The notes under the pieces: generated by a model
What the model saw: the letters and a program-made list of their open reading frames with translations, nothing else
Databases searched by the model: none
What the model was told of the DNA's origin: nothing
Made by a program: the position numbers and the translations under genes
In this document: positions 1 to 50,183 of the stretch, one piece after another
Layout: the number at the start of each line of letters is the position of its first letter
How positions within the stretch are numbered: the stretch's first letter is position 1
Source of the DNA: Terriglobia bacterium
GTDB lineage: Bacteria; Acidobacteriota; Terriglobia; Acidiferrales; UBA7541
DNA length: 50,183 nucleotides
NCBI GenBank assembly: GCA_020073585.1
Contig: JAIQEV010000025.1
Location: 1 to 50,183, forward strand
Direction of reading: 5' to 3'

Positions 1-171
1 ACCTATTGTGCTTCCCCATTTTTAACAAGAGGTTTTTTCAGAAAGGATCCATTAAAAGTGGTCGAAGAAATTGATTACTGGACAACTCAATTTCATATCA
101 ATAATATTGCCTTCTATGATGATGCCTTGCTCATCGAGCCATCAAGATATATTATTCCAATTTTGAAAGAG
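1..171 (+). pseudogene. Radical SAM protein fragment (B12-binding type), both ends missing
   Basis: Frame 1 reads without a stop from the window edge. It begins TYCASPFLTRGFF, which fits the last cysteine of a CxxxCxxC iron-sulfur motif and the residues after it, followed by NNIAFYDDALL, a segment typical of B12-binding-domain radical SAM proteins. The 5' part lies outside the window. After the codon for Glu at 169-171 the sequence changes from AT-rich to strongly GC-rich, and the frame continues only as nonsense antisense to the next gene. No stop codon or C-terminal domain follows, so the gene is cut at both ends. The family call rests on a short stretch but the motif context is good. The cause of the junction (insertion, deletion or assembly chimera) cannot be decided here. 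Confidence 0.65.
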
Positions 172-309
172 CGGCGCCGGGCGAGCTGTCCTTGCCGCCG
201 GCGAAGAGCGCGAAGCAGATCGCCTAGAAATTTTCCCGGAAAATTGAAGAAGCGGGCGCAAGAACCGCCGGGCCGGGGTGTGCCTGGAGGCCTCTGGACC
301 AATGAGGGA

Positions 310-1239
310 CTAGCGGTGCGGCGGGGCGTAGGAGGGCGCCAGGCGGATGCTGATGAGGAAGGAACCGCGGCTGCGCCCAAGGAGCTGCAGGCGCGCGGAA
401 TTTTCCGGGCCGCCGGTGGAGGGCAGGCGCACGGGATTGCCGCCGGCCAGTTCGGCGATTTGCGGGGCGAGGTTGCGCGCTTCGAGCGGGACGCGCTCCG
501 CGGTCCCGTGGACGAGGACCACGAGCTCGCGCTTTTCTCCGGGGGCCAGCGGCGTGGAAGAAGCCACCAGCTCGAGCGCCACGAATTGCAGGGAGAAGGG
601 AGGCGCGGCGCGCTCGCCGCAGGCGAGTGTGACTTCGGCGGGGCCGGCAGGGAGGCCGTCGGGCGGGAGGATGGTCAGCGCCAGCGAAGAAGCGGCGAGG
701 ACCAGTGCGGGCTGGCCGGCGATGAGCACGCGGTTGGCGTCGGCCGCGCCGCAGAAGCCCGTGCCGAAGAGGTCGAAACGGTCGGCGAGCAGGGCAAAGC
801 GCGGGACGGCGCGCGCGACGAGGCGCGGCAGGGAAGTTTCGCCCGCGCCGGTGAGGACCGGCGGGGCGACCAGTGTCAGCGGCACGCGGCCCGGGCGTCC
901 GGCGATGGAGGCGAAGAACGTGCCCGGTGTGGATGGAGCGGCCAGGGTGGCGCGGCCGGTGGCGTCGGTGGTGACGCGGTCCCCGCTGGAAAAAGTAACG
1001 GTGACCCCGGGGGTCAAGCGGCCATTGTAGTCGAGGACGGCCAGGGTGATGCGTTCCCCGGCCAGGGCGCGGCGCGGCAGCAGGAGGATGCGCGCGGCGG
1101 AGGGCGCCGGGGGCTGCTGTGCGGGGCTCAGCGCCGGGAAGACGGAAAGTGCGGCGAGGATCGCCGCGGCAACCAGGGCCGGCCCGGCGAAGCTCAGGGC
1201 CAGCAGACGAGAGCGGGAGAGGTGGGGGAGACGGAGCAC
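310..1239 (-). CDS. Secreted hypothetical protein with Ig-like/IPT-like repeats
   Basis: 309 aa starting at GTG. The N-terminus has Arg residues followed by a hydrophobic stretch (about residues 13-36) and then AQQPPAPSAA, consistent with a signal peptide or membrane anchor. The mature part is beta-rich: residues about 55-110 (RITLAVLDYNGRLTPGVTVTFSSGD) resemble a bacterial Ig-like (Big) domain, and a later stretch near FGTGFCGAADANRVLIAGQPA resembles an IPT/TIG domain. A further beta-rich segment closes the protein. No catalytic motif is visible, so the role is probably structural or adhesive at the cell surface. The start codon sits 6 nt downstream of a TACAAT box with no Shine-Dalgarno sequence. 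The gene is monocistronic here, and its 3' end lies 138 bp from the composition break. Confidence 0.7.
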   Translation of the reverse strand: MLRLPHLSRSRLLALSFAGPALVAAAILAALSVFPALSPAQQPPAPSAARILLLPRRALAGERITLAVLDYNGRLTPGVTVTFSSGDRVTTDATGRATLAAPSTPGTFFASIAGRPGRVPLTLVAPPVLTGAGETSLPRLVARAVPRFALLADRFDLFGTGFCGAADANRVLIAGQPALVLAASSLALTILPPDGLPAGPAEVTLACGERAAPPFSLQFVALELVASSTPLAPGEKRELVVLVHGTAERVPLEARNLAPQIAELAGGNPVRLPSTGGPENSARLQLLGRSRGSFLISIRLAPSYAPPHR

Positions 1240-1245
1240 GCAAGG

Positions 1246-1251
1246 ATTGTA
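1246..1251 (-). promoter_or_regulatory. Leaderless-type -10 box of the secreted-protein gene
   Basis: TACAAT on the minus strand ends 6 nt before the GTG start, so transcription would begin at or next to the start codon. No convincing -35 box is seen. Prediction only. Confidence 0.4.
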
Positions 1252-1359
1252 GATGAGAGGCAGGCCGGGGAGAAAGCAGGGAAGTGGTACGCAGGTTTGC
1301 GGTGGGCCGGAAACAAGCAGTTTCGGAAGAATGGAGCACGGGGCGGTTCATTTCATTAG

Positions 1360-1620
1360 AAGCAACTTCTTTGCCCTTCCAGGCGGAATTCTTCCCGCAT
1401 CAGAAGTTCTAGTACATGCCAGGTAGTTTATTTTTCAATACTTTATGAATTCCGTCGATGGCTTGAGGATTGCTCCTGTAAGGTCGGATGTGTCGTTTGT
1501 CCCCGGCGAATGGTGCTGGAAGAAGCACCACATCCTATCCGGCAGGGCTGAGGCTGCAGCGAGCAAAGTGTTGCTCGACAAATTAGAGCTGCAGATCGCC
1601 GCCCGGAGAGGAAAACCGCC
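1360..1620. other. Intergenic stretch without a convincing gene
   Basis: Less GC-rich than its surroundings. It holds a small hairpin (GGTGCT/AGCACC near 1510-1528). Open frames exist on both strands but have no family features and poor starts. The Shine-Dalgarno of the following small gene (GGAGAGGA) lies at its end. Confidence 0.4.
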
Positions 1621-1803
1621 ATGTTCGAAAACAATCCGGAACTGGGCCGGATCTACCAGCAGCTCCTGGTCGTCCAACAACTGTTGGCCCTGTACCGGGC
1701 CCCTGCCAAGGAAGAGGAGCTGATCCTGCGGGTGGCCAATCCGGTCTACGGGCAGGGCGAGGAGCAGGAGGTGGCCTATTTGGAAAAGCTGCTGGAGAAG
1801 TAG
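1621..1803 (+). CDS. Small acidic helical hypothetical protein (60 aa)
   Basis: 60 aa beginning MFENNPELGRIYQQLL. The ATG is preceded by a good Shine-Dalgarno (GGAGAGGA, about 6 nt away). The sequence is rich in Leu, Glu and Gln and looks like two amphipathic helices around a short YGQGEE turn. It has no cysteine, signal peptide or membrane segment. I do not recognise the family. It stands alone between a weakly structured region and the convergent persulfide dioxygenase gene. Being short, it could still be spurious, but the ribosome site and codon pattern favour a real gene. Confidence 0.5.
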   Translation: MFENNPELGRIYQQLLVVQQLLALYRAPAKEEELILRVANPVYGQGEEQEVAYLEKLLEK

Positions 1804-1951
1804 TGGGTTTGTTTGTGGTTCTGCGATTTTTCCCCGTTCACAATGACTGTTTTTTTGTGCGGTGTCCTCAGGGGCTAATGCTTGTGAGTTTGCGAGCGTT
1901 ATTGTCTGGCCTGAAGCCCTAATCCCTATACCGAACATCCGGGACGGTGTG

Positions 1952-3352
1952 TTAGTGACCGGCGGGGGCGTTGCTGGCTGTCGCTACGGGCAGCTTGCAG
2001 GCGCTCCAGGCGCTGAAGCCGCCGGCGATGTTCACGATGTTCCGGAAGCCGGCGCGGCGCAGGAGGCTGGCGGCGATGGCGCTGCGGTATCCGCCCTGGC
2101 ACTGCACGGCGAGAGGGCGGGCGCGGTCGAGGCCGCCGAGATTCTTCTCCAGATTGTTCAGCGGCTGGAGCACCGCGCCGGCGATGTGACCGGAATCCCA
2201 CTCGCCCTGGCGGCGCACGTCGAGCACCTGCAAATCCTCACCGCCGCGCATTTTCTGGTGAAGTTCCTCGACGCTGATCTCCGGAATGGTTTCCAGAGGT
2301 CGGCCGGCTTTTTGCCAGGCCAGGATGCCGCCCTCCAGGTAGCCTTCGAGCTTCTCGATGCCCACCCGCGCCAGGCGCGTGCGGGTCTCCGCGACGGCGG
2401 CGAAGTCCTCCGCGACGAGGAGCAGGCGGGCGTCCACCCCGAGCAACGCGCCGGCCCAGGAGGCGAACTGGCCGCCGAGGGCGATCTGCACGGAACCTGG
2501 AATGTGCGCAGGGAGGTATTTCGCGGCGGGGCGGGTATCCAGCACGATCCGCCCTTCGCTGCGCTGGGCGTCGAATGCGGCGGGAGAGAGACCCGGCAGC
2601 GGCGGGAGATCGGAGAGTGCGGGAGCGCCGCTGCGATTGATGGCGGCGTCGCGCAGGAAGTAGCCCGGGCGCTCGGGGAGATCTTCGGTGAGCAGACGGA
2701 CGAACTCCTCCTTGCTGTCCGTGCGCAAGGCATAGTTCAGTTTGCGCTGCAGGCCGATCGTGGAAGAGAGGTCGGTGCTCATCTGGCGTCCGCAGAGGGA
2801 GCCGGCGCCATGCGCGGGATAGACGAGAACGTCGTCGGGAAGGGTCAGGAGTTTGCCGTGCAGGCTGTCATAGAGCAGCGCGGCCAGTTGCTGGGGAGTG
2901 TGCGCCGGGGAAAGGTCGGGCCTGCCGACGTCGCCGATGAACAGCGTGTCGCCGGTTAGCGCCGCCCAGGGCTTTTCGGAGCGCTCCAAATCGGTGACCA
3001 GCACGCAAACGCTCTCCACGGTGTGGCCGGGAGTTTCCAGAAAGCGCAGAACGGCGCGGCCAATACGGATTTCGTCGCCGTCCTTTACGGCAACATGCGG
3101 GAAGGTCGCGCCGGCCTGCGCGCCCAGGTAGATCTTGGCGCCGGTGCGGCGGGCCAGCTCCACATGGCCGGAGACAAAATCGGCGTGCAGGTGGGTCTCG
3201 ATGATGTGCTGGATACGGAGGCTGCGGCGGGCGGCCTCCTTCAGATAGATGTCGACGTCGCGTTGCGGATCGACGACCGCGGCGATGCCGTCCGAGCCGA
3301 TGAGGTAGGAAGCATGCGCGAGGCAGCTGAGATAGAACTGCTGGAATTCCAT
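1952..3352 (-). CDS. CstB-like persulfide dioxygenase-rhodanese fusion
   Basis: 466 aa. Residues 1 to about 240 form a metallo-beta-lactamase fold with the iron ligands in HLHADFVSGH and a late PAHGAGS motif, as in ETHE1/persulfide dioxygenases, which oxidise glutathione or other persulfides to sulfite. Two rhodanese domains follow. The first (about 255-345) has LLVAEDFAAV where the active-site cysteine should be, so it is a pseudo-rhodanese. The second (about 360-455) carries CQGGYRS with Cys418 as the likely sulfur carrier. This order matches CstB of Staphylococcus. The gene lies 23 bp downstream of the peroxiredoxin gene on the same strand, with its own GGGAG ribosome site, so the two are probably one operon handling reactive sulfur and peroxide. 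Alternative: a generic MBL hydrolase with a thiosulfate-transferase role. Confidence 0.88.
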   Translation of the reverse strand: MEFQQFYLSCLAHASYLIGSDGIAAVVDPQRDVDIYLKEAARRSLRIQHIIETHLHADFVSGHVELARRTGAKIYLGAQAGATFPHVAVKDGDEIRIGRAVLRFLETPGHTVESVCVLVTDLERSEKPWAALTGDTLFIGDVGRPDLSPAHTPQQLAALLYDSLHGKLLTLPDDVLVYPAHGAGSLCGRQMSTDLSSTIGLQRKLNYALRTDSKEEFVRLLTEDLPERPGYFLRDAAINRSGAPALSDLPPLPGLSPAAFDAQRSEGRIVLDTRPAAKYLPAHIPGSVQIALGGQFASWAGALLGVDARLLLVAEDFAAVAETRTRLARVGIEKLEGYLEGGILAWQKAGRPLETIPEISVEELHQKMRGGEDLQVLDVRRQGEWDSGHIAGAVLQPLNNLEKNLGGLDRARPLAVQCQGGYRSAIAASLLRRAGFRNIVNIAGGFSAWSACKLPVATASNAPAGH

Positions 3353-3375
3353 GGCACGCTCCCGGGCCAGCCCCG

Positions 3376-4029
3376 CTACTTCTTGTGCGCTTTGAAGGCC
3401 AGGTAGAACTCTTTCTTCTCGTAGTCCTTGTTGGCGGCGTTGCGGGCGACGTCCTCGACGGTTTTGGGCGCGGGCACCACCACCGGCTGGCCCGGCTGCC
3501 AGTTCACTGGCGTGGCGCAGGCCTGGGTGTCGGCGGTCTGCAGCGCCTTGACCAGGCGGACCACCTCGTCCACGTTGCGCCCCACGTTCAGGGGGTAATA
3601 GATAATCGCGCGGATGACGCGTTTCGGATCGATGACAAAGACCGCGCGCACCGTCGCCGTGGCGCTCGCGCCGGGATGGAGCATGCCGTAGAGGCTGGAG
3701 ACCTTCATGTCGATGTCGGCGACCATGGGGTAGGGAATCTCCACGCCCATGATCTGCTTGATGTTCTGCAGCCAGGCCAGATGCGAGTGGATGCTGTCAA
3801 TGCTCAGACCGATGAGCTGCACGCCGAGGGCCGTGAACTCCCCGTTGCGCCGGGCGAATTCGGTTAGCTCGGTGGTGCAGACGGGAGTGAAATCGGCGGG
3901 GTGGGAGAAGAATACGACCCAGGAACCTCCCTGCCACTCGCTGAACTTCATGGCGGGAGAGTGCGTGGTTACCGCGGTGAAGTCCGGAGCGGCTTCACCG
4001 ATCTTGGGAAGGCTGATTGTTTCGCTCAT
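3376..4029 (-). CDS. 1-Cys peroxiredoxin (Prx6-like)
   Basis: 217 aa from the ATG at 4029, chosen because AGGAAAGGAA precedes it and the product begins MSETISLPKIGEAAPDF, the usual family N-terminus; upstream in-frame sequence is not conserved-looking. The peroxidatic Cys51 lies in PADFTPVCTTE. The C-terminal half has the Prx6-type arm with ACATPVNWQPGQP. It reduces hydroperoxides in the cytoplasm using an external thiol. It is the first gene of a likely two-gene unit with the persulfide dioxygenase-rhodanese downstream, which suggests that the peroxiredoxin also meets persulfides. A TAAAAT-like -10 box lies in the upstream region near 4069-4076. Confidence 0.93.
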   Translation of the reverse strand: MSETISLPKIGEAAPDFTAVTTHSPAMKFSEWQGGSWVVFFSHPADFTPVCTTELTEFARRNGEFTALGVQLIGLSIDSIHSHLAWLQNIKQIMGVEIPYPMVADIDMKVSSLYGMLHPGASATATVRAVFVIDPKRVIRAIIYYPLNVGRNVDEVVRLVKALQTADTQACATPVNWQPGQPVVVPAPKTVEDVARNAANKDYEKKEFYLAFKAHKK

Positions 4030-4358
4030 GGCTGCTTGCGTTCCTTTCCTGCCTGCGTGGATGGGTATTATTTTACGCGATCTGATCCGCGACGGATTCG
4101 CGAAAAAGAGCTGACTGGGCCGGGCCCGATGGCCAGTTTCAGGAAGAGAGTTTACCTCATCGTGGGCGCAGGCGCAGGCGGCGCACTGGAATGCGGGGCC
4201 TGCGGGAAAAGTGGTCAAAAAGCGAGTAACTAGTTGAGGCCAGTCCATTGAGGAGGGTGCAGGGCTCTGCTAGCGTGGGAGCAGACAGTCCGCAGCGGGT
4301 GTGTCCGGGCAGCGGGTGGGCGAGTTGAGGCTCGCCGGAAGAGTGTGGAGCAAAGCTA
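4030..4358. other. Divergent promoter region between peroxiredoxin and PP2C genes
   Basis: About 330 bp between divergent genes. The peroxiredoxin side is AT-rich around 4060-4080 (possible -10 GTAAAATAATAC on the minus strand) next to a short CGCGA/TCGCG hairpin. No further gene is convincing. Confidence 0.4.
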
Positions 4359-5198
4359 GTGCGAATTGTATGCGGCGGCAGCAGCGACGTGGGCCGCGTC
4401 CGCTCGAACAACGAGGATAGTTACCGCATCGTGGCGCCGCTGAACCTGTTTGTGCTTTCGGACGGGATGGGTGGTGAGGCGCACGGGGAAGTCGCCAGTG
4501 CGCTGGCGGTGGAATCGGTGGCGGGACACTGCCTGGAGGCGCAGATCGACCAGACAGCGCCGCTGTTCGGCGAGCCGGCAGTGGGCTGGAGCGAGCGCAC
4601 GAAACGCCTGGTGAGCGCGGTGCATCTGGCCAACCGGAATATTTACACTTCCGCGGAAGCGCATGCGGAACAGCAGGGAATGGGCGCAACGCTGAGCGCG
4701 GTGTGGGTTGAGGGCGAGCGCATGAGCGTGGCGCACGTGGGGGACAGCCGGGTGTATCTGCTGCGCGCGGGCGGGCTGCACCAGCTGACCAGCGATCATT
4801 CGCTGGTGGCCGAGCAGGTGCGGCGGGGCATGCTGACGCCCGCGGAAGCGGAGCGGAGCGAGATGCAGAGCGTGCTGCTGCGGGCGCTGGGGACGCAGCC
4901 GGATGTGGAAGTGGACACCGACGAGCATGCCCTGATCCCGCGGGATGTGCTGCTGATTTGCTCGGATGGACTAACGCGCATGGTGACCGAGCCGGAGATC
5001 GCCGGTACGCTACAGGCGGAAACCGATCCGCAGCTGGCGGCGGAGAAGCTCGTGGCGCTGGCCAATGAAAATGGCGGAGCGGACAACGTCACGGTGATCG
5101 TGGTACGGGTGGATGCCGAGGCCAAGGGATTGTTTTCCTGGCTGCGCGGGAGCGCCCGGAAGACGGGATCCAACGGGGACGCGGGAGGAGGCGCTTGA
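4359..5198 (+). CDS. PP2C-family serine/threonine protein phosphatase
   Basis: 279 aa starting at GTG with GGAG 8 nt upstream. All PP2C motifs are present in order: DVGRVRSNNEDSY near residue 10, LSDGMGG (metal-binding Asp) near 35, VAHVGDSRVYLLR in the middle, CSDGLTRMV and GGADNVTVIVV near the C-terminus. The enzyme removes phosphate from Ser/Thr of cytoplasmic proteins using two Mn or Mg ions. It is followed one base later by an FHA-domain gene, a classic partner that binds phosphothreonine. No Hanks-type kinase lies in the window, so the opposing kinase must be elsewhere. About 30 residues after the domain form a basic, Gly-rich tail without membrane segment. Confidence 0.95.
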   Translation: MRIVCGGSSDVGRVRSNNEDSYRIVAPLNLFVLSDGMGGEAHGEVASALAVESVAGHCLEAQIDQTAPLFGEPAVGWSERTKRLVSAVHLANRNIYTSAEAHAEQQGMGATLSAVWVEGERMSVAHVGDSRVYLLRAGGLHQLTSDHSLVAEQVRRGMLTPAEAERSEMQSVLLRALGTQPDVEVDTDEHALIPRDVLLICSDGLTRMVTEPEIAGTLQAETDPQLAAEKLVALANENGGADNVTVIVVRVDAEAKGLFSWLRGSARKTGSNGDAGGGA

Positions 5199-5199
5199 A

Positions 5200-5925
5200 A
5201 TGGCAAAGCTCAGCCTGATGTTCGAGAACCGGGTGGTCAAGGAAGTGCCGGTAGGCAGCGTGCCGGTGGGCATCGGGCGCGCGCCGGACAACGATATTCC
5301 CGTGGACAACCTGGCGGTGTCCAACTACCACGCGCGCGTCTATTTCGAGGCGGGCAAGCTGGTGGTGGAGGACCTGGACAGCCTGAACGGAACGTTTGTG
5401 AACGATTTGCGCATTGAGCGCGCCACCCTGCACGACGGCGATTCCATCTGGATCGGCAAACACCACATCAAGGTGGATGCCACCGGGGAGGCGTCGCTGG
5501 CGCTGGAGAGCGGGCGCAAGGCCAGCGCGCCGCGCATCGACGAAACCATGGTGCTGGACACCAAGGAACGGCGCGAGCTGCTGCAGCAAGCCGCGGCTCT
5601 TGGGGAGCGCTCGCAGTTCGCGGGGGGGCGGCTGAAGATGCCCTCGCTGGCCGTGCTCGGCGGAAAGACCGACCGGCGGGATTATGTGCTCACGAACAAG
5701 CTGACGGTGATCGGGAAATCGGCGCTGGCCACGGTGCGGCTGACCGGGTGGTTCAAGCCGGAAGTCGCCGCGCAGATCAACCATCGCGACGACGGCTACT
5801 TTCTGGGCCCCGGCGACAAGATTCCCACGGTGAACGGCGTGCCCATCCACGGGTCCACGCGGCTGAACGATGGCGACCTCATCGAGGTCTGCGGCGTGCG
5901 CTTGAACTTCTATTTCCGCGAATAG
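5200..5925 (+). CDS. FHA-domain protein, probable phosphothreonine reader
   Basis: 241 aa from the ATG at 5200, one base after the phosphatase stop codon and 9 nt after GGAGGAG. Residues about 18-90 are a canonical FHA domain with GIGRAPDNDI, VSNYHARVYFE and DLDSLNGTFVN. A linker follows, then a second region (about 160-241) with IGKSALATVRL and TVNGVPIHGSTRLNDGDLIEVCG, which looks like a degenerate FHA fold missing the SxxH motif. The tight coupling to PP2C indicates a shared phospho-signalling role in the cytoplasm. The target is unknown. Confidence 0.9.
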   Translation: MAKLSLMFENRVVKEVPVGSVPVGIGRAPDNDIPVDNLAVSNYHARVYFEAGKLVVEDLDSLNGTFVNDLRIERATLHDGDSIWIGKHHIKVDATGEASLALESGRKASAPRIDETMVLDTKERRELLQQAAALGERSQFAGGRLKMPSLAVLGGKTDRRDYVLTNKLTVIGKSALATVRLTGWFKPEVAAQINHRDDGYFLGPGDKIPTVNGVPIHGSTRLNDGDLIEVCGVRLNFYFRE

Positions 5926-6147
5926 CGAAGCCGGCCAAGGGCGTGGCGCATTCGCGCCATCCAACCTTCTGCGGCAGTGGCGGGAGGGCCGGGTTTCATT
6001 CCTGCTGAATCGGGCATCCCACGCATTGCTCCTTTGCTGTTCCGCTCTTTTTGCCCTGCGCCCGGTGGCCGCCCGTTTCCTCACCGAATTGACAAATCGC
6101 AGGGCGCTGCCTACTCTCGATTCCATAGAGTGGCAAGGGAGGACATC

Positions 6148-7245
6148 ATGCTCAATCGCGTTACACGTCACAAGATGCTCATGGCAATTGCCACGGCAGT
6201 TGTAGCTCTCTGGTATGCTGGGGTGTGCCATCCGCAGTCCGCGCAGGCACAGGAGCCCGCGCGACCCATAGGCAAACCCATCGTGATCAAGGCGCCGCTG
6301 GGGCTGCCGCCGGTGCCGGTGCCGGCAGATAATCCGCCGACCGCGGAGACCGTCGCGCTGGGGCGCCGGCTGTACTACGACAAGGCCCTTTCGGCGGACA
6401 ACACCATCTCCTGCGCCAGCTGTCACGGCCCGGCCAACGGCTTCACCGACAACAAGGCCTTTTCCTCGGGCGTAGGCGGCAAGCTCGGCGGGCGCAGCGC
6501 GCCGACGGTGATCAACTCGGTTTACAACACGCTGCAGTTCTGGGACGGCCGCGCGCCGAGCCTGGAAGAGCAGGCCAAGGGCCCGATCCAGAACCCGGTG
6601 GAGATGGCCTTCACGTTGGACGGCGTGGTGAAGCACCTGCAGGCGGATGCCAGCTACCGCGAAGCCTTCCGGACGGCCTGGGGCACGGACCAGATCACCA
6701 TTGACATGGTGGCGAAGTCCATCGCCTCGTTCGAGCGCACGGTGCTGAGCGGGGCTTCTCCGTTCGACCGCTACTACTACGGGCACGACAAGAAGGCGCT
6801 TTCGGCGTCCGCGAAGCGCGGGCTGAAAGTGTTCCAGGACCCGAAGAAGGGCAACTGCGCCGTGTGCCACACGATCGGCGAGAAGTACGCGCTGTTCACC
6901 GACAACAAGTTCCACAACATCGGCATCGGCGCGGATACCCGGGGCAATTTCACCGATACCGGCCGCGCGGCAATCTCGAAGAATGACGCCGATACCGGCG
7001 CGTTCAAGACGCCGACACTGCGCAACATCAGCCAAACCGCCCCGTATGTGCACGACGGCAGTTTGCCCACGCTCAAGGATGTGATCGACCACTACATCGG
7101 CGGGGGCAATTCCAATCCGCACCTGGACAAGGAGATCCATGTTCTGGATTTTCTGACCGGGCAGGAGCGCGAGGACCTGCTGGAGTTCCTGAAGTCGCTG
7201 GACGGCAAGCTGCCTCCCGATGTGGGAGCGCCGCCGTCGAAATAA
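6148..7245 (+). CDS. Di-heme cytochrome c peroxidase (MauG/CcpA family)
   Basis: 365 aa from the ATG at 6148, preceded by AAGGGAGGA. A signal peptide occupies about residues 1-35 (hydrophobic core followed by AQAQEP), so it acts in the periplasm. Two c-type heme sites are visible: CASCH at 89-93 and CAVCH at 237-241. Family features include LGRRLYYDKALS before the first heme, GGRSAPTVINSVYNTLQFWDGRAPSLEEQA, and FKTPTLRNISQTAPYVHDGS near the C-terminus. It reduces hydrogen peroxide with electrons from small cytochromes. The gene is monocistronic and is followed by two inverted repeats before a convergent gene. MauG-like oxidases of other substrates share this fold and cannot be excluded. Confidence 0.93.
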   Translation: MLNRVTRHKMLMAIATAVVALWYAGVCHPQSAQAQEPARPIGKPIVIKAPLGLPPVPVPADNPPTAETVALGRRLYYDKALSADNTISCASCHGPANGFTDNKAFSSGVGGKLGGRSAPTVINSVYNTLQFWDGRAPSLEEQAKGPIQNPVEMAFTLDGVVKHLQADASYREAFRTAWGTDQITIDMVAKSIASFERTVLSGASPFDRYYYGHDKKALSASAKRGLKVFQDPKKGNCAVCHTIGEKYALFTDNKFHNIGIGADTRGNFTDTGRAAISKNDADTGAFKTPTLRNISQTAPYVHDGSLPTLKDVIDHYIGGGNSNPHLDKEIHVLDFLTGQEREDLLEFLKSLDGKLPPDVGAPPSK

Positions 7246-7260
7246 ACCGCTTCCGCGGTT
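7245..7260 (+). terminator. Small hairpin after the peroxidase gene
   Basis: AACCGC-TTCC-GCGGTT overlaps the last base of the stop codon. There is no T-run. It resembles a weak member of the dispersed palindrome family found elsewhere in the window. Confidence 0.35.
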
Positions 7261-7272
7261 GTGGTGAAAATC

Positions 7273-7316
7273 AACCGGCCGGCGGGCGCCAACTGCAAGG
7301 TGCTCACCGGCCGGTT
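7273..7316. terminator. Inverted repeat between convergent genes
   Basis: Arms AACCGGCCGG (7273-7282) and CCGGCCGGTT (7307-7316), extendable with G-U pairs, followed by TTCCTCTT on the plus strand. It lies between the convergent peroxidase and metal ATPase genes and could stop transcription from either side. Confidence 0.4.
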
Positions 7317-7389
7317 TCCTCTTGGACCCAAGTCCAGACGCAACTTCGCCTCTTTGCAGCCCGTCGCAGAGGCGATTTCCGGCAGGTTG

Positions 7390-9366
7390 CTAAAACCTTG
7401 CCGGCGCAGCCGGGCGGCGCGCGCCGAGGCCCGGCATGTCGGCGAGTTTTTCGACGGGCAGGGCCACGCGCACGGCGTTGAGGACGGCAGCGAGGTCAAT
7501 GATCTCCTGGGCCACGGCGCCTTCGAGAGCGGGCAGGTAGCCGAGGGCCGCCAGAACCATTCCCACTATGCTTAAAAGCATGCCGCCGACGGCGCTCTGC
7601 AGGGCAATGGTGCGCATGCGGCTGCTGATGTGAAAGAGCTCGTCCACTTTTTCGAGCGAAGTGGTCAGGATGACGGCGTCGGCGGCTTCCGAGGTTATGT
7701 CGCTATTGGGGCCGAAGGCGATGCCCACGGTGGCGGCCATCAGCGCCGGGGCGTCGTTGATGCCGTCGCCCACGACCATGGTCCGTGCGCGGCGCATCTC
7801 TTCCACCACGATGGCCACCTTCTGTTCCGGGCTCTGGCTGGCGTAGACGTCGGTGATGCCCACTTCGTCGGCGAGGTATTGCACTTCGGCCTGGCGGTCG
7901 CCGGAAACCAGCAGGACGCGGTCGATTTTGTGCCTGGGCTTGAGGTGATCCACGAAGGAGCGGCTCTCTTTGCGCGGGGCATCGTGAAAGCGGAACGTGG
8001 CGGCGTAGGCGTTTTCCACGAAGACCAGGCACTCCAGGCCGGCGGCGACGGGAGGAAGATGCAAGGCCTCCGCGGCAACTTTGTCGCGGCCGGTAATCTT
8101 GACCAGTTTGCCCGCGACTTGTCCGGCGAGGCCCTGGCCGGGCTTTTCGGTCATTTCGCTGACCGGGCACATCGGCAGGGAAGCCCCTAGGGCGGCATCG
8201 CGCACGGCGCCGGCCAGGGGATGCCGGGAGTACTGTTCGAGGCTGGCGGCGAGCTGCAGCACTGTGTCGCGCTGGAAGCCCGCGGGGCAGAGGATCTCGG
8301 TGAGGACGGGCTTGCCGTAGGTGAGGGTGCCGGTTTTGTCGAGCACCAGGGCGCGGCAGTTGCTGATCTGCTCGAGAACCGCAGGATTCTTGATGATGAT
8401 GCTGTGGCGGGCGCAGAGCGAAATGGCGCCGATGATGGCCACGGGGATGGCCAGGAGCAGCGGGCAGGGCGTGGCGATGACCACGACTGCCAGGAAGCGC
8501 AGGGGGTCGTGGGTCACCAGCCAGGTGAGGACGGCCACGCCCACGGCCAGCGGCGTATACCAGGCGCCGAGGCGGTCGCCCAGCCGCCGCAGATGCGGGC
8601 GGCGCTCCTCCGTGGCGCGCATCACTTCCATGATCTTGGCGTAGCGCGAGTCCACGGCCAGCTTTTCGGCGGCGATGGTCAGCGCTGTCTCCCCGTTGAT
8701 GCTGCCGGAGAGCACCTTGGAGCCGGGAGTTTTGGAAAGCTCGTAGGGCTCGCCGGTGAGGTAGGACTCGTCCATGATGCCGTGGCCTTCGACGACCACG
8801 CCGTCCACCGGGCAGAGCTCGTGGGGGAAGACGATCAGGGTGTCGCCGATGGCGATTTCCGCCAGGGGCACGTCGGCGATGCCGGGGTCGCGCTTGCGGT
8901 GCGCCACCTGAGGCATGCGTTTGGCCAGGGCTTCGAGAACAGAGGAGGCGCGGCGCGTGGCGTACTCCTCAAGGGCCGACCCCCCGGAGAGCATGAGCAC
9001 GATGATGCAGCCCACCAGGTATTGCCCCAGCAGGATGGAGCTGAGGATGGAGACGCCGGCGAGGAGATCGGAGCCGAATTCGCCTGCCAGCAGATGGCGC
9101 GCGAGGGCGATGACCAGCGGCACGCCGCCGAGCAGGAGAACGGCGTAGAGGGGGAGGAGCGCGGTGGAAGGGCTGGCGCCCGCGGCATAGCGCAGCAGGA
9201 AGTGCGCGAGCATGCCGGCGGCGGTGAGCGCGGCAATGTAGGTTTCCCGGGAGTGCGAGAGGAGCCAGGGGCGCGGCGCGGGGTGCGGAGAAGGTTCTAT
9301 CGGCGCGGGTGCGCCGCGCGCCGGGGAGACATCCCGGGCGGCGGAACTGCCGGATCTGGTGTCCAT
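7390..9366 (-). CDS. P1B-type heavy-metal-transporting ATPase with TPCP motif
   Basis: 658 aa from the ATG at 9366, chosen over an upstream TTG at 9396 because GAGGTGA lies 8 nt before it. P-type motifs are complete: TGEPYEL (actuator), DKTGTLTYGKP (phosphorylated Asp), SRHPLAGAV (P1B HP motif) and GDGINDAPAL. The transmembrane metal motif is TPCPLLLAIP rather than the CPC of copper or zinc pumps, so the metal is uncertain. The roughly 45-residue N-terminal tail has no CxxC or His-rich metal-binding domain, and no hemerythrin-like domain is attached. About eight membrane segments are evident. The gene stands alone; no metal-sensing regulator is adjacent. Confidence 0.92.
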   Translation of the reverse strand: MDTRSGSSAARDVSPARGAPAPIEPSPHPAPRPWLLSHSRETYIAALTAAGMLAHFLLRYAAGASPSTALLPLYAVLLLGGVPLVIALARHLLAGEFGSDLLAGVSILSSILLGQYLVGCIIVLMLSGGSALEEYATRRASSVLEALAKRMPQVAHRKRDPGIADVPLAEIAIGDTLIVFPHELCPVDGVVVEGHGIMDESYLTGEPYELSKTPGSKVLSGSINGETALTIAAEKLAVDSRYAKIMEVMRATEERRPHLRRLGDRLGAWYTPLAVGVAVLTWLVTHDPLRFLAVVVIATPCPLLLAIPVAIIGAISLCARHSIIIKNPAVLEQISNCRALVLDKTGTLTYGKPVLTEILCPAGFQRDTVLQLAASLEQYSRHPLAGAVRDAALGASLPMCPVSEMTEKPGQGLAGQVAGKLVKITGRDKVAAEALHLPPVAAGLECLVFVENAYAATFRFHDAPRKESRSFVDHLKPRHKIDRVLLVSGDRQAEVQYLADEVGITDVYASQSPEQKVAIVVEEMRRARTMVVGDGINDAPALMAATVGIAFGPNSDITSEAADAVILTTSLEKVDELFHISSRMRTIALQSAVGGMLLSIVGMVLAALGYLPALEGAVAQEIIDLAAVLNAVRVALPVEKLADMPGLGARRPAAPARF

Positions 9367-9546
9367 CGGCAAGGTCACCTCGCGGGCCGTGCGCAAGCCG
9401 GATGGTGCAGGCAGCGGCGTAAAGCCGGGGATACGGCAGAAGGCCCGGCGAACGCCAGGGAGTCATGGCTACCTAAGGGAAGTGTAGGGGAAAAGAGCGG
9501 CGGAAAGAAGAGGCAGCGTCCGGCCGGCTCGGGGCCAGCGCGCAGA

Positions 9547-9585
9547 AAGACAAAACGTCCCGGCTCAGCCGGGACGTTTTGTCTT
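9547..9585 (-). terminator. Strong intrinsic terminator downstream of glutamine synthetase
   Basis: A perfect 18-bp stem (arms 9547-9564 and 9568-9585) with a 3-nt loop; on the minus strand the arm ends in TTTTGTCTT. It lies 23 bp after the glutamine synthetase stop codon and separates it from the metal ATPase gene. Confidence 0.9.
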
Positions 9586-9607
9586 CTTCTGAACGGTTTG
9601 CGGAAGC

Positions 9608-11038
9608 CTAGAACTTGTTCCAGAGGAACTGGTTGTAGACCTCGTGGTGATATTGCACTTCGGGCGCCTTGACGAAGGTGCCCAGCGAGCGCGGGCAGCG
9701 GTCGGCGGAGGCCTCCTTGAGGTCGGCGTAGCGGCCCTTGACGTCTGCGCCGAGCAGCTTGGTGGTCCAGGCGGCTTCCTTGAAATTGCTGAGGGCGGTG
9801 TAGACGTTGTCGGGCAGGTAGCGCTCGGCCTGGCGCAGGTTCTTGATCTTGGCGGTCTCCCCTTCGAGGCCGGCCTTGAAGATCGAGTACATGACCATGT
9901 ACGGATTGGCGTCCGGCCCGACCGAGCGAACTTCCACGCGCATGCTCTTTTCGTTGCCGATGGGGATGCGGATCATCGAGCCGCGATCCACGGGCGAAGC
10001 CTTGATCTGGTTCGGCGCTTCGAAGTGCGGGTCGAGGCGGCGGTAGGCGTTAACGCTGGCGTTGAGCAGCAGGCAGATGTCGTTGGCGTGCGTCAGGATG
10101 CGATCCACGAACGACCAGCCGAGCTTGCTGAGGTTCTCCTCGCCCTTGGGATCCCAGAACAAGTTCTTGCCGCCCTTGCTGATCGAGACGTTGGTGTGCA
10201 TGCCGTTGCCGTTGACGCCGACCACCGGCTTGGGCAGGAAGCTGGCCGTGAACCCCATCTTGTTCGCCACCTGGCGGCAGATCAGCTTGTAAAGCTGGAT
10301 TTGATCGGCCGCGGCCACCACTTCGCCGTAGCTGTAGTTGATTTCGAACTGCGAGGGCGCGACTTCCGGGTGGTCCTTCTCGTTCTGAAAGCCCATGGAG
10401 CGCTGTACTTCGGCGGCGGTGTCGATGAAGGAGCGCAGCGGGTCGCCGGGCAGGGAATGGTAGTAGCCGCCGGTGTTGACGTAGTCGAACCTGCCGGTCT
10501 CGTGGTAGCGGCGCTCCGCGTCGGCGCCATTGAAGAGAAAGCCTTCAATTTCGTTGGCTGCGTTCAGCGTGTAGCCTTCCTTCTTGTGCTGTTCCTCGGC
10601 AAACCCCTTCAGGACCCCGCGGATATCGGCGGTGTAGGGGGAGCCGTCCTTGTCTATGACTTCGCCGAAAACCAGCACCTTGCCGGAACCGAAGATGTCG
10701 GCGGGAGCCCAGTAGAAGGCGCCCCAGTCCATGGCCAGGCGCAGATCGCTTTCGCGCTGCGCGGTGAAGCCGCGGATGGAAGAGCCGTCAAAGGTCAGGT
10801 TGTCCCAGCTCTTGATGAGGAACTTCTTATCGTAGTCCAGCATGTGCAAGCGGCCTTCGAGGTCGCTGAACAGCACGGTCACGGCCTTGATGCGCTTCTC
10901 GTCGGTCAGATACTTGAGGCGGTCCTCCTGGACCTTGTGGGCGGCAACACGGTTCCTGCGCTGCTCTTTCGCCTTCAGGTTCAGTTCTTCCAGCTCTTCA
11001 TAGGAAAGGGCCAGGAAATTACGCAGTTCGTTCGACAT
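9608..11038 (-). CDS. glnA: Glutamine synthetase (type I)
   Basis: 476 aa. It catalyses ATP-dependent formation of glutamine from glutamate and ammonia. Motifs: TFDGSSIRGF and ESDLRLAMD in the beta-grasp region, NTGGYY, KDHPEVAPSQFEINY (metal ligands), VNGNGMHTN, and RRLDPHFEAPNQIKASPVDRG replacing the common NSYKRL segment. The usual adenylylation signature (NLYDLPPE) is absent; the corresponding region reads AERYLPDNVYTALSNF, so control by adenylylation is unlikely. The first 45 residues are a charged helix (YEELEELNLKAKEQRRN) not typical of short bacterial forms. The ATG at 11038 is preceded by GAGGAGATTC. Monocistronic, with a strong terminator downstream. Confidence 0.95.
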   Translation of the reverse strand: MSNELRNFLALSYEELEELNLKAKEQRRNRVAAHKVQEDRLKYLTDEKRIKAVTVLFSDLEGRLHMLDYDKKFLIKSWDNLTFDGSSIRGFTAQRESDLRLAMDWGAFYWAPADIFGSGKVLVFGEVIDKDGSPYTADIRGVLKGFAEEQHKKEGYTLNAANEIEGFLFNGADAERRYHETGRFDYVNTGGYYHSLPGDPLRSFIDTAAEVQRSMGFQNEKDHPEVAPSQFEINYSYGEVVAAADQIQLYKLICRQVANKMGFTASFLPKPVVGVNGNGMHTNVSISKGGKNLFWDPKGEENLSKLGWSFVDRILTHANDICLLLNASVNAYRRLDPHFEAPNQIKASPVDRGSMIRIPIGNEKSMRVEVRSVGPDANPYMVMYSIFKAGLEGETAKIKNLRQAERYLPDNVYTALSNFKEAAWTTKLLGADVKGRYADLKEASADRCPRSLGTFVKAPEVQYHHEVYNQFLWNKF

Positions 11039-11328
11039 GAATCTCCTCGTGTTCGAGTGATGGGCAACACAGCGGCGAATTCAGGGGCCAAAGCCAAGTC
11101 ATGCAGGGGGTAGGGTATCGCCGGCGCGGCGGAGCGTCAAATCGAAAAAACTGATTGCTGCAATAGCGGGACCGCGCGGTGGAGCGGGCGAGCGCGGTGT
11201 ATTTTCCCGCGAAGTATGGGAATATCCCTCGCCGGGTGACCGAACGAAGGCCGCGGGCCGGGGCTTGCGCGAGACCCGGCGCGGGTGTTTGCGGAAAAAG
11301 TTGCTGCCGTGCAAGGACAGGGGGAAAC
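11039..11328. other. Divergent upstream region of glnA and the EamA gene
   Basis: About 290 bp between divergently read genes. No open frame with family features is seen. Regulatory sites for nitrogen control may lie here, but I see no recognisable sigma-54 or NtcA-like box. Confidence 0.35.
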
Positions 11329-11739
11329 GTGAAAATCTGGTATTTTTACGCCATGCTCACGGTGTTGCTGTGGGGGATCTGGGGAGTTTTCAGCAAGCTG
11401 GCTGCCGTGCATTCCAAGCCGCGACAGATACTGCTGTTTCAGTCTGTGGGCGTGCTGGCGTTCGCCTTCGTGGTGCTGCTGATCGAAAAATTCAAGATCG
11501 AGCCGTCGCTGCCGGGGTTCAGTTGGTCGTTCGCCGCGGGATTCTTCACCTTCGTGGGCTTTCTCACGTTTTTCGCGGCCCTGGAGCAGGGCAAAGCCTC
11601 CACGGTGGTCACCCTTTCGGCGCTGTATCCGGTGATCACCATCCTGCTGAGCATCCTGTTTCTGCACGAGAAGCTGACGCTGCGCCAGGCGGCGGGTATC
11701 GCTTTTGCCTTGATCGCCAGCGTGCTTCTGGCGGAGTGA
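11329..11739 (+). CDS. EamA/DMT-family small membrane transporter (single domain)
   Basis: 136 aa from the GTG at 11329 (AAGGACAGGGGG upstream). Five hydrophobic helices are visible: 3-25, 35-55, 66-90, 92-115 and 118-136. FFAALEQGKASTVVTLSALYPVIT matches the conserved core of EamA domains. Full DMT transporters contain two such domains, so this protein would act as a dimer, as small DMT members do. Substrate unknown; metabolites or amines are typical. It converges on the saccharopine dehydrogenase-like gene 13 bp away. Confidence 0.85.
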   Translation: MKIWYFYAMLTVLLWGIWGVFSKLAAVHSKPRQILLFQSVGVLAFAFVVLLIEKFKIEPSLPGFSWSFAAGFFTFVGFLTFFAALEQGKASTVVTLSALYPVITILLSILFLHEKLTLRQAAGIAFALIASVLLAE

Positions 11740-11752
11740 CGCGCCGCGCGTC

Positions 11753-12958
11753 TTACGCCGCCGGTGTCTCGATCGTCTGGGTCTCGATTTCCACGGCGAA
11801 GCGCCGCTGGCGCAGCGCGGCGAAGAAGGGTTCGGCCTCGAAATATTCCTCGGGCGCCCACACCCCTGGGCGCAAGGGCCGGGCCAGAATCTGCTGCACC
11901 CCGACGGACATGCACATCGAGGTGCCGGCGTCGGCGTAGTCGTCGTAGAGCGGATCGGGGCGGCCAATCACCCGGCAGGTGACCCGGCAGGGCCATCCGC
12001 CGCGCGTCCCGTGTCCGACGGCGAAATGCATCTCGTGGCTCTCCTGCGCCGGGATGCGGACCCGATTGCGCGCGATGTTGCGGTCAATCACCGCCTGCAA
12101 CACGTCCAGCGGGCGCACCGAAACTCCCTTCACCGTGACGGCTTCCTCGAAGGCGCCGAAGCCGGCCTTTACCAGGCCCACCCAGGCTTCATGCTCGCGC
12201 TCCGGAAGCGAGAGTTTCCAGGTGAACTCGCGGATGCCTTTTTCCGCGATGCCCTGGGCAAACGGCACGGTGAGCGGCTCGGAATGCTGCGAATGCACGA
12301 AGGTGGTGCGTCCCCAGGGCGCGGGAAGCTCCATCGTTTCCAGGCCGCTCTGCGGGGGAACCTCGCGCAGCTTGCCGTCGAGAAACTGCTGGCTGGGATT
12401 GGCGTATTCGGCGAGCACCGTGGAAAGGCTGTAGGGCGGCACGAGCACGGGATTTTCCGGGCCCGTGCGCGTGGCCGCCCAATAGAGGTTAATGCGCTCG
12501 ATGCTGTCCAGGCGCTCGGCCACCGCGCGGCAGATTACATTGGACAGGCCGGGATCGGCGCCCAGGCCGAGCACCGCGGTGACGCCGGCTTCCTGCCAGC
12601 GCTTCTGCTGCGCCTTCTGCTGCACGGTGTAGACGCCCATGCCGCCATAGTCGACATAGGTGCGCCGTGCTTCCAGGCAGGCTTCGAAGAGCGCCATCTG
12701 CAAGCCGGCAAAGGTGGGGACGCCGTTGACGCACAGATCGCAGCCGGCGAGCAACGCGTGGAGCGCGGCGCGATCGGTGACGTCCAGCGAGCGCGTCTCC
12801 AGCCGCGGATCGGGGAGCGCCTGTTGCAGAGCGGCGAGGCGTTCGCGGCTGGTATCCGCGGCGATGACGCGGGTCACGCCCGGCGACAAAGGCGAGAGAA
12901 GATCGCGGGCGGTTCCCGCGGCCATCAGGCCGGCGCCGCCGATCAGTAGAATGCGCAT
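11753..12958 (-). CDS. Saccharopine dehydrogenase-family NAD(P)-dependent protein
   Basis: 401 aa. The N-terminus MRILLIGGAGLMAAGTARDLL is a Rossmann nucleotide-binding loop, followed by CDLCVNGVPTFAG and YVDYGGMGVY, typical of the saccharopine dehydrogenase/carboxynorspermidine reductase superfamily. GLGADPGLSNVICRAVAE matches the conserved substrate-side loop. The C-terminal domain contains ESHEMHFAVGHGTRGG. The substrate cannot be deduced; true lysine-pathway function is not implied. AAGGAG lies 12 nt before the ATG. It is the last gene of a probable three-gene unit after the bicupin (39 bp upstream) and the glycosyltransferase. Confidence 0.85.
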   Translation of the reverse strand: MRILLIGGAGLMAAGTARDLLSPLSPGVTRVIAADTSRERLAALQQALPDPRLETRSLDVTDRAALHALLAGCDLCVNGVPTFAGLQMALFEACLEARRTYVDYGGMGVYTVQQKAQQKRWQEAGVTAVLGLGADPGLSNVICRAVAERLDSIERINLYWAATRTGPENPVLVPPYSLSTVLAEYANPSQQFLDGKLREVPPQSGLETMELPAPWGRTTFVHSQHSEPLTVPFAQGIAEKGIREFTWKLSLPEREHEAWVGLVKAGFGAFEEAVTVKGVSVRPLDVLQAVIDRNIARNRVRIPAQESHEMHFAVGHGTRGGWPCRVTCRVIGRPDPLYDDYADAGTSMCMSVGVQQILARPLRPGVWAPEEYFEAEPFFAALRQRRFAVEIETQTIETPAA

Positions 12959-12997
12959 GTGAGTCCGTTTCTCCTTGTCCGGGATTCCCGGGACGTC

Positions 12998-13720
12998 CTA
13001 CCGGATCATATAAACTTTGCGCACCGTCCGGCGCACTTCACAACGGCCGGCCCAGCCCTGCGGGAAGAAGGCCAGCGTATCGGGCAGGATCTCGATCCGC
13101 TCGCCGCCGTCGTGGGTGTAGGTGCAGGAGCCTTCGAGGAAGTGGCAGAATTCGTCGTGGGTCACTTCACAGCGCCAGACGCCCGGGGTGCAGGTCCAGA
13201 TACCGCTTTCGGCGCGGCCATTGGTTTCGCGGCTGAGCAGGATGCCTGCGGTGCGCGAAGTTCCTTCGAGCATCGTGGGGATCGGCCCCCAATCCTTTAG
13301 CGGGCTCGCCGTCCGAGCATCGCGGAGCAGCGGTGTGTGCTCGGCCGGTCCGCCTGCGCACACCATGTAGCTTGCCTCCAGGGACTCTGCTACCGCTGCT
13401 TCGCCACGCCAGCCTTCTTTGAAGTGCACCACCGTGCCGGGAGCGATCTCCAGCGTTTCCCCGCTCTGGCTGCGGAAGACGGCGCGGCCGCGCGTGAAGT
13501 GGCAGAGCGTATCCGCCGGCGCGGCAAAAGGCGCTGTCCCTGCGGGCCAGCGGCGGATGCCCGCCTCCACCGCGCCGTCCGGGCTCCGATGCAGGACGAG
13601 GCCGGCGATCTGGGCCTGGGCGTCGCGGAGGAGAAACCCCTCGTCCTGATCCGCGAGGTGCTGCTCCCACTGCGCGGCGGGATGAAGATGCGGAGCCGAA
13701 GAAGTTCGATCGAGAGTCAT
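12998..13720 (-). CDS. Bicupin (Cupin_3/DUF861-type) protein
   Basis: 240 aa with two tandem cupin_3 domains. The first (about 35-115) has CHFTRGRAVFRSQSGE and APGTVVHFKEGWRGE. The second (about 165-240) has CEVTHDEFCHFLEGSCTYTHDGGE and FFPQGWAGRCEV. The spacing resembles ureidoglycine aminohydrolase and related bicupins. The second domain keeps His and Glu residues suited to metal binding; the first looks less complete. No allantoin-degradation genes are nearby, so ureide chemistry is not supported. No clear Shine-Dalgarno precedes the ATG at 13720. Flanked on the same strand by a glycosyltransferase and a saccharopine dehydrogenase-like gene. Confidence 0.8.
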   Translation of the reverse strand: MTLDRTSSAPHLHPAAQWEQHLADQDEGFLLRDAQAQIAGLVLHRSPDGAVEAGIRRWPAGTAPFAAPADTLCHFTRGRAVFRSQSGETLEIAPGTVVHFKEGWRGEAAVAESLEASYMVCAGGPAEHTPLLRDARTASPLKDWGPIPTMLEGTSRTAGILLSRETNGRAESGIWTCTPGVWRCEVTHDEFCHFLEGSCTYTHDGGERIEILPDTLAFFPQGWAGRCEVRRTVRKVYMIR

Positions 13721-13797
13721 ACGCTAGCCGGGAATTCAGCCTTTCCGTGAAGCACATTCACCGAATGAATTTGTTTGCCTGCTGCGCAGCCGGCGGC

Positions 13798-15090
13798 TCA
13801 TGCGCAGTGCTGCCGCAGGAGCCCATCGAGCAGCTTCGCAGCCTTGCCGGGGCCGGGCTGGCGGTGCATCTGCGCGGAAGTGGCCGCGAGCCGCTGCTTC
13901 ATGGCCGGATCGCTCAGCAGGATGTGCAGGTTGCGGGCCAGTTCCTCGGGCGTCCAGTGATTGCGGTGCATCTGGATGCCGTGGCCGGTTTCGTGGACGC
14001 GTGTGGCGTTGTCGTGGCCGTCCCACACGTAGGGCATGATGATCGAGGGCTTGCCGAAGTACAGGCATTCGGTGAAGGTGTTGTTGCCGCCGTGATGAAT
14101 CACCGCATCCACCTGCGGGATTACCGAGGGTTGCGGAAACCATTTGCCGAGGAGGACGTTTGCCGGGACCGCCGTGTAGGCGTCGAGATAGCTGCCGGCG
14201 TTGACCAGCGCGCGCACCGGGAGATGGCCCAGCGCGGCGATCAGGCGCTGCAGCGTCTTCGTGTCCCCGCAGCCCAGCGAGCCGAAGCTGACATAGACCA
14301 CCGGCTTGTCCTGGTTCACCGGGAAAGACGGGAGCGTGTACGGCTGCTCCTGACGGACGCAGCCTTCGAGATACTGAAAGCGCCGGGGATCGAGCGGCTG
14401 GCGGCGCTGGAATTTGACCGCTTCGGGATAGAGGAGAAGATTGAGAAAAGGCGAGGCTTCGAAGAACTGCCCGAGGGGATAGGCGGCTTCGCCGTGCGCC
14501 GCGAGAAATCGATTGAAGCGCGCGTGGATCGGCTGGAGGACATCGTTGAAGTGCGCTTCGTAGCGCCGGAAACAAACGCGATCCTTCTCCCCGCAGCCGG
14601 AGAGGTGTGGGGGAATCTCCGGATCGGGGATTTCGTTTTCACTGCAGGAGATGATGCGCACCCAGGGCTTGCCGTATTGCTTGATGGCGGGGAAGAGGAT
14701 GACGTTGTCCACGCAGATCAGGTCCGGGCGCGCCTGCTCGAGCACCTGCGGGAGATCCTTCTGCGCCCAGACGGCCGTCTCCACGATGGCGTCCCAGCAG
14801 TCGCGCACGTAGTTGTCGATCTGGTCGTAGGGTGCCTTGTCGAAGTTGGGGATATGGCCGTTGATGAAGTTCTGCCAGTACTGCGCGGCCTCGTCCGCCG
14901 CCATCGGCGGGGCCATGTTCACGAGGAATTCCCGGAAGCCGTAGCCCGCGTAAACTCCGGCCATGTCCGGCGCGGTCAGAAAGACAGCCTGGTGGCCGAG
15001 TGCTTCACAGGCCTGCGCAATGCCTACGGAATTCAGAGCCGGGCCGTAGGCCGCCTCGGGAAAAAAAGCGATGACCTTCTGTTGTCCCAT
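13798..15090 (-). CDS. UGT/MGT-type glycosyltransferase
   Basis: 430 aa from the ATG at 15090, which gives MGQQKVIAFFPEAAYGPALN, a normal GT-B N-terminus; a longer reading from 15156 adds 22 unconserved-looking residues. The C-terminal half has the UDP-glycosyltransferase signature: VVYVSFGSLGCGD, LLGKWFPQPSVIPQVDAVIHHGGNNTF and MPYVWDGHDNATRV. It transfers a sugar from a nucleotide donor to a small hydrophobic acceptor in the cytoplasm. It is the first gene of a likely unit with the bicupin (77 bp downstream) and the reductase, suggesting tailoring of one small molecule. Acceptor unknown. Confidence 0.88.
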   Translation of the reverse strand: MGQQKVIAFFPEAAYGPALNSVGIAQACEALGHQAVFLTAPDMAGVYAGYGFREFLVNMAPPMAADEAAQYWQNFINGHIPNFDKAPYDQIDNYVRDCWDAIVETAVWAQKDLPQVLEQARPDLICVDNVILFPAIKQYGKPWVRIISCSENEIPDPEIPPHLSGCGEKDRVCFRRYEAHFNDVLQPIHARFNRFLAAHGEAAYPLGQFFEASPFLNLLLYPEAVKFQRRQPLDPRRFQYLEGCVRQEQPYTLPSFPVNQDKPVVYVSFGSLGCGDTKTLQRLIAALGHLPVRALVNAGSYLDAYTAVPANVLLGKWFPQPSVIPQVDAVIHHGGNNTFTECLYFGKPSIIMPYVWDGHDNATRVHETGHGIQMHRNHWTPEELARNLHILLSDPAMKQRLAATSAQMHRQPGPGKAAKLLDGLLRQHCA

Positions 15091-15337
15091 GTGACGCGCA
15101 GCGCCCCCGATCGGTGTGTCGTTCCATTCTCCCGCACAGCGATGCCATTCCGGCACTAGAGTTTATCCAATAAGCGGCATTGCTCTCCACGGAATAGTTG
15201 GCTGCCGTAGGCCAGTTCATGCCTCACGAAGCCGAGATCGGCAGCCGCGGGGAGTAACCTTTTGGCGCAAGGCCTGATTTGCCCTGCAGCATCCGCAAGC
15301 CTCCTTCCGCTAGCATGTCTGGCGCTGGGGGCTCCTT

Positions 15338-15568
15338 ATGGCAAGACGACACGACTGTCCAAGATGCGGAAGCGATGACGTGCATCTCTCGAAGAGGAAA
15401 GCTCTCTTCGAGAAGCACATTTTGCATAGACTCAACATCCGCGCGTTTCGGTGTCACTCCTGCAGCCACCGCTATTATGGTCTTAAGGCCTCGGAGCCGG
15501 CCTCCACACCAGAAGCTGACCGCTTCGCGGTTACCCAGAACGCTGTACAGCCCTTCGGGATCCACTGA
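15338..15568 (+). CDS. Small zinc-ribbon protein with palindrome-derived tail
   Basis: 76 aa. Two CxxC pairs, C7-C10 (CPRC) and C39-C42 (CHSC), enclose a basic, helical spacer (SKRKALFEKHILHRLNIRAFR), the shape of a compact zinc ribbon. The C-terminal tail (residues about 60-66, ADRFAVT) is encoded by a copy of the dispersed 20-bp palindrome, so the tail was probably extended by insertion. GGGGG lies upstream of the ATG. Small zinc ribbons of this type can accompany membrane proteins or bind nucleic acid; the function is not known. Confidence 0.65.
   Translation: MARRHDCPRCGSDDVHLSKRKALFEKHILHRLNIRAFRCHSCSHRYYGLKASEPASTPEADRFAVTQNAVQPFGIH
15515..15534 (+). repeat. Dispersed palindrome, copy in the zinc-ribbon gene
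   Basis: GCTGACCGCTTCGCGGTTAC, three mismatches from the window consensus. Read in frame as ADRFAVT. Confidence 0.65.
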
Positions 15569-15980
15569 GCTTCTCAGAGTGTGAACGGTGGGATAGCCGG
15601 GGGCCCGGCCGTGATTTTGTATTCCGCTGAGAAGGAACAGAAGGGCGGTTCGCAGGCCCGGCTGTTACCTTGCCCAACCCGTCGAAAGAGCCCGCGAACT
15701 TGACACTGGTGTGATGCCGGTGTCTACTTCCGACTGCAGCCACCCATTCTTTCTAGATGACCTACATCCCGGCTGTCTGATTCGACCAAAAAGCAGAGTG
15801 GCCCCGGTTTTCGTTGACCAGTTGCGGTCTTGACGAGAGACCTGCGGGCCTCTCAGAATTTCTTACGGAATCCCTTCATGGAAACACACTGGGAGTGTCC
15901 GGACGATTACCGATTCGTCCGAGTAAAAGCGCAACGCTGATTCCGCCTTTGCGTGGAGGCGAATTGCGAGGAGCCCCACC
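15569..15980. other. Intergenic region, about 410 bp, no convincing gene
   Basis: Lower coding character than the neighbours. A 20-codon open frame at 15878-15940 (METHWECPDDYRFVRVKAQR) has no clear ribosome site and is not called. TTGACA at 15699 could be a -35 box but lacks a good -10 partner. GAGGAG at its end is the ribosome site of the next gene. Confidence 0.4.
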
Positions 15981-16208
15981 GTGCCACCCTTTGCGATCTG
16001 TTCGAATAAGTTGTGCGTCTACATCTTCGATATGCTGGAGAACACTGAAAGCGGTTTTAAGATTCCGCCGCAGCCCTGTCCGGAATGTATGTCCAGGGTG
16101 ATTCTGTACTGTCTGTCGTGCCATGCACCCATCCTGGAGAAGCCGAGCCAGCAGGACCCGCGCTGCGCGGGCTGCGATGCGCCTCTCAAGCAGGACCCGG
16201 TTCGCTGA
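15981..16208 (+). CDS. Eight-cysteine zinc-ribbon protein
   Basis: 75 aa from a GTG with GAGGAG 7 nt upstream. Cysteines pair as C7/C12, C33/C36 (CPEC), C44/C47 (CLSC) and C62/C65 (CAGC), enough for two treble-clef or zinc-ribbon knuckles. There is no membrane segment or signal peptide. The pattern resembles small zinc-ribbon adaptor proteins, but I do not recognise a named family. It follows another small zinc-ribbon gene by about 410 bp on the same strand and precedes a convergent tRNA-Arg gene. Confidence 0.7.
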   Translation: MPPFAICSNKLCVYIFDMLENTESGFKIPPQPCPECMSRVILYCLSCHAPILEKPSQQDPRCAGCDAPLKQDPVR

Positions 16209-16381
16209 GCGGGAGAACAGGCGCTGCAGGCTTGTCCGGCGCGGATGGCCGGAGGCGGGGGCATTGGCATTGGGGATGCGGCCGGGCTTTCGCGGCGGCT
16301 TTTCTTGTGCGTGATCGGCAATCCGGGTGCAGCCCGCTTGCCGTTGCGAACCGCGTGTACTCAGCACCGGGAAAAGAGAAC

Positions 16382-16458
16382 TGGTGGGCCTGGGGAGAGT
16401 CGAACTCCCGACAAACGGTTTAGGAAACCGCTGCTCTATCCATCTGAGCTACAGGCCC
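16382..16458 (-). tRNA. tRNA-Arg (CCT)
   Basis: 77 nt including an encoded CCA. Acceptor stem GGGCCTG/CAGGCCC, discriminator A. The anticodon loop TTCCTAA sits on the stem GCGGT/ACCGT, giving anticodon CCT. The T-arm contains GTTCGACTC. The cloverleaf is regular. Confidence 0.97.
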
Positions 16459-16592
16459 GTGCTTCGTATTATAGAGTTTACACCCCCGGGAATGCGACCC
16501 CGGGAGTTGTGCCGTGTCAGCCGGACGCATTGCCCGACGGTGCCTGCCGTGGGCCGGCCGGATTGGCTCTCGCACGGGAACGCGTGGGCAGG

Positions 16593-16598
16593 TATACT
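16593..16598 (+). promoter_or_regulatory. Leaderless-type -10 box of the thioesterase gene
   Basis: TATACT ends 8 nt before the ATG at 16607; no Shine-Dalgarno is present and no good -35 is seen at 17 nt. Suggests a leaderless mRNA. Confidence 0.45.
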
Positions 16599-16606
16599 CC
16601 CGCGCT

Positions 16607-17071
16607 ATGGAGCACGAGAAGAAGCCCGCAGCGCTGGATCCTGCCTACGAAAGCCGCGTGCGGGAGAGCTTTGCGCGGCAGGGGTTCATGCACCATCTCG
16701 GCGCGCGGATCACCGAGCTGCGCCCGGGACACTGCGAGATCCGCGCGCTGCACCGGCCGGAACTCACGCAGCAGCATGCCTACTTCCATGCCGGCGTTTC
16801 CGGGGCGATTGCCGACAGCGCCTGCGGCTACGCCGCCTACACGCTGATGCCCGAAGATTCTTCGGTGCTGACGGTCGAGTACAAGATGAATCTGCTGGCG
16901 CCGGCCGAAGGGGAAGAGTTGCTGGCGCGGGCCCGCGTGCTGCGCTCCGGAAAAACACTGAAGATTTGCACGGCGGATGTCTACGTGCGCAAGGCGGGCC
17001 GCGAGACGCATTGCGCCACCATGCTCTCGACCATCATGTGCCTGCCGGGAAAGCCGGACCGTCCCGCCTGA
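16607..17071 (+). CDS. PaaI-family hotdog thioesterase
   Basis: 154 aa from the ATG at 16607. A single hotdog fold with the PaaI signature: HHLGARITELRPGHCEIR, QQHAYFHAGVSGAIADSACGYAAYTL and VEYKMNLLAPAEGEEL. It hydrolyses acyl- or aryl-CoA thioesters in the cytoplasm, usually as a tetramer. The start is set by the N-terminal length usual for the family and by the TATACT box 8 nt upstream, which leaves no room for a ribosome site. It converges on the nickel-transporter-like gene with 24 bp between stop codons. Confidence 0.88.
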   Translation: MEHEKKPAALDPAYESRVRESFARQGFMHHLGARITELRPGHCEIRALHRPELTQQHAYFHAGVSGAIADSACGYAAYTLMPEDSSVLTVEYKMNLLAPAEGEELLARARVLRSGKTLKICTADVYVRKAGRETHCATMLSTIMCLPGKPDRPA

Positions 17072-17095
17072 TCCCCCGCTGGCCGCTTGCGCAGC

Positions 17096-17905
17096 TCAGT
17101 GCGGCGTCCAACTCGGATGGCTGGTGAAAAGCCCTCCCACGAAGCCGATCTGGTAGGAAAGAAACAATCCAAAAGCGATGCTCACCACGCCGGAGGTCAC
17201 GCTCAGGCCGCGCTGCATCCACGCGAAGCGCCGGCCCACGAGCGTCATGGGCAAAGCCAGGGCCACGGTGATGAGCATCATCCCCGCGATCGTGCCGCCG
17301 CCGAAGACCAGCAGATACAGCACGCCCCATCGGCTATTGTGAATCGCGCCCAGCACCAGCAGCGCCACCGCCGCCGATCCCGCCAGACCGTGCACAATTC
17401 CGACCAGCAGCGGCCGCAGCGCCTGGTAAATCCCCAGCCGGCCGAATACGCTCCGCAGCCACGCCGGCGGCTCGAGACTTTCGCCATGATGCGCCGTTTG
17501 CGACCCGTGCGTGTGCGCGTGGAAGTGCAGGCGCCCCTCGTGGCTGTGCACGTGGACGTGTTCGCCGGCATGCGGCGGGTGCGTCGGCGCGAACTTCTCG
17601 CTGATCCACTGCAACACGCCGGTCAGGTTCAGCAGTCCCAGGACGATTAGCATCACGCCGACGGAAAACTCCATGGCCAGGCCGGCGCGCGCGGGGATCG
17701 TCAGATGGAAGAGAAGTATGCCCGCGCCCACTGCCAGGATCGTCAGCGTGTGTCCCAGCCCCCAGAGCACGCCGATCAGCGCGGCCTGCGCGACTGAGCG
17801 CTGGCGGCTGACGATGGTGGAGACGGCGACGACGTGGTCCGGGTCCGTGGCATGCCGCATGCCCAGGAAGAATCCGATGGCGATGATGGCGACCAGGCTG
17901 TTCAT
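17096..17905 (-). CDS. Nickel/cobalt transporter-like membrane protein (NicO/HoxN type)
   Basis: 269 aa from the ATG at 17905. The first helix carries HATDPDH (H18-H24), the HX4DH-like metal signature of HoxN/NixA and UreH-type proteins. A strongly His-rich cytoplasmic or periplasmic loop lies at about 108-141 (HVHVHSHEGRLHFHAHTH), then further helices with LLVGIVHGLAGSAAVALL. Six or seven membrane segments are visible. It probably moves Ni(II) or Co(II) across the inner membrane. No urease or hydrogenase genes are in the window. AAGGA lies about 15 nt upstream, a weak ribosome site. No known Ni/Co riboswitch was recognised in the leader. Confidence 0.85.
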   Translation of the reverse strand: MNSLVAIIAIGFFLGMRHATDPDHVVAVSTIVSRQRSVAQAALIGVLWGLGHTLTILAVGAGILLFHLTIPARAGLAMEFSVGVMLIVLGLLNLTGVLQWISEKFAPTHPPHAGEHVHVHSHEGRLHFHAHTHGSQTAHHGESLEPPAWLRSVFGRLGIYQALRPLLVGIVHGLAGSAAVALLVLGAIHNSRWGVLYLLVFGGGTIAGMMLITVALALPMTLVGRRFAWMQRGLSVTSGVVSIAFGLFLSYQIGFVGGLFTSHPSWTPH

Positions 17906-18062
17906 GTTCTTGCAGGCGGTCCTTGCTGGAATTGCGCTCCGCCGGGAAACCCGGCACGCGGCACCCAGCAGCATACCCGAAGCGTGCCGCCCGCGCATCC
18001 CGCAGTTGCCCCGGCAGGAGTTCCATGTCTGGCACGCCGTCGAAAAAAAACTTTTCCGGGGC

Positions 18063-18947
18063 TTACGTGACTTCGCCCTCTTTCAGCAGGCGCAAAAGTT
18101 CCGCGGCGGCGTGCTGCAGCTTGGCGCCGCGCCGCGAGATCAGGTACAGGTGCCGCGGCATGCTGAGCTGTTTCACTTTCACCTCGGTCAGCAGGCCCCG
18201 CTCCACTTCCCAGCCCACGCACATGCGCGGCACGATGGCCACGCCCTTGCCCATCTGCACGAAGCGCTTGATGCTTTCGATGGTCGGCAGCTCCACCTGC
18301 ATGTGCAGCGGCGTGCGGTGCCGCGCGAAAAGTTCGATCACCCGCCGGCGGAACGGCGATTCCACGATATGCGCGATGAAGATCTCCTTGCCCAGCTCGG
18401 TGACGTCCACGGAGCGGCGTTTGGCCAGGGCGTGGGTCGGGGGCACCACCAGGGTCAGCTCGTCGCGCAAGATTTCCGTGGCCTGCAGTTGCGGCTCGCG
18501 GGGCACGAACGACACCGCCCCCAGATCCAGCCGGTAATTGAGCACTTCGTGGGGGATGTCCCGCGAGTAGACGCGGTGCACGCGGATCTGCACGCCCGGG
18601 TGCAAATCCAGGAACCGCGCCAAAGCCGGAATCAGGGCATGAATCGAGCTTTCGTTGACTCCCAGCGACAACTCGCCCCGGCGCAAGCCCTCCAGGTCGG
18701 CCAGCCCCTTCTGCACTTCGTCGCGCAGATTGATGAGCCGTTCGGAGTATTCCTTCAGGAGCTTGCCGGCGTCGGTGAGGCGGATGGGGCGCGCGCCGCG
18801 CACGAACAGCGGCTGGCCCAGGGAATCCTCGAGTTTGCGGATGGCCAGGCTGATGGCCGGCTGCGTGCGGTAGAGCTTTTCGGCGGCCCGGGAGAAGCTG
18901 CCCTCGCGCGCCACCGCCAGAAACATCTGCAATTCGCCGAAATCCAT
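18063..18947 (-). CDS. LysR-family transcriptional regulator
   Basis: 294 aa from the ATG at 18947 with GGAGG 8 nt upstream. Residues 1-60 are the LysR helix-turn-helix (MFLAVAREGSFSRAAEKLYRTQPAISLAIRKLEDSLG). The rest is a periplasmic-binding-like effector domain (about 90-290) of the CysB/CbbR type with VVPPTHALA and QMGKGVAIVPRM. It is transcribed divergently from leuA with 116 bp between the start codons. LysR proteins usually control the divergent gene, so regulation of leuA is likely. The effector is unknown. Confidence 0.93.
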   Translation of the reverse strand: MDFGELQMFLAVAREGSFSRAAEKLYRTQPAISLAIRKLEDSLGQPLFVRGARPIRLTDAGKLLKEYSERLINLRDEVQKGLADLEGLRRGELSLGVNESSIHALIPALARFLDLHPGVQIRVHRVYSRDIPHEVLNYRLDLGAVSFVPREPQLQATEILRDELTLVVPPTHALAKRRSVDVTELGKEIFIAHIVESPFRRRVIELFARHRTPLHMQVELPTIESIKRFVQMGKGVAIVPRMCVGWEVERGLLTEVKVKQLSMPRHLYLISRRGAKLQHAAAELLRLLKEGEVT

Positions 18948-18988
18948 GGGTGCGGCCTCCGGAAGGGACTCCCGGTAGTATAAGGCAA

Positions 18989-19007
18989 TATTATAAAAAC
19001 TAGAATA
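18989..19007. promoter_or_regulatory. LysR-type operator (T-N11-A) in the leuA/LysR divergent region
   Basis: TATT-N11-AATA, perfectly symmetric ends, in an unusually AT-rich patch (18980-19018) of a GC-rich region. It overlaps a TATAAT box on the minus strand (plus-strand ATTATA at 18990-18995), which would be the -10 of the LysR gene with a leader of about 36 nt. This placement fits autorepression plus control of leuA. Confidence 0.55.
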
Positions 19008-19063
19008 AAGATAAATTAGACTCGCGGACCCCATTCTGGTCTACTGACACCCTAGGGGGGTCT

Positions 19064-20272
19064 ATGGACCTCATTCGGATTTTTGACACCACCCTGCGCG
19101 ACGGCGAGCAATCGCCCGGCTTTTCCATGAACGCCGAGGAAAAAGTGCGCATGGCCCGGCAACTGGCCGCCCTGGGTGTGGACATCATCGAAGCCGGCTT
19201 CCCCATCGCCTCCAAGGGCGACCTGGAAGCGGTCAAGACCGTGGCGCGGGAGGTGCGCGATGCGCGCATTGCCGCGCTGGCCCGGGCCAAGCAGGAGGAC
19301 GTGGACGCGGCGCTGGAAGCGCTGGAGCCCGCCGCGCATCCGCGCCTGCACGTATTCTTCGCCACCTCCGACCTCCATCTGCGGGCTAAGCTCAACGTGA
19401 CCCGCGAGCAGGCCAGCGAAGCCATCGGGGCCATGATCCGCCGCGGCCGCCAGCGCGTCGGCGAAGTGGAGTTCTCCGCCGAAGACGCCAGCCGCAGCGA
19501 TCTCGACTATCTCTGCCAGGTCTGCAAAGTGGCCGTGGATGCCGGGGCCACCGTCCTGAACCTCCCGGACACGGTAGGCTACGCCGTACCCGAGGAATAT
19601 GCGGCGATGTTCCGCCGCGTGCGCGAATATCTGGGCGACCCGCAGGGCGTCACCTTCAGCGCCCATTGCCACAACGATCTGGGCATGGCCGTGGCCAATT
19701 CGCTGGCGGCGGTTCGCGCCGGCGCGCGGCAGATCGAATGCACCATCAACGGCATCGGCGAACGCGCCGGAAACGCCTCTCTGGAAGAGGTCGTGGTGGC
19801 CCTGGCCGTGCGCCAGACTTCCTTCGGACTGAAGACCAATGTGCACCTTGAGGAGCTGTTTACCTCCAGCCGCATGCTCTCGGAGATCACCGGCGTGCAG
19901 GTTCCCCCGAACAAGGCGGTGGTCGGCGCCAATGCCTTCGCCCACGAGGCCGGCATTCACCAGGACGGGATCATCAAGAATCCGCTGACCTACGAGATCA
20001 TCTCGCCGGAAACCGTGGGTGTGCCGGCGCGCTCGCTGGTCCTTGGCAAGCATTCCGGACGCAACGCCCTGCGCATGAATTTGCGCGACCTGGGCTACGA
20101 TCCCAGCGACACAGAACTGGCAGAGTGCTACCGCCGGGTAACCGCGCTGGCCGACCAAGCCAAGCAGGTGCGCCCGCGCGACCTCGTCGCCATTGCCCAT
20201 GAGGTGATGCGCCGCAAGCCGGCGGGTTTGGCCTCGGCCGCGACGGCTTCCCCGGCCCCGTCGGTGGCCTGA
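19064..20272 (+). CDS. leuA: 2-isopropylmalate synthase, short form without regulatory domain
   Basis: 402 aa. Condenses acetyl-CoA with 2-ketoisovalerate, the first step of leucine synthesis. The HMGL-like TIM barrel is complete: RIFDTTLRDGEQSPGFSMN, FSAEDASRSD, LPDTVGYAVP, HCHNDLGMAVANSLAAV (metal ligands) and NGIGERAGNASLEEVV. After FAHEAGIHQDGIIKN and GKHSGRNAL the protein ends at 402 residues with an Ala/Pro tail; the usual C-terminal leucine-sensing domain of about 110 residues is missing. Leucine feedback control is therefore doubtful. Homocitrate or citramalate synthase activity is an alternative, but leuB next to it supports leucine. An AGGGGGG stretch precedes the ATG closely. Confidence 0.88.
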   Translation: MDLIRIFDTTLRDGEQSPGFSMNAEEKVRMARQLAALGVDIIEAGFPIASKGDLEAVKTVAREVRDARIAALARAKQEDVDAALEALEPAAHPRLHVFFATSDLHLRAKLNVTREQASEAIGAMIRRGRQRVGEVEFSAEDASRSDLDYLCQVCKVAVDAGATVLNLPDTVGYAVPEEYAAMFRRVREYLGDPQGVTFSAHCHNDLGMAVANSLAAVRAGARQIECTINGIGERAGNASLEEVVVALAVRQTSFGLKTNVHLEELFTSSRMLSEITGVQVPPNKAVVGANAFAHEAGIHQDGIIKNPLTYEIISPETVGVPARSLVLGKHSGRNALRMNLRDLGYDPSDTELAECYRRVTALADQAKQVRPRDLVAIAHEVMRRKPAGLASAATASPAPSVA

Positions 20273-20486
20273 CGATCCTCCGCGCCCGCTTGACGGGGTG
20301 CGCACGGCGGCGCTTGGCTGCGCCCCTTACCCGGGAGCATCTTAGGGATGGAAGCGCTCCGCAGCGGAACGCCTGGGTAAGCCCCTAGCTGGGGCTGGGC
20401 CTTGCGGTTCTGGATCCGAGCTATTCTTATATGCGCCTGGCGCGCTCCGCACAGAACACGTTGCGAGCCCCGGGAGGGAGTTCACG

Positions 20487-21602
20487 GTGACCATGCTGAA
20501 GAAGACGATCGTGCTGCTGCCGGGCGATGGAGTCGGCCCGGAAGTGATTCGCGCCGCGACCGCCATCCTGCGCGAGTGCGCCACGGAGTTCGGCCACCAG
20601 TTCGATCTCCAGGAATTTCCGCTCGGCGGCGCGGCCATTGACGCTACCGGCGAGCCGCTGCCTGCGGCCACTCGCGAAGCCTGCCGCAAGGCCGACGCGG
20701 TGCTGCTCGGTGCGGTCGGCGGCCCCAAGTGGGACGCGCGGCCCGTGGGCCAGCGCCCGGAGAGCGGCCTGCTCGGCATCCGCAAGGAGCTGGGCCTGTA
20801 CGTCAACGTGCGCCCGGTGCGCCTGCGCGAGCCGCTGCGTGGCATCTCCCCCTTGAAGCGCGAGCGCCTCGGCGACCTGGATCTGGAAATCGTCCGCGAG
20901 TTGGCCGGCGGCATGTACTTCGGCGTGCGCGGCAACGAGCAGAGCGGCGGCGTCGAGCGCGCCTTTGACACCGAGAGCTATTCCACGCCGGAGATCGAGC
21001 GCATCGCCGTCTTTGCCTACAACCGCGCGGAGGGCCGCTCGCGCCGCCTCTGCTCGGTGGACAAAGCCAACGTGCTCACCAGCTCGCAGCTCTGGCGCCG
21101 CACCGTCTCCGGCATGAGCCACCTCTATCCCTCCGTGCAGCTCGAGCACATGTACGTGGACAACGCCGCCATGCAACTGGTGTTGCGCCCCACGCAGTTC
21201 GACGTGATCCTGACCTCCAACATGTTCGGCGACATTCTCAGCGACGAATCCGCCGCTCTGCTCGGCTCCATCGGACTGCTGCCTTCCGGCAGCTTCGGCG
21301 CCGGCGCCCCGCTTTTCGAGCCCATCCACGGCTCCGCCCCACAGATTGCCGGCAAGGACCAGGCCAATCCCATCGGCACCATTCTCAGCGTCACCATGAT
21401 GCTCCGCGACACCTTCGGCCTGGGCATCGAAGCCGACTGGGTCGAGCGCTCGCTGGATCGCATCCTCGCCGCCGGCTACCGCACCGGGGACATCGCCGAG
21501 CCCGGCTCCCGCGTCGTCGGCACCATCGCCTTCACCGAGCACCTCCGCCAGGAGATGCAGCTTACCCTCGGCCACGCCGAGCGCTACGGCTGGGGAGTCT
21601 AG
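20487..21602 (+). CDS. leuB: 3-isopropylmalate dehydrogenase
   Basis: 371 aa. NAD-dependent oxidative decarboxylation of 3-isopropylmalate. Family motifs: LLPGDGVGPEV at the start, LLGAVGGPKWD, ESGLLGIRKELGLYVNVRPVR, and DVILTSNMFGDILSDESAAL plus FEPIHGSAPQIAGKDQANPIGTI. The GTG at 20487 lies 7-8 nt after GGGAGGGAG and is preferred; an ATG two codons later is possible. It follows leuA by 214 bp of GC-rich spacer containing a GCCCC/GGGGC hairpin. The dehydratase genes leuC and leuD are not in the window. Confidence 0.95.
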   Translation: MTMLKKTIVLLPGDGVGPEVIRAATAILRECATEFGHQFDLQEFPLGGAAIDATGEPLPAATREACRKADAVLLGAVGGPKWDARPVGQRPESGLLGIRKELGLYVNVRPVRLREPLRGISPLKRERLGDLDLEIVRELAGGMYFGVRGNEQSGGVERAFDTESYSTPEIERIAVFAYNRAEGRSRRLCSVDKANVLTSSQLWRRTVSGMSHLYPSVQLEHMYVDNAAMQLVLRPTQFDVILTSNMFGDILSDESAALLGSIGLLPSGSFGAGAPLFEPIHGSAPQIAGKDQANPIGTILSVTMMLRDTFGLGIEADWVERSLDRILAAGYRTGDIAEPGSRVVGTIAFTEHLRQEMQLTLGHAERYGWGV

Positions 21603-21769
21603 TTGGGTCTCCGCGCCTTGCGAGAAGTCGCTGAGAATGCTACTTTTGACCTTCCATTGAGTCGAGTGCCTGTTCCAGTCGAGGACCACAAGTACGTTTG
21701 AAGACAGTCGGCGGCGCGAGTTCCGCACCAGGTCAGGTTTCGCGGAATCCGAGCGCCCGTCAATGCACC

Positions 21770-24139
21770 ATGGTGCCATCTCACCCAACGCGAAGCACGG
21801 AAACCGCATCGGCCGCCGGCGGGCCGCTGACCTATTGGCGGGTGGAGGGCAGCCTGCTCGAGCTGGGCGCGCTGCGCCCGGTCGGCTACGTCACCTGGAA
21901 CGCGCAGAGCTTCTCCGAGCGCTGGGCCCGCCGCGTGGGCATGGCCGCCATGGCCCTGCTGCGCCCGCTGCTCTTTGCCGCCAGCCGCCAATGGGCCACG
22001 CGCTTTCTCTACACTCTGCTGCGCGGCGTCAGCCGCGACCGCCTGGATTCCCTCGGCGAAGAGTATTTCCAGTACGTGCTGAAGCCGCAGTTACGCCAGT
22101 CCGCCGCCGCCGAACTCACCGAGGCCCTGCGCCGCGGCGAACGCATCGTGCTGGTCAGCCAGGGCTTGGACCACATGATTCGCCCGCTGGCCCGGCATTT
22201 CGGCGTCTCCTGGATCATCGCCAACCGCCTCGAATTCCGCGATGGCCGCGCCACCGGCCGTCTCCTCGATCCCCTGGTGCGCCCGCGCCGCCCGCTGGCC
22301 TGGCTCTCCAGCGGCGCGGCGAACGGCCGCATCGAGAAGGAAGCATTGCCGCGCCAGCTCGGCGGCGCCGGCACTCCGGAATCCGCCGCCGCCGCGCTGC
22401 AGCCCGCCGCGCGCCCGAGCCCTGACGTGCAGCGCCCCGTGGTGCTCTTCGGCGCCGCCCCGCGCGTCCCGGAGCTGCGCGTGCGCGAAACGCTCGCCGG
22501 CAAGCACATCCTGCTCATCGGCGTCACCGGCTTCATCGGCAAGGTCTGGCTGGTCAATCTCCTGGAAGACATCCCGCAGATCGGCAAGATCACCCTGCTG
22601 ATCCGCCGCAACCGCACCACCACCGCGCGGCGGCGCTTCGAAAAAATCGTCGAGGAGTCTCCGACTTTCGACACCCTCCAGGAGCGCCACGGCCGCGGCC
22701 TGGCCGCCTTCCTGCAGCAGAAAGTGGAAGTGGTCGAAGGCGACGTCAGCATCTCCGGGCTGGGCCTGGAGGATGCCACGCGCGCGCGCCTCGGGAAATC
22801 GCTCGATCTCGTCGTCAACAGCGCCGGCCTCACCGATTTCAATCCCGACCTGCGCGACGCCCTCTCCTCCAACGTGGACTCCGCCGCGCACCTGCTCGAG
22901 TTCCTGCGCCAGTGCGACCACGCCGGCTTGATGCACCTCTCCACCTGCTACGTCATCGGCGCGCGCGACGGCCGCGTCACCGAGGAGCTCCAGGACAACT
23001 ACAATCCCGCGCACGACCCCGATTTCGACGCCGAGCGCGAGATCGCCTCCTTGCGCGAGACCATCCGCTGCGTCGAGGAGCGCGCCGAAAGCCCGGAACT
23101 TTCCGCCGCTCTGCGCCGCCAGGCCCTCGGCCGCGGTGGCGACCCCGCGGACGTGCCCCAGGGCGAGCTGGACGGCGTGCTCAAGCGCAACCGCATCCGC
23201 TGGGCGCGCAACCGCCTCACCCGCGTGGGCCTGCGCCGCGCGCAGCACCTCGGCTGGCCCAACACCTATACCTTCACCAAGAGCCTCGGCGAATCGCTTC
23301 TCGCGCGCCACGGGCGTGGCCTGGCCATCGCCGTCGTGCGCCCCTCCATCGTGGAGAGCTCCACGCACTCGCCCTTCACCGGCTGGAACGAGGGCATCAA
23401 CACTTCCGGTCCGCTCTCCTATCTCCTGGGCACCAACTTCCGCCAGCTCCCCTCCAACGAGCGCAAGTGCCTCGACGTCATTCCCGTGGACATGGTCTGC
23501 CGCGGCATGACCCTCATCGCCGCCGCCGTCGTCCGCCGCTGCCACGCGCGCCTCTATCAACTAGCCACCTCCGCCGTGAGCCCCTGCGACATGGGCCGCT
23601 CCATCGAATTGACCGCTCTGGCGCACCGCAAGCACTACCGCACCCAGCCGGGCATGGAGCACTGGTTCAAGCGCAAGTTCGAAACCATCCCGGTCTCCAA
23701 GCTGCGCTACGAGCGCCTCTCCATCCCCATGCAGAAGGCCGTCGTTTCCCGCATCAACCGCGTCGCCGACTCCCTGGGCATGAAGAAGCCCCCGCTGGCG
23801 CGCCAGGAGCGCGACCTCATCCGCGCCGAAAAACTGATCGAGCTCTACGAGCCCTTCATCCTCCACAACGAGCACGTCTTCGAGGCCGAAAACGCCCGCC
23901 TGCTCTCCGCCGCCCTTTCTCCCGAGGAACGCGAGCTCTTCGCTTTCGCTCCGGAAAATATTGACTGGTGGGACTACTGGATTAACATCCACATTCCGGC
24001 GCTGCGGCGCTGGTGCTATCCGCTCATGGAAGGGAGACCGCTCGAGGCGCGCGCCCCGCGGGAGCTCGGCTGGCCGGGCGAAACGGTGGCCGCGCCCGCT
24101 CCCGCGCCGCACTCCGATCCACTATGGCGATCTTCGTAA
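21770..24139 (+). CDS. Fatty acyl-CoA reductase (alcohol-forming) fused to a degenerate HAD domain
   Basis: 789 aa from the ATG at 21770; a TTG at 21698 in the same frame is less likely. Residues about 20-210 align by pattern with HAD-IB phosphatases ([38 protein letters not shown]) but the DxDGTL motif reads RVEGSL, so the nucleophilic Asp is gone. Residues about 245-640 are a male-sterility/FAR-type [33 protein letters not shown] and [11 protein letters not shown] (YxxxK catalytic). The last 130 residues match the FAR C-terminal helical domain ([33 protein letters not shown]). It probably reduces an acyl thioester to an alcohol with NADPH. First gene of a long colinear lipid cluster; overlaps the next gene by 16 bp. 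Confidence 0.82.
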
Positions 24140-25287
24140 CCGGCTCCACAGGCTATATCGGCAGCTACATCGTTGCCGGGCTGCTCACCGGGCATCGCGA
24201 GCCCCTCAATCTCCTGGTGCGCGCCAAGACGCAGCAGGAGGCGCGCGAGCGCCTCTGGCAGTCGCTGCAGTTGCATTTCGCCTTTCCCGAGTTCCACGAC
24301 CACCTGCGCGGCCGCGTGCGCATCTTCCTCGGCGATCTCACCGGCGAGCGCTTCGGCCTGAGCGGCGACGACTACCACGATCTCGTGGACACCACCGACT
24401 CCCTCATCCACTGTGCCGCCTCGCTCAACCGCAAATCGGAAAAGCAGTGCCTTAACGTCAATCTTCGCGGCTCCCTCGAGGTCATCCAGCTCGCCCGCCG
24501 CGCCCAGGACCGCCACGGCCTGCGCCGCTACAGCCACGTCAGCACCGTGGCCGTCGCCGGCCACCGCCAGAACGAAGTCGTCCAGGAAGACGCCTCCATT
24601 GACTGGGCCCGCTCCGACTACGATCCCTACGCGCGCACCAAGAAATTCTGCGAGCACATGGTCGCCCAGCTCATCCCCGACGTGCCGCGCACCATCTTCC
24701 GCCCGGCCATCGTTCTCGGCGACAGCCGCCGTCCGGAAACCACGCAGTTCGACATGGTGCGCGCCTTCTCCGTCCTCTCCAGCCTTCCCGTGCTGCCGCT
24801 GCGCCCCAATGACCGCATCGACATCGTGCCTGCGGATTATGTCGGCAAGGCCATCGTCGCCATCCACCAGAAGGACCAGGCCGCGCACCGCATCTATCAT
24901 CTTTCTTCCGGCACCGGCTCGCAGACCTACCGCGAGCTCACCGACGCCCTGGCCCAGGCCGGCGGATGGCGCCGCCCGCTCTACTGGCCGGGACTCGGCG
25001 GCCCGTTTTCCTCCACCGTGAACTGGCTAGCGCGGCGCAGCGGTTCCCTGGGCCGCGGCGCGGCGCTGCTCAAGGTTTTTTGGCCGTATCTGGTGTGGAA
25101 CACGGTCTTCGACAATTCCCGCGTCGTCGCCGAGCTGGGCGAAGCCCCCGCGAAATTTTCCGCCTACGCCTATCCGCTTCTTCAATTCAGCCGCAAGAAT
25201 GGTTTCCGCTATCCGGCGCAGCCCTGGCCCGCCGGCGCCGTGGCCGATGCCGCCGCCCAGGGAGCGGCGGGGAGCGCCGGCGCATGA
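24124..25287 (+). CDS. Thioester reductase-like SDR (NAD_binding_4)
   Basis: 387 aa from the ATG at 24124, 16 bp inside the preceding gene. An extended [22 protein letters not shown] nucleotide loop, [25 protein letters not shown], and [12 protein letters not shown] with the catalytic YxxxK. The pattern ([19 protein letters not shown]) is that of thioester reductase domains that release aldehydes from carrier-bound acyl chains, and it differs from the FAR-type partner upstream. The C-terminus (about 300-387) has a hydrophobic helix and an Ala-rich tail. Likely substrate is an acyl-ACP or acyl-CoA. Its stop codon overlaps the next start as ATGA. Confidence 0.82.
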
Positions 25288-26726
25288 CCGATTTTCTCCT
25301 CGTCGCCTGGGTCAGCGCGCTGATCGAGATCACGCGCATCGGCTGGGTCTGCGGACTCGGCCGCCGCTGGACCCCCGGGGAAAAGCTCAAGCTGCTCTTT
25401 GCCGGCTACAACGGCACGCGCAACACCGGCGCCGACGTGCGCGTCGAGGAGATGCTGCGCCAGGTGCGCCACGTCCTCGGCGCCGAGCACGTGGACTTCA
25501 GCGTCATGACCCAGAACTTCGAGCGCACCCGCGGCTATTTCGCGGGCACCCGCCAGGTGCACCTCCCCGACGTCTACCCGCCGTTTCTCTTCCGCGAGGT
25601 GCGCGCCAATCACGGAGTCATCGCCTGCGAAGGCTCGATGTTCAAGAGCAAGTTCGCCAACGCCCTCACCACCATGATGATCGGCTCGCTGGGCATTGCC
25701 TCTGCCGAGAACAAGCTTTCCCTGGGCTACGGTGCCGAAGCCGGGCACATGGATGCGCTCCTCGAGCGCATGTGCGCGCGCTACGTCCGTGATTCGCTGA
25801 TCATCACCCGCAATCCCGAATCGCAAACTCTTCTCAGCCGCCTCGGCATTCCCACCGAGCTCGGTACGGACACCGCCTGGACTTTCGAGCCGCACCCGCC
25901 CGAATACGGCCGCCAGGCGCTGCGCGCCGCGGGCTGGGATGAGAAGACTCCGGTCCTCGTCCTGTGCCCCATCCACCCCTTCTGGTGGCCGGTGAAGGCT
26001 TCCATCGCCAAGTATCTGGCGCGCGTCACCACCGGCGCATTCCAGGACAGCCAGTACCGCACCGTCTATTTCCACGAGTCCGGCGCCGAAGTGGACGCCA
26101 AGTACCGCCACTACATCTCCGCCTTTGCCCGCGCCACCGCGGCCTTCCGCGAGCGCCACAATGTCTTTCCGGTGCTGGTAGCCATGGAGCGGCTCGACGC
26201 CCGCGCCTGCCGCGACGTCGCCGCGCAGCTTCCCGGCGCTCCGGTGCTCACCTCCGACGACTACGACATGTTCCAGCTCGTCAGCATCCTGCGGCAGTGC
26301 TCGCTCATGGTCTCCTCGCGCTATCACGGCATCGTCACCTCCATGCCCGGCCTGGTCGCCTCTGCCGGCGTCACCATGGACGAGCGCATCCGCAACCTCA
26401 TGACCGAGCGCGGCCACCAGCATCTCTTCCTCACCGTGGATGATCCGCAGCTCGAGCCCAAGCTGCTGGCCGTTCTCGAGCGCCTGCACGCCGAGCAGGA
26501 CACCGTGCGCGAGGGCATTGCGCGCACCGTCGTGCGCAACCTCAAGGTCATGGCGCGCATGGGCGTCTTCCTCGAGGACGCCGTCCGCCGCCAGTACCCC
26601 GAATTTCCGCTGCGCAGCGGCGTGCTCCGCTGGGAAGACTATCTCCCGCCGCTCAGCCCCAATCTGCGCGCGCTCGCCGAGCGCTGCGATTCCGCTCCGG
26701 AGCTCGCGCGCGCCGCGCAATCCTGA
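25284..26726 (+). CDS. Polysaccharide pyruvyl transferase family protein
   Basis: 480 aa, ATGA overlap with the preceding gene. After a hydrophobic N-terminal helix (about 3-22) comes [25 protein letters not shown], the glycine/Asn-rich opening of the PF04230 family, and later [22 protein letters not shown], the matching C-terminal motif. Members add ketal pyruvate to sugars of cell-surface polymers or act on related polyisoprenoid or glycan substrates. Here the gene sits between acyl reductases and an acyl-AMP ligase, so a lipid-linked sugar or glycerol acceptor is plausible. The family is diverse; transfer of pyruvate is assumed, not shown. Confidence 0.78.
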
Positions 26727-26731
26727 TTCCC

Positions 26732-28456
26732 ATGCCCAATTTTCTCGAAAACATCTTTGCGCAGCTCCAGCGGGCCACGGACCGCGTGGTCCTGCAGGAG
26801 CTGCACGCCGGGGGTCTGACCGGCGTGCGGGGCGGGGAACTCCTCGAACTGGTGCGCCGCGCCCGCGCCTTTTTGCGCCGTGCCGGCCTCCAGCCCGGCG
26901 ACCGCTGCGCCCTGCTCGGCCCCAACTCCATCCGCTGGATTGCGCTGGACCTCGCGCTGATGGCCGAAGGCGTCGTGGTCATCCCCCTCTATGCGCGCCA
27001 GGCTCCCGCCGAGCTTGCCGCCATGCTCCAGGACGCCCAGCCCCGCTTTCTCTTCTGCAGTGACGCGCCGCTCGGCGAAGGCATCGCCGCTCTGTGGCCG
27101 CCCAGCGGGCCGCAACTTCCGCCGCGCGTGCTCTTCGAGGAAGTCCTGCGCGAAGACGCCGCCGGCGCGGCCATCCCCGATGCGCCCGTGGCCCTGCAGG
27201 ATTCCGCGCTCCTGACCATCATCTACACCTCCGGCACTTCGGGCGAGGCCAAGGGCGTGTGCCTGAATCTCGGCAACGTCAACCACATGCTCGGCTGCAC
27301 CACCGCGCGCCTGAACCAGCTCATGGCTTCGGCATCCCGCCCCGACCGCGTCTTCCACTATTTGCCCTTCAATTTTGCCGGTTCGTGGATACTGCTGCTC
27401 TCCTGCCTCGCGCGCGAGAGCCAGCTCGCGCTCTCCATGGACCTCACGCGCCTCGCGGACGACATGCGCCTCGCCGCCCCGGACTATTTCCTGAACGTGC
27501 CCACGCTGCTCGAGCGCGTGCGCCGCGGCGTCGAGGAGGCCATCGCCAAGCGCGGCACGCCCATCCGCGCGCTCTTTGCCCGCGCGCGCGACGCCTGGCA
27601 GCGCCAGCACGCCGGGCGCGGCCAGGCCTTCGACGGCGTCTGGTTCGATCTCGGCCGCATGCTCATCTTTTCCAAAATCCGCGCGCGCTTCGGCCCCCAT
27701 TTGCGCGCCATCATTTGCGGCTCCGCGCCCCTGGCCCCGGAGACCCAGCAGTTCTTCCACATGCTCGGCATCCCCGTCCTGCAGGTCTACGGGCTCACGG
27801 AAACCACCGCCATCTGCACCATGGACGATCCGCGCCAGCCTCCCGAGCCCGGCTTCGTGGGCCCGGCCATCCCGGGGATCGAGATGAAGACCGGGGAGCA
27901 CGAGGAGATCCTCGTCCGCGGCCCGCACATCTTCCCCGGTTACTGGAAGCGTCCGGAAGAGACGGCGCGCGTGCTGCACGACGGCTGGTTCCACACCGGC
28001 GACCAGGGCGAGGTCAACGTGCGCGGCAACTGGCGCATCGTCGGCCGCCTCAAGAACCTCATCATTCTCAATTCCGGCCACAACATCGCTCCCGAGCCCA
28101 TCGAGGAGAAGCTGCAGCAGCTTCTCCCCGCCGCGCAACAGGTGGTCCTGGTGGGCAACGGCCGCGGTTACCTCGGTGTGCTGGTCAGCGGCGCCGTCGA
28201 GGAATCCGCCGTACAGGCCGCGCTCGACGCCCTCAATCCGGGTTTGCCGCATTACCGCCAAGTGCGCGCCTTCCGCGTCCTCGGCGAAGCCTTTACCCCC
28301 GAAAATGGCCTGCTCACCGCCAACGGCAAGCTCCGCCGCGACGCCATCAACTCCCGCTTCGCTTCCGAAATCAATGCCATGTACGATGTCACAGGTGGCC
28401 GCGAAGCGGTCGGCAAGCAAGGTGGCCGCGAAGCGGCCAACAGGAAGCCGGCATGA
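26732..28456 (+). CDS. Acyl-AMP ligase (long-chain acyl-CoA/ACP synthetase family)
   Basis: 574 aa, five bases after the preceding stop. ANL-superfamily motifs: IIYTSGTSGEAKG (phosphate loop), VLQVYGLTETTAICT, DGWFHTGDQGEVN and GRLKNLIILNSGHNIAPEPIEE, then the late lysine region TANGKLRRDAI. It activates a fatty acid as acyl-adenylate and passes it to CoA or a carrier. The last 20 residues contain GGREAVG and GGREAAN, encoded by two tandem copies of the dispersed palindrome, so the natural C-terminus was probably near YDVT. The ATGA stop overlap couples it to the enoyl-CoA hydratase. Confidence 0.9.
   Translation: MPNFLENIFAQLQRATDRVVLQELHAGGLTGVRGGELLELVRRARAFLRRAGLQPGDRCALLGPNSIRWIALDLALMAEGVVVIPLYARQAPAELAAMLQDAQPRFLFCSDAPLGEGIAALWPPSGPQLPPRVLFEEVLREDAAGAAIPDAPVALQDSALLTIIYTSGTSGEAKGVCLNLGNVNHMLGCTTARLNQLMASASRPDRVFHYLPFNFAGSWILLLSCLARESQLALSMDLTRLADDMRLAAPDYFLNVPTLLERVRRGVEEAIAKRGTPIRALFARARDAWQRQHAGRGQAFDGVWFDLGRMLIFSKIRARFGPHLRAIICGSAPLAPETQQFFHMLGIPVLQVYGLTETTAICTMDDPRQPPEPGFVGPAIPGIEMKTGEHEEILVRGPHIFPGYWKRPEETARVLHDGWFHTGDQGEVNVRGNWRIVGRLKNLIILNSGHNIAPEPIEEKLQQLLPAAQQVVLVGNGRGYLGVLVSGAVEESAVQAALDALNPGLPHYRQVRAFRVLGEAFTPENGLLTANGKLRRDAINSRFASEINAMYDVTGGREAVGKQGGREAANRKPA
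28393..28441 (-). repeat. Two tandem palindromes at the end of the acyl-AMP ligase gene
   Basis: A 17-bp unit (AGGTGGCCGCGAAGCGG) at 28393-28409 is repeated exactly at 28420-28436, 27 bp apart; each is the core of a minus-strand copy of the window palindrome (TTGGCCGCTTCGCGGCCAC type). Both are read in frame without a stop. Confidence 0.75.
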
Positions 28457-29256
28457 AATCCTTTACGGGCAAAACGCTGCGCTGGGAATTGCGCGAGGGA
28501 ATCCTCGAACTCACGCTCGACCACGAGCCCGCCAACGAGATCGGTTCGGAGATGCTCGCGGAGCTCGAGAAATTTGCTGCCGCGCTCGAAGCGCTCTCTT
28601 CCGAAGCCAGCGTCTGCATCATCGCCAGTGCCCGCAAGCACGGCTTTTCCGCGGGCGCCGACCTGCGCGAGCTGTATCACGCTGCCGCGCCGCTCCCCGA
28701 AAAAGAGCGCCTGGCGGGCGTGCGCAACTTCCTCGAGCGCATCCACAAGGTCCTGAACGCCATTGACGCCGCTCCCCTCGTCACCATCGCCGCGGTGCAC
28801 GGCGTCTGTTTCGGCGGCGGCCTCGAGCTGGCTCTGGCCTGCGACCTCATCGTCGCCGACAAGATGGCCCGTTTCGCCTTTCCCGAGCTGCGCCTCGGCC
28901 TGATCCCCGGTTTCGGCGGCATCCCGCGCCTCAAACGCGACTTGGGCAATGCCTTTGTGCGCGATCTCCTGCTCACCGGCCGCAGCGTGAACGCCGCGCG
29001 CGCCCAGGCCGTGGGCCTCGTCGCGCAGCTCGCCGGCGAAGGCGAAGCCCTCCGCCTGGCGCGCTCCACCGCCGCGCAGATCGCCAAGTTCGACCCCGGC
29101 ACGCGCATCGCCGCCAAGAGATTCATCAAGCCCATTCCCTACGACGAGCTGCGCCGCGAAATCGACATCTTCTGCGAACTCTTCATGCGTCCTGCGGTCA
29201 TGGCCGGCCTCAAGAAATTCGTCGACTCTTCCGACGCCATGCCTTATCTGCCCTGA
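28453..29256 (+). CDS. Enoyl-CoA hydratase/isomerase family protein
   Basis: 267 aa, starting inside the ATGA overlap with the ligase gene. Crotonase fold with both oxyanion-hole segments: HGFSAGADLRELY and VHGVCFGGGLELALACDLIVAD, then PELRLGLIPGFGG, where the Glu matches a catalytic position of hydratases. C-terminal helices include IAAKRFIKPIPYDELRREID. It hydrates or isomerises an enoyl thioester; within this cluster it may set or remove a double bond or act on a carrier-bound intermediate rather than run beta-oxidation. No thiolase or acyl-CoA dehydrogenase accompanies it. Confidence 0.9.
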   Translation: MKSFTGKTLRWELREGILELTLDHEPANEIGSEMLAELEKFAAALEALSSEASVCIIASARKHGFSAGADLRELYHAAAPLPEKERLAGVRNFLERIHKVLNAIDAAPLVTIAAVHGVCFGGGLELALACDLIVADKMARFAFPELRLGLIPGFGGIPRLKRDLGNAFVRDLLLTGRSVNAARAQAVGLVAQLAGEGEALRLARSTAAQIAKFDPGTRIAAKRFIKPIPYDELRREIDIFCELFMRPAVMAGLKKFVDSSDAMPYLP

Positions 29257-29356
29257 TCTCCGCCGCCCGCCTCTTTACTGTTAGGGACCCTGCTTGCCGC
29301 AAACGCCCGCGAACGTGGCATGGTTATTAGTACCCCGGCCACGCCATCGCACTGTA

Positions 29357-29405
29357 CGGACAAGCATTCCCCGGTAATCCCGGGAAGCGAATCGTCCCTT
29401 GTCCG
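29357..29405 (+). promoter_or_regulatory. Structured leader upstream of the CocE-type hydrolase
   Basis: Outer arms CGGACAAG (29357-29364) and CTTGTCCG (29398-29405) enclose an inner TTCCC/GGGAA hairpin. The ribosome site GGGAGGAG follows a few nt later. No known riboswitch class is recognised; it could be an attenuator, mRNA stabiliser or dyad operator. Confidence 0.4.
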
Positions 29406-29423
29406 CAGCAGGGAGGAGCCTTC

Positions 29424-31283
29424 ATGCGCAGTACCGTTCTCCGAGGAATCGCCGCGATTCTCCTTTGCTTTTGCGGCGCGCACGCGGCTTCCGCGCAGCT
29501 CTCCGTGGCCTCCTTTCCGGCCCCCGCGCCGAAGTATGCAATCCGCGTCGAAAAGAGCGTGCGCGTGCCCATGCGCGACTCCGTGCTCCTCTCCACCGAT
29601 CTCTATTTTCCCGTGACCGCGAATCCCGTTGACCGCTTCGCGGTCACTAAGATGAAAGACCGCTTTCCCGTCATTCTCATCCGCACCCCCTACGACAAGA
29701 ACGCCGACTGGAATGTCGCCAACGCCCGCCGCTTTGCCGCTCAGGGCTACGTCGTCGCCGTTCAGGATGTGCGCGGAAAATACGAATCCGGCGGCAGCTT
29801 CACCGTTTCCGCCGCGGACACCGACGACGGCACGGCTACTGTCGAGTGGCTGACCGAACAGCCCTGGTCCACCGGAAAGGTCGGCACCACCGGCTGCTCC
29901 TATTCCGGCGAAAACCAGGTGGAGATGGCCAAGAACCGCAGCGTGCACCATCTGGCGATGATCCCCCAGGCCGCCAGCGGCGCCCTGCAGTATTTCGGCG
30001 CGCGGCGCGGCGGCGCCTTCGAGCTGGCCGCCAGCGCGGACTGGTTTCTCTCGAACGGCGTCAAGGAGCGGCCGCGGCCCGCGCCCGGCGCTTCCCGTCC
30101 GCCCGAGTTCACTCCTCCGAAAGTGGACTGGCCCGTGCTCTTGCGCAGCCTGCCGCTGAAGGGCCTGATGAGCCGCGCGGGCATGCCCGCGACGGATTGG
30201 GACGACTTCGTCGCGCATCCCGAGGGCGATCCCTGGTGGCGCACCCTCGGCTACGTCACCAGCGAGGACAAGTTCGACGTTCCGGCCCTGTTCGTGGACT
30301 CCTGGTACGACTACGGCGCGGGCGACACCTTCCGCCTCCTGGATCTGCTGCAGAAAAACAGCGAGAGCCAGCTCGCCCGCGAAAATCAGTTCGTCGTCAT
30401 CGCCCCGACGACGCACTGCCGCTACGAGCAGGCCACCGAGCACACCGTGGTCGGCGCGCGCGATTTCGGCGACGCGCGCTTCGATTTCTTCGGCCTCTAT
30501 CTCGCCTGGTTCGACCACTGGCTCAAGGGCGTGGACAACGGCGTCGAAAAAATGCCCAAGGTGCAGTTCTACGTCATGGGCAAGAATGCGTGGCGCGCCG
30601 AAAACGAGTGGCCCCTGGCGCGCACCCAGTTCATGCATCTCTACCTTAGCAGCGAGGGGCACGCCAACGGCCGCTTCGGCGACGGCGTTCTTTCCCTCGA
30701 CCGCCCCGCCGAGGAAACCCCCGATCACTTTGCCTACGATCCGCGCTCCCCCGTGCCCTCCACCGGCGGACCGGACTGGGGCGCGGCCCTCGGCGACCTG
30801 AAATCTGGCGCCGTGGATCAATCCGACGTCGAGATGCGCCAGGACGTCCTCGTTTACTCCACCCCGCTCCTCGAAAAGGGCGCCGAAGTGACCGGCCCGG
30901 TCGAAGTCGTCCTCTACGTCTCTTCGGACGCTCCGGACACGGATTTCACCTCCAAGCTCGTGGACGTCTATCCCGATGGCACCCCCTACAACGTGCAGGA
31001 AGGCATCCAGCGCGCCCGCTACCGCGAGGGCTACGATAAGCCGGTGTTCCTGAAACCCGGCGAAACCTACGAGCTGCACATCAACCTCAACGCCACCAGC
31101 AATTATTTCGGTCCCGGCCATCGCATCCGCCTGGAAGTCTCTTCCAGCAACTTCCCGCGCTTCGATCGCAACCTCAACACCGGCGGCGCCAACTTCGACG
31201 AGGCCGTCTGGCACGTCGCCCGCAACACCATTCACCACTCCGGCTCTCACGTCTCCTATATCCTTCTGCCGGTCATCCCCTGA
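29424..31283 (+). CDS. Secreted CocE/NonD-family alpha/beta hydrolase
   Basis: 619 aa with a signal peptide (residues 1-24, ending ASAQ) and GGGAGGAG before the ATG. X-Pro dipeptidyl-peptidase S15/CocE fold: PVILIRTPYDKN, VQDVRGKYESGG, and GTTGCSYSGENQ with the nucleophilic Ser; FVDSWYDYG and IAPTTHCRYE supply the probable Asp and His. The C-terminal jelly-roll domain (about 440-619) has DTDFTSKLVDVYPDG and PGHRIRLEVSSSNFPRFDRN. It hydrolyses an ester or amide outside the cytoplasm. Residues about 69-75 (VDRFAVT) come from an in-frame palindrome copy, lengthening a surface loop. It interrupts the lipid cluster with its own leader, so a lipid-related substrate is possible but unproven. Confidence 0.9.
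   Translation: MRSTVLRGIAAILLCFCGAHAASAQLSVASFPAPAPKYAIRVEKSVRVPMRDSVLLSTDLYFPVTANPVDRFAVTKMKDRFPVILIRTPYDKNADWNVANARRFAAQGYVVAVQDVRGKYESGGSFTVSAADTDDGTATVEWLTEQPWSTGKVGTTGCSYSGENQVEMAKNRSVHHLAMIPQAASGALQYFGARRGGAFELAASADWFLSNGVKERPRPAPGASRPPEFTPPKVDWPVLLRSLPLKGLMSRAGMPATDWDDFVAHPEGDPWWRTLGYVTSEDKFDVPALFVDSWYDYGAGDTFRLLDLLQKNSESQLARENQFVVIAPTTHCRYEQATEHTVVGARDFGDARFDFFGLYLAWFDHWLKGVDNGVEKMPKVQFYVMGKNAWRAENEWPLARTQFMHLYLSSEGHANGRFGDGVLSLDRPAEETPDHFAYDPRSPVPSTGGPDWGAALGDLKSGAVDQSDVEMRQDVLVYSTPLLEKGAEVTGPVEVVLYVSSDAPDTDFTSKLVDVYPDGTPYNVQEGIQRARYREGYDKPVFLKPGETYELHINLNATSNYFGPGHRIRLEVSSSNFPRFDRNLNTGGANFDEAVWHVARNTIHHSGSHVSYILLPVIP
29628..29647 (+). repeat. Dispersed palindrome, exact consensus copy inside the hydrolase gene
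   Basis: GTTGACCGCTTCGCGGTCAC, hairpin GTGACCGC/GCGGTCAC type, read as VDRFAVT in frame. Confidence 0.75.
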
Positions 31284-31305
31284 CGCGGCGGCGGGCCGCG
31301 CCGCT

Positions 31306-31333
31306 GCCCAGGCGGCTTTCCGCCACCCTGGGC
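31306..31333 (+). terminator. GC-rich hairpin after the hydrolase gene
   Basis: GCCCAGG-CGG-CTTT-CCG-CCACCCTGGGC folds into a stable stem 23 bp after the stop codon. No T-run follows, so termination would be factor-assisted or weak. Confidence 0.45.
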
Positions 31334-31398
31334 CCCGAAAGCCCGCACCGCCGCCCCCGCCGCCTCTCCTTTCGCTTTTCCATCTCTCGCGGGGATGA

Positions 31399-31404
31399 TA
31401 AATT
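31399..31404 (+). promoter_or_regulatory. Leaderless-type -10 box of the ACP gene
   Basis: TAAATT ends 7 nt before the ATG at 31412 in a short AT-rich patch; no Shine-Dalgarno precedes the gene. It implies that the ACP-ligase-kinase-acyltransferase half of the cluster has its own promoter. Confidence 0.4.
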
Positions 31405-31411
31405 TATCTAT

Positions 31412-31654
31412 ATGCGCACACTGGAGCAGACCACGCAGGAAGTCCTGGCCCTGGCGGCGCAGCATTTCCACGTGCCCCTGGAAACGCTGGCCCCCAACGA
31501 CGATTTCTTCAAAAAGCTCGGCATTGACAGCCTGCAGGCCCTCGAGCTGCTCACCCGCCTGGAAAACCATTTCGGCATCGAGCTCCCCGACTACGAAGTG
31601 CAGGGCGTCAGCGATTTCCGCACTCTCGCCGACCGCATCCAGGCCCGCCTGTAA
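31412..31654 (+). CDS. Dedicated acyl carrier protein
   Basis: 80 aa, acidic, four-helix ACP. The phosphopantetheine site is [10 protein letters not shown] with Ser40. Helix I ([15 protein letters not shown]) and helix III ([12 protein letters not shown]) are typical. It differs from a housekeeping AcpP (no DSLDTVE/LVMALEEEF) and is not next to fab genes, so it probably serves the lipid cluster: the following acyl-AMP ligase overlaps its stop codon (TAATG). The start codon sits in an AT-rich patch behind a TAAATT box. It would need activation by a phosphopantetheinyl transferase encoded elsewhere. Confidence 0.93.
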
Positions 31655-33363
31655 TGCTGGACCTCACCAAGTATGAGTCGCTCGGCGCGGCTCTCAAGGA
31701 CGCCCTCGGCCGCTTTGCCGGGGAAGTCTGTCTGATCGAGGCCGACCGCGAAAAAGAGAAAGAGCGCCTCACCTACCGCGATTTCCAGCAGCGCGCCTTC
31801 CCGCTCGCCCGGGCCCTGCAGGACGCCGGTTTCGCCGCCGCCGATCGCGCCTCCATCATCATGACCAATCAGTCCAAGTGGCTGATTTCCGCGGCGGCCA
31901 TCTTCTTCCGCGGCGGCGTGCTCGTGCCCCTCGACTACAAGCTCACCCCCGCCGAGCACTGGCAGCTCCTGAAGCACTCCGGCGCCACCGTGCTGATCAC
32001 CGAATATCCCATCTGGCGGCAGCTCGCCGCCGCGCCCGGCCGCGCCGCAAGCGCCGTGCGCACCGTCCTCGTCAGTGAAGCCCCGCCCAACGCCGATCTC
32101 GCCGGTGCGCAGCGCTGGGAAGAGTTCCGCGGCGCGGGCGCGCCGGAGTTTCTCCCGCGTAAGCGCAGCGACGCAGCCTGCATCGTCTATTCCTCGGGTA
32201 CCGGCGGCCAGCCCAAGGGCTGCATCATGACCCACGAGAACTATCTCGCGCAGTGCGTCGCCCTCACCGCGCTCTATCCCTTCTGGCCCGGCGTGCGCTA
32301 TCTGAGCATTCTCCCCACCAACCACGCCATCGATTTCATGGTCGGCTTCATCGGCCCGTTCACCTGCGGCGCCGCCGTCGTGCACCTGCGCACCCTCCGC
32401 CCCGAGTACGTCCGCGAGGCTTTCCCGAAGTACAAGATCACCTACGTCAGCCTGGTGCCGCTGGTCCTGAAAAATCTGCAGAAGGGCCTGCAGGCGCGCT
32501 TCGCCGCGCTGCCCGCGGGGAAGCGCCGGGTGTTCCACGCGCTCGTCGCGCTGAACAAGCTCTTCACCCGCGGCCGCCCGCGCCTGGCCCTCAGCCGCCT
32601 GCTGCTTAAGCAGGTGCACGCCGCGTTCGGCGGCGAACTCCGCGCCATCATCGTCGGCGGCGCCTTCACCGAGCCGCGGACCCTGCAATTCTTCTATGAC
32701 CTGGGCATTCCCGTGGCCAACGGTTACGGCCTCACCGAGGCCTGCACGGCCATCACCGTGAACGACCTGAAGCCCTTTCGCGCGGACACTGTCGGCAAGC
32801 CGTTGCCCGGCGTGGAAATTCGCATCGTCCAGCCGGATGCCGGCGGCATCGGCGAAGTCGCCGTGCGCGGACGCACCGTCATGTCCGGCTACCTCAACGC
32901 GCCGGAGCTGACCGCGGAAACCATCGTGGACGGCTGGCTGATGACCGGCGACCTCGGCCGCATCGACGCCGGCGGCCACCTGCAGCTCTTCGGCCGCAAG
33001 AAAAACATGATCGTCACCGAGGAAGGCAAGAACATCTACCCCGAGGACATCGAAAACGTTTTCGAGGGCCTCCCGGTGAAGGAGTTCTGCGTCTTTGCCG
33101 CCAACTACATTTGGCCGCGCCGCTCCATGAGCGGCGAGCAGCTCGTCCTGGTGCTGTCTCTCGAGCCCGGGCACTCCTTCACCCCCGAGCTGCTGCGCGA
33201 AATCAACGCCCGCAACGCCCGCCTGCTCAATTACAAACGCATTCATGGCGTGGTATTGTGGGCCGAGGATTTTCCCCGTACGGCCTCGTTGAAGATCAAA
33301 CGCAATCTTCTCGCCGAGCGGCTCGCGCAACTCGACCGCGACACCGCCGTTCGGCCCCTGTGA
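31654..33363 (+). CDS. Acyl-AMP ligase / acyl-ACP synthetase
   Basis: 569 aa, TAATG overlap with the ACP gene, which points to loading of that ACP. ANL motifs: [44 protein letters not shown] and [24 protein letters not shown], and the late lysine near [12 protein letters not shown]. It forms acyl-AMP from ATP and a fatty acid and transfers the acyl group to a thiol. It is clearly different in sequence from the first ligase of the cluster (26732-28456), so two acyl chains or two steps are probably served. Confidence 0.92.
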
Positions 33364-33392
33364 GGAGCTTGCCGGCGCTTCGTGAAGGAACT

Positions 33393-34295
33393 GTGAAGGA
33401 ACGCTTCTTCGCCATCGTGAATCCCGCCGCCGGCGGCGGCCGCTCCGCCAAGCTGGCTGGCCCCGCGCTCGCGCGCCTGCGCGATGCGGGCGTGCGCGTG
33501 GACGTCATCGCTTCCACCGGACCCGGCCACGCCGTCGAGCTGGCCCACGAGGGCTACCGGCAGGGCTACCGCAAGTTTCTGGCCGTGGGCGGCGACGGCA
33601 CGGCCCACGAAATCGTCAACGGCATCTTCGCCGCGGACCCGGCTCCCGAGCGCGTGGCGCTGGCTTTCCTCCCCCTCGGCACGGGCAACTCCTTTCTCCG
33701 CGATTTCTCCGAAAACGGCGCGGAGGCCGCCATGCAGGCGCTCCTCGCGGGCCGCACGCGCCGCTGCGATCTTCTCCGCCTCACGCACGCCGCGGGCGCC
33801 CTCTATTCCCTCAATCTCCTGAGCGTGGGTTTCACTGCCGACGTGGGCGCGCTCGCCAACCGCCGCTTCAAGCGCCTCGGCGAACTCGGCTATCTGCTCG
33901 GCGTTTTCGTGCGCGTCCTGCAGTTGCACCGCCGCGCCTTCGCGTTACGCTGCGACGCCGACACCGACTGGGACCAGCGCCGCTGCCTGTTCCTCACCTT
34001 CTGCAACAGCAAATACACCGGCGGCACCATGCTCATCGCTCCCCAGGCCGATCCCACTGACGGCCTCATCGAGTATGTGCGCTGGGGGCCCATCGGCCGC
34101 CTCGCCCTGCTGCGCATGCTCCCCCGCCTCTATGACGGCACGCACCTCGCCCATCCCCTGGCCTCCCGCCGCGCCGTGCGCCGCGTGGAATTCAATCTTC
34201 CCGCGCCCGTCGACGTTCTCGTGGACGGCGAGGTATTCACCCTCGACTGCCGCTCCCTGGACATTCTTCCCGCCGCCGTGGACGTTTACATATGA
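33393..34295 (+). CDS. Diacylglycerol kinase-like lipid kinase (DagK/YegS family)
   Basis: 300 aa from the GTG at 33393; a GTG at 33360 in frame, overlapping the previous stop, would add 11 residues and could be the coupled start. Motifs: FFAIVNPAAGGGRSAKLA, FLAVGGDGTAHEIVNGI (GGDGT nucleotide site) and LPLGTGNSFLRDF. The C-terminal beta-sandwich ends VDGEVFTLDCRSLDILP. It phosphorylates a diacylglycerol or related lipid (possibly a sphingoid or ether lipid) using ATP at the membrane surface. The ATGA overlap joins it to the plsC-like gene. Confidence 0.92.
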   Translation: MKERFFAIVNPAAGGGRSAKLAGPALARLRDAGVRVDVIASTGPGHAVELAHEGYRQGYRKFLAVGGDGTAHEIVNGIFAADPAPERVALAFLPLGTGNSFLRDFSENGAEAAMQALLAGRTRRCDLLRLTHAAGALYSLNLLSVGFTADVGALANRRFKRLGELGYLLGVFVRVLQLHRRAFALRCDADTDWDQRRCLFLTFCNSKYTGGTMLIAPQADPTDGLIEYVRWGPIGRLALLRMLPRLYDGTHLAHPLASRRAVRRVEFNLPAPVDVLVDGEVFTLDCRSLDILPAAVDVYI

Positions 34296-35032
34296 GGAGC
34301 GTGTGGCCGGCCGTGCGCAGCGCGCTGCTGTGGCTTGTCAGCGGGCTGCATTTTTTCACCCTCGTTCCGCTGCTCATCCTGCTGGCCGCGGTGCTCGATC
34401 CCCGCAAGCATGATTGGCTGCAGCGCGGCCTCTGCCGCCGCATCGTCTTTCTGGCCGGCGCCAAACTCGTCGTGCACCGCGCCCCCGGCTTCGATCCCCG
34501 GCGCACCTGCTTCTTCATGGTCAATCACGTCAACCTCTTCGATCCCTTCGTGCTCTACAGCGCCGTCCCGCAATTCGTCCGCGGCTGGGAGCTGGAATCC
34601 CATTTCAAGATTCCCGTGTACGGCTGGCTGATGAAGCGCTTCGGCAACGTTCCCGTCCCGGACGTGCGCCGCCCCTCCGATCTCAAGCGCATGTGGCGGC
34701 TCACCCAGGCGGCGATTGACGGCGGCACCAGCCTCATCGTTTTCCCGGAGGCCCGGCGCACCCGCGACGGCCGGCTCAGCGAATTTCAGGACGGCGGATT
34801 CCGCGTCGTGCAGCAACTCGGCGTCCCCGTCGTTCCCGTCACCGTGGTCGGCTCCTTCGAACATCACCGCACCGGCGACTGGATGCTCCGTCCCGCCACC
34901 ATCACCGTCTACATCCACGACACCATCGAGACCAAAGGCCTCGCCAAGGACGATGTCCCCGCCCTGCGCGACCGCGTCCGCGCGATCATCGCCGCACCGC
35001 TGGATGAATGGTTGAAAAAAACGAGAGGGTAG
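34292..35032 (+). CDS. PlsC-type 1-acylglycerol-phosphate acyltransferase
   Basis: 246 aa. An N-terminal hydrophobic segment (about 10-35) anchors it in the inner membrane. Acyltransferase motifs: MVNHVNLFDPFVLYS (HX4D variant), MKRFGNVPVPD, and FPEARRTRDGRLSEFQDGGF where the usual FPEGTRS reads FPEARRT. It acylates lysophosphatidate or a similar glycerol phosphate from acyl-ACP or acyl-CoA; the cluster ACP and ligase would supply the donor. Last gene of the colinear set. The altered FPEGTRS box may mean another acceptor. Confidence 0.9.
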   Translation: MRSVWPAVRSALLWLVSGLHFFTLVPLLILLAAVLDPRKHDWLQRGLCRRIVFLAGAKLVVHRAPGFDPRRTCFFMVNHVNLFDPFVLYSAVPQFVRGWELESHFKIPVYGWLMKRFGNVPVPDVRRPSDLKRMWRLTQAAIDGGTSLIVFPEARRTRDGRLSEFQDGGFRVVQQLGVPVVPVTVVGSFEHHRTGDWMLRPATITVYIHDTIETKGLAKDDVPALRDRVRAIIAAPLDEWLKKTRG

Positions 35033-35068
35033 GGAAGGGCTTCGGTTGCCCGTTTCAGGGATTGCCGC

Positions 35069-35686
35069 TCAGAGGCTCAGCTTGATGCCGGGCAGGGTGC
35101 GCCCGGCGCGCGTTTCCTGCCACGTAAAAACGATCCGGTGGATCACTGTGATCGTGGACACCACCGCAATCACCCACAGCACCGGCCCCATGCGGTTGAA
35201 CATCCCGCCGATGATCAGCAGCACCAGCCGCTCCGGCCGCTCCATGAACCCCGCCTTGCATAGCGGGATCAGCGATTCCGCGCGGGCCCGCGCATAGCTC
35301 ACCATCACCGAACCCGCCGTGGCGGCCGCCGCCAGCGCCACGTACGGCGTGCGCCCGCTCACCGAATAATAGACCAGCAGCCCCATGTACAGCGCCATGT
35401 CCGCGTAGCGGTCCAGCGTTGAATCGTAGAACGCTCCGAACGCCGTCACCCGGTTCTGCCGCCGCGCCACCTGCCCGTCCAGCATGTCCAGAAAGCCCGC
35501 GAAGAAAATGATGATCGCTCCGGTGCGGAAGCGCCCCGTGGCGAACATCGCCGCCGCTCCGAAATTCACCAGCAGCCCGAGAAAGGTCAGGAAGTTGGGG
35601 TTGATCCCGGTCGCCGCCAGCGCCCCGACTATCCTGTCCAGCAGCCACTTGCTGCCGCTGCCGATCGCTCCTGTGAACGTAGCCAT
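35069..35686 (-). CDS. CDP-alcohol phosphatidyltransferase
   Basis: 205 aa from the ATG at 35686; an ATG 17 codons upstream (35737) is also possible. The full signature DGx2ARx8Gx3Dx3D is present in LDGQVARRQNRVTAFGAFYDSTLDRYAD. About six membrane helices follow the family pattern. It joins an alcohol to a CDP-activated lipid with loss of CMP, as in phosphatidylglycerol-phosphate or phosphatidylinositol synthases; the alcohol is not deducible. It converges on the plsC-like gene with 36 bp between stops, completing a glycerophospholipid route (acylation, phosphorylation, head-group transfer). Confidence 0.92.
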   Translation of the reverse strand: MATFTGAIGSGSKWLLDRIVGALAATGINPNFLTFLGLLVNFGAAAMFATGRFRTGAIIIFFAGFLDMLDGQVARRQNRVTAFGAFYDSTLDRYADMALYMGLLVYYSVSGRTPYVALAAAATAGSVMVSYARARAESLIPLCKAGFMERPERLVLLIIGGMFNRMGPVLWVIAVVSTITVIHRIVFTWQETRAGRTLPGIKLSL

Positions 35687-35965
35687 GCGTGTGCGCCCAT
35701 CACCCCGCTTCGCGAGGTCTTTTTGTTTCTGCGGCATCGTACACTAGCCCGCCGCCGCTCCGCAAATGCGCGCTCCGCTGCACAAATCCGATGCGTTTGC
35801 GCGCCGCGGTTGCCCCTTGCCCCCGCCTTCCTCTCCGCTTCGAGTCCCTTCCATTGCGTCGCGCTCAAGGGTGCGCTTGGTCAGATTCTCGGTATGGCCG
35901 GCATGGAAACGCACATGGATTGGCTCCGCAGGATGTAACAGTGGAAAGGCATTGCAGGAGAGAAC

Positions 35966-36042
35966 TGGTGGGCCTGGGTGGACTTGAACCACCGACCTCG
36001 CCCTTATCAGGGGCGCGCTCTAGCCACCTGAGCTACAGGCCC
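35966..36042 (-). tRNA. tRNA-Ile (GAT)
   Basis: 77 nt including encoded CCA. Acceptor stem GGGCCTG/CAGGCCC; anticodon loop CTGATAA on stem CGCCC/GGGCG gives GAT. D-arm and T-arm (GTTCAAGTC) regular. Not next to rRNA. About 280 bp upstream toward the phosphatidyltransferase contain no convincing gene. Confidence 0.97.
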
Positions 36043-36115
36043 GCTCCAACTACAACCCAAAAATTCTAGCATGCCCGGGCGGTTTCTGCATCCCCGTCCC
36101 GTTGCCCATCCTTTT

Positions 36116-36412
36116 CTATTGCACAAACCCCACGTTGGGCACCGGCGTGCCCCCCTCGGGCGCCTCTTTGATGGTCCCGAACTGCGCCTCATACCGCGCG
36201 ATATTCTCCCCCAGCGCCCGGTGGATGCGCTTGGCGTGCGCCGGGCTGACGATCATGCTCGCCAGCAGCTTGCCCTGCGCCCCGTTGGGGAAAATGTAGA
36301 TGTAGTTGAGCGTGAACTCCTCCACGTTGTGGTGGATCATCACCAGGTTGCTGTATTGCCCCTGCAGCTCTTTTTCGTCCGCCTTGATCTGGACCTGCCT
36401 CTGTTCTTCCAT
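36116..36412 (-). CDS. DUF3467-family protein
   Basis: 98 aa from the ATG at 36412 (GGAGAGGA 6-7 nt upstream). YSNLVMIHHNVEEFTLNYIYIFPNGAQGKLLASMIVSPAHAKRIHRALGENI covers the DUF3467 domain, whose members are small cytoplasmic proteins without assigned activity; the shape (beta strands then SPxHAKR helix) is characteristic. The C-terminus (TIKEAPEGGTPVPNVGFVQ) is flexible. Located between tRNA-Ile and the divergent Nramp transporter gene. Confidence 0.85.
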   Translation of the reverse strand: MEEQRQVQIKADEKELQGQYSNLVMIHHNVEEFTLNYIYIFPNGAQGKLLASMIVSPAHAKRIHRALGENIARYEAQFGTIKEAPEGGTPVPNVGFVQ

Positions 36413-36531
36413 CGCCGTCCTCTCCCGGAATACGTCCACGAAAGTACCACACCCGGGCTGCTTCCGCCCCCGCCCGGGCGCCGGAGCCCGCCCGCCGCTG
36501 CCGGCATCAGCAAGGCCTCGTTGCGCTTCCA

Positions 36532-36582
36532 TTGACACCGTCCGGCATTAAGTATAGTTTCATTAGGAGCTTTAGTGTAGTT
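36532..36582 (+). promoter_or_regulatory. Promoter and tandem repeat upstream of the Nramp gene
   Basis: TTGACA at 36532-36537 and TATAGT at 36553-36558 form a promoter with a short 15-nt spacer. AGTATAGTT (36551-36559) and AGTGTAGTT (36574-36582) repeat with a 23-bp period over the -10 and early leader, suggesting a two-site operator, perhaps for a metal regulator. Confidence 0.5.
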
Positions 36583-36607
36583 AACTTCAGCCCGGTTCGC
36601 TTCGGCC

Positions 36608-37984
36608 ATGCCACCCACGGTTCCTCCCGAACTCGACGCGCCAACACCCGCCGGCGGCTCACTCGATCCCGCTGCCGAGCCCGCCGCGGCCCCGGTGCCC
36701 TCGCTCCCCGAGGTCTATCGCACCGTGCCTTTCGCCCATGGCGCCTCCTGGCTGCGCAAAATGCTGGCCTTCGCCGGACCGGGCTACCTCGTCGCCGTCG
36801 GCTACATGGACCCCGGCAACTGGGCCACGGATATCGGCGCCGGCTCCAAATTCGGCTATACCCTGCTCAGCGTCGTCCTCATCAGCAACTGCATGGCCAT
36901 GCTCCTGCAAGGACTGGCCGCCAAGCTCGGCATTGTCACCGGCCGCGACCTCGCCCAGTCCTGCCGCAGCCAGTATTCGCCTCGCGTCAACTTCGCCCTC
37001 TGGGTGCTTTGCGAAGTCGCCATCGCCGCCTGCGACCTTGCCGAAGTCCTGGGCTCCGCCGTGGCTCTCAAGCTGCTCTTCGGCCTCCCGCTTCTTGTCG
37101 GCGTACTCCTCACCGGCCTGGACGTCCTCCTGGTGCTCCTGCTGCAGAACCGCGGCTTCCGCCTGACCGAGATCTTTGTCGTTACCCTCACGCTCACCAT
37201 CGCCGCCTGCTTCGCCTATGAAATCTTCTTCGCCCGCCCGCTCTGGCTGGAGGCCGCGCACGGCTACATCCCGCAGCTGGAGATCCTGCGCAATCGCGAG
37301 ATGCTCTATCTGGCCATCGGCATCCTCGGCGCCACGGTCATGCCCCACAATCTCTATCTCCACTCCAGCATCGTGCAGACCCGCGCCTTCGGCGGCTCCG
37401 TCCCGGAAAAGCGCGATGCCGTGCGCTACGCCATTTTCGACTCCACCATCGCCCTGTTCGTGGCCCTGTTCATCAACGCCGCCATCCTGATCCTCGGCGC
37501 CGCCGCCTTTCACTCCCGCGGCATGACCCAGGTGGCCGAGATCGGCGACGCCTACAAACTATTGACCCCGGTCCTCGGCGCCAGCCTGGCCAGCACTCTT
37601 TTCGCTCTTGCTCTGCTCGCCTCCGGGCAGAACTCCACGCTCACCGGCACGCTCGCCGGTCAGATCGTCATGGAAGGCTTCCTCAACCTGAACCTCAAGC
37701 CCTGGCTGCGCCGCCTCATCACCCGTTCCCTGGCCATCGTGCCCGCGGCCATCGTCATCGGCATTGCCGGGGAAGGGAAGGCCACGGCCTTGCTCATCTT
37801 CAGCCAGGTGGTCCTCAGCTTTCAGTTACCCTTCGCCGTCATCCCGCTCATCCGCTTTACCAGCGACCCGGCCCGCATGGGCGAATTCGTCAACTCCCGC
37901 TGGACCGCGGCCTGCGCCTGGGTCGTGGCCATCGCCATCATCGCCTTCAACGCCGAGCTCCTCTGGCTCACCTTCCACTCCTGA
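36608..37984 (+). CDS. mntH: Nramp-family divalent metal transporter
   Basis: 458 aa. About 11 membrane helices after a 50-residue Pro/Ala-rich cytoplasmic tail. The two metal-binding signatures are intact: [10 protein letters not shown] (TM1) and [13 protein letters not shown] (TM6). It imports Mn(II) or Fe(II) with protons across the inner membrane. There is no obvious ribosome site before the ATG, but a promoter with repeated AGTRTAGTT elements lies 50-75 bp upstream. The N-terminal tail is longer than in E. coli MntH. Confidence 0.95.
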
Positions 37985-37991
37985 GCTTTCA

Positions 37992-38081
37992 AAACTCGAA
38001 ACTCGAAACTCGAAACTCGAAACTCCGCTCCCATCACCCAGGCTTGTTTTTACGAATTTCGATTTTCGTATTTCGTTTTTC
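37992..38081. repeat. Tandem 7-bp repeat and TTTCG-rich stretch
   Basis: AAACTCG repeated four times plus AAACTCC (37992-38026), followed at 38051-38081 by a run of TTTCG units. It lies between the Nramp and cytochrome genes. Such short-period tracts are widespread in genomes of complex soil bacteria and may act as decay or recombination sites. Confidence 0.75.
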
Positions 38082-38117
38082 GCCTTTCTTGCGGAATGTG
38101 CGAAAATTTCTCCGCCT

Positions 38118-38627
38118 ATGGACTCGCATCGCCAAGAAAATCTCCTCCTGCGCAAATTCCTCCTGGCCGGCATTTTCGTCGCGATCGTCATCTCCATTGT
38201 CCTCGCCGCCCTGCACAACAGCGCCTGGAACGTCCCCGAGGAAGCCAAACAACGCAAAAATCCGCTCCCGCGCTCCGCGGCCGCGCTGCAGGCGGCGGCC
38301 GCGGCCTATCGCGACAAATGCGCGCAGTGCCACGGCGCGGCGGGCCAGGGCGACGGCTCCGAGGCCAGGCTGCACGATCCCCCGCCGGCCAGCTTCGCCG
38401 ACGCCGTGCGCATGAATGCCGTCAGCGACGGCGAGCTCTTCTACAAGATCACCACGGGGCGCAGGCCCATGCCTTCCTTCAGGACCAGGCTGACCGAGGA
38501 GCAGCGTTGGCAGCTCGTCCTCCTCATCCGCAGCTTCGCCCCGCAATCCCCCGCGCCGGAAACTCCGCCCGCCACGGGAAAGCAGCCCGCTCCCGAGAGC
38601 CATCCCGGCGCAACCAGCCCGCGCTAG
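38118..38627 (+). CDS. Membrane-anchored mono-heme cytochrome c
   Basis: 169 aa from the ATG at 38118. One hydrophobic helix (about 13-32) anchors the protein, with the rest in the periplasm. The heme site is CAQCH near residue 73 (YRDKCAQCHGAAGQGDGS), and RRPMPSFRTRLTEEQRWQLVLLIRSF gives the distal Met ligand and final helix. The C-terminus is a Pro-rich tail. It carries single electrons to an oxidase or peroxidase; the di-heme peroxidase at 6148-7245 is a possible partner. No ribosome site is clear. Confidence 0.88.
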   Translation: MDSHRQENLLLRKFLLAGIFVAIVISIVLAALHNSAWNVPEEAKQRKNPLPRSAAALQAAAAAYRDKCAQCHGAAGQGDGSEARLHDPPPASFADAVRMNAVSDGELFYKITTGRRPMPSFRTRLTEEQRWQLVLLIRSFAPQSPAPETPPATGKQPAPESHPGATSPR

Positions 38628-38638
38628 ACAAACAAAAC

Positions 38639-38668
38639 GGCCCTGAATCCCGCGATTCAGGGCCGTCC
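38639..38668. terminator. Bidirectional intrinsic terminator
   Basis: A 13-bp perfect stem (ACGGCCCTGAATC/GATTCAGGGCCGT) with a 4-nt loop between convergent genes; on the minus strand it is followed by TTTTGTTTG. It can serve both the cytochrome and the peroxiredoxin genes. Confidence 0.85.
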
Positions 38669-38688
38669 CAACTTCTTCTTTCCGAACC

Positions 38689-38724
38689 TCTGTGTCCTCT
38701 GTGTCTCTGCGTTGAATCTTTTCT
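38689..38724. repeat. CTCTGTGTC-type dispersed repeat
   Basis: CCTCTGTGTCCTCTGTGTC followed by TCTGCGTTGAATC. A related tract occurs at 49641-49680. Confidence 0.6.
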
Positions 38725-38728
38725 CTTC

Positions 38729-39190
38729 TTACTTCACCTGCGCCAGCGCCGCCGCCACTTCCTTGATGTCCGGCACCACCGGGATGTCGTAGTTCTTGAA
38801 CCACGCCACCTTGCCCGCCTTGTCAACGATCACGATGGCCCGCCCGATGATCCCCTTTTCCGCCAGAAACACGCCGTACTTCTGGGCCATCGCCCCGCGC
38901 GGCTGGAAATCCGCCAGCAGCGAATATTTGATCCCCATCTTTTCCGCATAGGCCTTGTGCGACCACGCGCTGTCCACGCTCACTCCCAGCACTTCCGCGT
39001 CCAGCTTCTCGAAATCTTTCATGTCGTTCACGAAGCAGGCGTGCTCGTTCGTGCACACCGGACTCCAGTCCAGCGGGTAGAACACCAGCACCACCTTCTT
39101 TTTCCCCGCGAAATCCGAAAGCTTCACTTCTTTTTGACTCTGATCCTTGAGCACGAAATCCGGTGCCGCTTGTCCCACTGCGATAGCCAT
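38729..39190 (-). CDS. Peroxiredoxin (AhpE/Bcp-like)
   Basis: 153 aa, GGAGG before the ATG at 39190. Thioredoxin fold with peroxidatic Cys46 in PLDWSPVCTNEH and a second Cys52, six residues later, that could act as resolving cysteine, close to the CxxxxC of Bcp. FADFQPRGAMAQKYGVF-like region (LLADFQPRGAMAQKYGVF) and the C-terminal KEVAAALAQVK helix are typical. It reduces peroxides in the cytoplasm, independent of the 1-Cys enzyme at 3376-4029. A TATTAT -10 box lies upstream. Confidence 0.92.
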   Translation of the reverse strand: MAIAVGQAAPDFVLKDQSQKEVKLSDFAGKKKVVLVFYPLDWSPVCTNEHACFVNDMKDFEKLDAEVLGVSVDSAWSHKAYAEKMGIKYSLLADFQPRGAMAQKYGVFLAEKGIIGRAIVIVDKAGKVAWFKNYDIPVVPDIKEVAAALAQVK

Positions 39191-39367
39191 GTTTATTCCT
39201 CCGTTTGCGAAGTCGCCCTACGATAATAGCGAAACCCCCGCGGCGCGACAAACCCTTCGCGCCCTTCGTTCTTCCCGATTTCCGATCTTCTTTTCCTCTT
39301 CTCCGCGCTCTCGGCTCTTGCCTCTTTTCTTCTCCCGCCCCCGGCAGTACACTCCGCCGCAGAGGCT

Positions 39368-39390
39368 GTGTCGGCCGCTTGGCGGTCGCG
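39368..39390 (+). repeat. Dispersed palindrome, degenerate copy
   Basis: GTGTCGGCCGCTTGGCGGTC followed by GCG; it ends 7 bp before the start of the small gene at 39398. Confidence 0.45.
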
Positions 39391-39397
39391 CAATATT

Positions 39398-39700
39398 ATG
39401 AGCTCACAAGCCGCTCGCCGCTCCCCGTCCCCCGCTCCGCAACCGCTCCAAACCATGCCGGCCCTGCGCGAACTCGTCGACCGCTACCGCGCCCTCGCCG
39501 GCGCCTTCGGCAAGCCCGTGCCTCTCTCCGCCTTCGCCCTCTCCTCCGCGGACACCGAGCGCCTCTTCACCTCCTGCGACGAGGACTACCACATCAGCCG
39601 CTTCTTCCACTTCACCGAGTCCGACGGCGACTCCTACGCCATCAACGGCATCCCCGCCACTCACGTGCGCATCGACGAAGCCATCTCCGTCATCCTCTAA
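39398..39700 (+). CDS. Hypothetical small protein (100 aa)
   Basis: 100 aa. The first 20 residues are Ser/Pro/Ala-rich; the rest (MPALRELVDRYRALAGAFGKPVPLSAFALSSADTERLFTSCDEDYHISRFFHFTE) looks folded, with helices and a conserved-looking CDEDYHISRF segment ending in RIDEAISVIL. An internal ATG (39455) could be the true start. No ribosome site is clear, and a palindrome copy sits directly upstream. The family is not recognised. Confidence 0.55.
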   Translation: MSSQAARRSPSPAPQPLQTMPALRELVDRYRALAGAFGKPVPLSAFALSSADTERLFTSCDEDYHISRFFHFTESDGDSYAINGIPATHVRIDEAISVIL

Positions 39701-39796
39701 AGCGCCTTTTCGTCGAGTCTCAAAGCATGTGTCTATTTCTGCACCGGAGTCCTATTGCCACTGTTCAATTCCCCCGACTACCATCCAGAAACGCTC

Positions 39797-41806
39797 ATGC
39801 CCAAGCGACTCTTGCTCTTGCTGGCCCTGATCGGCCTCGCCCCGGTGTGCCGAGCCGCGGACCCGGTATCCGTCCGCATCAGCAAAGTGGGATTGAGCGA
39901 GATCTTTATCCCCGACGGCCAGGTCACGTGGATCCAGGTGGACCTGCGCAACACGACCCAGCAGGCGCTTGCCTTTGAACTGGCGGCCGCGGAATTGGCG
40001 CTGGATAACGACGCTCGTCCCGTCACGGAAACCCTCCGCCTAGCCCTGACCCTGGCTCCCGGTGAAGCGCGCGCCGTGCACTTGCCCCTGCACGTCGTCT
40101 CCAACAAGGAGGCCGTTATTTCCGTGCAGGCCGCGGATGCCGGCGGTAGGACGCTTGGCAGCGCCGCACGCCGGGTTCCCGCGAAGAGCGACGGAAACCT
40201 GATTGCCATGCTCTGCGCCACGCCGGAACTATGCCGCGGCATCCGCCAGACCATTCTTCTCAGTGGCAGCCCCGAGGAACAAACCCGCAAGTCCGGCTCC
40301 CTCCGCTTGGCCCAGGTAACCGATGCTCCCCCCGTGTGGTGGGCATGGTCCGCTGCGAAAGCCGTCATCGTCGGCCTTCCCATGGCGCGGCTCTCGGCTG
40401 CCCAGCGCGAAGCCCTTGAACTTTATCTGCTGAATGGCGGCACGATCATTCTGCTCGAAGATCAGCTCAAGGATGGCGTTCCCCTGCTTGTGCCGGCCGC
40501 TCGCAAGGAGGGTGCCCCAGCGGCTCTGGCGGGTCGTCTGCATCCGGGGTTTCTGGAATCCTTTCGCCTGCGCCTGCCTGCTGGCGAGTTGCGCGATATC
40601 TCCTCCGGACGCCTGATTCGCTTTCCCAGTGCCTCCAGCCAGAATTTCGCCGCCTATTTCCGCTCTTATGGCCTGGGCAGTGACACGCCCACCGCCCTGC
40701 GCAACATCCTGCACCGTTACCGTCCCGACGACTGCGACTGTGGAGAGGCCGATCGCACGGGATGGCTGATGAAGCGCCTGGGCACGTCTTTTCGCTTCCC
40801 CACGTTCTTCGAGATGTTGCTCTGGATGCTTGGCTACCTGCTCTTGATCGGGGTGGTGAATTTTTTTGTCTTGCGCCGCATGGGCCGCCCGGAATGGGGC
40901 TGGATCACCATTCCCGCAATTGCCGTGGTCTTCTCCTGCGCCCTCTATCTCGCGAGCGCCCGTAACCGGCCCCGCAACTTCGGCCTCGACGAAATGACCG
41001 TCTATCGCATGGACTCGCTCAGCCCCCTCGCCATCACGGACCTCAAGATCCGCGTCTCCGCACCCTTCCGTTCCTTGGTCCGCCCGGTTCTCCCGGGGCC
41101 TTTTGTCAATATTCCGTCAGCCCGCTATGACCAGAGCGTGGATTTCGGGCCCCTCGAAGAGCGCGGCAAGCCCGCCGAATTCCGCATCGGGGACCGTTGG
41201 GAATCCTCGCTGTCCCTGCGCAAGTGGTCCTTCAACGACCTCAATTTCTTCGGCTATCACCGCTTTCCCGGAACCATCTATCGCGATTCCGCCGGCCGGC
41301 TGCACAACGAGACCGGCATCTCCTTCGAGCAGGCCATCGTCGCCGACCACAAGAATGTCTTCCTCCTGGGCAATGTTCCCGCCGGGGCCGTCGTGGACCT
41401 GGAGCGTGTGCCGCGGAGCCCCTACCCGCGGGAGTCCGGGCGCACTGCGAATCACTCTCCCAATTATCCCGGTCCGGATTTCAGGATCAGTAAGCAACAG
41501 ATGGCCACAGGGGCCACGGATGACACGGATGATTCGGAAGACACGCGAGACGCGCAAGGCAGGACAGCCAGCGAAGCGGATCTAAAGAAATTTGAAGCGG
41601 AATGGGCGGCCCTTCCCGGGCAGCCTTTTTCCGTGCTCGAGTTCATCCGCGGCTGGTCTCCCGACGGCGACCGGGTTTTCTCCCAGACTAAGGCCGCCTT
41701 CTTCGGATTCGGCAGGGATGCCGCTTCCGGCGCCTCGCTCCGCGGCATGGCCCCGGCTTACAAGGCGCGCTCGCTCACCGTGGTGACTTTCCAGGAGTGG
41801 CCATGA
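39797..41806 (+). CDS. Large signal-peptide membrane protein, ABC transporter partner
   Basis: 669 aa from the ATG at 39797. A signal peptide (1-21, ending CRAA) leads an extracytoplasmic beta-rich domain (about 22-330), then two membrane helices (about 350-372 and 380-398), and a further large domain. It is followed with ATGA overlaps by an ATPase and a permease, so the three probably form one exporter or surface system, similar in layout to gliding or exopolysaccharide ABC units with a large auxiliary protein. A 23-residue low-complexity insertion (MATGATDDTDDSEDTRDAQG) near residue 570 is encoded by a repeat-like stretch. No enzymatic motif seen. Confidence 0.75.
   Translation: MPKRLLLLLALIGLAPVCRAADPVSVRISKVGLSEIFIPDGQVTWIQVDLRNTTQQALAFELAAAELALDNDARPVTETLRLALTLAPGEARAVHLPLHVVSNKEAVISVQAADAGGRTLGSAARRVPAKSDGNLIAMLCATPELCRGIRQTILLSGSPEEQTRKSGSLRLAQVTDAPPVWWAWSAAKAVIVGLPMARLSAAQREALELYLLNGGTIILLEDQLKDGVPLLVPAARKEGAPAALAGRLHPGFLESFRLRLPAGELRDISSGRLIRFPSASSQNFAAYFRSYGLGSDTPTALRNILHRYRPDDCDCGEADRTGWLMKRLGTSFRFPTFFEMLLWMLGYLLLIGVVNFFVLRRMGRPEWGWITIPAIAVVFSCALYLASARNRPRNFGLDEMTVYRMDSLSPLAITDLKIRVSAPFRSLVRPVLPGPFVNIPSARYDQSVDFGPLEERGKPAEFRIGDRWESSLSLRKWSFNDLNFFGYHRFPGTIYRDSAGRLHNETGISFEQAIVADHKNVFLLGNVPAGAVVDLERVPRSPYPRESGRTANHSPNYPGPDFRISKQQMATGATDDTDDSEDTRDAQGRTASEADLKKFEAEWAALPGQPFSVLEFIRGWSPDGDRVFSQTKAAFFGFGRDAASGASLRGMAPAYKARSLTVVTFQEWP
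41501..41570 (+). repeat. In-frame low-complexity repeat in the membrane-protein gene
   Basis: GGCCACGGATGACACGGATG-type units with near repeats of CACGGATGA; resembles intergenic repeats seen in soil bacteria but here maintains the reading frame. Confidence 0.5.
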
Positions 41807-42723
41807 TCGAGATAGACGCCCTGCGCAAGAACTATCGCGGCGTTCGCGGCCTCAATGGTTTCTCGTTGCGGATGGACCGCGGCGATCTGGTCGGCCTGGT
41901 GGGGCCCAATGGGGCCGGCAAGTCCACCCTGATCAAGATTCTCGCCACTCTTTTGCCGGCCGATTCCGGTTCCGCGCGCGTGAGCGGAGAGGACGTCGCC
42001 AAGACCCCGGCCGCCGTGCGCTCCGCCGTCGGCTATCTCCCCGATGTTCCGGGTGTCTATCAGGACATGCGCATCGGTGAATTCCTGGAATTCTTTGCCG
42101 ATGCCTTCCGCCTGAAGGAGCCCGGCCGCAGCGCGGCCGTCGAGCGCGCCCTCTGCCTGGCAGGCCTCGCGGATCGCCGTGACGATTTTGTCGAGCACCT
42201 CTCGCTGGGCTGGAAGCAGCGCCTGCATCTGGCCAAAACCCTTCTCCACGGGCCCCGCGTCCTGCTCCTGGACGAACCCGCCACCGGCCTCGACCCCCTG
42301 GCGCGCATCGCGCTTCGCGAGCAGCTCCGCCAGCTTCACGCCGCGGGCATCACCATCCTCATCTCCTCTCACATCCTCGCCGACCTCGAGGACATCTGCA
42401 CCCGCATCGTCTTCATCGCCGACGGCAAAAACGTAAGCGAGGTTCAACCGGCTGCTTCCGTTCACGGCGCCATGCTGCATTGTGAAATCGAATGGGAAGG
42501 TTCGGTGGAAGCCGCCGAGCGCTTTCTCGCCGCCATCCCCGGCGCCGCCATCCTCGAAAAGAAAGGGAACTGGCGCCGCATCGAACTGCCGGGAGGCGCC
42601 CCGCAGGCCTCTTCCTTGCTCCGCGGCCTGCTCGATGCCGGGCTGACCGTGCTGCACTTTGATGCCCGCGGCCCCGGCCTGGAAGAGCGCTACCGCCGCA
42701 CCTTTGGGGGCCCCCGGCCATGA
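41803..42723 (+). CDS. ABC transporter ATP-binding protein
   Basis: 306 aa from the ATG at 41803 (AGGAG upstream; ATGA overlap). Walker A GPNGAGKST, Q-loop region VGYLPDVPGVYQDM, signature LSLGWKQRL (a variant of LSGGQ), Walker B VLLLDEPATGLDP and H-loop SSHI. About 80 residues after the nucleotide domain form the C-terminal extension typical of CcmA/NatA-type exporters. It powers the permease encoded next with a 4-bp ATGA overlap. Confidence 0.95.
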   Translation: MIEIDALRKNYRGVRGLNGFSLRMDRGDLVGLVGPNGAGKSTLIKILATLLPADSGSARVSGEDVAKTPAAVRSAVGYLPDVPGVYQDMRIGEFLEFFADAFRLKEPGRSAAVERALCLAGLADRRDDFVEHLSLGWKQRLHLAKTLLHGPRVLLLDEPATGLDPLARIALREQLRQLHAAGITILISSHILADLEDICTRIVFIADGKNVSEVQPAASVHGAMLHCEIEWEGSVEAAERFLAAIPGAAILEKKGNWRRIELPGGAPQASSLLRGLLDAGLTVLHFDARGPGLEERYRRTFGGPRP

Positions 42724-43568
42724 ACCGCTTTCTCGCTCCCTTCCGCGTCACCAATCCCATGATCCGCAAGGAGCTTCGTCAGCGGCTTCGCGAACGCCGC
42801 GCCTGGCTGCTCCCGTTTCTCTACTTGCTGGTTCTCTCCGGGACGGTCGCCTTCTGCTACTACATGGTGGTGCAGGAAGGCGCGCGCCGGGGTTCCGAAC
42901 TGCAAGGCGCGGACATTGGCCAGGCTGTCTTCTACACCGTGATCTTCACCCAGCTCGCCGTGCTCCTGCTGATGGCCCCGGTCTTCAGCGCTGGCGCCAT
43001 CACCATCGAAAAAGAGCAGCGCACCTTGGCCGGCCTTCTCACCAGCCTGCTTTCCGCCCCGCAGATCTGGTGGGGCAAATTTGTCAGCGCCCTTCTTTAC
43101 CTGCTTCTGCTTCTTTCCAGCGCTCTCCCGCTCCTGGCTCTCTCCTTTGCCTTCGGCGGCGTCGAGCCCGTGGCCCTGCTCAAGGCCACCGGCGCCTTGA
43201 TTCTCGTCCTCTCCAGCATTTGCGCCGTCGGCCTGTGGTGCTCGGCCACCTTCCGCCGCAGCGTCCATTCCACTGCCGCAGGTTATGCCATCGTACTCGT
43301 CTTCACCATCGTCACGGCTGTGGTCTTCGGCATCCTTCTCTCGCAATGGGAACAGACCCGCATGGGAGGCCGCCAGGACTTTCCTCCGGTCTATGTCCAG
43401 GCTCCTCTCTTCCTCAATCCCGTCTATCCCTTCCTCTCCATGTTGGACGATGCGGATCTCCGCAAATTCGCTTTCCCGGTCTCCTCCAATTTACTTTTCG
43501 CGGCCTTGGGCCTGCTCGCCGCCGCCTTCGCCATGCGCCGTCTGCAGCGCTCCGGCGAGCACCTCTGA
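42720..43568 (+). CDS. ABC-2 type permease
   Basis: 282 aa, ATGA overlap with the ATPase gene. Six hydrophobic helices with the first soluble stretch RVTNPMIRKELRQRLRERRAW, the elbow motif of ABC-2 permeases such as NosY and GldF. Extracellular loop of about 40 residues (GGRQDFPPVYVQAPLF) before the last helix. It forms the membrane channel with the ATPase and the 669-aa protein; substrate unknown. Confidence 0.9.
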   Translation: MNRFLAPFRVTNPMIRKELRQRLRERRAWLLPFLYLLVLSGTVAFCYYMVVQEGARRGSELQGADIGQAVFYTVIFTQLAVLLLMAPVFSAGAITIEKEQRTLAGLLTSLLSAPQIWWGKFVSALLYLLLLLSSALPLLALSFAFGGVEPVALLKATGALILVLSSICAVGLWCSATFRRSVHSTAAGYAIVLVFTIVTAVVFGILLSQWEQTRMGGRQDFPPVYVQAPLFLNPVYPFLSMLDDADLRKFAFPVSSNLLFAALGLLAAAFAMRRLQRSGEHL

Positions 43569-43586
43569 TCCCGCTCCGGAACACAC

Positions 43587-43606
43587 CCGCGCCCAACAGG
43601 GCGCGG
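43587..43606. terminator. GC hairpin between convergent ABC permease and pckG
   Basis: CCGCGCCC-AACA-GGGCGCGG, 8-bp stem, no T-run on the plus side. Confidence 0.45.
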
Positions 43607-43648
43607 CCCCCCTGCCGATTCACGCGGATAATTTATGATGAAAAATGA

Positions 43649-45403
43649 TCAGGCCGGCACGCTGCGCTGAAAGCGCTGCGCCAGCTTGTGGTGCTCTTCC
43701 AGAAGTTCTTTCGGCAGGCGCTCGCCGAACTTTTCCAGGAACTGCCGGGTGTCCGCGAGTTCCGGCTCCCAGTCCGCCGCGTTCACGCGCAGCAGGTCAT
43801 CCACGGCGCCCGGCGCCAGCGCCAGGCCGTCCAGCGTCAGTCCGCCCTTTGTCGGCACGTACCCGATCGGCGTCTCCTGCGCTTCGCCGCGTCCCTCGAC
43901 GCGCTCCAGGATCCACTTCAGCACGCGCACGTTCTCTCCGAACCCCGGCCACAGAAACTTCCCGCTGGTGTCACGCCGGAACCAGTTCACGTGGAAAATC
44001 TTCGGCGCGTGCGGGATGCGCTTGCCCATTTCCAGCCAGTGCCCGAAATAATCCGCCATGTTGTACCCGCAGAACGGCAGCATGGCCATCGGGTCGCGCC
44101 GCACCACCCCCACCGCTCCCGTCGCCGCCGCCGTCGTCTCCGAAGCCATCGTCGCGCCCACGAACACCCCGTGCTGCCAGTCGAACGATTCGTACACCAG
44201 CGGCGCCATCCGCGCCCGCCGCCCTCCGAAGATGAACGCCGAGATCGGCACACCTGCCGGATCTTCCCACTTCGGCGAGATGCTGGGCGCCTGCTGTGCC
44301 GGCACCGTGTAGCGCGAATTCGGATGCGCCGCCGGGCCCTGCGCCGGATCCCACGTCTTTCCCTTCCAGTCGATCATTCCCGCCGGCGGCGCGCTTTCGA
44401 TCCCTTCCCACCACGGCTCGCGTTCCGGTGTCAGCGCCACGTTGGTGAACAGCGAATTCTTGCGGATCGCGTCCATCACGTTGGGATTGGTGTGCTTCCC
44501 CGTTCCCGGCGCCACCCCGAAAAATCCCGCTTCCGGGTTGATCGCCCGCAGATACCCGTCCGCGCCGATCTGCATCCACGCGATGTCGTCGCCCACCGTC
44601 CACACCCGGTAGCCCTGGCCTTCCAGCGCCGACACCATCATCGCCAGGTTCGTCTTCCCGCACGCGCTCGGAAACGCCGCGGCCATGTACGTCACTTTTC
44701 CGTCCGGCGCTTCCAGCCCCAGGATGAGCATGTGCTCCGCCATCCACCCCTGCTCCCGCGCCATCACGCTGGCGATGCGCAGCGCCAGGCATTTCTTTCC
44801 CAGCAGCGCGTTCCCCCCGTACCCCGACCCCACGCTCCAGATCAGCTTTTCCTCCGGGAAGTGCATCACGAAGCGCCGCTCGGGGTTCACGTCCAGCAGC
44901 GCGTGCAGCCCCGGCACGAATTCCGCTGAGCTCCCCAGCCGCTCCATGGCCACTTTGCCCATCCGCGACATGATGCGCATGCTGGCCACCACGTACGCGC
45001 TGTCCGTGATCTCCACGCCCACCTTGCTGATCGGCGAGCGCGCCGGCCCCATGATGTACGGCACCACGTACATCGTCCGCCCGCGCATCGCTCCGTCGCA
45101 CAGCGCGCTCATCTTCTGCTTCGCTTCTTCCGGCGCCATCCAGTTGTTGGTCGGCCCCGCGTCTTCCCGCTTCTCCGAGCAGATAAACGTCACCTGCTCG
45201 GTGCGCGCCACGTCGTTGGGGTTGCTGCGGTGCAGGTAGCAATTCGGGTAGGTCTTGGGGTTCAGCTCCAGCGTGTCCCCCTCGCGCACCATCTCCGCGA
45301 ACATGCGCTGGTTCTCCTCCTCCGAACCGTCGCAGAAAACGATGCGCTCCGGCTTCATCAGCCGCGCGTTTTTCTCTACCCAGCTTTCGAGAGGGGTGCT
45401 CAC
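43649..45403 (-). CDS. pckG: Phosphoenolpyruvate carboxykinase, GTP-type
   Basis: 584 aa from the GTG at 45403 (GGGAGG upstream). GTP-dependent family: P-loop FPSACGKTN, metal region WTVGDDIAWM, substrate loop SGYGGNALLGKKC, and YVVPYIMGPARSP. It interconverts oxaloacetate and phosphoenolpyruvate for gluconeogenesis. The roughly 110-nt leader contains a copy of the dispersed palindrome 18 bp before the start, and a possible -10 box (TAAAAT, plus-strand ATTTTA at 45524-45529). Confidence 0.96.
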   Translation of the reverse strand: MSTPLESWVEKNARLMKPERIVFCDGSEEENQRMFAEMVREGDTLELNPKTYPNCYLHRSNPNDVARTEQVTFICSEKREDAGPTNNWMAPEEAKQKMSALCDGAMRGRTMYVVPYIMGPARSPISKVGVEITDSAYVVASMRIMSRMGKVAMERLGSSAEFVPGLHALLDVNPERRFVMHFPEEKLIWSVGSGYGGNALLGKKCLALRIASVMAREQGWMAEHMLILGLEAPDGKVTYMAAAFPSACGKTNLAMMVSALEGQGYRVWTVGDDIAWMQIGADGYLRAINPEAGFFGVAPGTGKHTNPNVMDAIRKNSLFTNVALTPEREPWWEGIESAPPAGMIDWKGKTWDPAQGPAAHPNSRYTVPAQQAPSISPKWEDPAGVPISAFIFGGRRARMAPLVYESFDWQHGVFVGATMASETTAAATGAVGVVRRDPMAMLPFCGYNMADYFGHWLEMGKRIPHAPKIFHVNWFRRDTSGKFLWPGFGENVRVLKWILERVEGRGEAQETPIGYVPTKGGLTLDGLALAPGAVDDLLRVNAADWEPELADTRQFLEKFGERLPKELLEEHHKLAQRFQRSVPA

Positions 45404-45420
45404 GGGGGCCTCCCTGGCCT

Positions 45421-45440
45421 GTTGACCGTTTTGCGGTCAC
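45421..45440 (+). repeat. Dispersed palindrome in the pckG leader
   Basis: GTTGACCGTTTTGCGGTCAC, two changes from the consensus, placed in the 5' untranslated region of pckG. Confidence 0.65.
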
Positions 45441-45664
45441 GCTTGGAATGGATGCTGCCGCGTCAAGCTTCACGCACGCGAAGGCAGTGTGGGTGTCGGA
45501 CTAGCCTGGCGGGCAGTACTTCTATTTTAACGCACCAGTGTACGGTAGCCCTTCGCCTCAAGGCAAGAAATCCGTCTCTTTTTTTCGGGAATCCCGCAGC
45601 CTCTCGCCCGGGCGGCGGCGCGGCGCCGCACTCCTCCGTTTGGCGGCGCCTTCGCCCCGGGTGC

Positions 45665-45670
45665 TATCAT
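45665..45670 (+). promoter_or_regulatory. Leaderless-type -10 box of the 89-aa gene
   Basis: TATCAT ends 6 nt before the ATG at 45677; no Shine-Dalgarno precedes it. Confidence 0.45.
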
Positions 45671-45676
45671 CTCCTC

Positions 45677-45946
45677 ATGTACGCGCAGAAACTCGCCGTG
45701 GATGTCGTCATCGCCGGAGAGCGCCGCCCCTGCCCCCTCGAGTGGCTGGATCAATTCTGCATGCGCAACTTCACCAACGCCGCCGAGTTCGACGACACTC
45801 TCCCCACCGGCGAGGGCCGCCTCGAAATCAGCTTCCGCACTACCCCCGAGCGCTTTGCCGCCGCCTTCTCCGCCTGGCTCACGCAGCGCGGCAAGGGCCA
45901 TGGCCAGCCCGTCGCCGTCGTCGCCACCCTGCAACCTGTCTCCTAA
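45677..45946 (+). CDS. Small hypothetical protein (89 aa)
   Basis: 89 aa, MYAQKLAVDVVIAGERRPCPLEWLDQFCMRNFTNAAEF. One folded alpha/beta unit is likely; there are two cysteines (19 and 28), no membrane segment and no signal peptide. The codon pattern is typical of the window. The ATG is 6 nt after TATCAT, suggesting leaderless transcription. The family is not recognised. It runs divergently from pckG and converges on the patatin gene. Confidence 0.6.
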   Translation: MYAQKLAVDVVIAGERRPCPLEWLDQFCMRNFTNAAEFDDTLPTGEGRLEISFRTTPERFAAAFSAWLTQRGKGHGQPVAVVATLQPVS

Positions 45947-45970
45947 ATTACAAGACAACTAAATAAGCAC

Positions 45971-46000
45971 CGTCATTTCGAGCGCAGCGAGAAATCTCTC
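45971..46000. repeat. Dispersed intergenic repeat (GAGCGCAGCGAGAAATC type)
   Basis: CGTCATTTCGAGCGCAGCGA then GAAATCTCTC, matching a repeat I recall from many bacterial genomes; only one copy occurs in the window. Confidence 0.45.
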
Positions 46001-46033
46001 TTCGCTTTCAGCCAGCAGCGCCGGCACCCCGCC

Positions 46034-46915
46034 CTATCCCCCCGCTTCCCTCCGGAACCCGGCAATCTTTGCCCGGATCTGCGGCAGCGCCCGTAGCGCC
46101 GCGGCTTCCCCCGCAGCCACCATCTCCGGCGTGTGCGTGAAGTCGTCCCACACGAACTGGCTCACGTCCGGCTCGATCAGCACGTCCGCTTGCTGCCGCC
46201 ACACCAGGTCCGCATGCCCCTGGATGATATTGAACGACCGGCTGATGACGTCCCCCACCGTCCGCGCGTTCGCCACGTTCCCCGCTTCCAGATACACCGC
46301 GATGACGATCTCCGCGCCCAGCAGCAGCGCGCCTTCCACCGGCACCGGCGCCGCCAGAAATCCGTCCACCAGCGTGCGCCCTTCGTACTGCACCGGCACG
46401 AACAGCCCCGGGTAGGCGCACGACCCGCGCATCGGCGGCCCCACCGGCCCGTGCGTGTAATACGCCGCCACCCCCGCGTTCAGATCCGTCGCCGCGATCG
46501 CAAACGGCGTCACCATCTCCTCGAACGTGCGCACCGCCGTCAGCCGTTCCAGGTACGTTTCCATGCGTTTGTTGGTGGCCAGCCCCAGCCACGACGGTGT
46601 CCACCGCCCGAAATCCGCGAACGTCGTCTCCCCGGCGATCCGCTCCATCTCTTCCAGCGGCGTCCCCGCGCAGTACACCGCGCCCAGCAGCGAGCCCACG
46701 CTGGTCCCCGCCACGCAGTCGATCGGAATATTCGCCGCGCGCAGCACCCGCAGCACCCCGATGTGCGCGATCCCCCGCGCAAATCCCCCGGATAGTGCCA
46801 GCCCGATGCGTGGGCGCGCGCCCCCCGCTTCCTCCGCGGGAGTGCCGAACGCGCGCACCCGCTCCGCCGCCCCGCGCAGCCAGCCCAGCGCCGTACTCAC
46901 TTTGCTTCCCGGCAT
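46034..46915 (-). CDS. Patatin-like phospholipase (RssA type)
   Basis: 293 aa. Patatin catalytic parts are all visible: GLALSGGFARGIAHIGVL (oxyanion loop), GTSVGSLLGA (nucleophilic Ser in GxSxG) and LVDGF (Asp of the DG dyad). It hydrolyses acyl chains from lipids at the membrane surface or in the cytoplasm; there is no signal peptide. AGGAAG lies close to the ATG. It is divergent from the FadN-type gene, both possibly serving lipid turnover. Confidence 0.92.
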   Translation of the reverse strand: MPGSKVSTALGWLRGAAERVRAFGTPAEEAGGARPRIGLALSGGFARGIAHIGVLRVLRAANIPIDCVAGTSVGSLLGAVYCAGTPLEEMERIAGETTFADFGRWTPSWLGLATNKRMETYLERLTAVRTFEEMVTPFAIAATDLNAGVAAYYTHGPVGPPMRGSCAYPGLFVPVQYEGRTLVDGFLAAPVPVEGALLLGAEIVIAVYLEAGNVANARTVGDVISRSFNIIQGHADLVWRQQADVLIEPDVSQFVWDDFTHTPEMVAAGEAAALRALPQIRAKIAGFRREAGG

Positions 46916-47024
46916 TCTTCCTAAACTCTATCGTGACGCGGGCCCCCAAGCGAGGTATCGTTTGACCCGGGGATACCGCTTTTGTAACCTGCTCTCACAC
47001 ACGCATCCCGGGAGAAACCCTGCC

Positions 47025-49448
47025 ATGAAACGTCGCATCGAGAAAGCCGTAGTTCTGGGCGCGGGCACCATGGGTTCGCGCATCGCCGCGCATCTCGCCA
47101 ACGCCGGTCTGCCCTGCATCCTTCTCGACATCGTGCCCCCGGATCTCCCCGCCGGCGCGCCGCCCGCCGAGCGCAACCGCATCGTCCGCGCCGGCCTCGA
47201 CGCCGCCAAAAAATCGCGCCCCGCCGCCTTCTTCCATCCCTCCTTTGCCGAGCGCATCGCCATCGGCAATTTCGACGACGATCTCGCCCGCTGCGCCGAA
47301 GCCGACTGGATCATCGAAGTCGTCGCGGAAAATCTCGAGATCAAGCGCCAGCTCCTCGCCCGCGTCGCCCGGCACCGCAAGCCCGGCGCTATCGTTTCCA
47401 CCAACACCTCCGGCCTGCCCATTCACCTCATCGCCGAAGGCCTTCCCGAGGAGTTCCAGCAGCACTGGGCCGGCACGCACTTCTTCAATCCGCCGCGCTA
47501 TCTCAAGCTCGTCGAGCTCATCCCCGGTCCCAAAACGCTCCCCGCCGTTCTCGAAACCCTCGGCGATTTCTGCGACCGCCGCCTCGGCAAGGGCGTCGTC
47601 CTCGCCAAGGACACTCCCAACTTCATCGCCAACCGCATCGGCACCTTTTCCATGCTCAACGCCCTGCGCCTCATGGCCGCGCTGGGCCTGACCATCGAGG
47701 AAGTGGACGCCTGCACCGGCCCGGCCGTCGGCTGGCCCAAGTCCGCCACCTTCCGCACCGCGGACATCGTCGGCCTCGACGTCCTCCTGCACGTCGTCAA
47801 GAACATCTACGAGAACATTCCCCACGACGAATCCCGCGAGAGCTACCGCGTTCCCGCGCTCCTCGAAGAGATGGCCCGCCGCGGCATGCTCGGCGACAAA
47901 ACCGGCAAGGGCTTCTACCAGCGCGTCAAGAAAGACGGCTCCAGCGAAATCCTCACCCTCGACGTCAACACCCTCGAGTACCGCCCCAAGCAGAAGGCCA
48001 GATTCGCCTCTCTCGAACTGGGCAAGTCCATCGAGGACACCCGCGAGCGTCTGCGCGCGCTGGTGACCCCCATCCTCGCCGCGCAGCCCGCCGACAAGGC
48101 CCAGAAATTCATCTGGGGCGGACTTTCCGAGATGTGCCTCTACGCGGCGCGCCGCGTCCCGGAAATTTCCGACAGCCTCGCCGACGTGGACCGCGCCATG
48201 CGCTGGGGCTTCGGCTGGGAACTCGGCCCCTTCGAGCTGATGGACGCCATCGGCGTGCGCGCCTTCGCCGGGCAAATCGAAAAGGAAGGCCGCTCGCTCC
48301 CCCCGCTCCTCAGCAAACTGCTCGCCTCCGGCCGCGACTCCTTCTACACGACGGAGAAGGGCAAAACGGCCTGCTTCGATCTCGCCAGCGCCGCCGCCAG
48401 GCCCGTCGCAGAGCCGCCGGGCATCCTCATCCTGAAATCACTGAAAGACGCCAGCCGCGAAGTGGACCGCAACGCCGGTGCCAGCCTCATCGACCTCGGC
48501 GACGGCGTTGTCTGCTGCGAATTCCACGCCAAGATGAACGCCATTGGCGGCGACCTGGTGGCCATGTTGCACAAGGGCGTGAAACGCCTGGAAACCGATT
48601 TCGACGCCATGGTCATCGCCAACCAGGCCATCAATTTTTCCGTGGGCGCCAATCTCATGCTGGTTCTCGTCGCCGCCCAGGAGCAGGAGTGGGACGACCT
48701 GCACCTCGCCGTCCGCCAGTTTCAGAACGTCAATCTGGCCCTCAAGTACGCTCCCAAGCCCGTCGTCGCCGCTCCCCAGGGCATGGCCCTCGGCGGCGGC
48801 TGCGAGATCAGCCTGCACGGCGCAAAGATCCAGGCCGCCGCGGAAGCCTACATCGGCCTCATCGAGGCCGGCGTCGGCCTCATCCCCGGCGGCGGCGGCA
48901 CCAAGGAAATGCTGATCCGCGCCAACGAACACGCCGCGGGTGGCGAGGACCTCGACCTCTTCCACGCCCTCAAGCCCGTCTTCGAAACCATTGCCATGGC
49001 CAAGGTCGGCACCAGCGCCGAGGAGTGCCGCTCGCTCGGCTTTTTGCGCCCCGCCGACGGCGTCTCCCTGAACCGCGACCGCCTCGTGGCCGACGCCAAG
49101 GAAGCCGCGCTGGCCCTCGTCCGCACCGGCTATCGCCCCGCTGCGGCCACCCCCGCCGAAGGCGCCGCCGCAACGCAGATTCGCGTCCTCGGCGAACAGT
49201 TCCTCTCCGGCGCCAAGCTCGCCATTCACATGCTTCTGCGCGGCGGCTACGCCAGCGAGTACGACGCCCACGTGGCCCGCAAGCTCGCGCACATTCTCGC
49301 CGGCGGCGCCTTGAGCGTTCCGCAACTCGTCAGCGAACAGTACGTCCTGGATCTCGAGCGCGAAGCCTTCGTCTCCCTCTGCGGCGAGAAAAAGACCCAG
49401 GAACGCATCGCCCACACCCTGAAAACCGGCAAGCCCCTCCGCAACTAA
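47025..49448 (+). CDS. 3-hydroxyacyl-CoA dehydrogenase / enoyl-CoA hydratase (FadN type)
   Basis: 807 aa from the ATG at 47025 (GGGAGAAA upstream). The order is dehydrogenase first: Rossmann loop VLGAGTMGSRIAAHLANAG, STNTSGLPI and GTHFFNPPRYLKLVELIPG, then the two 3HCDH C-terminal domains, then a crotonase-like domain from about 490 (NAIGGDLVAML, PQGMALGGGCEISLHGAKIQAA, GLIPGGGGTKEML). This is the arrangement of Bacillus FadN/YusL, not of E. coli FadB. It carries out two steps of fatty acid beta-oxidation. The thiolase and acyl-CoA dehydrogenase normally adjacent are absent downstream. Confidence 0.93.
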   Translation: MKRRIEKAVVLGAGTMGSRIAAHLANAGLPCILLDIVPPDLPAGAPPAERNRIVRAGLDAAKKSRPAAFFHPSFAERIAIGNFDDDLARCAEADWIIEVVAENLEIKRQLLARVARHRKPGAIVSTNTSGLPIHLIAEGLPEEFQQHWAGTHFFNPPRYLKLVELIPGPKTLPAVLETLGDFCDRRLGKGVVLAKDTPNFIANRIGTFSMLNALRLMAALGLTIEEVDACTGPAVGWPKSATFRTADIVGLDVLLHVVKNIYENIPHDESRESYRVPALLEEMARRGMLGDKTGKGFYQRVKKDGSSEILTLDVNTLEYRPKQKARFASLELGKSIEDTRERLRALVTPILAAQPADKAQKFIWGGLSEMCLYAARRVPEISDSLADVDRAMRWGFGWELGPFELMDAIGVRAFAGQIEKEGRSLPPLLSKLLASGRDSFYTTEKGKTACFDLASAAARPVAEPPGILILKSLKDASREVDRNAGASLIDLGDGVVCCEFHAKMNAIGGDLVAMLHKGVKRLETDFDAMVIANQAINFSVGANLMLVLVAAQEQEWDDLHLAVRQFQNVNLALKYAPKPVVAAPQGMALGGGCEISLHGAKIQAAAEAYIGLIEAGVGLIPGGGGTKEMLIRANEHAAGGEDLDLFHALKPVFETIAMAKVGTSAEECRSLGFLRPADGVSLNRDRLVADAKEAALALVRTGYRPAAATPAEGAAATQIRVLGEQFLSGAKLAIHMLLRGGYASEYDAHVARKLAHILAGGALSVPQLVSEQYVLDLEREAFVSLCGEKKTQERIAHTLKTGKPLRN

Positions 49449-49778
49449 TGTTGTGTTGCGCAGATACCTGGCAATAGTTCCCAGCCTGGAATTGCTCGCA
49501 TGGCTTAGGAAGTCGCTGTAGGGGCGGGGCTGGCCTTGCCCCCCGACAGCAGTCGGGGCCCCGCCCGCTCTGCAGTTATCCCCGAAAAGTTGCAATCCAT
49601 CCTTCTCGCACGCCCATTGAAACTATCTCTCCCTTCTTCTCCGCGTACCCTCTGCGTTCTCTGCTTCTCTGCGTTATCTTCTTCTTTCCTGGGCACAGGC
49701 TCTGAGACATATAAAAACGTATTGAGTATACGACTCAATATGTCGTAATATGTGCTTTCTGGCGGACCGGAGAGTGCC
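49449..49778. other. Intergenic region with repeat tract and operator-like dyads
   Basis: 330 bp. 49641-49680 is a CTCTGCGTTCTCTGC-type repeat related to 38689-38724. AT-rich DNA follows. TATTGAGT (49720-49727) and ACTCAATA (49733-49740) form a perfect dyad, overlapped by TACGAC/GTCGTA; these lie 40-60 bp before the HTH-TOBE gene and may bind its own product. Confidence 0.5.
49720..49740. promoter_or_regulatory. Palindromic operator upstream of the HTH-TOBE gene
   Basis: TATTGAGT-ATACG-ACTCAATA, 8-bp perfect arms with a 5-nt centre; a second overlapping dyad TACGAC-N7-GTCGTA extends to about 49747. Confidence 0.5.
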
Positions 49779-50183
49779 ATGAACCTGCTTTCGCCGCGCG
49801 ACGCGGCGCGCATCCTGGGTGTCAGCTATCCCACGCTCAAGCAGTGGATCTACAAGAAAAAGATCCGCACCGCCAGGACCCCCGGCGGGCACCACCGCGT
49901 CCCGGAAAGCGAAATCGACCGCCTGCTCCCGAAAAAACTGGAGCGCGGCGGCCTGCGGCATCGCCGCGGCGCGTTTCGCCGCATCAGCGGCCGCAACCAG
50001 CTCAGCGGACGCGTTCTCGAAGTGAAATACGACGGCCTGCTGGCCCAGGTCACCCTGGCTATCGGCGAACAGCGCATCACCGCCATCATCACCGCCGACG
50101 CCGCCCGCGAATTGCGCCTCAAGCCCGGCGAGCGCGCCGCCGCCCTGGTCAAAGCCACCGAAGTCATGATCCTGCGCACCTGA
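49779..50183 (+). CDS. HTH (excisionase/MerR-like)-TOBE protein, molybdate-type sensor
   Basis: 134 aa from the ATG at 49779 (GGAGAG 6 nt upstream), ending exactly at the window edge with TGA. Residues 1-50 are a winged helix of the excisionase/MerR class (LSPRDAARILGVSYPTLKQWIYKKKI, TPGGHHRVPESEID). Residues about 70-134 (SGRNQLSGRVLEVKYDGLLAQVTL, LKPGERAAALVKATEVMIL) are a TOBE/Mop domain that binds molybdate or tungstate. The combination resembles small molybdate-responsive regulators. modABC genes may lie beyond the window. The palindrome upstream is a likely target. Confidence 0.88.
   Translation: MNLLSPRDAARILGVSYPTLKQWIYKKKIRTARTPGGHHRVPESEIDRLLPKKLERGGLRHRRGAFRRISGRNQLSGRVLEVKYDGLLAQVTLAIGEQRITAIITADAARELRLKPGERAAALVKATEVMILRT

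Follow-up and report, generated by a model that had tools for sequence, protein, structure and literature searches.

The DNA between positions 21770 and 35686 of the window, by which we mean the whole stretch of 50,183 nucleotides that was analysed, raises two questions, namely whether its genes form a single unit of lipid assembly, and what such a unit would make. All eleven reading frames that the initial annotation had named in this interval were indeed recovered, with the families assigned to them, by Pfam search and translation, and are listed below. The named relatives of the source genome are Terriglobia/group 2 Acidobacteriota.

21770..24139, plus strand: HAD-FAR, in which a predicted HAD-IB pseudophosphatase domain (about residues 20-180) is joined in one protein with a fatty acyl reductase of the alcohol-forming kind (FAR) and its Sterile domain (about 236-770); Pfam HAD 1.1e-16, NAD_binding_4 1.9e-52, Sterile 7.5e-11
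24124..25287, plus strand: thioester-reductase-type SDR, YxxxK intact; TIGR01746 4.7e-37, MxaA R domain (4u7w) 7e-21
25284..26726, plus strand: GT-B-fold protein of the PF04230/CsaB-like (pyruvyl transferase) superfamily, N-terminal helix 2-22; PF04230 34.5 bits (cut-off 25.3)
26732..28456, plus strand: ANL ligase 1, FadD11/CAR-adenylation-like; PF00501 1.8e-56, NF038343 188 bits
28453..29256, plus strand: crotonase (enoyl-CoA hydratase/isomerase), both glutamates present; PF00378 7.6e-38
29424..31283, plus strand: S15/CocE-NonD hydrolase, secreted-looking, outside the unit, between crotonase and ACP; TIGR00976 385 bits
31412..31654, plus strand: dedicated acyl carrier protein (ACP); PF00550 1.1e-14
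31654..33363, plus strand: ANL ligase 2, likely an acyl-ACP synthetase, directly 3' of the ACP; PF00501 4.4e-69, 31% to the ElbD ligase domain
33360..34295, plus strand: YegS/DagK-type lipid kinase (DAGK); PF00781 3.6e-26, YegS_C 1.1e-24
34292..35032, plus strand: PlsC-type acyltransferase; PF01553 7e-17
35069..35686, minus strand: CDP-alcohol phosphatidyltransferase, PI-phosphate-synthase-like, a non-core neighbour; PF01066 5.9e-18, 6h5a 7e-24

Extent and conservation of the unit

The unit proper consists of nine plus-strand genes in two blocks. In block 1 (HAD-FAR, SDR, GT-B, ligase 1, crotonase) neighbouring genes overlap by 1 to 16 bases, with one 5-base gap, and in block 2 (ACP, ligase 2, DAGK, PlsC) they again overlap by 1 to 16 bases; the S15 gene separates the blocks, with spacers of 167 and 128 bases. 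Ten plus-strand genes and the CDP-alcohol transferase had initially been taken as one cluster, of which the nine held, but the S15 hydrolase and the transferase lie outside the conserved unit. Among the loci read, the hydrolase sits at this place only in the window's own genome (G000), G009 and G008 (locus L147 is G008 again), and was rejected both as a pathway enzyme and as a tenth cluster gene, being a local insertion. The transferase was present in 19 of the 43 loci with enough flank, mainly in close relatives. Elsewhere, the gap between crotonase and ACP is occupied by two HtrA-like trypsin/PDZ proteins and a LuxR-type regulator (L150), or by a FabH-like KAS III (L201).

Of the 20 relatives' loci that were read, 16 carry the nine genes in this order, the remaining four having been fetched for elb-like FAR matches. 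Among the best 80 named loci, no adjacent gene pair was out of order, and the 43 of them with enough flank carried eight genes in order in 40 cases and all nine in 22. Conservation of the order is thus beyond chance, and the initial annotation, which had made its reading depend on the order recurring elsewhere, was not refuted by the relatives. In other families the order of block 2 is looser, with all nine genes in one of eight loci, and two loci (L180 and L224) lack the genes from crotonase to DAGK. Across the 43 loci DAGK was kept in 41, while PlsC was present in 23 and not found in 20.

Co-occurrence of the genes was similarly strict. In the 151 genomes of the class that were searched, HAD-FAR and ligase 2 occurred in the same 50 genomes, and the GT-B gene (at E 1e-20) in 48 of these, with no match in the remaining 101 genomes; the nine-gene unit is therefore nearly all-or-none across genomes of the class. 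G152 has retained ligase 2 even though the gene is some 144 kb distant from the rest of the cluster. A strong GT-B match was found in 13 of 396 genomes sampled across the phylum, 12 of which also had HAD-FAR; the cluster occurs in 27 of the 29 listed members of one family (f1), and 356 stretches related to the GT-B gene were found among 84,980 species genomes. All cluster genes are under purifying selection, including the HAD part of HAD-FAR (dN/dS 0.22 and 0.28). Titles and abstracts yielded no published account of the nine-gene set, most subscription papers being beyond the reach of that search. Overall, the proposal that the genes form a coherent set for lipid assembly, equipped with a dedicated ACP and with pairs of ligases and reductases, is supported, and the nine genes very probably act as one lipid-assembly unit in which acyl groups are reduced to alcohols.

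Active sites and the HAD-FAR fusion

In alignments of relatives, the catalytic residues were nearly invariant in the FAR and in the eight other proteins. Tyr169 and Lys173 of the SDR were found in 100 of 100 rows, Glu125 and Glu145 of the crotonase in 91 of 91, Ser40 of the ACP in 83 of 83, the GGDGT motif of DAGK in 76 of 76, and His79 and Asp84 of PlsC in 49 of 49, while Lys533 of ligase 1 was present in 97 of 100 rows, the other three being gaps. Ligase 1 aligns with the adenylation domains of carboxylic acid reductases (CAR; 5msc) and the SDR with reductase domains of NRPS/PKS enzymes, which would fit a split CAR-like system of secondary metabolism, with ligase 1 as the A, the ACP as the T and the SDR as the R component, furnishing an aldehyde for a small molecule and not for the membrane. 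We consider this very unlikely, since the cluster contains DAGK and PlsC, and its near-universal presence in the sampled family f1 is unlike secondary metabolism.

The first gene had been annotated simply as a FAR, which it is, but the HAD domain at its N-terminus had been missed. In this domain the catalytic DxDGT is replaced by WRVEGS (W23 in 89, R24 in 89, E26 in 87, G27 in 90 and S28 in 84 of 90 rows), such that the aspartate nucleophile of HAD-IB motif I is missing from nearly all of the aligned rows, with Arg24 and Glu26 in the motif. The terminal part of the HAD profile is likewise unmatched by Pfam. The domain is, as judged from its sequence, a pseudophosphatase that has lost phosphate hydrolysis, and a strongly conserved dead phosphatase fused to a reductase is an unusual enzyme design. 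The reductase part is kin to the ElbD-type FARs, with about 34-40% identity in eight cluster genomes (37% and 330 bits for the cluster FAR against the ElbD type), and the HAD-FAR clade (support 99/99) sits between two ElbD-type FAR groups in a tree with an uncertain root. The nearest structural match of the HAD-FAR model is rice DPW (7eoz), listed as a fatty acyl-ACP reductase that yields an alcohol.

Proposed pathway and its product

In the scheme that we infer, including all of its substrates, the order of its steps and the ether bond itself, ligase 2 would load a fatty acid onto its partner ACP, and the SDR and HAD-FAR would reduce the acyl-thioester, giving aldehyde and alcohol. No longer hydrolysing phosphate, the dead HAD domain may keep a phosphorylated glycerolipid beside the reductase. 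A second, modified acyl chain could come as a CoA ester from ligase 1 and the crotonase, the glycerol backbone would be phosphorylated and acylated by DAGK and PlsC, and a head group, pyruvyl or sugar, would be added by the membrane-leaning GT-B protein. Such a scheme would likely yield a glycerolipid with an alkyl (ether) chain. The best overall explanation, to which we assign a probability of roughly one half, is that of an acidobacterial lipid-assembly unit that functions like an unfused relative of the elb machinery and likely makes an ether-type glycerolipid. Taken separately, the assignment of the product as an ether lipid is tentative and falls somewhat short of even odds.

The same genes may instead make free fatty alcohols, wax-like esters or an alcohol-capped glycolipid of the outer layer, the GT-B protein adding a sugar or pyruvate to an alcohol or hydroxy lipid, and PlsC and DAGK serving in salvage. 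The best-defined activities are indeed those of FAR and SDR, the 20 clusters in which PlsC was not found agree with such products, and the alkylglycerone-phosphate synthase family is not among the eleven genes by Pfam. Moreover, the AlphaFold model of the GT-B protein (pLDDT 86; GT-B-fold matches with Z up to 22.5) is similar to enzymes that handle sugars and to glycosyltransferases acting on lipids, among them PimA and MGD1. However, the retention of DAGK in 41 of the 43 loci and the kinship of the FAR to the ElbD type argue against it, elbD mutants of Myxococcus xanthus being low in ether lipids according to the available text of PMC9131029, and we regard these products as rather unlikely.

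The GT-B protein also bears on the pyruvyl transfer claimed initially, for which a distant superfamily match and the fold remain, but not the specific family. Its PF04230 score lies above the gathering score (34.5 against 25.3 bits) and Arg346 and His348 (R-x-H) are found in 105 of 105 rows, whereas the score for the CsaB equivalog, TIGR03609, is far below the cut-off (66.1 against 213.1 bits). A sequence-profile search retrieved no relative of solved structure at E 0.1, and pyruvyl transferases of the Pvg1 type were not among the Foldseek/VIA-align matches listed for the model, which excludes nothing. An ester glycerolipid made acidic by a pyruvyl or some other group, with the reductases acting on a chain end or hydroxyl and the glycerol bond still an ester, would suit the PF04230 match and the R-x-H motif, and iso-diabolic tetraesters are given among acidobacterial membrane-spanning lipids in the accessible part of PMC13274423. 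The low equivalog score and the empty structural profile search stand against this product, which is quite unlikely in our estimate.

The unit may also represent a further route to ether lipids, distinct from both elb and Ger/PlsA, in which the pseudophosphatase would hold a glycerophosphate ester by its head while the tethered acyl chain is reduced to an alkyl ether, supplying ether lipids, possibly related to brGDGTs, in soil Acidobacteriota without elb; we think this unlikely. The window genome encodes two PF09989 proteins besides the cluster, a domain that we take to be that of PlsA/Ger, and another ether route in the same genome is therefore possible.

Relation to elb and other known systems

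Several known systems share parts of the unit. Plant DPW has the FAR fold of the HAD-FAR model in common and is its best structural match; it serves a different pathway, that of the pollen wall, and presumably lacks a HAD domain, unlike HAD-FAR. The bacterial ceramide genes include an ACP, an acyl-ACP synthetase and an SDR, a trio also seen in the cluster, and differ by an aminotransferase-type gene, which is not among the eleven genes by Pfam. The CsaB/PF04230 pyruvyl transferases share superfamily match, GT-B fold and R-x-H with the GT-B protein, which differs in falling below the equivalog cut-off, in lying within a lipid operon and in its extra N-terminal helix.

The closest comparison is with elb, a cluster of M. 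xanthus with elbD-type loci in Acidobacteriota and Poribacteria (PMC9131029, PMC9426513). Mutants of M. xanthus described in the available portion of PMC9131029 connect the elb genes with alkyl ether lipids; in Pontiella, a published elbD carrier, ether lipids were not detected according to the available portion of PMC11868695. Both systems comprise a FAR, an ANL ligase, an ACP, a PlsC-type acyltransferase and a HAD domain. In ElbD the FAR, ligase, ACP and acyltransferase are fused: 43 of the 49 FAR matches other than HAD-FAR in the 396 genomes of the phylum lay in frames of 1442-1573 amino acids, the two of these run through Pfam both read FAR-ligase-ACP-PlsC, and the FAR lay in a frame of more than 1300 amino acids in 11 of the 12 elb-side loci fetched. 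The cluster has no such single ElbD protein; its functions are on separate genes, its HAD domain, apparently dead, is fused to the FAR, and it adds a thioester-reductase-type SDR, the GT-B protein, a second ligase and the crotonase.

The suggestion that the elb functions are here split into separate proteins stood only in part: for the FAR it agreed with identity and tree, and for the ligase, ACP and acyltransferase the matches pointed both ways. The ligase-ACP-PlsC half of ElbD best matched a separate fused gene of the window genome (G000:C37, 389 bits, against 240 bits for ligase 2), and in G009 a separate fused gene also outscored the cluster; ligase 2 was the best match in four of eight cluster genomes. 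A clean de-fusion of ElbD, every module orthologous, was therefore rejected for this half of the protein. An Aas/LplT reading of G000:C37, based on an MFS neighbour, was also dropped, the neighbouring frame having no Pfam match. ElbC (LarA_N) gave no match in four and only weak matches in four of the eight cluster genomes. In G033 the same query aligned at 57% over almost the full length, and the query itself comes from G193. The GT-B protein (PSpyr) was rejected as a remote ElbC, since its profile A1 matched none of 1363 frames from 16 elb-side loci (E up to 1), and the ElbC of L113 is a LarA_N protein. An ElbE-type SDR was not found in the window at 1e-4 with one query, the ElbE of L113, and an active HAD phosphatase of the ElbB type is absent from the cluster, DxDGT being gone from its HAD domain.

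A DAGK gene adjoins the ElbD-type gene in three loci (L118, L119 and L121). HAD-FAR and the elb-like FAR occurred together in no genome (29 against 6 of 41 genomes, and 50 against 30 of 151 at E 1e-30), as would be expected of alternatives, a pattern confounded by ancestry because it follows families. The brGDGT pathway of Acidobacteria is called unclear in the available text of PMC11868695, since the elb cluster or agps homologues are found only in some subdivision 4 genomes. The cluster differs from these in gene content and is widespread among other Acidobacteriota, and it makes the question of the acidobacterial ether bond testable.

Gene layout and conservation of the cluster

The window corresponds to contig C83 in a genome of 4.03 Mb split over 113 contigs, and its relatives are, by name, metagenome-assembled Acidobacteriota of Terriglobia, group 2 ('gp2') and Candidatus Acidiferrum/Acidoferrales. 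All of the protein families that the initial annotation had listed for 21770-35686 were indeed found there, in the following layout, in which the DAGK start was placed by hand from the sequence and then checked.

Genes at 21770-35686 of the window
21770-24139, +, HAD domain fused to fatty acyl reductase (HAD-FAR)
24124-25287, +, SDR
25284-26726, +, GT-B/pyruvyl-transferase-like protein
26732-28456, +, ligase 1
28453-29256, +, crotonase
29424-31283, +, S15 hydrolase
31412-31654, +, ACP
31654-33363, +, ligase 2
33360-34295, +, DAGK
34292-35032, +, PlsC
35069-35686, -, CDP-alcohol transferase

Nine of these genes fall into a block of five and a block of four, coupled through overlaps of 1 to 16 bases, with one 5-base gap; S15 separates the blocks, leaving spacers of 167 and 128 bases. 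Just upstream (19064-21602) lie HMGL-like/homocitrate-synthase-type and isopropylmalate-dehydrogenase-family genes, whose position is kept in close relatives, and about 11 kb downstream are a patatin-like phospholipase and a 3-hydroxyacyl-CoA dehydrogenase/crotonase fusion (46034-46915 and 46527-49448). Two tRNA genes are on the minus strand (16385-16458 and 35969-36042), one flanking the cluster on the CDP-alcohol transferase side.

Conservation of gene order, the check proposed with the initial annotation, was borne out: the nine genes occurred in the same order and strand in 16 of the 20 relatives' loci first read, while the other four, fetched for weaker FAR matches, were without this arrangement. 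HAD-FAR loci from other families kept the first four genes (HAD-FAR, SDR, GT-B, ligase 1) in eight out of eight; all nine were in order in only one and eight genes in two more, so that the linkage of the second block weakens with distance. A GT-B profile search across 84,980 named species genomes retrieved 356 related stretches. The best 80 of these belong by title to acidobacterial groups, save one labelled Betaproteobacteria, which is apparently the same-genus G006:C5, and several are from genomes that we had also sampled. No adjacent gene pair was out of order in the best 80, which were picked by GT-B match, so that the counts measure linkage to the GT-B gene. In the 43 of them with enough flank, gene presence being scored by identity thresholds, HAD-FAR, SDR, GT-B and ligase 1 were each found in 43, crotonase, ligase 2 and DAGK in 41, ACP in 40 and PlsC in 23; when 14 loci were rechecked at E 1e-5, PlsC was matched in none of them. 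S15 (1/43) and the CDP-alcohol transferase (19/43), both counted in the cluster by the initial annotation, did not hold up as members and should be struck from its gene list.

The stretch between crotonase and ACP (29257-31411), occupied in the window by the S15/CocE hydrolase, is an insertion spot. The same gap holds HtrA-like trypsin/PDZ proteins and a LuxR-type regulator in locus L150, with similar frames in some other loci, and a FabH-like KAS III in L201, with a similar frame in L220.

Co-occurrence across genomes

In a sample of 151 genomes of the class, HAD-FAR (matches >400 bits) and ligase 2 (E 1e-120) were found in an identical set of 50, and the GT-B gene (E 1e-20) in 48, being absent from two of the 50, G135 and G166. 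The computed chance figure for this co-occurrence, 2e-37, is inflated by shared ancestry and is not to be taken at face value. In genome G152, ligase 2 is about 144 kb from HAD-FAR on the same contig, yet retained. In G166, 0.6 kb separates HAD-FAR from the contig start towards which it runs; the break may therefore conceal the genes that follow. Both exceptional contigs (G135:C466 and G166:C33) are of family f6 and carry HAD-FAR and ligase 2, whereas the other listed FAR matches of that family are elb-like; transfer and mis-binning are possible causes. Across the phylum, the GT-B profile matched 14 of 396 genomes, 13 strongly, and HAD-FAR was present in 12 of those 13, the exception being G528. 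A second, divergent GT-B paralogue was seen at G227:C148:28490-29836 (locus L146), scoring 385 bits versus 842 for the cluster copy.

The HAD domain and the active sites

The first gene is a fusion, in which residues 20-180 match HAD-IB. A HAD from an elb-type locus (elb being the ether-lipid cluster known from Myxococcus xanthus) aligns with the HAD domain of the window, the alignment beginning where its catalytic motif begins, and in place of DxDGT the window has WRVEGS, conserved over 90 rows (W23 in 89, R24 in 89, E26 in 87, G27 in 90, S28 in 84). The HAD profile was unmatched past position 166 of 189 in the window protein, a part that carries the last catalytic motif; in both elb-side HADs run through Pfam it was matched from 1 to 188 of 189, and the HAD frame of locus L118 opens with FFDVDGT after a few residues. 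In comparisons with two relatives, dN/dS was 0.22 and 0.28 for the HAD part, indicating purifying selection, and the HAD-to-FAR linker gave 0.93 in one comparison (drifting) and 0.20 in the other. Since the motif is lost and the domain is nonetheless under purifying selection, phosphatase chemistry is, by sequence, very likely gone and a role retained, which we suggest to be ligand binding.

The other enzymes look active by conservation of residues that we take to be catalytic: SDR YxxxK (100/100 rows), FAR Y500/K504 (28/28), both crotonase glutamates (91/91), the ACP serine (83/83), DAGK GGDGT (76/76), PlsC H79/D84 (49/49) and R-x-H of the GT-B protein (105/105), with the ligase motifs kept but for few exceptions. 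The GT-B protein was modelled at pLDDT 86, and structural alignments spanning about 330 residues matched it to UDP-GlcNAc 2-epimerases at Z 22.5 and to PimA and MGD1 at Z about 20; the predicted fold is GT-B, with PEP or a nucleotide sugar as candidate donors. Structure comparison placed the FAR model nearest to rice DPW, which a review lists among the acyl-ACP reductases that produce alcohol.

Overall, the cluster is a genuine lipid-assembly unit that has been conserved, and no description of it was found in the literature searched; its fusion of a pseudophosphatase with a reductase is unusual. The weakest links of the functional reading are the proposed ether bond, the GT-B donor and the roles of ligase 1 and crotonase. 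Because the window genome also holds two PF09989 proteins, ether lipids, if found in this organism, would not in themselves implicate the cluster.

Relation to elb

As described in excerpts of PMC9131029, ElbD combines four domains (FAR, ligase, ACP, acyltransferase), ElbB is a HAD, and both ElbE and ElbA are members of the NAD-dependent epimerase/dehydratase family; when elbD was disrupted, alkyl and vinyl ether lipids fell strongly, and the in vitro activities demonstrated for ElbD in these excerpts were those of ACP and ligase, not FAR. Acidobacteriota were already reported, in excerpts of two other papers, to carry ElbD-type loci (PMC9426513; PMC11868695). FAR was matched at E 1e-30 in 61 of the 396 phylum genomes, 12 as HAD-FAR and 49 as others, 43 of which sit in frames of 1442-1573 aa; two such long proteins run through Pfam contained FAR, ligase, ACP and PlsC. 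Beside the ElbD-type gene were HAD and LarA_N (ElbC) in locus L113, and HAD and DAGK in L118. A partly split elb-type locus of the same class (L051:8601-16234) has a separate FAR, an ACP-ligase-PlsC protein, a HAD and a LarA_N protein, and between these a small frame.

HAD-FAR and elb-like FAR showed no overlap, either in 41 relatives (29 and 6) or in the 151 class genomes (50 and 30), four of the elb-like loci so counted (L048-L051) having been read. The initial annotation had regarded the elb functions as split here into separate proteins. This stood in part: in the FAR tree, with a distant SDR as outgroup, the HAD-FAR clade (99/99) fell between two ElbD-type groups, although the root is unsure owing to long branches and the FARs are from within the phylum only. 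On the other side, a separate ligase-ACP-PlsC protein of the window genome matches the C-terminal half of ElbD better (389 bits versus 240 for the cluster). These scores speak against a simple 'split ElbD', as do ligase 2 being the best ligase match to ElbD in only 4 of 8 genomes and the searches for ElbC (in 8 cluster genomes, four of which gave weak hits) and ElbE (in the window), which found no counterparts; the cluster is therefore not filed as elb. It differs further in that its HAD has lost the motif and is fused to FAR; for the core of FAR, ACP and ligase, the mode of action is probably similar to that of elb.
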